DNA of 64,000 nt, from assembly GCF_000003815.2 (NCBI RefSeq), contig NC_049980.1, positions 926,447 to 990,446 on the forward strand. Reading direction: 5' to 3'. Shown here piece after piece: positions 1-64,000 of the stretch. Position numbers and translations under genes: made by a program. Within the stretch, counting starts at the first letter, position 1. Every line of letters starts with the position of its first letter. The notes beneath the pieces are model-generated. The model was not told the origin of the DNA. It ran no database searches and was given only the letters and a program-made list of their open reading frames with translations. Origin of the DNA: Branchiostoma floridae. Lineage: Eukaryota > Chordata > Leptocardii > Amphioxiformes > Branchiostomatidae.

Positions 1-94
1 GGATAGCACATACATTACGTCCCATTAGCCGCTATTAGGCTTATGACCTCGCCCATACAGCAGACGTGACGAATAGATACATACCTGGCGTCGT

Positions 95-265
95 GTGTTG
101 CGTAACTGGTAGAGCGTTCGGCTCGGAACCTTGAGGTCCCGAGTTCGATACTCGCCATGCCCCCGACGTTGTGTCCTCGGGAAAGCCTCTCTACACGATG
201 TTCCTCATTTCACTCAAGAAAATGGTTAACTGGCGTCAGTCGGGAAAGTAAAAGACTAACATTTG
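95..265 (+). repeat. tRNA-derived SINE (family A), copy 1
   Basis: A pol-III-like head is visible: A-box-like TAACTGGTAGAGCG near 110 and B-box-like GAGTTCGATACTC near 142, followed by a body with CCCCGACGTTGTG and a GGGAAAGTAAAAGACTAAC end. The same body recurs at 20586-20755 and a related head lies on the minus strand near 15480-15645. The head has no clean cloverleaf and sits on a repeated body, so it is a SINE and not a tRNA gene. Confidence 0.65.
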
Positions 266-819
266 TCTCTACTTTGCACTGTTAAAGTTGAGTAAAATAC
301 AACATTTTCATTGTCTGTCCCCAGGCAAAAAAGGCATGCTTGCGAAATCAGACGACAGGGCGTATTGCAATGGTAACGTGTGGCGCGAAAAATGAACTTG
401 ATGTTGCTAGTAGAACTAGAAGGTGCCCGAACACAATTGTAGTTCAGGTATTTTTTTTAAAAATGCACCACAGTACTTGAAAAGGTCATACAGGTTCTTG
501 TGAGCAAGACAGCAAGGTGAATTTAGGCAGAATACGTCGGATTTGAGACTGTACAAGTTGGATTACGGCGTTTCTCTGGTCGGCGTGAATTTGCGCCTTG
601 AAACTGTTACCGGGTCCTGCCTGTGCGTCGGCTGCAGTTCCATGACCTCCGCTGGGCGTTGCATAATTAGCCATAAAAGTGTGTTTTGAAGAGAACGAAC
701 AGGCAAATCATTTTCACCTATTGCATCAGCAAAATATAATCGATTTTTGTACATTTCCTTTTCACCCTACTTAAAATATTCATACTATGTATAAGAACAT
801 TTTCCTTGTGTGGTTACAG

Positions 820-16700
<15,881 letters not shown>

Positions 16701-18775
16701 AACTTGCTTTTGTTATACGACGAAATCTTTCTTCTAAAGCAACGGTTTCCTAACCGAACGGTTGATTTTAAAGTATTCTGCCAAAAGACCTATTCTGAAC
16801 ACCAGAAGACCATCAGAAAATCAATCAATGGTAAAGGAGTGTGTGTTTTGCTCAAGTACACATTTGAACTACAAATACCAAAGAAATTGACCTGTACGAA
16901 GTGGACAGTTAGCTTAAGACATTCCTTCCAATTATTGTGAAATAATATCAAGAAATAATTTTAGACATGTTTTTCAAAATTGATGTGAATGAAAGAGAAA
17001 GTCATGTTAAGACGATTGCCTTGACACAGAGCTATATTAATAAATCATAGATACAAATCTACACCGCAAAGGCTCATATTGTAGATGTCATAGCCAGGTC
17101 CAGTACCAACAGCTGTCAATATGAATCACCAATTTGTTTACATTGATTTGATAATAAACGTGTGAATAAGAAACGTTTCGCAAAAAAATACGAAAATGAA
17201 ATCAGTGGTCCGGACGGTTTAACAAATGACTAGAACACAGATTATGATATACCGAACAATTCTACTTCATGTTTGCTCTTACATATCTCATTCTCTGACT
17301 TTGGAATTTACCATTACATTCTATGGCATTTGTATCAGCTTTCTGATATTTCTTTGCAATTTGCGGTATATGTGAGCTCATTTTACAGCTGCTTTGTACA
17401 ATTAATAGAATGTTAGAAAACTTCTTTATTTTTTGTGAACGGGTGAAAATTGATTCTATCTGTGTAATCAAATCAGCAATTGGCCTCAGTTATTGTCTGG
17501 ATTTTTGCTATGCTCGTTATTGTAAGTTGTTTAATCGACAAATGTGGAAAAGTGAGCGATAGATTTAAAAAAAAATATCCTTACTGTTATATATGAATAC
17601 TGAATGTGTTGTGGATAAAATGTATATTCATATCATATATCAGGAAATATGTGGATCTAAAACTTTCATGCATACTTTGCATAAAAGTCAGTAGCATATT
17701 AGTAGAGTATCCGTCCTTTAATTAGGGCAAGGCCCTAAAAGCTTAATGATCAATACCTCTATGTTAGGAGAATTGTGAACAATGTATTAGTGATTACAAT
17801 TGTGTTGATTTATGTATAGTGTATGATGATGTTTAATGTGAAAGCTTCATGCATTTATCTTTAGATTAAAAATTGTCTATTAGGCTTAAGAAGAAAATGT
17901 TTTGTCTCCAGTTACCCCATGGCCCACCGACCTCAGCAAAATCTACGTTTGGGGGTTGGCCGCTAGCGCTGGCAAGTAATACCAAATTAATTAATGTTTA
18001 ATCTGACATCTGAGGGATGGAAATGTTGTAGAATCTTATCAAACTTTCTGTTGAAATTTAAGATTACTATTGTATATTGTATATCTGTAAAAATCATGAT
18101 ATGACGTTGCAAAAGATAAGACACAAAAAGACAGTCCCTGCCTGCCGACCCTATTTATTTCACATGACCGAAAGCTCACACCGACTTAAATATCTGTGGT
18201 TGACATCGTCTGGAGACCCCAAAAACTAGCGGGTGAGGGCGAGGAAAAAATCCAGCAAAAACAGTGTTGCCAAACAAAGTTGGTGTAACTAATTGATCAA
18301 CAGAACACATTAAACCAAAAGAAACGACAAGTATTTATTTCTAGGAGGTTGTAGGTTGTCTTCTTCATCTTGACTAATATAAGTTGAAGTAATCGATGCT
18401 GTAGTATATTGATAAGAACATTATAAGAAAGTACGTGGCTCCAACGGCAAGGACTTTATATGGCATATGACTTTGATGAGAATACTCTTAAGCACAGTTT
18501 GTCAAACTCTTTGACAGATTTAGCACGTTTTGCGGTATTACATATCGAATTTTAGGACAAGCTTTGACGGCACATGTTGGCCATTTCAAGGCAATTGCGT
18601 TAGCCTTGAAGGGGATCATTTTTCTGGAGAACATACGAAAAGTAACGCGCAAGCGGAGGTCATCAATAAAATAATGTCAATGTAACCTTATATAATAGAA
18701 AACAGAACATTTTTCCTCAATTAGTTTGGGGCTATAATGATTGGTATCCTCAGTGACTGAGAAACCTATAAAGAC
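16701..18775. other. RTK 3' UTR and intergenic AT-rich sequence
   Basis: No coding signal was found. The first part is presumably 3' UTR, with candidate polyadenylation signals AATAAA near 17037 and 17152. The rest is AT-rich single-copy-looking sequence. Confidence 0.4.
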
Positions 18776-18777
18776 TA

Positions 18778-18905
18778 ACGTCACATTTCGAATCCAAGGC
18801 CCAGCAGGGCTGTTTGTTGAAACGAAAAATAAAAGTGTATGCTAGAATATCATACTTTTCGTTCCCGAAAGCTGCCCGGCCGGGCCCCTTTTCGGAAAAT
18901 GTGAC
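18778..18905. mobile_element. short palindromic MITE
   Basis: AACGTCACATTTCGAA on the left is mirrored by TTCGGAAAATGTGACGT on the right; internal CATACTTTTCGTT and its mirror are also visible. A related half-element (ACGTCACATTTCC ... GCCGGGCTG) occurs at 23080-23150. Confidence 0.6.
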
Positions 18906-19394
18906 GTAGGCCTTACTTGATGTTATAACGATGAAGAATCCATACTTTCCTTATTGGTAGTTCTGGGAATGAAAATGGTCTTCTCAGTTATAGCAGTATG
19001 ACCCTGTGAGAGATCGTGGTTTTTAGGCTAAGAAGTTAGTTAATGTACCACAGAATGTAATATTTTTGTCGACAGTATAATTTTGACCATATCTGCCATT
19101 CCCAAATGCGATGTATTTCACCATGAACGTTGTGCAATAAAAAGATAAGAATATCTTTCCAATAAATTAATATGATACCAATGTATAAACTGCATCAACA
19201 GTACAAGCTTTATCTAATAATAAGCACGTATACCGTATTTTCTCTAATAAGTGCGCGCTGTGCATGTATTATACTATTCCGTCTGTCTGCTGCAATAAAA
19301 GATACACTTTTTTGGATGGACACTTGTATCTGGGTTGTTGTACAGTAAGTTACATATCGAAATTGCAGAGAGATGTACGGAAGCCAAAACATTA

Positions 19395-20580
19395 ATGAAT
19401 GCACTTTAGTGCCTGCACGGTAGTGACTACAACATACACAGTGACTACATCTTAGTTACCACAGCATCGTAATTGTACCATTCTAGTGACTTCACCAGTA
19501 GTAGCTACAATATTGTGACTGCATCATATATAGTGACTGTACCATTGTGACTGCATCATAGTGACCTCACCATAGTTATCACATAAACGTAACAGTACCA
19601 TTGTAGTGACTGCATCACTAGTGGCTACATCATAGTGACTTCACCGGAGTGACCACAGAATCGTAACAGTACCATTGTAGTGACTGCACCAGTAGTGGCT
19701 ACAATATTGTGACTGCACTATATATATTGTGACTGCACCATTCTGACTAAATCATAGTGACTGCACCATAGGGACTACACCCTAGTGACCACAGTATCGT
19801 AACTGTACCATTGTAGTGACTGCACGAGTAGTGGCTACAATATTGTGACTGCACCATATACAGTGACTGCACCATTGTGACTACATCATAGTGACTGCAC
19901 CATAGTGACTACACCCTAGTGACCACAGCATCGTAACTGTACCATTGTAGTGACTGCACCAGTAGTGGCTACAATATTGTGACTGCACTAGGGCTGGGTA
20001 TCGCATTCGGTACAGCGTACCGATACAAAACCGGTTTTTCTTATTGGACCGGTCCAGAAAAACCGGACCTGAAAAAATTAGGTGGACCGGATGTTGGACC
20101 GATTAGAACATTAACAGATTATTTTAACAGGCATTCACACGTTTTGCGCTTGCAGGTGGAAGAAAATAACAAGAGTGAAGTAGAGTAGAGTTTATAGTAA
20201 TTTCTACCAAGTTTTAAAGCCAATCGTACAGGTGCAGGTAGCGTTGAAGGGTTTTAAAACGCCAGTGTAAGTCTAATACTCCACCAAACAGATTTCTTTG
20301 TAGTGAAATGGACCATTGTTATGAGTCATACTGAATCAGGTCCAGGTTCAGGTCCGGACCTGGACCTGATCATCTGGACCTGAACCGGACCTGGACCTGA
20401 ATTTTCTGTACCGGTACCCACCCCTAGACTGCACCATACATAGTGACTGCACCATTGTGACTGCATCATAGTGACTTCACCCTAGTGACCACAGCATCGT
20501 AACGGTACCATTTTACTGACTGCACCGAGTGGTGTTACAATATTGTGACACCATATATATTGACTGCACCATGCATTGTG
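19395..20580 (+). repeat. GTGACTGCACCA minisatellite with higher-order units
   Basis: Degenerate 10-13 bp words (GTGACTGCACCA, GTGACTACATCA, GTAACTGTACCATTGTA) are arranged in a longer unit of roughly 110-130 bp that includes CACAGCATCGTAACTGTACC and AGTAGTGGCTACAATATTGT. The unit is seen at about 19470, 19570, 19660, 19790 and 19920. A hAT-like element interrupts the array at 19989-20426. Confidence 0.8.
19989..20426. mobile_element. hAT-like non-autonomous element, 8-bp target duplication
   Basis: GACTGCAC is duplicated at 19981-19988 and 20427-20434. Ends are TAGGGCTGGGTA and, inverted, TAGGGGTGGGTA. Subterminal ACCGGTCC and AGGTCCAGGTCC-type words repeat. Eight-bp duplications with TAGGG ends fit hAT elements. 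It landed inside the minisatellite. A second copy is at 63403-63860. Confidence 0.8.
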
Positions 20581-20585
20581 ACTGC

Positions 20586-20755
20586 AGAGGTTCCGTGTTC
20601 GATACTCGCCGTGTCCCCGACGTTGTGCCCTTGGGAAAGGCACTTTACATGACCTTCCTCACTTAACCCATGGCCAGGTGTATGAATGGGTACCTGACTT
20701 TGGCCGGGGAAGTAAAAGAAAAGACTACCTTTACCTTCTACCTTCTATGTGGTAC
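20586..20755 (+). repeat. tRNA-derived SINE (family A), copy 2, 5' truncated
   Basis: Starts within the B box (GTGTTCGATACTCGCC) and continues with CCCCGACGTTGTGCCC and CGGGGAAGTAAAAG, matching the copy at 95-265. The A box is missing. Confidence 0.6.
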
Positions 20756-20759
20756 TGTT

Positions 20760-23060
20760 AATATAAGTTACAAACTTGCGTGTAGTACCTCGTCAGAAGC
20801 AAATAGAAGAAAAACTATACCATATTGACTTTACCGTAGTCATAACTGGCTATCAAAAACCGCGGTTGTCATGGTAACACCAGAAATGGTAAATTTTGTA
20901 ATTTGCAATTTTGCGAACTAGATTTCAGGTAAAGTCACCGAATTCCTTGGTTTTTTTTTTGTACCATGACTATAGTTACAGAAGTGACACTTGTTGGATA
21001 GTTGTAGAATATGCCACTTATAAGGAAGCCATGAGTGTAGTTGCCAACTTGGCAAGTGATACAAGTGTACCACACTGGCATCACTTTTACTACACTAGTT
21101 TACTTCATTAATACAGGAATGAATGCATTGTTAGTTGTGATGCCACGTTTTGTCACTTCAAATCTAGTTACGACGTTTATGGTGTCTATTTTGAAAATTT
21201 AGCCATCTTTTTTTTTCTTTTTTGCGCTATCTCATTTAATATTTTGCATATATGGTAGTCTGCATATATGATGTCATTCATAAAATTTATTTGCTGTGGC
21301 CTTTAACAGTATACCGACACACCGAAGACTGGTCGCACCGGTCGAACAGGTATTGCGGTAGGTCAACAACCATTACAGTACTAGTATACCGGCAAGGCGA
21401 AGACTTGGTCAATAGACATCTTCTTGTCTCGTCCATGCAAGCTAGCTGCTTCATCTCTTCTTTCAAGCACCAGGTAAAGTTACTAGTAGGTCACTCATTT
21501 CTTTCCTGTTTGAATTTTGGTTAACTCTGTTTTTTTGGTGACGCCTTGCCCTTGGGGTGAACATATAGGTAGAGTAGTCTGCAAGAATGTGTCCATCTGA
21601 ATGCTCTATGGTCCACGAGAATGTTCGGAAGTTCCAAGGAGTACTTTGCAGGGAGTACTGATAATGAAAATAACTTTATTAGGAACTGCGATGGTAGAAA
21701 GCAGGGCATGCAAGCTCCCTGGTGGTATTTATCCAAGAAAACTGGGAAGTCGGTTAGACATATAACAGTTATGTCAGACAGAAGAAGTAATTCAAGTGAT
21801 AGAGATATTTGTTCGTATAGTCACTGTATATTGTGCATCGTACGTGCAGTTAAAGATATATATAGCATTATACACCAATACTGGACATTACAGTTAGCAT
21901 CACAAAATCTTTATGGCTACGGAAACAGAAAGGAAAAACCTCAATGACAGGACCTCCAGCCGATTGCCGGTTTGAGTTGTCTTATGTTCACCTTGTTCCT
22001 CAATCGTCGCCAGACGAGGAAGGAATGCCTAAATAACATGTCGTTTTAAATTACTCATTTGCACAATTAACGAGAAAATACTGTAATTCCATAGTCGGGT
22101 TAATATCATACTTTAGACATTGCAAGGCCCACGAAATTTCAATACTATTAGACATTTCTCGTGAAAATCAGTGTCACATGTACACAATTCATGAGGAACT
22201 GCTACAACAGCCTTCTTTGCTGAGATTTTATGCTATTTTGGTAGAGAAGATTATTGCAAATGATGCAATTTATGCAAATGAGATCTTTATTTACAGAATC
22301 AAGGAGATAAAATTATCATACTTACATCAAAAATGGTACTATCATTTGGCAAAAGTGAGTGAATGAATCTTGCAATTCAGGGTTACATTCGCATAATTGA
22401 GAAAATCAATCTTTTGTTAATCAAAAATATTCAACTTGTGTTGTTTTTTAGTATAGATTTACTCAGGGTAGCCTACGCAATATTACGGTTGTTAACCTCC
22501 TCTTGTTTGCCACTCTGGAATTCCCACGCTTCGCAACTCTTCTGTCCCTTCTCCGAAATGTTATTTACCCCATCCTATGCCTACTACTTACACATCCACG
22601 TAACCGATCGCACCGGTCTTGCAGTCTGCAATGTCTGTTCACTATACATACAAGCAACATTGTGAAAACCTGGTTAACTGGTTCTTGTACACCAAACAAG
22701 TTGTACATCTCTTTATCTCTCGTGGTAGAAGATAAATAATTTCCGTGTAATATAACCAGCTGCTGTCGCGCCGCGTGCCTTCGAAGCTGGTGTGTTACTC
22801 CGAAGGGCGGTTATACCGGCTATATAGATACAGATAAAGAGATAAAGATACAGAAGTAAACGTTAAAGTCTCTCATTTCTTACCTGTTTGAATTTCAATT
22901 GACTGCACATGTATTTGGGGGGGGGGGGGGTACCCAATGGTCACCTTAGGTGAAAATCCAAAGGTGACCTTGATTGACCAAGGTTAAAGATTACATGACT
23001 AGTACTGGGAGGGCATATTGTCCTTAAGTCAGAAACATTACAGCATGATGAAGGCACCTT
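20760..23060. other. intergenic region without recognised gene
   Basis: No conserved coding exon was seen. Contents are AT-rich sequence, a dispersed repeat at 22050-22440 and short simple repeats (for example GATAAAGAGATAAAGATACA near 22833, a G run at 22917-22930). Confidence 0.4.
22050..22440 (+). repeat. dispersed AT-rich repeat, copy 1
   Basis: TACTCATTTGCACAATTAAC, then ATACTGTAATTCC, GTCACATGTACA, GCTACAACAGCCTT and GGTAGAGAAGAT follow in the same order as on the minus strand of 43370-43720. Identity is moderate. Repeat class unknown. Confidence 0.6.
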
Positions 23061-23079
23061 GCGTGAACTGTGAACGGCG

Positions 23080-23150
23080 ATTATGCGACCCTTACGGCCT
23101 ACGTCACATTTCCTACTCGGGGTACGGCCGGGCTGTTAGCGGAAACTAAA
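23080..23150. repeat. half copy of the ACGTCACATTT MITE
   Basis: ACGTCACATTTCC, GCCGGGCTG and GAAACTAAAAA resemble the element at 18778-18905 but only one end is present. It lies about 150 bp upstream of the first coding exon of the fusion gene. Confidence 0.35.
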
Positions 23151-23298
23151 AAAGTTTATGCTGATAGATATGAAATACGTACACTAGGGCATGCTGTTGA
23201 ATTACTTTTGTCCGCTTTGCGTTTTTGTATTGTCTGTTATATCGTGCTTTTCGTTTTCAAAACAAATGTCTTCTTTTGTTCACAGTTGTTGTTCAACA

Positions 23299-25095
23299 AT
23301 GGCACTCATTCCAAGACTGATGCAGTACAACAGTCTCCGCAAGGTGATGCTAACGGCAGGCCGATCGATAACGCCTCCTAGCGGCAGCATCGCCCAGTGC
23401 AGGGAACGGTCATCGCTAGCTTCCCCGCTCATGAGATCCATGCTGGTCCTGAAGAATTCGCCTGCATGCCTTCAACGGTTTAGCGAGGCAGAAGCCGACT
23501 CCTACTTCTTGGATCTTGAAGATGGGATACCAAAAGACCAGCGAGACTCTGCTCTAAAGTTGTATGCCGAGACGCTAGAGAGCGGAATATTCCGCGGCCA
23601 TACTGTGTACGTGCGCCTCAGTGACGTCAGTGACGAAGCCAGACTACATAGAGAAGTAGACGCCCTGTGCCACCCGGACCTGACGGGCTTTATTTTACCT
23701 AAAATCAGTTCTTCTGATGACGTCAAGAAAACTGACGAAATCCTCGCCGAGTTGGAGAAGAAGAACGACCTGCTTCCCGGTCACTGCAAGATGATCCCCG
23801 TAATTGAGAATTTAGAGGGATTCTTTCACGCACCGACCATTGCAAAGGTAAGGCCTAGGGGAAATGTTGTCGTTTAGAGTACGGGCCTGAATGAATTAGG
23901 GTTGATAGGTAGAAATTCTCTTCTGTCGTAGCTACTTTAAATTTTAATTTCAGATTACAGCCGAAGATGTCCTACAATCATTTTGTAACACTGGTATTTT
24001 CGACACCATACAGAAATTATATACAGATACACTAGAAAGGTCGACATTTCCTTGGGAGCAAATACGGCATATTTAAATTAAATCCATCTTCATCCCCATG
24101 CGAAAATGTATTGTTCCATATACACCTGCGCGGATGAAGTGAGTAAGTCGTCCCGAGGTATTACATAGGGGCATGGCCAGTATTGAACCTGGGACCTACA
24201 CACCACACCGATGCATCCTCCTACGCACGGTCCCCAATGGCTAGCTAACTCCAAGCCTATTGGGGCCCTGCTATCTCATGCCCCACCAGCCGTTACTGTG
24301 ATTGTCACCACAAACCAGCTGTCAGCCAATCAGAGAATAGGCATTTCTTGGGCTTTCTGTTTACGAAAGCCATCTCGCAAAGGCCGCTCGGAAGCTGTCA
24401 GCCAATCATGTTACGTCTTACATAGCACCATCCTCCTACGCCCGATCCCCAACGGCTGACTGCCCACTTTTGATATAAGGGTAAGCTCATTAATATTTAT
24501 AAGCAGGGCGGCCAGGAACTGGTCTGAGTGCGTCAGATAGCAGAGGTGACCACAAGGAGTATCGACACGACTGTGGTCCCTCTGCGTAGGAGAATGCACC
24601 GATGCCATACAGATACAACTAAATGGATAACATTTTCAGGCATCCCCGCGTTTGGCAGGACTCTGCTGTGGAAACGCGGATTTTGCTGCGTGTTTCCAGC
24701 GACCACCTGGCAGCCCGATTGAACATTCCTTAGAGCTCCGAGTTCTACAATCAGCTAAAGCGGCGGGGATAACTGCACTAAACGCAACCTCCTACCTGGA
24801 CAACTTCCCCCGTCTTGAACGTGACGTCACGCGATATAAGACGCTCGGATTTGATGGTATCATACGTCATATATTTGTTACCGTCTTGAAAATGATGGTA
24901 TTTTTTTTGGTGTGTCTGCTTTAATCTCCAAGCAGATCCTACAGTGGTATGAGATACTTGATACGCCAATGAGAGTATCTGATCAAGCTTGCCACCGGGG
25001 CAGCCTTCGCTCCGTTGCCAGTGTGTCAAATACTTTATGCCGCCAAAGGATCTGCTTTTAGATTATTCTTATGCTTTGGTCTTGATTTGTTTGTT

Positions 25096-25144
<49 letters not shown>

Positions 25145-25854
25145 ACGTGTGTTGGGGTGTGCGTGTGTGTGTTGGTGTGTGTGTGTGTTTGCGTGCGCGT
25201 GTGTTTGCGTGTATTTGTGCACGACTGCATTTGGTTTAATGCATATTCAATAGTTAATGTGATCATATTCTTGTCAGCCTGGCGAAATCACTCATTCTTT
25301 TCAAACCTGAAACCGTTACACTTATCCCGGTCCAGCTCCATCGATGTCTGTATTTTCACAGGGGTTATAGTGCTTCATCCGTCGCTGGTGCCGTTTGTAA
25401 ACCAACTCTACACCCCTACACGGCAAGAGATAGACTGGGCCGAACAAGTCACGGCGGGAGTAAGAGTCTACCAGCGATCAGCCCAGGAATACAGACAGTT
25501 CATCGGGCCTCCTCATCTTCCCAGCGCCTCTCACATCCTGGAGACGCACGGTAAGATCAAGGTGTTGGAATCATCTGTAAGTAGAAATACCAAACCTAAT
25601 GAAGATATGGGCACCGTTAAGCCATTACAGCGGAAAGGCGGACTCTCAGCAAACTCCATAAAAGGAGGAGAATGGACCCCCGGTATCGTACCCGTGACCT
25701 TGGATTCGTCATGGCGTGCAGCCTGGAACTCGTCATTTCTCAACACTCGGAGGCTGAACAGTGATGATGTGGCGGCAAGGCAGATGGGTCTTCCGGGAAT
25801 CCAACCTCCTTTCCATCTACTGAAGACCTTGGCGATGTCTTTAGCTGTGGCAAA
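23299..25854 (+). CDS. fusion gene, lyase part (exons 1-3)
   Basis: Family landmarks in order: [10 protein letters not shown] (substrate-loop region), [12 protein letters not shown] (acidic metal/substrate motif, like LDCEDG in CLYBL), [26 protein letters not shown] (like PFVET), [11 protein letters not shown] (like FGGEDF, keeping the Asp), [20 protein letters not shown] then [14 protein letters not shown] (like KQVIHPNQ) and IDWAEQV. Exon 3 continues past the usual end of CLYBL through a polar linker ([15 protein letters not shown]) into the start of the hotdog region, so the fusion is encoded within one exon and is not an artefact of joining distant exons. Confidence 0.87.
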
Positions 25855-28800
25855 GTAAGGCTATTATTTTAAATGCCTTTACATGGGATAACCATTAAGC
25901 GTACTGGGACTGATTAATGTTTTTTTGCTGTATCTGTTATAGTGTCTTACGATAGCCTGATTCATAAATTGTCAGGTGTTATTCAGAATGAAGCAAAATA
26001 AAACCCTTACGATTCCGGAGACGTTTCGTTTATGAAAAGCATAATCTATATAAGGTCTATAAGAAGTCATAAAAGACATAGTCCGAATGCATATGAAATA
26101 CAAAAAAAAGTCTTACTAATAGACAGTTAACTTACAAATCTTATTTTACAATGATCCACTTAATGTACAATTTTCGTGGCAAGACTAAAATATTCTGAGT
26201 TATAAGAGCAAATGTCTGTAAGGATCAAACAATGGTGGCAAAGGTCACAAAATAGATTTGGCTCATATTTTGCACAGTGATAGTACTTGGTCCACAACCC
26301 CTCAAAATAGCTTTCTTTTAGATCAAAACTCCTTGTTGCCATGGTAACGGGCAAACAAAGTTTTCTGGCCATTTTTCCCAATTTTCGCATCTCAAAAACA
26401 CAGAAATCAGCATATTTTACGGCACTGTCTCGGCAACACCTTTAAACCTATCATCAAAACAAAACAAATCTAAATAGACCAACATTTTGGCTTTTTAAAA
26501 ATTGTTGTGAAATTTCCAAAGTCGTACATTTTCGTTCTTGGGCAGCCTGAAAACAGTGCAATGTTTCAAGCTTCAAAAAAATTTGATTTTTGGCCCAACT
26601 TTGTAACGCTATAAGTGCCAAGCTGGTAATTTTTTTGGCTTGAAATTTGTACCATATATAGATCATTAGAATACAGTCAAACCTGTCTATAGCGGCCACT
26701 CAAGGGACTGGTCAAAATTGGCCACTATAGAGAGGTGGCCACTATAGAGAATATGCTAATAATTAATTGACCACAAGCAATAACTTACACATGGTTTTAG
26801 TACCCACTGATCTTTATTCACATAATACAGTACTGTACATGTACTGCAATGAGTTTTACACTATATGTATTAAGAAAACAAAAGCTATAAAAAGTTTTAA
26901 TTGTTCTACAGTTGATATTGTCTGAAGAGACCGGTATCGTCATATTTCTTTGATATTTCGTCTTGTATCCTTTGATACTTCACCGTCCGTGTGTTTTTTT
27001 TTTTTTTTTTTTAAATTTTTTTATTGATTTTCAAAGAAACGAAACACATACAAACACATGCATGGCACGTAAATCGTAAACAGAAAGAGACATGTGTGAA
27101 CCTATAAAACTGATAAGTAAAACACAGTGAACTTAATAAGAAATGAAGTTCAAGAAATTATACCCCAATTACCGTTGCAGTAGTACATGAGACATATCAA
27201 ATTATATATAACCAATCAATTTACCCCATTTACCAATATGCTTTCTAGTTTTGTTTAGTCTTCTGGCGATGATATTTTCTAATTTAAAATAATATGACAT
27301 ATATGAAATAAATGATTCTAGGCTAAGATGTCTGTTGCGGTATTTGAAAATGAAATGTTTACCTAACAAAATAACAAAATTGGACAAAGCTGGAACACGA
27401 TCACTTATAATACCAAATAACACATTAAACAAAGTAAGATGTAAATAATTCCCAGTGTGCTTAAAATACCAATCCTGTACCTGTATCCAAAATTTTGTAA
27501 CAATCCTACAATCCCAAAATAAATGAATGTCTGATTCTTCCTCTTCTGTGCAATAACTGCAAAGTGATGTATCTATTACCCCCCACCTGTGCAATATCTT
27601 ATTGGTAGTTAGAAATTTAAATAGTAATTTGTATTGAAACATGCGTAGTTGGGAATCAATGGTAACTTTATAGGGTAAACTGTATACTATTTTCCATTGT
27701 ATGGGTGTGTTTAAGTATTCCCCCCACGAGTATTGGATCCGGTCAGAGATATCCCATAGCCTGGCGTCAGACATGAAAAATGAATACAAATGTTTATTAA
27801 TATTTGGAAATTGAAGCCAGTTTATGTTTCTACACGCCGGAACACAAACCCTTAACTCTGGTGACACCTGTCGTAGTAAATGTTTCCAATTGCTAGGAAT
27901 TGCTGATATGATTTGATTATACTTAAACTCTGCACATGTGTCCCCAAATTTTAATAGTAAGTCTTGGAAAGTTAAAAGCTTATTTTGTGAGTCTAAAATA
28001 TCATTTACAAAGACTACCCCCCTGTTGTATAGTGACATCAAAAAGCATGGTTTTCCGGATATGCGAATGTGTGAATTTAGGCAGATAGGCTGTTGTTTCA
28101 CTTCCTGTGCAGTCTCTGGAGGGCGTAGTTGAAACTTAAGCCACGCCTGTATTACATGCCTAAAGAATTGACTGATTTGTGCCTTTTCTTTCATAACTAT
28201 TTCGAAATCACGAAGTGTGAGTTGCGAAAAGGGAAATACATTAGTTGTAAATAAAACACTTGAGCAAAGTAGCAGTTTAGAGCAGAACCATTTATCATTA
28301 TGGTACAATTTGGGCACCCAAGAAGCCTTCAGGGTAAGATCAACAGCCTGCAAGTTCCTAAGTTTGAGACCGCCATATTCGTAGAGATTATAAACTGTTT
28401 TTCTTTTCACTCGTTCTGGTCCACCACTCCACAGAAACTTAAATATTTTTTTCTCAAACCTCTCGAAGAAAGAGGGAGGTGGAGAAGGAAGGGATTGAAA
28501 CAAGAAGATAAATTGCGACACTATCAGGGAATTAATTAGAGTAACCTTACCTAGAAGAGAAAGTAGTTTTCCTTTCCAGGGATTTAAAAGCTTATCTATC
28601 TTTGATTCTTTTCGGTCAAAATTCAAAGCAACAATATCTGATAGATACTTGGGGATATGGATTCCTAAAATGTCTACAGGGCCATCTGTCCACTGTAATG
28701 GTAGTAAGCAAGGAATAAAGAAGTTGGTGTCTCTTAACGAACCTATTCGTACTATCATACACTTATCAAAATTTGGCACTAAACCTGACAATGTTGAGAA

Positions 28801-31800
28801 CACTTCTATGTCTTTTACCAAGGCATACAGGGTACCAAGCTTTGGAACCAGGGGAAAATTGGAATCGTCGGCAAATTGTAAAAGTTTTGTTTCAAGACCA
28901 TATGTTGTTAAACCCTGAATTTCAATATTACTCCTAATTTTCATAGCTAGTAACTCCACACCTAAGACAAATAAGTAAGGCGAAATGGGACATCCTTGTC
29001 GGACTCCACGGTTAAGGGCAAACGACTCGGAAATATAACCATTATTGATGATTTTGCTAAAAGTGTCTTTATACAGAACTTTTATCCATGTAATAAATGA
29101 ATCACCAAAACCGAAATACTTCAAAACCTTAAAAATGAAATCATGTCGAATTTTATCGAAAGCTTTTTCAAAATCTGCACAAAATATCAAACCCGGCATT
29201 TCATTTCGGTCATAGTATTCTATGATTTCTAAAAGTCTCCGTATAGTGTCACTAATGGATCGCCCTTTCATAAAGCCAGTCTGATCATACGAAACAAGAG
29301 ATGAGATAACATTCTTCATTCGGAGGGCCAAACATTTAGACAGTATACGGTTATCACAATTTAATAAGGTCACCGGGCGCCAGTTTTTTATATGCGAAGG
29401 TTCTTTGTCTTTTCCCGTGGAATCCTGTTTAAGTAATAACGTGATGAGTCCAGTTTTCTGTGTGTCTGATAAACAACCAACCTGAAACGAATGGTTAAAG
29501 GAAGCCAACAGTGGTTGTTTTAAACTTTGAAAAAAGACCCTATAAAATTCTATGGGAAGGCCATCTAAACCGGGTGACTTACCAACAGAAAATGACTCAA
29601 TAGCCTTTTTTAGTTCAACTTCTGTAATAAACCCTTCACAGCTATCGCGCTGACTATCAAATAAACTTACTGGTGGAGGTTGCGGAAAGAAAGGCATAAA
29701 GACATCGCTGTCTAGAGACATAGGGGGGTCTTTGAAAGTGTACAGGTCGGCATAAAATTTTGTTTGTTGTCTTAAAATTTCTTCCGGATCAATTACCACT
29801 GAACTATCTGGCTTTACAAGTTTTGTCATATTCTTTCTTACATGTCCTCTACCATTTAAATTCATAAAAAATTTCGTACACTTTTCTCCTTGTTCCATCC
29901 ACTTGGCTCTTTTGTTCATTATCAGATTATTAGATTTTGTTTGATAAACTATTTCCAACTCCTGTTTTTTACCCTGTAACTGGTCAAAAATGTCGTCATC
30001 CGGAGATGAGTCTAGTTCTTCTTCAGCCTTTTGATCTCATCTATAAGCAATATTTCAGTATTTCTATTTTGTTTAAACTTCCAAGATGAAAACTTGATTA
30101 GGTGACCACGCACAGTGCACTTAAAGGCTTCCCATACGATGTGTGGGTTAGCTGATCCCTCATTAAAGAGGAAAAATTCTGTAATAAATTTTGAGGTTTC
30201 TTTCACAAACAGCTGGTCACTCAACAAATCACAATTAAGTCTCCAAAAGCCAGGCCCCTTTGGTGTAGTAGATAAGAGTAAAGAGATACTAATTAAGGAA
30301 TGATCCGATCTTAAGCTATCTTCAATTTTAACATTTTCTATAGAAGGGGTTAATGAAAAAGAAGTTAAAAAATAATCAATGCGACTGGCCTGAAGTCGGC
30401 GTCTCCATGTATAGCGGACGGCTGTTGGGTGGTGGTATCTGTAAATGTCGACTAAGTCAAGGTTGGCACAAAGGGAGTTGATGGCTTGAAGGCAGTTTGG
30501 ATGATAATTAGAAGTTTGGTGTCCAGCTCTGTCCAGGTTAGAATTCAATGCTGTGTTGAAATCCCCCACTATTATAGTATGTAAACCAGAAGATGTTAAA
30601 GACTGTACATTGTTTTCAAGATCGACAAAGAAAGATGGATTATCAGTATTTGGGGCATAAATATTTGCTAAAGAAAAACGGAATAGGTCAATAGTTAAAT
30701 CCAATAACATCCATCGTCCTGAATTATCGTTCTGAGTTTGATGGACAGTAAAGATTAAATTTTTCTTAAATAAAATAAGAACACCCCTGCTATTACTTAA
30801 ACCATGGTTAAATAGAATCGGACCCCCCCCAATCTGATTTCCATCTCTCCTCATTCAAAGGTGTAGAGTGGGATTCTTGCAGGCAATATATATCATAAGA
30901 CTTATCCTTTAGCCATGTAAAGATTTGGTTGCGTTTCCTGTGGTCGCCCAGACCGTTACAATTATAACTGCATACCTTAAGTTTTGGCAATACCATGAGA
31001 CCTTTGAAAAGTAATATAAGTTGTCAAATATTTTGATAAAAAGGGGCGTCCACAGGATGCAAAACATAAGTTGGGCAAAGCTAATGTACACAAAGTAGCA
31101 TAATTCTGTTGCAGGTAATTGGGGTCACTTAAACTACATAGCATAGGTAACACTTCAAAATTAGGTATAAAACACATGAAAACATAACACATCGTGCCAT
31201 GTAGTAATAACGAAAATAATAAATAACAGAACATTAGAACAAAACAAAATAAAGCTCAACGGAACACAAGAGTTACAAAGCTTGGTGGCCCTTCCATCTC
31301 GTTGGCTCCGTCAAAAGTATCGCATTTGTTAATTCCACGGAAAATTGTGAAGATAAGAAAATTGGACCAATTTTACACTTCAATATTATAGAATAGTAGC
31401 TCTGTTTCTGAAAGTGACGTTTTGTAAGCTAAATCACCTTTCTTCTGAAACTTCATTTTGAACTCACAACTATCAGTCATTAGTAAGAAAATTGGTCCAC
31501 TTCTCAAATGTACATAACGAAATCACCACTTTAGTGTAAATCAAACCGAACTCATATCAACGTACCGTGATCATCGTCTTAATATAATAAAGAAAAGTAA
31601 TTATGGGAATCGGTCCGATTCAAAAACTAAGAATAGCATAACATGATCACCACTTTGGCATAACTCAAGCAGAATAGGAAATCATAAACAAAATCCCATG
31701 ATCTCTGTCTTGGAGTAGAACAAAGTCAGAGCTCAAAACAAACAACATAAATATGGGAATCAGTCTGATTCAAAACTCAAAACCACATAACATAATCAAC

Positions 31801-34800
31801 ATTTTGGTAAGTGGAAACAAAAATAACATGATCATAAGTTTTCTATAATCCAACTAAGTCAGAAATCAAAATAACAGAATATAACATCTGGATATGAATG
31901 AACACAAGTAGGAGAATCGGGCCGATTCAGAACTCAAACAATACTGTAACAAAAGAAAAGAACAGGCAGCAACGGAATACACCGGCTCGGCTGTGGGTTA
32001 CGCAAGGTATGTTGACATTTCAAGTCAATTAAGTGCACGCTGATCAGCACGTGTTCAAACGAATGCTTGCACCTGTCAAGCCTGCAAGCCAATTCCAAAA
32101 TTTAATGCCGCCGCATGTTTCTTACTTCCTGTGACTTACAAACAAGACAGGAAGGTATTCTGATTCCTATATACTAATACTGTCTTCACATTCATAAAAA
32201 ACACACCAGTGCCTCAAAGGGATGAGATGTTCGTTTAATAATTGCAGTCACATTTTAAACAACATGTTCACCCTCATGTGTTCTTTGTAGATAGCATAAG
32301 GTCAATCGCATCGGCGCGTTTCTTCTCTTGACCGTTCACAAGTAACACTGCGTACGTTGCCTTAGGAGGCACCCAAATCGAAACCCTAGTATCAGTACCT
32401 TTGGCTTTTGCTGCTTCAGCGTCTCGATCGGGGACAAGGCTGGNNNNNNNNNNNNNNNNNNNNNNNNNNNNNNNNNNNNNNNNNNNNNNNNNNNNNNNNN
32501 NNNNNNNNNNNNNNNNNNNNNNNNNNNNNNNNNNNNNNNNNNNNNNNNNNNNNNNNNNNNNNNNNNNNNNNNNNNNNNNNNNNNNNNNNNNNNNNTGTAA
32601 CAATTTATTTAGAAATTTTTGTGATGTAAATTAACCTTAGCGATAGTGTATTAGAACGTAACTTTAACACAATTTACCTCCGTAATATAGGTGTCGTCTA
32701 TTGACCTTATATGACCTCGTTTGTCAGCGGGTATGGGTAGCACCAGTTGACGAAGTTTTGTTTCGAAAATAAGTCAAGGCGGTTTTAAATCCGGCGTAGG
32801 GTGACGATACGGCCGCTGTATATGGCCGAACGCGTGCCGAAACATAGATCAGCGGTCCGCGTGGCCGTAAACGGCAGTGTTTTTGTACCTGCGGGACCGG
32901 AAATCGTGTGGCCGTGGCCGCGTTGGACAGGTGGCCGCTAAGCCTATTTCTTAATCATTACAAATCCAAGGGACCGACAAAAAGTGGCCACTATGGGCAG
33001 GTGGCCGTTATGCAAAGGTGGCCGCTAATACAGGTTTGACTGTATCTATCAAATGCATTGTTGCAAAGTTTGGGGTCTTGTTTGGTTGTCACGTGACTGT
33101 CCCCTAAAGTAGGCCACTTTTTGTGTTTGGCGAAAATTGTGAACTTTAGCCATGTTCAACGCACGCTACGTGACGAAGTAAACAAGGATTCTTATTCAAC
33201 TTCTGATCAAATGTACATCTATGTATTGTCTATCAAATAAATGCTTGTAGAGTTTCGGGTCATGACGTTTAGTCACGTGGTTGTCCCTGAAAGTAGGCCA
33301 TTTTTTTGCATTTGACAAAAATTGTGAATTTTAGCCATGTTCAACGTACGCTACGTGACGAAGTAAACAAGGATTCTTATTTAACTTCTAGTCAAATGTA
33401 CATCTATGTATTGTCTATCATATGAATGCTTGCAAAGTTTCGGATCATGACGTTCAGTCACGTGGTTGTCCCTGAAAGTAGGCCATTATTTGCATTTGAC
33501 GAAAATTGTGAATTCTAGCTTTGATCAAAGTACGCTGGGTATCAAAGTGAACAAGAATTCTTATTCAACTTCAAGTCAAATGTACATCTAGGTATTGTCT
33601 ATCAGATGAATGCTTGCAGAGTTGCAGATCGTGACTTTTAGTCACGTGGTTGTCCCTGAAAGTAGGTCAAATTTTGCTTTTGGCCAGAAATCACCATATA
33701 GGGCTGTAGTTAAATCTGTCGAATTGGGGAACTGAAATACTTTACTGGCATGGCACTGACTCCGATCATGTGTAGCCCTTAACATTGTCTGTTGAATGAG
33801 TGTTAGTAAGGCTTGGGGTCGTCTTTCTTTGCGGTGCAGTTGCTCCCTAAAGTAGGGCAGATAGTTAGCTAAATGCTGTTAGGAGGTTCTGTTACTTTAG
33901 AGAAGATGCCTCTTGAACAGTTTCTTTCTTTTAACATTGTCAATGTCCAATGCATATCATATTGGTACTACAATGACCGATAATGGGCATACAGTGTTAA
34001 ATTAAAGCGATGACTCTGTTATAATTGTAAATATCAATTTTGATAATGTAACTAAGATGTCGTTTTAAATTCAGCTATGTTCTATAATGCGCTAAAATTC
34101 ACAATATTTGTTGAGCACATAAGGTGACCTGGCTTCAGGGACAACTATGTGACTAATTGTCATGACCCGAAACTCGACAAGCATTTATTCGAAGAAAGAA
34201 AATTAAGAATACAAAGATGTACATTTGACCAGAAGTTTAATCAGAATTCTTCTTAATTTCGTCACGTAGTGTAGCCTGGTATCCAGCTATATTATAGCTC
34301 CCGATCGCGAGTCTCTTCTGTCCTCTTCGCAAATGGCTCGTTCTCATTTAAATGTAAAAATGCTGTCGCCTGCTTTTGCGACTTGATTTGCAGCAAATTT
34401 TAGACAAAATCACAGGTTCCTTCATTTTTCCACAATCCCTGGAATGTTTTCCAAAAGATTCATTTTGGTTGATGGCTTGGAAGATTATCTTAGCCACGGG
34501 TGGAATTTCACCCCCGTAAAAAATGGTTGTCTCCTGATAACAAACGAAGAATTCAAGTAGTAGCCAAAAATGTAACAATTCAGTTCCCAGAATGATTGTT
34601 CGGTAGATGAAACCAGCTGAGCAGGCCCTTTGCCCGATAACGCCAGATCGGTACTGTCACTGATCTTGGAGGCTGTGTGAGGTGGGTTATTCCTGTTGCC
34701 AAATTCGGTAACAAACGTTACCACCACCAGTTTGATGGTTGCCAGTTGCCACTGTTATATTATCCACGTATAAGACAAGAAATGACCGTTTTTGTGACGC

Positions 34801-37800
34801 TGCACAGTTTTTCTGGCTTTCTAAAGAAGCAAGGAAGGATTGTTGACTGCCATTTGTACCCCACCTAAGGCCCCCTTTCCACTTGACGGCGCTCTCACCG
34901 CGCTCTCGCTGCGATGGAAAATTGGCCAGAGCGCCGTGAGAGCGCCGCGACGCCAGAAAAACTGCTCAAGTGGAATCACTCCGGCGACCCCAGCGCGCTC
35001 TCACCGCGCTCTTCCAAATTCGAGGTCGCAGAGAGAGCGCCGTGAGAGCGCCGTCCTAGTGGAAAGGGGGTATAACAAAATGTTGTACAGAAATGACTGT
35101 AACGAACGTTAGCATTGTTCGAAGCTTTCTAAGCTTTCTATTTGACCTGGTGTAAAAAAGCTGCCCACTTTTTAAGTGTCCCTAGGGACATCCTCTTATA
35201 CTTAAATGATGTAGTCAATCTGGCCATTATTTTCAATTCAATGAGAACGAGTGAAATATGTATCTGCGAAGAGGACAAAAGAGACTCGGGAACTATAATA
35301 CGGCTGGATACCAGGGTACACGTAGCGTACTTTGAAAATTCACAATTTTCGTCCAATGAAAAAAGTGGCCTACTTTCAAGGACAACCGCGTGACTTTACT
35401 TCATGATCTAATTTTCTACAAGTATTCATTTGACAGGCAATACATAGATTTACCTTTGGCAGGAAGTTGAATCAGAACTTTATTTTGCTTCGCAATCTAG
35501 CGTACGTTGAACATGGCTAAAGGTCACAATTTTTGTCAAATGCAAAAAAATGTCCTACTTTCAGGGACAACCACGTGACTTTACGTTATGATCCGAAACT
35601 CTACAAGCATTTATATGATAGACAATACATAGATGTACATTTGATCAGAAGTTGAATAAGAATCCTTGTTTACTTCGTCACGTAGCGTACGTTGAACATG
35701 GCTAAAATTCACAATTTTCGTCAATTGCAAAAAAATGGCCTACTTTCAGGGACAACCACGTGACTGAACGTCATGACCCGAAACTCTACAAGCAATTATT
35801 TGATAGGCAATACATAGATCCACATTTGATAAGAAGTTGGTTTAGAAATATATTTTACTTCTTCACGTAGCGTACTTTAAACATGGCTAAAGTTCACAAT
35901 TTTCGCCAAACACAAAAAAGTGGCCTACTTTAGGGGACAGTCACGTGACAACCAAACAAGACCCCAAACTTTGCAACAATGCATTTGATAGATATTCTAA
36001 TGATCTATATATGGTACAAATTTCAAGCCAAAAAAATTACCAGCTTGGCACTTATAGCGTTACAAAGTTGGGCCAAAAATCAAATTTTTTTGAAGCTTGA
36101 AACATTGCACTGTTTTCAGGCTGCCCAAGAACGAAAATGTACGACTTTGGAAATTTCACAACAATTTTTAAAAAGCCAAAATGTTGGTCTATTTATATCT
36201 TGTTTTGTTTTGATGATAGGTTTAAAGGTGTTGCCGAGACAGTGCCGTAAAATATGCTGATTTCTGTGTTTTTGAGATGCGAAAATTGGGAAAAATGGCC
36301 AGAAAACTTTGTTTGCCCGTTACCATGGCAACAAGGAGTTTTGATCTAAAAGAAAGCTATTTTGAGGGGTTGTGGACCAAGTACTATCACTGTGCAAAAT
36401 ATGAGCCAAATCTATTTTTTGACCTTTGCCACCATTGTTTGATCCTTACAGACATTTGCTCATAAGATCTTTGTATTATTGACATTGAGATGTGCATTTT
36501 ATTACATCATTTTATATCCAAGACTAAAATATCCTGAGTTATAAGATCTTTGTATTATTGACATTGAGATGTGCATTTCATTACATCATTTTATATCCAA
36601 GACATTTAAAAACAACGCATATACAATTCACACTATGGTTCCCAAAATGTTCGGAGGTGCCAATAAATGGACTAGCAGGGCTCTACGGGTTTGTATGATA
36701 CATTGAAGTCCTTTTGTCATTCCCTGACTATTTTTATCCAATAGATCTAGATAGCCTACCATACAAAGAAATGATCATAAAATTGACTACGCATTTTCCT
36801 AATCTTACATTGAGAACATTCCGATGAGCTTACGACTCCCTACAACCTCAGGTCGTCTGAAACAGCTCGATTCCATTTGGGGACTTACAACGCTGTACAA
36901 CTGAGACCGGTGGCCGAAGGAGACACCATCAGAGCTTACTTCTCTCTGGACAGCGTGGCTGAGGCAGGAAGCAGCGGCAGATACTCCGTAGTGACCAGCT
37001 CTCACGTCCTCGTCAATCAGCTTGACCAAGCCGTGTTCCGGGTGGCGAAGAAGACCATGTACCCAAGGCTGATGACTGGGGGGTTCCACTTTGCTAACAA
37101 GGTAGATTTTGAATTACAGTAGAAACCTCATTTGTCAGCTTATTTCGTGCAATTATCCGGGTGGTACAAAAATGCGAAATTACCTAGCTGGACTGCACCG
37201 GTTTGGAATGCTGGGATTTTGAATTGTTGTTCAGCTGACGAAATCAAAGCGAACTAAAATGTTTGTGTACATTTTTGAATGTATTTCTTGCGAAAAAATG
37301 ATTGACTGTACTTAGACTGTTTTTTTTTTTTTAAATTTACAGACGAATTTATCTTTCCCTTTTAAACGATCATTCTTATTGCATCTCCACAGGCAAAGAC
37401 CAAGGCCCCAGCAGACTCCGAACTTCGCAGTCACATTGTTCAGAACGCAGCAGTGCTTAGAGACGGACAAATGATGGAAAGCCTGCCTTTGATGCCGACT
37501 CAGGTGCGACTTTCTATTTTTCAAACATAATTACGCCAACTTAACCACGCATGCTGGGGCACAATTGACTTTGATAACTCACAATCATCAAATTTACTTC
37601 AAATTTGAAAACAGCGCCCTCAAAAAAGGTCGACGTTAGGAACTCTAGGGCTGATCTTGAAAACAATGTTGACGGTTTGTGGGTGATCATTAATGTTTAG
37701 CCTTATAACCTAAAATCATCTTCTTTCACGGGCTGCTATATTTTCATTCTTAATTAGTGATAGAATTCTACAGTAATAGTTGATTTTGTAATTAGAAAAT

Positions 37801-40800
37801 AACACCCGCTTCTGGGGTTGACTGCCAGTTCGAATGAATGCTTGACGTGTATCTATTTAATACTTTATACTTCATGCTTGGAATTCTGAGCTTGGAATGA
37901 ATGTGTTACGTATAGCTGTTTTATCATTCGTTAACCCTATCCAGATTGGGCTTTTTGGGCCTTCCCTGGACTGGGGGGGGGGGCTCATTCGGCCCCCTTC
38001 GTATTTTCAAAACAGCTTACTGTATGATCCCCAAATTTGCAATGTTTGTTGTGCTTGTCGAGTTTTATAATTCCTGAAATTTTTATATCATTATGACGTA
38101 ATATGACGTAATTATGACGTCATTAATTGATTTTTTTTGGCTGAAACTTGGAATTTCCATAATACCTAAATTTCTCACTCAAAAAGTTACCAATAAAGGT
38201 TTCTTATCAAAATTTAAGTGTTATAAGACTTCTGTTGTCAAAAGATGACGCAACGACGTCAAAATGACGTCATAGAATAACGTCATATGTAGTTTAGCTA
38301 TCCGCCATCTTGGATTATCAACCTTAAATGTCCTTAAGATACCTTAAGATACAATTTTTTCAACATATAACGCTAAAACGCCATGAAAATGGATCGAAAA
38401 CGTTCATATGAATGTTTTCTTTAAGAAAATACAAAGTATTGATGAAATCCGAGTGAAAATCAGCTGGTTATACTTTTCATCATGATATTGTCGGCCATCT
38501 TGGATTTTGACCAATTACGTCATCTCATTAGCATAATTTATGAATATTGAATTATAAATGTTCAACTAAGATGTGTTAGATATTAAAGATATATGAAAAG
38601 AAGTTTAGTCTAGCAAGAAAATCTTAATATCCCATTGTTTAAACCAAAATCAGTGATTTTTGTAAAATTTGCCTTTCAGAAACCCGTTGCCATGGCAACA
38701 CGAAAAATTATAAACTTATTCCCTTTTTTGTAAATTGTTGCCAACAATATTCTAGGTTAAGTCACCAAGTTTGGTTGCTCTAACACAAGCCGTTTGGGAG
38801 CTATAGGACGTCAAAGTTGGCGCAGGCACTTCAAGACCCCCCCCCCCCTCCGTCTGGATAGGGTTAAGTGTAGCTATTTCCAGGAGTTTTGCTTCCATTG
38901 AATTTTGATATGTTATCACACTCTCTACATAGTGGAGTTTTATACGTCTGCATCTTATTCACAGCTATACGTCCATCGAGTGGTCAAGTCATTTAGGCCG
39001 GGCGAATCCATGGGACTCTCCAACCTGATACGAGTTACCAATGCTCATCACTTTAACACAAAAAAGGTGTGTTCATATACTTCATCACGTGTAGACTAAT
39101 ACTATAATATTATATAAGTAATATTGTCTAGATTGATTTTGGCATCGTGGTAGCCAGTATGCTATCGTTACATTCCGACCCGAGGCCCGACCGAGCAGTT
39201 TTGGGGAACGGGAAGTATGATACAAACGACAACCAAAGTCCAAAAACGTACCAAAAAGAATAGGGCCTACGTTATGCATATTCATTAACACAATATTTCA
39301 TTTTTCGTATCCGCGAATATCCGGGAGATGTGATCCTACCGTTATCAAATTTCGATTTTTTTAAAAGTCTTTCATCTTTACTGTTTTGTGCCTTTATTAG
39401 TTCTCTTCTGAAGCAATTGTGGTGCCCGGTCCCTTCGTTCTGGCGGCAACTGTCCACAACGTAGCTGATGAGTTCGGTGACATCCTGTATGAAGAGGTGG
39501 TGGAGACTTCTAATGTCAACCCAGTGAACCAGGTAGAAAACATCTCCCGTAATGTCACTGCTGTAATTATTCAAAATAATTAGTAATATTGCAACTTCTT
39601 GTAAATCATGTATGCCTACTCCAAATCATACTTTCCAGAAATTGACTTGTTTTTACAGAACAACCTAAACATTTGTCAATTTGCCAGTTTCAGTCAACCT
39701 TCCGAATAAATTCCGATTTTAATTTTATAACGATATCTTTCATTGTACGTTCACGTTCTATTGGGCTTGGTACAGGCATACAGATACTATTCATAGAAAT
39801 TAAAACATATTCAATACGTAATAGAAAAATAGACACTTATTTTTGTCTACTTTTTTCAGTTTGACAAGAAACGTAATTATTACTTTACCTTCTGCAGGGT
39901 TTAAGCTCTGCCTGTTATATCATGCGTGTGTCGGCATCTATGCCTTAACATTGCTTCTCCTCATGCATAATACGACAATATCATTTTGTACTGATGATGA
40001 ATGACTTTATCTTCGTCTCTATTTTACAGAAGGATATGATTGGATCTGTCAGCTTTATCCACAGCGTTCAGCAACTGATAGAGAATCCCGGTACGTTGCT
40101 TGAATAATCATAGGTTTGGCTATCAAATACACAACATGTTTGCCCTAACTGTACCTCAGCAGCATGCCTTTGCCTTCATAAAAGGTAGACCCTTTTTGAG
40201 ACCTTAAGGTGGCATCTCGCTGCACTTTGGGCACCGATGCGATACTGGGTTCGTTCACTGCGGCATGGACTGTCGTGTTATTTTCGCCGATAATAAATAG
40301 TTAATTTTTAAAAAATATTTTAGATATTGTGTTATACCCAAAATTATCACTCAGAAGACAACAAAATACACTATACGTATTCATAAGAAAATTCGTTCTT
40401 TATGTCTAAAAATTCGTTGAGTAAGCTTTAGAACCCCGCAGTGCCGCACCGGTGCCCCAAGTGCAGTGAGATACCAACTTTAGATGCAGTGGGCTGTTGT
40501 TAACTGTATAGTGAAAGTTATTTAGCCGGCTTTTACCCCCCCCCCCCTTTGGCTCAGGTACCCATGTTTAACTAAGGCCTTAGTCATGTACATCGTACAA
40601 TTTACCGGTATGGGGATTTCAGGCGCGGTAATAACGCCGTACGTCTGGGAAAATCGGGCGCAATATTGAATTTAAGTATATCAAGCCATGGTCACAAACA
40701 GGCGTTTCATCACATTGTTTGGGGACCTAACAATAAACGTTTATTAGTAAATCAACACTTTCTCACAAAATAATCTACAAATAATCTACAATAATCAAGT

Positions 40801-42457
40801 ACAACAATCTTGACTAATGGTAAAAAAGTTAAAGAAAAAAAATGACAACTTCGGGTTCGAGCCGAGAAGCATCACGAATACACCTAAAGTGAGGGGGGTC
40901 TGTTATATATGTTTAGACAGTAACATAAAAGGCGACGACCGGTACCACCCGTTTATAGGAATACGAGACGGAAAGTAGCATAGATGCCATAACTTAGATC
41001 AAGCAAAGGCGTATGCGGCTCTCCGGCCACTATGTGTGACACCCTGAGCTAGTGGCCAGTGAGCTACTCTTATGGGAACCAGTCCAGGGTAAAAGAAACC
41101 CTGGCAGGCGGAGAACTGCCTTTATAGACTCACTCATGCTCGACATACTGAGCAGCATACCTAAACTAAGATCTCGGCCCCGGCGTTCAACATAAAATCT
41201 GACAGGACGGCCCGGACGCTCACGATGTGTCCGCGGCCGTTTCTGACGGCAATTGACGCGTCCAGACGGTTTGAAACGCTATCAGATGATGTTCGACGCC
41301 GACGTCCTGGCAATTTCGGACGCTTGAATTTTCACATAGGCACTGATGGTGGAGTGCAATATTCCTGCGAAGACATCTGATATTCTCGACTGACTGACTG
41401 ACTGACATTATGTTGAAATAAGAGAGTTCTGATGGGTTGTAGGGTAACGACGAAGGAAGTATGGTGTGAACGTTTCATCTCAGGCCAGTTCTTTCCTAAC
41501 TATACCGTGTCCCGTATGTTTTTCTGTACCAGATCTAGAGGAGGTGACCGTACGTACCCTGGGGATCAAGAACATGGACGTCGATGAGTTGATGGAGAGA
41601 GAAGTTCCGGTTAGACTTTTCTCCGGAACCAACGTGAGAGGCGCAGACTATGAGAAGGTAAAATCTTATCTACTGTTTAAACTATGACGTGATACTTTAA
41701 TAGTGCGCAATGTGCACAAGACAATTCGGCCATGTTGATTTGACGATATAGATGACAAACTCTGGGAACTCCAAAACTGTTTGTCAAAAAAGTCACAATG
41801 AAATCTAAGTGGTCAGCATGGTTAAACAAATGACTAACCACAAAGTATCGTAAACCGCATTTTAGTTTTGACAACTTCTACTTTGACTCTGGAATTGACT
41901 TCGGCACTGAACGTCGCAGTAGTGTCCGTTTTCCGATATTTACTTTACAATTTACGGCATATATTTGCAGCTTTTATGTGCTATTTACAGTATGGTTGAA
42001 AATATTTTCGACGAACGACTGCTGATGCTATCCATGTAAATGAAAACAAGCTATTGTGCTCTATTGATTACTTGGTAAGTGTTTTATGACTGCTGCCACG
42101 TCACTCAAATGAAAATGAGTAGCTAACTTCTCAGAGCTTCTAACTGGAGTTCGGCTGCATGGCGGCGAGAAACAGAATTTGAATCTCTAAGAAAGATGTT
42201 TGATAGGCATCAAAACATAAGCAGGTGAGAGGCAGTATGGTTGTGTTAAAAGAAAACTCCAATACCCTATGATCTACTAACCCAATGAATTCATTTTCGA
42301 AAGGATATATAGTTTTTCTTTTCTCTCCCAGATCTGTATGGAGGAGTTCCCCCTGCTCTACAGAAGGATTGCTGCCCAGGTTCTGTGGAAGTTTCTCCGT
42401 CTGCGGCCTTCTGCAGCCAAAGAGGTTCCTGTGGGGATTCAGCCAGAATTCTCCTGA
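23299..42457 (+). CDS. CitE/CLYBL-like lyase fused to MaoC-type double-hotdog hydratase
   Basis: Predicted two-domain acyl-CoA enzyme of about 721 residues. Exons: 23299-23847, 24640-24856, 25362-25854, 36852-37101, 37393-37503, 38965-39066, 39401-39532, 40030-40090, 41533-41657, 42332-42457 (stop TGA). All junction phases agree (0, 1, 2, 0, 0, 0, 0, 1, 0). Residues 1-45 are Arg/Ser-rich and could be a mitochondrial presequence. Residues about 45-330 match the HpcH/citrate-lyase-beta family; about 370-690 resemble two MaoC hotdog units. The start ATG lies 13 nt after an acceptor-like TTTCACAG, so a 5' UTR exon is likely. Inference: CoA-thioester hydration coupled to C-C cleavage (itaconyl-/mesaconyl-CoA or a related substrate). 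No symbol is given because CLYBL itself lacks the second half. The third intron holds an 11 kb nested transposon. Confidence 0.85.
24030..24140 (+). repeat. dispersed repeat (ACTAGAAAGG family), copy 1
   Basis: ACTAGAAAGGTCGACATTT, TTGGGAGCAAATAC and ACACCTGCGC recur in order at 44418-44520; a weaker relative begins near 45379. Class unknown; intronic here. Confidence 0.5.
24141..24207 (-). repeat. tRNA-derived SINE fragment
   Basis: On the minus strand GGTCCCAGGTTCAATACTGG (B box) is followed by CCATGCCCC, like the head of the SINE at 95-265. It is cut at its 5' side by the inverted-repeat element starting at 24208. Confidence 0.45.
24208..24606. mobile_element. inverted-repeat element with promoter-like core
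   Basis: TIRs CCGATGCATCCTCCTACGCA and, inverted, GGTGCATTCTCCTACGCAG. The core has GCTGTCAGCCAATCAGAGAA (CCAAT motif), a second CAGCCAATCA, GATATAAGGGTAAGCTCATT and ATAAGCAGGGCGG, shared with the element at 54149-54378. It ends 33 bp before exon 2 of the fusion gene. Confidence 0.65.
25085..25225 (+). repeat. (GT)n microsatellite
   Basis: A long TG/GT dinucleotide run with TTTG and GCGT interruptions, in the second intron of the fusion gene. Apparent long open frames across it come from the repeat. Confidence 0.9.
27202..29958 (-). CDS. LINE reverse transcriptase ORF (918 codons)
   Basis: Retrotransposon replication enzyme that copies the element RNA at a nicked target. RT landmarks in order: [67 protein letters not shown] and the catalytic FADD box, then a C-terminal CSYC...HLFWDC zinc-knuckle-like motif. 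These match L1/Tx1-type LINEs. The frame is open over the whole RT, suggesting recent activity, but it is separated from the endonuclease by a frame break upstream. Confidence 0.92.
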   Translation of the reverse strand: MEIVYQTKSNNLIMNKRAKWMEQGEKCTKFFMNLNGRGHVRKNMTKLVKPDSSVVIDPEEILRQQTKFYADLYTFKDPPMSLDSDVFMPFFPQPPPVSLFDSQRDSCEGFITEVELKKAIESFSVGKSPGLDGLPIEFYRVFFQSLKQPLLASFNHSFQVGCLSDTQKTGLITLLLKQDSTGKDKEPSHIKNWRPVTLLNCDNRILSKCLALRMKNVISSLVSYDQTGFMKGRSISDTIRRLLEIIEYYDRNEMPGLIFCADFEKAFDKIRHDFIFKVLKYFGFGDSFITWIKVLYKDTFSKIINNGYISESFALNRGVRQGCPISPYLFVLGVELLAMKIRSNIEIQGLTTYGLETKLLQFADDSNFPLVPKLGTLYALVKDIEVFSTLSGLVPNFDKCMIVRIGSLRDTNFFIPCLLPLQWTDGPVDILGIHIPKYLSDIVALNFDRKESKIDKLLNPWKGKLLSLLGKVTLINSLIVSQFIFLFQSLPSPPPSFFERFEKKIFKFLWSGGPERVKRKTVYNLYEYGGLKLRNLQAVDLTLKASWVPKLYHNDKWFCSKLLLCSSVLFTTNVFPFSQLTLRDFEIVMKEKAQISQFFRHVIQAWLKFQLRPPETAQEVKQQPICLNSHIRISGKPCFLMSLYNRGVVFVNDILDSQNKLLTFQDLLLKFGDTCAEFKYNQIISAIPSNWKHLLRQVSPELRVCVPACRNINWLQFPNINKHLYSFFMSDARLWDISDRIQYSWGEYLNTPIQWKIVYSLPYKVTIDSQLRMFQYKLLFKFLTTNKILHRWGVIDTSLCSYCTEEEESDIHLFWDCRIVTKFWIQVQDWYFKHTGNYLHLTLFNVLFGIISDRVPALSNFVILLGKHFIFKYRNRHLSLESFISYMSYYFKLENIIARRLNKTRKHIGKWGKLIGYI
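30012..30996 (-). pseudogene. LINE AP-endonuclease domain, frameshifted
   Basis: Two overlapping frames together give an APE-like endonuclease, the nuclease that nicks target DNA. The first (30996 down to about 30840) has SYNCNGLG and CLQESH; the second (30854 to 30012) has RGVLILF, NIYAPN, IIVGDFN, RIDYF and SDHS, the expected catalytic order. The shift falls at a C/G homopolymer near 30830, and it could be a real mutation or a sequencing error. Confidence 0.88.
31350..31930 (-). repeat. LINE 5' tandem units
   Basis: GGGAATCGGTCCGATTCAAA-like words recur at about 31357, 31486, 31605, 31755 and 31912 with CATGATCACCACTTTGG-like words between them, i.e. units of 120-157 bp. Tandem 5' monomers act as promoters in some L1 families; that role here is inferred. 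Confidence 0.6.
32274..32443 (-). other. coding-looking fragment of unknown origin next to gap
   Basis: On the minus strand a frame runs out of the gap ([37 protein letters not shown]) to a stop at 32274-32276. Its composition looks protein-coding, and it lies inside the pogo-like element. It may be remnant transposase, LINE ORF1 or captured host sequence; I cannot tell. Confidence 0.35.
32444..32595. other. assembly gap (152 N)
   Basis: Gap inside the pogo-like element; it truncates the coding-looking fragment on the minus strand. Its length differs from the 100-N placeholders, so it may be an estimated size. Confidence 0.95.
34275..35315. mobile_element. element inserted near centre of the palindrome
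   Basis: Ends CCTGGTATCCAGC and GCTGGATACCAGG are inverted; the match continues with ATTATAG, GAGTCTCTT, GTCCTCTTCGCA and GTTCTCAT. It splits a 183-bp unit of the right arm: the unit runs to 34273 and resumes at 35316 (CGTAGCGTACTTTG). No transposase was recognised. A smaller MITE lies inside at 34868-35070. Confidence 0.65.
34868..35070. mobile_element. CCCCCTTTCCA MITE, copy 2
   Basis: Left CCCCCTTTCCACTTGACGGC, right inverted CCCCCTTTCCACTAGGACGG, with TA at 34866-34867 and 35071-35072. The interior is dominated by GGCGCTCTCACCGCGCTC and its mirror. Same family as 14787-14991. Confidence 0.8.
36462..36605 (+). repeat. tandem duplication at the palindrome's right flank
   Basis: ATAAGATCTTTGTATTATTG followed by ACATTGAGATGTGCATTT appears at 36462 and again at about 36541, separated by AAGACTAAAATATCCTGAG. 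The left flank of the palindrome (26181-26205) carries the same AAGACTAAAATAT(T)CTGAG, which fixes the insertion site. Confidence 0.75.
36852..42457 (+). CDS. fusion gene, double-hotdog MaoC-like part (exons 4-10)
   Basis: Exon 3 end plus exon 4 give the first hotdog-like unit: [25 protein letters not shown], then [20 protein letters not shown] and [16 protein letters not shown]. The second unit, exons 38965-41657, has the MaoC-like signature NAHHFN followed by [10 protein letters not shown], then a strand [10 protein letters not shown] before it. The first unit lacks the Asp/His hydratase dyad at the equivalent place, whereas the second keeps a histidine, the usual arrangement in eukaryotic two-hotdog hydratases. 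The C-terminus ends GIQPEFS and is not an SKL-type peroxisomal signal. Confidence 0.7.
37935..38863. mobile_element. TTAA-target non-autonomous element
   Basis: TTAA at 37931-37934 and 38864-38867 flank ends CCCTATCCAGATTGG and, inverted, CCCTATCCAGACGG. TTAA duplication with CCCT ends fits piggyBac-like or Kolobok-like elements. The interior is AT-rich with a repeated TGACGTCAT/TGACGTAAT motif. Part of its right end resembles 4895-5075. It lies in an intron of the fusion gene. Confidence 0.8.
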
Positions 42458-42538
42458 GCCAGGTGTTAAACTTAAAGCGTGTACCGGTATATCACTGGGC
42501 CGCACCTGTTAGTGCACATTCGCCTTTGATATCTAATT

Positions 42539-42843
42539 GCTAAAGCTAAGGGCACAACCCGCCGTACGTGCAAATGCGTGCTGCATACGTGCCAAAACGT
42601 GGGCAATCTTTTGGGATCCGTAAGTGGTAAATGTCGCCTCCGTACGAACTCGTAGGGAATCTGAAGGATTTTGGATCATGAGACACGCCGTAGAACTTTA
42701 CGTGCAGGCAAATATTAAACTTTATCTGCTATCGGGCTGCTGATTCACCACCCGTACGTGCCAGTACAAGCGACGCGCCTACCCTGTACAGCCTGAACGT
42801 TTTCAGAAATACGTGGCGGACGTGGCCTCCCGTGTGCCGCAAT
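42539..42843. mobile_element. Harbinger-like MITE, diverged copy 2
   Basis: The left end AGCTAAGGGCACAACCCGCC is identical to that of 8738-9050, preceded by TAA. The interior shares CGTGGGCAATCTTTTGGGATCCG and GTACAGCCTGAACG words in opposite orientation to copy 1. The right end is degraded. It lies just after the fusion gene's stop and may be in its 3' UTR. Confidence 0.6.
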
Positions 42844-43369
42844 TCAGTCTGTCCGCAAGGGAAAATTCGCAATAATTGTATGCAAAGGGCAAAAATTTTA
42901 ATTTGTTGTTATGTGGCAAAGTCGTTACAAGCGGTAGAGTAAAGAACTTCTAACCCATATTTCATAATAAGCATTATAAGGTGCACGTTTGAGGTGATGC
43001 TTCTTGTAGTAAAATGTATTTTTGTATGTATTATAATGATTACAATATTTGCAAGAGTTCTAGGGTTGACCATAATAGAGCATGTGGTAGAGACATAGAA
43101 AACAGACTTGTGACAAGGGCAGTTATTGAAATTGTCGTAACAAGAAACTAATTCAAATATTAGTGTTGTACATTGGAATGTATCCTTTATATTATTAGAT
43201 GATATTAGTATAAATAATAGATACATTATACAAGTTGCATCAAGAGATATGGATGTTGAAGTGGTGATATTCAATTGCAAACACGACGATGAAACTTTAT
43301 ACCAGTTGATAAGTATTGAAGGGAGAAAGACACTAGAATTTTCTCAATTATGCACATGACCCTGACATC

Positions 43370-43720
43370 CAAAATTCATTTACTCATACCGATACCTTTG
43401 CCAAATGATATTATCATTTTTGATGGGAGTATAATACGTGTTTCTCATTGAATCTGTAATTAAAGTCCTCATTTGCATGAATTGTCTCAGTTGATCATCT
43501 TCTCTACCCAAATAGCACCAAAGTATGGACATCTTATCTTAGTAAAAAGGCTGTTGTAGCAGCTTTACATAAATTATGTACATGTGACCCTGACTTTCAT
43601 GAGATATGCCTAATAATTTTCACCTTTAGTAAGCTTCGAAGTGCCTAAATTATGGTATTCCCGTCATTTACAACTGTGGAATTACAGTATTCTTTCGTTA
43701 ATTATGCAAATGAGTAATTT
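43370..43720 (-). repeat. dispersed AT-rich repeat, copy 2
   Basis: On the minus strand it carries TACTCATTTGCATAATTAAC, ATACTGTAATTCC, GTCACATGTACA, GCTACAACAGCC and GGTAGAGAAGAT in the same order as 22050-22440. No terminal repeats were recognised. Confidence 0.6.
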
Positions 43721-44417
43721 GTAGCTATGGACATTCCTCTGTTACATACATGATAAGTCCTATCATTGACAGCAGTTCGTTGATGAGCTTTCCTCATCAA
43801 CTATGCAAATAAGCGGATGATTTACATAATTATCATGTGCATCATCACTTAGGATATTTATATACCAAAAAACATTTACGAGATGTCAACACGTTCTTGA
43901 GCTATATTTTTACCGTCTATTCCCCCCCCCCCCCCCCAAAAAAAATGGGACAATGTATGTGTTAGAATGCCAGATTCTATTCCAAGGTCAAAGAAAGAAG
44001 ATCTGAAGATCCTTCTTGCCAAAAACTTTATCTTAATTCCATACTAAAAACATGTGAACATTAAGAACATATCATAGCTTCAAGAAAAAAATCGATTATC
44101 ATTTGAAAAAGTGGGAGAATTTCCTTCACGCTCTTCGTGTATTTATATAATTGAGTTATCATTGTAAAATTATTTCTGTTACTATGATTCTATTTATATG
44201 TTAACATGATTTTCCTGGTTTTGATAATCGGCAACTTTTTTATCTATTGTTCTTTATATATTTATTGTTTCTTTTCTTGCTTTAGTTTCATTGATTCTTT
44301 TGGATCAAATATCTAATTTCAGTCAGGATCCCGTGATATCCGTGGTTTTTCTTTTTCTTTGTATGTATTCTTTTTTTCTTGTGTTGCACGAAAAAAAGAA
44401 AGAAAAAGAAAAAAAAA

Positions 44418-44530
44418 ACTAGAAAGGCCGACATTTGCTTGGGTGCAAATACAGCATATTTCAGCCATACCAATTCCCACGAAACATTGGACTGTTCCAA
44501 GTCACCCCTGCGCAAAAATGCAATATTTTA
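44418..44530 (+). repeat. dispersed repeat (ACTAGAAAGG family), copy 2
   Basis: ACTAGAAAGGCCGACATTT, CTTGGGTGCAAATACAGC and CACCCCTGCGC parallel 24030-24140. Confidence 0.5.
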
Positions 44531-46660
44531 ACTGTAAGTTATCCCCGAAGGAGAACTAATATTGTGAATTGATTCCAGGTCAAAACAGAGCTTGTCCAAT
44601 ATGCCCCGGGCCCATATGGAAGAATACAATCTTCCACAGGAGCGCCTATGCATAACTGATTTTTTTTTTAGAATTGCGGCAGCTCCTATTTTTCCGAGAG
44701 TGAAAAAAAACGCATCTTCCATTCAGAAGATTTTCATCATAAAATTACATGACGCCATTCAACAATTTCCACTTCGATAACTGGGTCTAAGTACCGTCAT
44801 AATCTCCTTGTGATGTGGGTACATTTATTATTGCAGTGAACTTTTTTTAATCAAGTAGGGCATACGTTTTAATAATTGTCAAGCAGGTGCGGGTACTGTG
44901 TAGTAGGAGTGTTGTTGTTTTTTTTTCAAGCTAAAAATCTTCCTCTTGTTTTGTATGAGCCATTACATAAACGGAGACGTCTCGAATTTTTACTAGAATT
45001 TTACCACCTTGTCGCTTCAATTCTTTTCTGAAAAATCCCAGGACTAACAAGTTTACTTGATTTGGCTTTATCTATATATTTCATTTTCCTTCGAATTGTT
45101 TGTTAAGTATATGTCCCTTGCATACCACTGTTAAATTGTTTTACTTTGTATACAATCAGCCATCGGACGTAATCTTGTCTGAGTGTGATAATTTCCTGCT
45201 CGTAGCGTGCGAGACCCGGAGGATAGGAGTTTCTACCTTGTTCGGGGGTTTCTTTTCGGAGGTCAGTGGTGATGATACTCTGGTACTGAGAGTGTTTTAT
45301 TGGGCTCAAACTCTGGCAGTTTAAAGTTACTTACAATTTGAATGTATAAAGTTTACGTCAAAAAAGAACAACAACAACACTAGAAGTACCTACATTTGTT
45401 CGGGAAAAGATTACATGCATTCTCGCCACTGTCAAAATTACGTATCAAAACTGAACGCAAACTGTCCAATTTTCCCGCGTTTTCTGCCAAGTAACATTTT
45501 CTAGATTGTCTCAACTAACCCCAAAAGTCAAATCTGCCGAAAATGATTGATAGTGTCATGCGGAATGTTGGTAAATTCATCGACACAGACTTGTATTCTA
45601 ACGTTCAATGCACGCGTACCGTCCGCTACCGCTCAAATGACCCTATCTGAACGCCAAATCCTCGCAAACAACAATTTCAAACCGGGCACAGGGTGACTTA
45701 TGGACACTGTAAGGCTGTAATATGCATCTGTTTGTGTATATACGGTATAGCAAGGCCCCGCTTATGAATATTAACTAGCATTCGCCTTTCTCGTCGCTGA
45801 TTGGCTGGCTCTTTAAATTCAATCAACTCTCGCTCTCCCCAGACCGCTGGCACCTGGCACGTGTGGGCTCTGGGGTCACGGGAGTTCACGGGAAAAGGCC
45901 GGAAGAAAACCAATTTCCCCTCAGAAAAGTGCAGAAATTAATAATTTAAAATTGATTTATGCCAAAAATTTTACATGGATCATTTTACCAACTATCTAAT
46001 GCCTATCTACACCAAATTTAAGGTCATTCTATTGTAATACAAGGGTACAGGGGGCCAAAATATACCGTTTTGGTCAAAACATGACCTTTAAACTTCAATA
46101 AAATCATTTTAGAGGAAGATATGGAAAAAAAAGTGAAAAACACACCTGGGTATTGACCCACTCTACCCTTGTGCCAAATTTCAGGTCATTCTGTCCCGGA
46201 ACGACGGAGATGATTCGATTTGAAGATTTGACAGGAGAAAGAAAGAAACATTACGAATATAATATATTTCACCATACCATATATGGTATGGCTGAAATAT
46301 ACACCATACTCTGTGTTCATTCATTTGTTAAACCTTTCTGACCACTTTGAATTTCATAGCCCTACAACTTTTGATTTGGCCACTGCAAGTACATTTTATG
46401 GATGACATCCTCCGCAGACTGCAAACATACTGAGATACGAAAAAACAAGTTGGGTTAGAAAAGATAGCTAAATTTTCCAAATAAACACCATAAACGTTGT
46501 AGCATACTAACAAGAATTAGCGTGACAAAACATGCTTCCAAAGCCAATAAATCAATCATTCAGAGACGACTAAGTTTTATTTATTATTAGTTTCTTCAAG
46601 CTTTCTAGTTCTCGTAATTTTTTTTTTTGGGGGGGGGGTAATGTTTTACACGTAAAATGT

Positions 46661-46768
46661 ACTATTTGAGGTGCACAATGATTGGCCCGAAAAGTATGAC
46701 GTCACTCCCCCTATAAATAAGAGATGCGCGCAGGAATATATCATTCTTCTGTGTGTTGGCCCTCCGGC
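46661..46768 (+). promoter_or_regulatory. promoter-like block, copy 1
   Basis: Inverted CCAAT box (GATTGGC) at about 46680, a perfect CRE (TGACGTCA, 46697-46704) and TATAAATA at 46712-46719 are spaced like a pol-II core promoter; start would be near 46742-46750. All 108 bp recur, apparently unchanged, at 52069-52176. Function is inferred. Confidence 0.55.
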
Positions 46769-46862
46769 TCGTCTGAAGCCAGCAGCGTGCGTCCTTCATC
46801 GCCCCAGCGCAGAAAACTTGCCGGGAAAAAGGCCACGTCGTTGCCGGAAAAAGGCCAGGAGA

Positions 46863-46966
46863 ATGCCGGCGGGAGACTCGCTACTACACGATACGGTGCC
46901 GCAGCTCAAGCTCGTGACGGCAGCTCGTACTCTCCCGGGTATTGTATCAGAGGTACACGGTACCAC
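46863..46966 (+). CDS. possible first coding exon downstream of the promoter-like block
   Basis: An ATG at 46863 opens a 34-codon frame (MPAGDSLLHDTVPQLKLV and onward) ending at a good donor, AC|GTAAGG, at 46967. The sequence is GC-rich and coding-like, and begins about 115 bp after the predicted start site. No matching second exon was recognised, and the protein is not recognised. It could belong to a transposon or be a chance frame. Confidence 0.25.
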
Positions 46967-46999
46967 GTAAGGTTTGGTTGTACACATGAAAGTTTTATC

Positions 47000-48480
47000 T
47001 GAGCCCGGTCTGGACATTTACTTGCTCGTTTTGTGGTATGGTGTTGTGTTGAGACATGTTTGATATCTGTAGTCTAGGCCTGTTGCAGGGCTTGCAGAGT
47101 CATGCTTCTGCCGTACGGAAGGACTTCACGTTTTTGCAAATTTTTTCCGGTTGACTGTCACATAGTTTCATTTTCACGTTTTGTCTGTTGCCTGTTTGCT
47201 GAGTGTTTTGTGAACGCTTTGTAAACGTTGTATGTAGGTCCGACGGGAGAGAGCTACCTTTAATATTTAGAATGTTTCTTTTCAGTTTTAGTATATACGC
47301 TCGCATCCTCTGTCGAATTTTGCTGTGGCCACCTTTTGACGACGCTGATTAGTGGTGCTGTTTAGGAGTTTGCTATTTGTGTGTTTTTCTCGTTTTGTGA
47401 AAGTGTTAACAGGATGCTAGAGCTGTCGCTGTCGAGGAGATGCAACATGGCTACCCTCTGAGTCACTAGGTGGGATAATAGAATCCGTTGCCATCCTCTA
47501 CCTTGGAAGGCAAGGGAGGCTTTTGTCTGTTTTTGAGGAGAGTTACAGACCGAGATATTCACCATTTTCTTGTCATTTTCTGATTTTTGTGTATATTCTA
47601 GTGATACGCAGACACGTGGTTTGAAACCCCGGACAAAGAGGCAAGATGGATACTCTCACAGTATCGCCGTGACTGAAATCACAATCTGCATCCATCCTCT
47701 ACCAGGGAATTCTACGAACGCCTCCCTACAGTGTGGAGGTCCTTTACAGATCTAGAGCTTCGCCATTTTCTTGTCATTTTCTTTAAATCTTTATATTTAT
47801 TTCGTATGTATGGTTTTATGCAGGATTTTAGGATAGCACTGTCATGGCATCGGGACTCACTATGGCTACCATTTTCGGAGTTCTTTTCAGGAATTAAAAC
47901 CCGCCGCCATCCTCCTCGTGGGCGATGTAGTAATGCAGACTGCCAGCGTTTCTAGAGCGTGGTTTTTGTTACGTACATGTTATTGTTATACGTTTTCGTT
48001 TGTCAAGTTTAACTTTTTGGATTGCGTGGGTGTTGCCCGTACGTAAGGTGATTGTCGTGTGCGTGGCCTATTTTTACCAAGCTTAGCGTTTGGTTGTTGA
48101 GCATGTATGTACGGGGAGTACGCATGGCCTAGGACTGTTCATGTTATCGTGGCTTGCCCACCTTTGAGCGCTAGGCGGGGGGATGTCGAGTGCGTATGGT
48201 GTGGATATTGTTACGGCTGGATTTTGTGTGTAATTTCGTCAGCGGTATCGATAATTGTGTTTTGTTTTCCGCATAGTTCTCAGGAACCGGGACGTGCTGG
48301 TTCACGCGTGGCGTTCTCCCCCACCCGTAACGACCCTTGTAAGAAGTTTCGGACTTCAGGGATCTTCAGATGCGGCAGGTACGACAAAAGATGTAGCAGC
48401 GAGTGGTGGCGCAAGAACAGCAGCCTGTCAGCCTCTCTTAGGCCCCCTCACCCTCCTCGCCATTCCGGACACTTAAGTGC
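47000..48480. other. unassigned region with degenerate ~200-bp repeats
   Basis: CCATTTTCTTGTCATTTTCT occurs at about 47563 and 47763, and CATCCTCTACC(TT/AG)GG at about 47493 and 47693, so a 200-bp unit is repeated once with divergence, and more weakly at 47880. No coding exon was recognised. Confidence 0.4.
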
Positions 48481-48509
48481 CACAAGGAAAGGACAGCTCA
48501 TGAAGACGG

Positions 48510-49125
48510 TACAGCCCGGGCAGGCACCGGCGAGTGCCGCGGGTAGAGCTCACGAAGATGGTAAGGCCCGGGCAGGCACCGGCGAGTGTCGCGGGTAGAG
48601 CTCACGAACGACGAAGATGGTAAGGCCCGGGCAGGCACCGGCGAGTGTCGCGGGTAGAGCTCACGAACGACGAAGATGGTAAGGCCCGGGCAGGCACCGG
48701 CGAGTGTCGCGGGTAGAGCTCACGAAGATGGTAAGACCCGGGCAGGCACCGGCGAGTGTCGCGGGTAGAGCTCACGAAGATGGCCATGGTAAGACCCGGG
48801 CAGGCACCGGCGAGTGTCGCGGGTAGGGCTCACGAAGATGGTAAGACCCGGGCAGGCACCGGCGAGTGTCGCGGGTAGAGCTCACGAAGATGGTAAGACC
48901 CGGGCAGGCACCGGCGAGTGTCGAGGGTAGAGCTCACGAAGATGGTAAGACCCGGGCAGGCACCGGCGAGTGTCGCGGGTAGAGCTCGCGAAGATGGTAA
49001 GACCCGGGCAGGCACCGGCGAGTGTCGCGGGTAGAGCTCGCGAAGATGGTAAGACCCGGGCAGGCACCGGCGAGTGTCGCGGGTAGAGCTCACGAAAATT
49101 GGAAGGCTCGGGCAGGCACAGAGGG
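48510..49125 (+). repeat. 52-bp minisatellite
   Basis: About eleven nearly identical units of GGGCAGGCACCGGCGAGTG followed by TCGCGGGTAGAGCTCACGAA and GATGGTAAGACCC, at a 52-bp step with some 58-59 bp variants carrying a 6-7 bp insert (ACGAACG). More diverged units follow at about 49113 and 49262. Because 52 is not a multiple of three, the open frames in it are not coding. Confidence 0.92.
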
Positions 49126-49732
49126 GTGCAGCGGGAAGATATTGATCTCAGTTCAGTTCCGTTAATACTCAGAGAAGTGGCACCAGCGTCTTCACATTGA
49201 ACTCAACCAAATTTAACCCCCCCCCCCCCCCCCCTGAGCTTACGAAGATTGAAATACCCCGGCAGGCACAGGGAAGTGCCGCAGAAGAATATGGAGCTCA
49301 CGGTGGATGTTTTAGGGAGGAAAACGTACTCGTACTTTGCCGGAAACGTTTTGAAGACCGAAAGCCAGAAATGATATCGACATGAGATCGAGAAGGCATT
49401 GAATTCACAAAATTGTGTTGTTGTATAAGGACGGTCGCACTAAATAGGTACCAAGGGCAAGGCATATTACACTGGAAGTGCGAATTTTCTAGGCAGTACG
49501 CAAGACACACATTTCGTAACCACGTGTGGGACAATATTCTTAAGAAGTAAAAAAAAAAAAAACAACGTTACATCAATTCATCGTTAATTGATAACTGGTT
49601 GTGTTATGGATGTATTACACTTCTTTACGTTTGGGACCGCATTGTAAATATGTGCATCAGAGTTGTCTGTACATATGCAAATACTTTTCGTTTTGTGACC
49701 GCATCTGAACTGTGAGCAGCAACACCTGTCCT

Positions 49733-49845
49733 GCAGTACAATGTGAACCAGTCAGAATTGCCCTGAAGAAGGTGACAGACGGTCACCGAAACGTCGGTGA
49801 GAATAAAGCATCGGTTGTGTAAAAAGAGTCTCTTTATTCACATTT
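49733..49845 (+). mobile_element. CGAAACGT-family half element
   Basis: CTGAAGAAGGTGACAGACGG, TCACCGAAACGTCGGTGAG and AATAAAGCATCGGTTGTG resemble one arm of the hairpins at 53445-53777 and 6501-6729. The opposite arm is absent. Confidence 0.5.
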
Positions 49846-49849
49846 CGTA

Positions 49850-51950
49850 ACCAGTTTGGCATAACTGAATAAAAGTGTTTTAAAACTGGAGATATGCGGG
49901 TCCAGATGTCTTACTGAGAGATGACTGTGGTGTGATAGATGGCGGTTGGCTGAGGAATGAGTCCACCCTGCTCTGTACTTTATTTTCGTCCCAGCCCGAG
50001 ACTTTGCATAATGACGCTACATTTTCAGCGGCAATATTCAGCAAATTGCAGTTCTCGACAAGTGAGCTTGAAGTCGCATGTAAGAAAAGGGGCTCGAAAA
50101 GGAAATGCCGCAAGTGAAAAGTCATCTCGGGTAAATAGTTCAAGAAATCTTTTCCATAGAGGTTACAATGGTTGTGAAAATCTGAGTTTGTTTTCCTCGG
50201 AAGTGTTATACATAGCATAGCATTTGGTAGACTAAGAAATCCAGTGTGGAACCGCAAGGATATCAGTAGATGTTGTGATATCCGTCATTGCCAGGTACGT
50301 ATACTCCCTATCGCCACATATGCTTGTGTGACAGGGACCCTGGAGTGGTCACATGAGCTCCTTCTGTTAGCTTTCGATTTCAGACACCTAGGGGCGTTTC
50401 TCTGTATTGCATTCCAAGATCGTGTACCACAATTGAAGCATCAAAGCTAGACATGGATTAGAACACTCTTTTGGTTGATACAATTTTGGTAATAAGACTA
50501 AGGTGGTTCAGACTGGTATTAAAGAGACCCCCAGTCACATTAGTCCCATAAGCCTACTACCAGGAGTTTCAAAAAATGATTTTACAAAATTACAAAAGAC
50601 ACGGGACTGGGTCTCAAGTTTGCGGAAACAGGTGCTAAGGACCATACAACTTGAACAGCCCTGACGTAGAGAGGCGAGGGGCCAGTCTCTGGCCTTAGCA
50701 CGTGGGTAGGGCAGGCAAGCAGGTAACACTTTGCTTCTTGGCCCGGGCAGAGCGAGGTATCAAAGATTGTGTCCTTTGATAACAAAGGACACAAACGAAG
50801 CTTTGATAAGCTTGAAAATGTTTTGATCGGTTTGGGGAAATGTTTAGCTCTGTTAAAAGCCCTATATCCCAGGGTACACTGAGAAGTATCTTGCAGAAGT
50901 TAGGGAGAACTGTTCTAGGTCGGAAATCTTGTAAGAAATCGTAGGCTGGATTACCGTAACGTGTTAGTTCGCTATTGTATTAGACGGATTTATCATCTCT
51001 AGTTGAATCACCCGACACAAGTACCCTTACAGACTTTTACACCGGATCCCAACATCGAAGCTGTGATGTGGAACACTATTTTTGTCTTTTGTTTCCATCT
51101 TGGGCTTACCGCTATCTCTATTGAGGAAAAAAAAATCGTCTTTGAACTGTTGAGAGGTCGTCCGGACTCAGAATATTACTTTTGGGCATTATGCATCTCC
51201 CAGGTCGCGGTGAGCGTTTGGAACAGTTTTGCACTGCACTTGTGCAAGCCTGGTGTCTTTCCATATTGTTGTGTCGGTAAGTCGAGTTCTATTAAGCAGG
51301 AAGAGTGGCAAATATGAGCATCTCCGTCCTCTGAAAGGTTGGGAATCAGCATCGTCAAGCGGATCCTTGAAAGTTGAGGTTGGATAAGGCTCGGGGTCGT
51401 TGGGCATAGAGACAGTCGAGGCTCAAGACAAATCGTCCTGCGATGCGAGGGAAAAATAGTTTTCTTTTACCTCTAACGCGGATAATTCAGACCTAGGCTT
51501 GGCCGTCTCCATATCGATCTTCCTTCAAGTGACCGTAGAGGAACGGTTTTGAGATAACAATTTTGCGATGCTTCCTCCATTTTGTTTGTCGTACAGCAAA
51601 AGATGAGAGTGGGCCATAAATGAGTGTTGGGTTGTTTGAGAGTGGGTACCGTACAAGGGAGAGGCAGCGTGAGAGGTAAGATGAGAAAGGAGTTACATGA
51701 GAGAAGGGAGTTGAGAGAGGGGAAATGAGAGATGGGGAGTTGAGAGAGAATAATGAGAAAGGGTGTGATGAAAGAGGTAAAGAGGGAGCGGATGACAAGT
51801 GTTCTTCCAAAGGAATGTTACATTAACCAGATAGATCCAGATACGAACGCATTGATCTATACAGACACAGACACGTTGATGCATTACGCTGAAGGGCGGT
51901 TACGTTAGCTAGATATCTATACTAATTATAGATACTGATACAGGTACAAA
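49850..51950. other. intergenic region without recognised gene
   Basis: No conserved exon was found. It contains a purine-rich tract of GAGAGAGG/GAGTTGAGAGAG words at about 51640-51790 on the + strand. Confidence 0.4.
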
Positions 51951-52011
51951 GTTAAGGGGTTCAAAGGGAAAAGGAAGGGCTCAATAGCCAGAGATGGCAA
52001 AGGCGGAAGAC

Positions 52012-52358
52012 GACGATTTCCGCATCACTCATACTGGAGGGCCAATAATTACGCACCTCAAAAAGGATACTATTTGAGGTGCACAATGATTGGCCCGAAA
52101 AGTATGACGTCACTCCCCCTATAAATAAGAGATGCGCGCAGGAATATATCATTCTTCTGTGTGTTGGCCCTCCGGCAAAGTCTGGAGCCTGAAGCGTCCC
52201 ACCCACCCGCCCATCGACAAGTTTTCTGCTTTATGTGGAATTAGGCATCTGCTTCAGGATGGTCGCTTTAGCACATAGGTGACTTTAGGCTCCAGACGAC
52301 GATTTCCGCATCACTCATACTGGAGGGCCAATAATTACGCACCTCAAAAAGGATACTG
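52012..52358. repeat. direct repeat flanking the second promoter-like block
   Basis: A 60-bp sequence (GACGATTTCCGCATCACTCA, TACTGGAGGGCCAATAATTA, CGCACCTCAAAAAGGATACT) is present at 52012-52070 and again at 52295-52357. Its GGCCAAT...CACCTCAAA end is the inverted counterpart of the TTTGAGGTGC...GATTGGCC start of the promoter-like block between them. GTCTGGAGCC near 52180 is also mirrored by GGCTCCAGAC near 52287. Confidence 0.75.
52069..52176 (+). promoter_or_regulatory. promoter-like block, copy 2
   Basis: Same 108 bp as at 46661-46768: inverted CCAAT, CRE at 52105-52112, TATAAATA at 52120-52127. The sequences diverge right after CCCTCCGGC. The upstream side here contains an inverted CCAAT-containing arm, so the block might fire in both directions. 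Confidence 0.55.
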
Positions 52359-52379
52359 TTCGTTCTTCGCCATGTTTGA

Positions 52380-53440
52380 ATCTGCCGGTTATCGTATTGA
52401 CGTCACTTTCTACCTTGTTTGCACCGCTGCCATGTCAACGTACGTTACCAAGGCAACACCTTCGACCTGTCGGACGTACAGAGTCCCACGCATGCTCTTT
52501 GCGCTGTGGCAAATTATATCTAGCCAAGGAGCGATTGATACAAGGTCTTGGAGGTGTCTGATATTAAGAAAACGTCATTCGATAGGAGGTGAGTCTATTT
52601 TTGCATTGTTTTGTTCAATGTAATCGTACAAAACATCGTTGTGGCCCCGACCACTTACTTTGCCCCCCTTTAGTTAATGTTTAGCGCACTGAACGTGGTT
52701 TCAGGAATAGAAAAATACGAGCAATTTCTACGTAATTAGCTACTAACCATGCGTAATACTGGTATTGTATTCGCGTACGCTGCATTAGAATTTACATTGA
52801 TAAAGGTGGGGTCACACATGCGTATAAATTCAAGTCCGTTTGAGGTGCGTAAGAAGCTCTTAGTCACTACCAGGCTCCACAGGTCGAGGGGAAAATAGCA
52901 CAAATTGGACAAATATAGATACATAACATGCCAGATGAGTTAGCTGACCGAGAAGTATGGTTAGCGACACAGCTAACTCGTCTGACATGTAACCTGTTTA
53001 CGTTTGTCCAATTTCTATTATTTTTCCAACAACCTGTGGGGCCTAGTGGAGGTAAATACTCCCATGCGCGCCTCATACGGACTGAAATATGTGTGACCCC
53101 ACCTTTATGGACGAATGGTGTTCAGTGAACATCCTGCGTATACCACTTGTACGTTTTGTTACATTTCTTCGAAGCCGCGGTTGTATACAGATCTGTTCAA
53201 AGGCAAACTGTATAGCTCCGTGTTATGTAGAATGGCATGTTGAGGTAGAGAGTCGTTTAATAATTAACCGGGCAAACAAAGACTTTGTCACAGGAAAAGC
53301 TCTATGTATAGACTGGACAGTCCGCGGGCTAAGCCATAGATAAATTTGTATACTGACCAAACACAGGCTATAAGGTATAACATTACGGTTCATTTATAAG
53401 TAAAATTTAGATTCTTCAAACGGTGAAATATAACCTGTCA
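52380..53440. other. intergenic region without recognised gene
   Basis: No conserved exon was seen. An inverted match exists between GGTGGGGTCACACATGCGTA near 52806 and GTGTGACCCCACC near 53089, with AGCTAACTCG/GAGTTAGCT inside, so 52800-53105 is probably another inverted-repeat element. Confidence 0.45.
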
Positions 53441-53444
53441 GGTC

Positions 53445-53777
53445 TTCACAACCTCTTTTTATTCTTCTGCAGACGTTTCGGTGACTGTCTGTCACCTTCA
53501 TCGGTGCAAAATGAGCAGTAATGAATAGAGACGAAGGGGGGTATAAACTTAGCCATGTTTGGGACCGCATCCTTGCCACTACGTCACAAAGTGGCAAGGA
53601 TGATTAACGTATCACGTTCGAGAACATTCCATGTCAAGTAATTACGTCACAATAGGTTTAGTTCGATTTGCACTGTATAGGTCATATCGCACCGAGTAAC
53701 GTTAGTATATTTCATTTTGCACTGATGAAGGTGACAGTCACCGAAGCGTCTGCAGAAGAATAAAAAGAGGTTGTGAA
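53445..53777. mobile_element. inverted-repeat element, CGAAACGT family
   Basis: TTCACAACCTCTTTTTATTC and TTCTGCAGACGTTTCGGTGA on the left are mirrored by TCACCGAAGCGTCTGCAGAA and GAATAAAAAGAGGTTGTGAA on the right. A second GGTGACAGTCACC palindrome lies in each arm. It ends about 120 bp before the start codon of the BK-beta-like gene. Confidence 0.75.
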
Positions 53778-53899
53778 ACGAAGAAGACTGTTCGATCATA
53801 CATTTTAGACTGACGTCATAGTTTTACAAGAATGACCAACGCTTGCAACGATGTTTTTTGTAGTTTCTCTCGTTTCACCGACACAACGTGAAGCTAGCA

Positions 53900-56800
53900 A
53901 TGACTTCTGATCGATCATCCCAAGAGCGAGAGAAGTGTAAGATTGTCACGTGGGTCTGGGTCTCCGTGTCGCTGGCAATCTGTTGTCTGGTGGCCCTTAT
54001 TGTTCTGGGAGTCGTCATCGTCCAACCAGTGGTAGAGACGGACTCACTGTCGTTCCAGGAGGCCAACTGCACAACCGTGAAAAATTACTTCACCGGTATG
54101 TCATCATGTTTTCTGCTCTTATACCCTCGTAATAAGCAGGGACATTCAACAGCGAAACCGTCTGTCTGGATGTACCCTGCTTTCTCAACCGTTACTATTG
54201 GTTCCTGCGGACGTCCCCCCAAACCAGCTGTCAGCCAATCAGAGAATAGGCTTTTCAATTTTCAAAAAGGGTCTAGCATATATAAGGATTAGCTCATTCA
54301 TATTCATAAGCAGGGCGGTCAGGAACTAAGGGTGACGGTTGAGAAAGCAGGGTACATCCAGACAGGCGGTTTCGCTGTCGGATGCCTCTGCGTAGGAGGA
54401 TGCCTCTTCTTTGTATGCTGCTTATTATATAAGGTCAAAGTTTTCTCACTGTTGTCACCGCTGTGTTAAAAGCAACCAAACCTTATTCAAAGTTGACCTT
54501 TTGACCCCTTGTTGTTGGCTACAGTTCGTCAGCGTAATATCCGTCTCTTGTCCGTCTACATTTCCCGCTATCTCTCTCCCTCGGTCACTTTTTTTATTCT
54601 CTCTCTCTATTCTCCTTTATCTCTCTCTTTCACCTTCCTTTCTATTTTCTCCTCTCTCCTGATTGCCTATTTCTCTTCTTTTTTTGCTGTCTATTCCCCT
54701 CTCTCTGTATTTCCCTTTCCTACTTCGCCTATCTCTCTGTATTTCTCCTATTTCTATTTCCCTCTATGTCTATTTCTCTCTTTCTCTCTTTTCTTCCCTT
54801 TTCTCGCCTAACGATAGGAGTGCTAAAGGTATGAACGTTTTCTATCGCCAGGAGAGAAGCCATCTTGCAGCTGTGGTAAGTACTGCCAGTCGTGGTACCC
54901 GTGTGTGCGGTACCTGGTGGACTACGTGCCGGCGTCGGGAGGGAACGGGACCGCGCGGCGGGCAGTCATGTTCGACACCGAGGCCGGTCTGAACAATGGA
55001 CGCTATAGGGGAGAGGTCTGTGAATTTGTTTGTATATGTGTTTGTGTGTTTCGCATAAGGTTTGACAGTATATCAATGACCAAGGGGGCCTTATATACAG
55101 GTTAGGTTCTATACTAATTCCCATGTAGTCCTTGTTTAGAGGTGGCCCTAGTACAGGTATCAATAACCAGGTATTACTCGTGCGGGTTTGATTGCGTATC
55201 GATAGTCAGGTGGTCCTTATGTACAGGTTAGTCTTTATATTATTTGACAGATGGTCCTTTGGTAAAGGTGGCCCTAGTACAGATTCAACTGTATATCAAT
55301 GGCCAGGTAGTTCTTGTACGAGTTTGATTGTATATCAATGACCAGGAGGTCCTTATGTACAGGTTAGACCATATTTCAATCGCCTGATGGTCCTTATGTA
55401 CAGGTGGTCACTGGTACAGGTTTGACAATTCACATTTATCCGGGCGTAACCTATATTCGTTGTAATTGTATTTGTTGAAAGCAGTGTATTTAGGGATATC
55501 AAATCGACTGACGGTATGTAGCTTCAAATTGCAATATATCCAAATCCTGCTGATTAAAACCACCGTCCTTCGTCTAGATATCTTCTCACCCTTCTCACCC
55601 TGACGCCTCTAGGCCTAAGGGCCTGTGAGTTGTTAGCCTCAGGATTTCCTTAAATATCCTGTTTAAAGCAACAACGACGTATATAGGTTACCCCGCGGAT
55701 AAAGGTGAACTAGCGTTATATCAATGGACAGGTCGTCCTCATGTAGAGTGGTACAGGTTTGACGTATGCATTAGCATACAGCTATAGAGAATCGTGGGAC
55801 CGTGTTGCGCAGCGGCAGCGTTTTACCTCAGGACCGAGAGGTCTCAGGTTCAAATCCGGCTGCCGTGTCGCCCTTGTATTTCCTCACTTCCATCTACCCA
55901 GAAGGGAGTGGGTGGACCTGAACAGAGCAAGGTCCGGAGTAGGTAGGACCAGAGACAACCTACTGAAATGGGGACGGGTGAACTCAGCTGAGTGTCGTTG
56001 TGGCCACCCAACCCAAACCATGGGACACATTACGAAGGACTGTGTATTAGGCCCCAGCATCTCCAACCAGGACCTACTAGAAGCTAACGAGAAGGCCGTG
56101 GCCTGGCTGCAGTACTGGCACGGAACGCTATGATGATGACTTCACTCTTGTGAAAATGAGTATCTAGTTTCTGCTTGGGCCGTCTCTCGGATAGGACGTT
56201 AAATCCCGGGCATGGGAAGAGACACACCCCATGCACGTTAAAGAATCCCCACACGTGCGATGGTGCGGTGTGCGTTGGAACAAACCATTCTGTCTGGAGT
56301 TGATTCGCTCCAAATCACCCTAACGTAGGTCGTATCAGTTATACGGTGATTTTCATCATTCACCGTGCCCCGGAGAGGAGATAGGCGCCGCCAGGGGACT
56401 AAAAGCCTGTTGATACAGCATAACACGTTGTGCTGCCCCTACGGCTGATTATTCAGCTATGGGATGATGATGATGATGATAGAGAATCGTACGGGATTGT
56501 AACTTTACTTTATTTCCTTCCTAGGACCGTCAGTGCGCTACAAGACCCTGTGGTGGAGATCGGGGAGACAAGGAGCTGACGAAGTTCAACGACACCTACG
56601 GCGAAGGGCAAACCTACAAGTGCCTGTACAACCCGAGCGACCCTGGCGTAAGTATTACTAGTTAGTAGGCCACAGTAATAGGGCCTTCACACTGAAAACG
56701 AATCAGCAGGAATCAAGCAGAACCAGGCGGAATGAAGTATTTGCAAAATTTGTAGCACATTCGGGGCCATTCGAGTGGGAATTCCAAATGGACCTTATAT

Positions 56801-59800
56801 CCCCTTCACACGAGAAGGAATGAGCCAAAATGCCGTCTAAATGAAAATTCAAAGGGTGCGCCATGACAGTGGTATCGATCAGTGGTAGACTGGTATCACT
56901 TACCACATCGGTGCCACTTTCACTATCGCACTATTTTTACTTCTACAACTAGGGCCATGGTCGATGTTTAGAATCATAGGTAATGATTTGGGAACATTTT
57001 ATTGATTAATGTAGCCGGGAATAGACACCATTCGTCGTATCACTCAAGAACAGGCACGCGGCGCGACAGCAGCTGGTTTACATAAGCATGTATCACACTG
57101 CACCGAAGGACCTGTCACAGTAACACCTAGCACAGCACGAAAACGAATATTCAAGCCTACTTTCCGAAATACTTAAATGTAGCCTAAAGGTTGGAAAATA
57201 TTTCCGCAGAGTTTACGGTATCGTAAAGACCACGGAAACCATGGTTTTACATTTCCGTAACCTTTCCGTATTCGTTAAGGCAAATTAAATACATGTGATA
57301 TCTTTACATATCCTTTAAGCATCCTTATATGTGCCGTATAGATGAAACGGGTATTGCTTATGTGCAAAAACATCTACAGGCTTTGAACCGACTAAACGTT
57401 CACATGCAATTAGTTGAACTCTCGCCTTTTTTAATTTTTTCGTAGTTCTCTAAGGTGGAAATAACATATAGGATATAATATCTTTCCATTGCCTTTCCGT
57501 TACATTTCATCTCATCTTATGTATGTATAGGTGCAAAAATAAGATCAGAATGGTAGCGTTTATCTTTATTTTTTAGAGGAGGCATTGCTTTTGCCAAATT
57601 AAGAGTATTTTCCGCTCAATATACCACATGCGCCTTTCACTAAAGCAGCGGCTTAAAATGATCATGAATAGCTCCTGCTGTGTTAGCGTGTTTAGTTTAA
57701 ACAAGAAAAGAAAATCTCCCCCCGTGTGAAACCTACATATAACAGATACAATCTTTCCGACGTCATTCCGTTGCATTTGAGCTGACTTTACATAAAAGGG
57801 GGGAGGTTTAAGCAAACCTCCCCCTTTTATGTATAGCTGAAAAAAAGATGTCGGAAAGGTAGCGTTAATCTTTATTTGAAGAAAAGGCATTGCTTTTCCC
57901 AAATTACAAGTATTTTCTGCTCAATATACCACATGCGCCTTTCACCAAGCAGCGGCTTCAAATGAATAGCTCCTGTTGTGTTATTTTAGCGTGTTTAGTT
58001 TAAACAAGAAAAAAAGAAACTCCTCCCGTGTGAAACCTACATATAACAGATACAATCTTTCCGACGTCATTCCGTTACATTTGAGCTGACTTTACATAAA
58101 AGGGGGGAGGTTTACGCAAACCTCCCCCCTTGAAATAAAGACGTCGGATAGGTAGCGTTAATCATTATTTGAAAAAGAGGCATTTCTTTTCCCAAATTAA
58201 GAGTATTTTCCGCTCAATATACCACATGCGCTTTTCACTAAAGCAGCGGCTTTAAATGATCATGAATAGCTCCTGCTGTGTTAGCGTGTTTAGTTTAAAC
58301 AAGAAAAGAAAATCTCCTCCCGTGTGAAACCTACATATAACAGATACAAACTTTCCGACGTCATTCCGTTACATTTGAGCTGACTTTACATAAAAGGGGG
58401 GAGGTTTAAGCAAACCTCCCCCCTTTTATCTATAGCTGAAAAAAAGATGACGGAAAGGTAGCGTTAATCTTTATTTGAAGAAAAGGCATTGCTTTTCCCA
58501 AATTACAAGTATTTTCTGCTCAATATACCACATGCGCCTTTCACCAAGCAGCGGCTTCAAATGAATAGCTCCTGTTGTGTTTTTTTAGCGTGTTTAGTTT
58601 CAACAAGAAAAGAAAATCTCCTCCCGTACCGTTTGAAACCTACATATAACAGATACAATCTTTCCGACGTCATTCCGTTACATTTGAGCTGACTTTACAT
58701 AAAAGGGGGGAGGTTTGAGCAAACCTCCCCCCTTTTATGTATAGGTGGGAAAAAAGATGCCGGAAAGGTAGCGTTCATCATTATTCCAAGAAAAGGCATT
58801 GCTTTTCCCAAATTACGAATATTTCCCGCTCAAATATACCAAACACNNNNNNNNNNNNNNNNNNNNNNNNNNNNNNNNNNNNNNNNNNNNNNNNNNNNNN
58901 NNNNNNNNNNNNNNNNNNNNNNNNNNNNNNNNNNNNNNNNNNNNNNAAAAAAAGACAAAAGAAGCCGGGCAGACGGCAGCGTCAGCGTGTTAACCCACCT
59001 CGATAAATAGTCTTCGGGGAGGGAGGCGTAGCCCAAAGAAACCTCCCCCCTTTTATGTATAGGTGGAAAAAAGATGTCGGAAAGGTAGCGTTCATCATTA
59101 TTCTAAGAAAAGGCATTGCTTTTCCCAAATTACGAGTATTTCCCGCTCAATATACCAAATGCGCTCCTCTATAAAGCAGCGGCCCCGCTTGAATAACTCT
59201 TTCTGTGTTAGCGTGTTTGATGAATTCAGGAAAATCAAAATATTCTCATGGGTGAAATCATAGATACAACAGATGGTATCCTTCCGATGCTTTCCGTTAC
59301 GATACCATTGAGCTCACTTTACATAAAAAGGGTCTATGTACGGTTGCAAGAAAGATGTCGAAAATGTAGCGTTTATTTTTTCCAGAAGTATCGTCATCGT
59401 TCCGTTACCTTTGAGCTTACTTTACAGACAACTCTCTGAAATTACTTTACAGAGCTGGCGTTGAAAGCAAGGAGGTTAGATATTAACCTGCCATGTTGAA
59501 AAGAAGGAACTGTCGCCGGGAGCACTGCGTACATGCCCCCGAGGATTCGTGTTCAAAATTACGGCGTGATTCCCGTTCAGGGTAAGAGGAATAGTACTGG
59601 GCGACCTGTCCAGTATGTCGCTCGTGGATGGCTGTGCCCTGCAGCTTGGCATCCCGACGACATAGCGTCCTCACTACCCGGTAACGTATGCATGGGAATA
59701 TAGTGATGGTCGGGTTTGCTGTTCGGAGTTCATATAATCAAGGAGGTTAAAAATCAACCTCCTTGATATAATTGACAAAAAAAAAAACTTTCTTAGCTCC

Positions 59801-61478
59801 TTGTCTGGAAGAACATTTTTTATCTACAAGTAATCAATGACATGTTCTCCCAGAAAGGCTAGTATTTTCTAGTGTGGTAGCAGTTGTTGTGTTTAGCTAA
59901 ACCTATGCTTAACAGCGTACAAAGGGGATGGTGTTTTTTCAAATTCAAATTTATTCGCCGTCAACTATGAATAACGAACAAAGCGGCATTGAATTTCTAA
60001 TTAGCAGCTCCCAGGAGAAGTTCACGTGTGTCATGTGATGGGGCGTTATCCAATGACAGACAAGAGTGGGATTTTTAAACCAAACGATTATGCCAGAATT
60101 TATAGAAGAAACCAGTTTGCAGGGCGTCTGTTTCGGGACAAGTCACGAAGGAGCCTTGGACCCATTTTAACACACGGATTATCGGTGTGGTCATGCCGCA
60201 TATGGATTCCGACAAAACTACAAGACGGAACGAATACTAGGACACTCACGGCTTGCTGGAAATGGAGTATGCTGGAGAGTTTTCAACGGGGCACAACTCA
60301 GGGTGAATTCAAGAATGTGTCGTCTTGACCAGCATCCGCTGGAGGAGACTACATGGAGAGCACGGCCATCACGAAACAGTGCCCATCTTCGGGAGTCCGA
60401 CAGCGGAGTTTCCTACTGTGATGACAAGATGGAACTAAATGGTGCTTGAAATGATGTCTTTCCAGTCGTATCGCCCGACACTGGACTCCAAATTGTGGAC
60501 TTGAATGTAGCGGAGATTCGTGGATACTGTACACCGATTGTTCCCTCGGTCGACCAAACCAAGTCCACAATAAGAATTAAAAGATAGTTAGACGAAGAAG
60601 CCTCAGGTACTTAGTAGGTATGATTCGAACCAAATGAGACACGCATACCCAAAGCACATGGTGCGGAAAGTTAAGCCACACAAAACACATAAAGCAAAAC
60701 TAAAGGTGCGGAAAGGTTTAAACTTACGCCGCCTTTACTAAAAATAAACGACAACTATAGTCCAAGAAAAGATCACGGAAAGCGTTCGGATAGGTACGTT
60801 TCTGCACACCTTCACGTCCCTTTCAGGCTGTATGAACGACACATAAACGTGGGGGAAATCGTAACGGAAATCGAGTGTAAAGGTGGTCAAAATATCACGG
60901 AAAAGTCTAAAGAAACGCACACTTTCCGCCCGTAAAGGATATGGAAATACTGTTATTAACGACGACTTTAATCGTCTAATAGTTGCGGAAAGGCACGTGA
61001 ATAAGTGCAGAACCGTACCTATAAGTGCCAACGTAAAGGTAACATTAAAGGGGATCTTTACGTTCACGGAAAGAAGTCGTTAAGTGGCGGAAAGGGTGCA
61101 GAAACGTCGCGTTTACGTTGAGTTTAAGCTTGCTTAAATACCAGATTTCGTGCTGTGTAGCTTTAAACATAATCTAATATGTATAACCACGTATATTAAC
61201 AATTATCTCCAGTGTTTCTTGAAGTTCGTTCTTGCATGATTTATTCGTTATTTTTCTTTACTTTCCAGTTCGTCATATTGACCAGACTGTTTTCCTGGGA
61301 CGCCATGTTTCACTCCTTGCTGTGGCCGAGTATCGGGCTTGTTGTCTTCGCTGCTCTCACGCTGTACTGGGGTCTCCGGTGTAAGGCTTTCCAATCTTCG
61401 GTCTCTGGGATGGAATGCCACACAATCGGAAAAAATGTGGCCCCGCCACCGAATGACGGCGGCTTTATATACTCGTGA
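53900..61478 (+). CDS. BK channel beta-subunit-like protein (KCNMB family)
   Basis: Two-pass plasma-membrane protein of about 230 residues, expected to assemble with Slo1 (BK) channels and tune their calcium and voltage response. Exons: 53900-54095, 54852-55015, 56525-56647, 61269-61478 (stop TGA); phases 1, 0, 0 agree. Exon 1: short cytoplasmic N-terminus, TM1 (WVSVSLAICCLVALIVLG). Exons 2-3: cysteine-rich extracellular loop (SCSCGKYC, YPCVRYLV, QCATRPCGG, YKCLYNPSDPG) with NCT and NGT glycosylation sequons. Exon 4: LFSWDAMFHSLLWPSIGL leading into TM2, matching the FHCFLWP-type entry of vertebrate beta subunits. ATG 53900 was chosen because the upstream codons in frame contain no ATG near a start context. 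Which vertebrate paralogue is closest cannot be decided here. Confidence 0.82.
54149..54378. mobile_element. inverted-repeat element with promoter-like core
   Basis: TIRs of about 45 bp begin ACAGCGAAACCGTCTGTCTG and, inverted, ACAGCGAAACCGCCTGTCTG. The core shares CAGCTGTCAGCCAATCAGAG, TATAAGGATTAGCTCATT and ATAAGCAGGGCGG with 24208-24606, although the TIRs differ. It lies in intron 1 of the BK-beta-like gene. Confidence 0.75.
54545..54812 (+). repeat. polypyrimidine tract (TCTC/TTTCCC)
   Basis: About 270 bases almost wholly C and T on the + strand (CTCTCTCTATTCTCC, TTTCTCTCTTTCTCTC), ending 40 bp before exon 2 of the BK-beta-like gene. Open frames across it are artefacts of composition. 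Confidence 0.85.
55025..55440 (+). repeat. degenerate 'GGTCCTTATGTACAGGT' repeat
   Basis: Words such as CAGGTGGTCCTTATGTACAG, GGTTTGATTGTATATCAATG and GGTGGCCCTAGTACAGGT recur five to seven times with irregular spacing. Ancient repeat of unknown class, in intron 2 of the BK-beta-like gene. Confidence 0.6.
55797..56475 (+). repeat. long SINE (family B) interrupted by LINE 3' end
   Basis: Head (GGTTCAAATCCGGCTGCCGT) and body (CACCCCATGCACGTTAAAGA, GCGCCGCCAGGGGACTAAAA) match 5170-5592, ending in an ATGATGATGATGATGAT tail. Between about 55880 and 56136 lies foreign sequence encoding the C-terminus of a LINE polyprotein. Confidence 0.75.
55880..56136 (+). pseudogene. LINE ORF2 3' fragment inside the SINE
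   Basis: The frame reads REWVDLNRARSGVGRTRDNL, then CRCGHPTQTMGHITKDC, a zinc-knuckle-like motif typical of the C-terminus of CR1/Jockey/I-group LINE proteins, and stops after WLQYWHGTL. It is followed by TGATGATGA, the same simple tail type as the SINE. Truncated and inactive. Confidence 0.75.
56690..56850 (-). mobile_element. palindromic MITE family 'GAATGAGCCGGAATGCC', fragment
   Basis: On the minus strand this matches the right part of copy 1 (3610-3745): GGCATTTTGGCTCATTCC, GTGTGAAGGGGATATAAGG, CATTTGGAATTCCCAC. Only one end is present. Confidence 0.65.
57545..59440 (+). repeat. ~305-bp tandem satellite with higher-order pattern
   Basis: The landmark GCATTGCTTTTCCCAAATTA (with small changes) occurs at about 57583, 57886, 58181, 58485, 58796 and 59114, i.e. 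steps of 303, 295, 304, 311 and 318 (the last across a gap). Each unit has CTTTCCGACGTCATTCCGTT and the hairpin AGGGGGGAGGTTT-n4-AAACCTCCCCCCTT. Monomers alternate between two subtypes. It lies in the last intron of the BK-beta-like gene. Confidence 0.9.
58847..58946. other. assembly gap (100 N) in the satellite
   Basis: Placeholder gap within the array, so the number of satellite monomers in this genome is probably underestimated. Confidence 0.95.
59445..61200. other. intron sequence, no recognised exon
   Basis: Contains a strong hairpin at 59731-59771 (TAATCAAGGAGGTT ... AACCTCCTTGATATAA); an AAGGAGGTTAGATATTAACCT word near 59466 is similar. A region rich in CGGAAAG and CGTAAAGG words (60660-61110) looks like another inverted repeat. 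No BK-beta-like exon was seen here. Confidence 0.45.
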
Positions 61479-62265
61479 ACTCCGCCTCCGATCGATCAAC
61501 GAACCGCAAATCGTAGAGGGCTTAGAGGGCTTATTTAGACACGTGATCCTCCCCTAGCAACTAACCGGCTGCCTTAGCAACGAGCGAAGTCGGCCATCTT
61601 GGAGTTTAACTTTCGAATGTTGAACCTTCCCGATCACAACGTACTTCCTGTGAACTAAATCTCCTCCTATACGATATACTTGTTTTGACACTACTTGGTT
61701 GTAATCCTAGTACACCTTACTTGAACTGATTTCATGTACTGTGTAGTCGTTCCAAATATTGACAAAGACAAGATATATGAACTCCACTGTTCATGTTGCC
61801 GTATTCGTAGATTGCTAGATCAAACGTTCCCCCACTGATGAAATAGGGTCCATTGTCCATCCGATTTTTGTAGTGAAGGTCAGTAAGGTTGCAATAAGCC
61901 TGTTTACACTAGTTACCACAATTGTGCGGAGGAACTCTGGATAATATGTCTAAGTTGAAGGCCCTCAGACGTACACAGCCTCGTCTCTAGCACAAATCGT
62001 TGTGTAACAATATCAGGAGCTTGATAGCGCCTGCCAAATGGCAGAATGTTGATTTTCTGGGGGCCTTCAACTTTGACATATTACCCTTTACCCGCGCATG
62101 CGTGGTAACTAGTGTGAGAAGGCTTATACACATACATGGCCAGGCCAAGCCAGGACAGGCATGCCAAATTGTCCCTTACACAGTTGGGGCTCTGAGGACG
62201 ATGCTGAATTGATCCAAATTTTTCCAGTTGGAATTCCGAAAATATTCTCAACAGGTTGGTCAAAT
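61479..62265 (+). other. 3' UTR and downstream sequence of BK-beta-like gene
   Basis: No coding signal. GGGGGCCTTCAACTT near 62059 is mirrored by AAGTTGAAGGCCCTC near 61952, a short inverted repeat spanning about 110 bp. A candidate AATAAAAGA signal occurs at about 62265. Confidence 0.35.
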
Positions 62266-62268
62266 AAA

Positions 62269-62435
62269 AGATAAGGGAAAATTCTTTTTCACAACCAATA
62301 AGTGCTTGCTTTACTTCCGTTTCGATGTCTCTCAGACACCAAAAGATGCTTTTAGAAGCTCTGAGGAAGGTGTCTGAGAGACATCGAAACGTAAGCACAG
62401 AAAGTACTTACTGGTGAGAAAAATTCTCCTGTATC
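62269..62435. mobile_element. inverted-repeat element, CGAAACGT family
   Basis: AAAATTCTTTTTCACAACCA and CCGTTTCGATGTCTCTCAGA on the left are mirrored by TCTGAGAGACATCGAAACG and GTGAGAAAAATTCTCC on the right. The core AGAAGCTCTGA(C/G)GAAG is shared with 6501-6729. Confidence 0.7.
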
Positions 62436-62522
62436 ATTTAAGTTGGAGTTTGAACTCTTACCAGGCTTGTTTCGCATAGCTATCATTCTTACTTTGAGGT
62501 TTGCTGGATACTTGAGTATGTA

Positions 62523-63070
62523 CGAGGGGTGATCAATAAGTTCTTGGCCTCACCCAGAAATAATAAGCACAACTCCAATTTTGAGGCACAACTTCATAGT
62601 TGGAAGCCTTTCATCAATACATTGTTGTATCCTTGAAATTTGAAATCATTGCAGTCATTACTTTCCAGGCATTCGTTTTTTGTAAATAGGAAGGTATGTG
62701 GTGAGAAAAACAAGGGTGAATTGTGATCAGAAATGCGTGGGTTGAGTTCCCCATGCCGTAAATTCTTTGTCATTACCAAAATACATTGCCAAAATGATTG
62801 ATTATGATTCTCTTCCTATTTCAAGCAGAAAAAAAGTGGCTGTCTGACTTCCAGCAGCGCATATTGACGTGCAAATCTCAAGTCGCAGCTCAATTGTCCT
62901 CGATTTTCCTTATCTTTTACCTAACGTTACTGGGTATCGCCTGCAAAGTAATGATCACAATAATTTGAATTTTGGTACACATTCATATAAGACTTTATAC
63001 TTGACATCTATGCAATCTGAGTTGTGATCATTATTTCTTGGTGAGGCCGAGAAAGATTGATCACCCCTCG
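62523..63070. mobile_element. mariner-like non-autonomous element
   Basis: TA at 62521-62522 and 63071-63072 flank ends CGAGGGGTGATCAATAAG and, inverted, CGAGGGGTGATCAATCTT; the match continues through GGCCTCACC and AGAAATAAT to CACAACTC. These ends are mariner-like. No transposase is present. Confidence 0.85.
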
Positions 63071-63402
63071 TATCGATCAATTATTGTTGTGTGAAATTAG
63101 AGTATGACTGGTCAACACAATTCTATTTTCATAGAGTTCTCAGATTGATTTCATATGAGTAAAACAAAACACTCCCGATGAAAATTCACCAGTATTGGCA
63201 GTAGTTTGTATTGAGGTACATATTATTGTTAAGTGAAATAGTACATAAGAAAGTGAAAAAAAGTGAATAGCACGTAATAAATTGCCATGTTATAGTTGAA
63301 CATGTTTGATCATTACAGTTAAACGTTACACAGCGTCACATGAATCGATGCATAATCTCTATACGAATCCGCCGATAGCTATTGTGTTGGCTTTTCGGGG
63401 GA

Positions 63403-63860
63403 GGAAGGGTTGGCGTACCGGTACAGCGTACCGGTACAAAACGGGTTTTTCTTTTTGGACCGGTCCGGAAAAACCGGACCTAAAAAAAATGATGTTTCAG
63501 CTATCAGAAAATAAACAAGAAACACAATCAGGAATTCACACGTTTTGGGGCTTATCTCTCGACGAAAATAACATGAGCGAAGCACAATAGAGTTTATAGT
63601 CCTTTCTAAAACGTTTTACAGACAATCGTGCGGGGCAGTTAACCTTGCAGGATTTTATAAGCCAGTGGAAGTCAAGTACTCCACAAAACATACTTCTTTG
63701 TAGCGAAATGGACTGTTGTTTTGGGTATCGTCAACAATACCGGCCATTCACAAGCTTTCACATACTCAATCAGGTCCAGGTTCAGGTCCGGGCCTGGACC
63801 TGATCCTTTGGACTTGAACCGGACCTGGACTTGAATTTTCTGTACCGGTACCCACCCCTA
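63403..63860. mobile_element. hAT-like non-autonomous element, copy 2
   Basis: TACAGCGTACCGGTACAAAA, GGACCGGTCCGGAAAAACCG, AGTACTCCA, CAGGTCCAGGTTCAGGTCC and the right end GTACCCACCCCTA follow 19989-20426 in order. The left end is degraded, so no target duplication is readable. Confidence 0.7.
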
Positions 63861-64000
63861 GGTCTGATTCTCCATTGTTTAATCGTCTACAAGTACATGT
63901 ACATGGCGGACAGCACATACGTCACGAAGCATAACTTCTCCATCTTATTATCTCAATGTGGACCACAATGTCCCGAAAATTCTGCCCGAATCTGTATCAA

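Follow-up and report, generated by a model that had tools for sequence, protein, structure and literature searches.

A Branchiostoma floridae gene joining a CitE-like lyase to a MaoC-type hydratase region, with changes at classical catalytic positions

The window analysed here, a 64-kb stretch of Branchiostoma floridae DNA at C2:926447-990446, carries a ten-exon gene whose single reading frame runs from a divergent CitE-like lyase into a region resembling the mesaconyl-CoA hydratase Mch. The gene occurs in two copies and is under purifying selection. The Mg ligands of the lyase are kept, the lid aspartate is replaced by glycine in both copies, and the catalytic asparagine of the hydratase is apparently replaced as well. 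We put at roughly one half the probability that the fused protein has diverged into one that handles CoA esters, its classical catalysis altered or lost, beside an intact CLYBL.

Structure of the fused gene and its second copy

Splicing of the ten exons at window positions 23299..42457 (+ strand) yielded 2166 nt, that is 721 codons and a TGA stop. The frame contained no internal stop, the phases were consistent and all nine introns were of the GT...AG type. The ten exons and the one 721-codon frame proposed by the sequence-only reading were thus reproduced. The AG acceptor-like site that precedes the ATG recurs at nearly the same position in the second copy described below, and this comparison makes an intron in the 5' UTR likely. 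The features are:

23286..23298, + strand: probable 5' UTR end, with an AG acceptor-like site immediately before the start codon (sequence comparison)
23299..23847, + strand: exon 1, residues 1-183; N-terminal extension, then the beginning of the lyase barrel, with E74, D75, R106 and Mg ligand E170
24640..24856, + strand: exon 2, lyase barrel with Mg ligand D197
25362..25854, + strand: exon 3, last stretch of the lyase barrel, its lid (G304 replacing Asp), linker and start of hotdog 1
25855..36851, + strand: intron 3, 10,997 nt, rich in repeats, among them a non-LTR retrotransposon
36852..37101, + strand: exon 4, remainder of hotdog 1, resembling the first hotdog of Mch
37393..37503, + strand: exon 5, bridge from hotdog 1 to the C-terminal part
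38965..39066, + strand: exon 6, C-terminal part, with V564 and H569 opposite Mch Asn226 and His231 (forced alignment)
39401..39532, + strand: exon 7, C-terminal part, which may supply the central helix of a putative hotdog 2
40030..40090, + strand: exon 8, C-terminal part
41533..41657, + strand: exon 9, C-terminal part
42332..42457, + strand: exon 10, C-terminus and TGA stop

The same genome (assembly of 513,431,437 bases in 431 contigs) was searched for the exons of the fused gene. This gave 19 matches, ten in the window and nine at C2:3488132-3498147 on the minus strand; the missing tenth exon of the latter, equivalent to exon 5, was recovered by tblastn (E 3.6e-4). The second fused gene therefore lies on the same contig at C2:3488129-3498147, minus strand, 2.5 Mb from the window copy, and has all ten exons in the order and phases of the window gene (about 724 amino acids). 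The two products share 540 of 719 aligned residues (75%) and both frames are open. The overall dN/dS ratio between the copies was 0.31 (NG86 0.156/0.504; YN00 0.155/0.484), with 0.32-0.37 for the lyase, 0.20-0.26 for the linker, 0.26-0.33 for hotdog 1 and 0.28-0.29 for the remainder. Such purifying selection indicates that the fused protein does something.

A wrong joining of two genes across the 11-kb intron 3, or a decayed pseudogene, had to be weighed at this point, since the intron is long and repeat-rich and contains an assembly gap (32444-32595, one of four runs of N in the 64-kb window). In the second copy intron 3 measures only 377 nt, which places exons 3 and 4 in a single gene. The passage from lyase to hotdog lies within exon 3, as had been claimed, in both copies. 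Since the second copy repeats the ten exons and the junction in exon 3 and has a short intron 3, the fusion is a property of the gene and not of one locus. With open frames in both copies and the dN/dS of 0.31, we consider misjoining or decay extremely improbable; a prediction artefact or two joined genes was rejected on the strength of exon 3 and the second copy. As judged from these sequence comparisons, the fused gene is real, under selection and present as two paralogues in the B. floridae genome.

Several further observations concern this locus. Exon 3 (25362-25854) is unusually similar between the copies (89.0% nucleotide identity), and dS was 0.26-0.41 for linker and hotdog 1 versus 0.53-0.59 for the lyase and the C-terminal part, a pattern suggestive of gene conversion or of added constraint on exon 3. 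Intron 3 of the window copy holds a minus-strand non-LTR retrotransposon (RVT_1 at 27202-30036, 2.2e-31; endonuclease frame at 30012-30854) between long inverted arms (26203-26467/36200-36464, 99%; 26456-26673/35993-36210, 97%). Elsewhere in the window, positions 48001-52000 have a strong GC skew (0.156, 0.183) and are GC-rich (0.528 at 48001-50000), unlike the remaining window. Two open frames gave no Pfam match at E 0.01. One, at 11468-11857, contains a 12-residue stretch resembling by eye the end of a tyrosine kinase domain. The other, at 53864-54292, has a hydrophilic stretch and one hydrophobic segment, and by eye resembles the opening exon of a gene for a single-pass membrane protein. 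Neither a tRNA (ARAGORN) nor an Rfam family at gathering threshold was detected in the window.

The lyase half keeps its metal site and lacks the lid aspartate

The fused protein matched Pfam HpcH_HpaI with 67.5 bits (cut-off 25). PDB matches of the lyase half included malyl-CoA lyases, citrate lyase and citrate lyase beta-like chains (e.g. M. tuberculosis 6aq4) and CLYBL 5vxc; 6AQ4 and 5VXO are identified in PMC6689899. By homology, the lyase half belongs to the TIM-barrel family of CitE-like proteins, within which it is divergent. The protein stayed far below the NCBIfam RipC and CitE equivalog cut-offs (81.3 versus 375 and 101.5 versus 443.4 bits), its best bacterial lyase hits had about 30-33% identity, and it matched CLYBL 5vxc at 1.1e-10, compared with 3e-80 for one CLYBL-type gene of the same genome, copy B on contig C12.

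Catalysis in CitE-like enzymes involves a Glu-Asp pair, an Arg, two Mg ligands (Glu and Asp) and a C-terminal lid Asp reaching the neighbouring subunit; this lid Asp is described as conserved across the superfamily except in malyl-CoA thioesterases, which have Glu (PMC3832036). We aligned the two fused copies with 23 comparison rows (25 rows, 23 different sequences), namely nine plasmid-borne bacterial or archaeal lyases, eight of the 21 Pseudomonadota matches (those with a stated locus), four of 15 further loci (every fourth) and two C12 strings, the last being approximate exon strings. Both fused copies keep five of the six site positions (E74, D75, R106, E170, D197). The D197 column is Asp in every row except that of L034, where an insertion adjoins the site. 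At the sixth position, that of the lid Asp, both fused copies have Gly (G304) and all 23 other rows (21 different sequences) have Asp; a second candidate end exon of C12 copy A with Tyr at the lid site was left out of this count. The surrounding motif reads R-Q-F-I-G in the fused copies versus G-x-M-[ILV]-D elsewhere. A conserved His-Pro lies 43 residues from the lid site in the two fused proteins and 41-49 residues from it in the other rows; by this comparison the lid is of normal spacing and not clearly shortened. The tree built from these rows, with the two C12 strings as its only CLYBL-type members, put the fused pair on a long branch of its own (2.59), separate from those two genes and from the sampled bacterial groups.

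The animal also carries intact CLYBL-type genes. Two of them (L045 and L046) lie in tandem at C12:7568614-7581702, both with an end exon containing the lid Asp; the second candidate end exon of copy A reads GKVIYKP. Four MmgE/PrpD matches on C5 are consistent with one gene, and CoA_transf_3 matches were obtained on C2 and C10. MmgE/PrpD is the family of cis-aconitate decarboxylase, but also of other enzymes. Judging from these gene matches, itaconate or mesaconate chemistry is possible in the animal; the matches do not link the fused protein to it.

The hydratase half

The approximately 160 residues following the lyase share ancestry with the first hotdog of Mch. Profile-profile comparison gave 94.9% against Mch and 97.2% against RipB/Ich-like proteins. 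The alignment with Mch begins near the Mch start, at 32-33% identity. The C4-type mesaconyl-CoA hydratase (Meh) was rejected as nearest kin, since it reached 0.7% in a profile comparison. Matches to hotdog 1 were found in 33 of 398 Pseudomonadota genomes, every one of them within the hotdog 1 region. Pfam PF19315 (MC_hydratase) gave 13.4-15.1 bits with the fused protein, under its gathering cut-off of 26.5, and NCBIfam RipB_Ich was not among the six families matching the window protein at E 1 or better. A PF19315 search of the B. floridae genome gave no match and missed the fused gene itself, being too weak.

The double hotdog that had been proposed stood for its first half. For the last approximately 215 residues, none of the stand-alone sequence tests supported a second hotdog; when hotdog 1 was compared with hotdog 2, between 35 and 235 of 1000 shuffles reached the observed score. 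Searched against PDB, a two-sequence profile of the hotdog half produced only weak matches (best E 0.52), of which two were MaoC-like chains and the others unrelated. The last residues became colinear with the second hotdog of Mch only in a forced full-length alignment, and a second hotdog in the C-terminal part is putative.

In this forced alignment, two of nine Mch ligand or catalytic positions were kept (Ser, His), one was changed conservatively (Arg to Lys) and six were changed. The catalytic Asn226 corresponds to V564 in the window copy and to Ala in the second copy, Tyr248 to Val and the CoA-binding Lys113 to Ala or Glu, and the equivalent of His231 is kept as H569 (all by forced alignment).

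The uneven state of the two sites, with five of six positions kept in the barrel and two of nine in the hotdog half by forced alignment, would suit a protein in which one half only is active. The barrel might then work without the lid base, for instance as a thioesterase or as an aldolase that uses a different acceptor; the role of the hotdog half could be binding or assembly. Similar selection on both halves is counted in its favour, as is the deviation of malyl-CoA thioesterases at the same lid position. Those enzymes carry Glu there (PMC3832036), however, and the fused protein carries Gly. We regard one active half as unlikely.

Bacterial relatives of the two halves

No bacterial fusion was found in 398 Pseudomonadota genomes, with the best two candidates per genome scored, or in plasmids. 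Among the matches listed, 21 reached E 1e-25 or better with the fused model (in 19 of the 398 genomes), and all ended at or before model position 332 of 725. The plasmid search matched 355 records, none covering 80% of the fused query; the top match (62% of the query) consisted of two neighbouring genes, a lyase beside RipB. A 799-residue open frame containing an Mch (L119) showed no lyase-like stretch by eye.

Neighbouring genes for the two functions were observed. Hotdog and lyase matches were abutting genes in four genomes, in the order hotdog then lyase (G039, G163, G339, G369), and a fifth had lyase then Mch (G398). Plasmid lyase genes elsewhere adjoin, or stand one gene from, double-hotdog hydratases of another family. 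In three plasmid clusters (L036, L039, L040) a double-hotdog protein of the mesaconyl-C4-CoA hydratase kind lies near a CoA ester lyase, with a CaiB/BaiF CoA-transferase nearby; one gene separates hydratase and lyase in L036, and in L039 the lyase precedes the hydratase as in the fusion. The bacterial parallel drawn earlier, a lyase plus an Mch or RipB-type hydratase, fits these arrangements, which support descent of the fusion from a pair of enzymes acting in sequence. A recent bacterial insertion is not supported as the origin of the gene, in view of its nine introns and the absence of a close bacterial match among the lyases found.

Proposed function

The claim of one gene encoding a lyase and then a MaoC-type region is supported by the second copy and by homology. 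The further claim, that one chain hydrates and cleaves by the known mechanisms, was not supported, given the lid position and the six changed Mch positions, catalytic Asn included (forced alignment). A bifunctional enzyme could still be active if other residues stood in, the hotdog part hydrating itaconyl- or mesaconyl-CoA and the barrel cleaving the product. This would agree with the match of the halves to enzymes acting in sequence, whose genes adjoin in bacteria, with the kept Mg ligands and Arg and the normal lid spacing, and with the MmgE/PrpD-type and CoA_transf_3 matches in the same genome. Against it stand the Gly at the lid site of both copies, the loss of the hydratase Asn, Tyr and Lys in the forced alignment, and residue 564, which is not even the same in the two copies. 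We consider such an enzyme doubtful, but a better candidate than a protein with one active half.

For the divergent CoA-ester-handling protein that we favour, the following course is proposed. The fused protein would descend from an acyl-CoA lyase of the CitE-like group and from an Mch-related MaoC-type hydratase, presumably with both hotdogs. With its Mg2+ and carbonyl-site residues, the barrel would probably still bind a short keto- or hydroxy-acid/CoA ester together with Mg2+. Since the Mg ligands are kept and the lid base, which would cap the active site of the neighbour, is lost, such binding appears more probable than cleavage of the classical kind, and the probable loss of the hydratase Asn makes classical hydration doubtful. 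The fused protein would thus not run the classical cycle of hydration plus cleavage, and would most likely be a CoA-ester-binding protein or an enzyme of altered chemistry, perhaps a trimer in mitochondria. Malyl-CoA lyases are dimers of trimers in which the lid of one subunit lies over the next (PMC3832036), and the Mch of PMC10164722 is a trimer, so that a fused trimer would be geometrically easy. A mitochondrial location, suggested before, agrees with the N-terminal composition (no acidic and five or six basic residues among the first 35), but the N-terminal hydrophobic moment was no better than that of shuffles.

More tentatively, we suggest that a chordate lineage fused lyase and Mch-type hydratase and then rebuilt or silenced both active sites, with the whole chain kept under selection. 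If so, the product would be a new animal CoA-ester protein, for instance a sensor of Mg and dicarboxylyl-CoA or a chaperone, or alternatively an enzyme with chemistry unseen in either parent family. The disposal of itaconyl-CoA and related C4-C5 acyl-CoAs in animals is incompletely known. A 2025 tracing paper gives hydration of itaconyl-CoA followed by cleavage through CLYBL as a possibility and calls for more work to identify enzymes of the pathway (PMC12460153). A chain combining hydratase-like and lyase-like parts is a direct animal candidate, and its changed residues make either outcome informative. Among the titles listed from open-licence PubMed Central, none showed an animal lyase-hydratase fusion, and no paper there combined CLYBL with amphioxus.

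Comparison with known systems

The CitE-like lyases (malyl-CoA lyase, RipC, CLYBL) share with the fused protein the TIM-barrel, the Glu-Asp pair, the Arg and both Mg ligands; they differ in having the lid Asp where the fused protein has Gly. Mch/MeaC (mesaconyl-CoA hydratase / beta-methylmalyl-CoA dehydratase; PDB 8hgn, 4e3e; PF19315) shares the first hotdog, and the length and order of the remainder as well as a candidate His fit. In contrast to Mch, the fused protein has a lyase attached, the equivalents of Asn226, Tyr248 and Lys113 are changed and its second hotdog is putative. RipB/Ich is a single hotdog in a gene of its own, unlike the fused protein, but its operon, with the neighbouring lyase gene, places the same pair of functions side by side, and the hotdog resembles hotdog 1.
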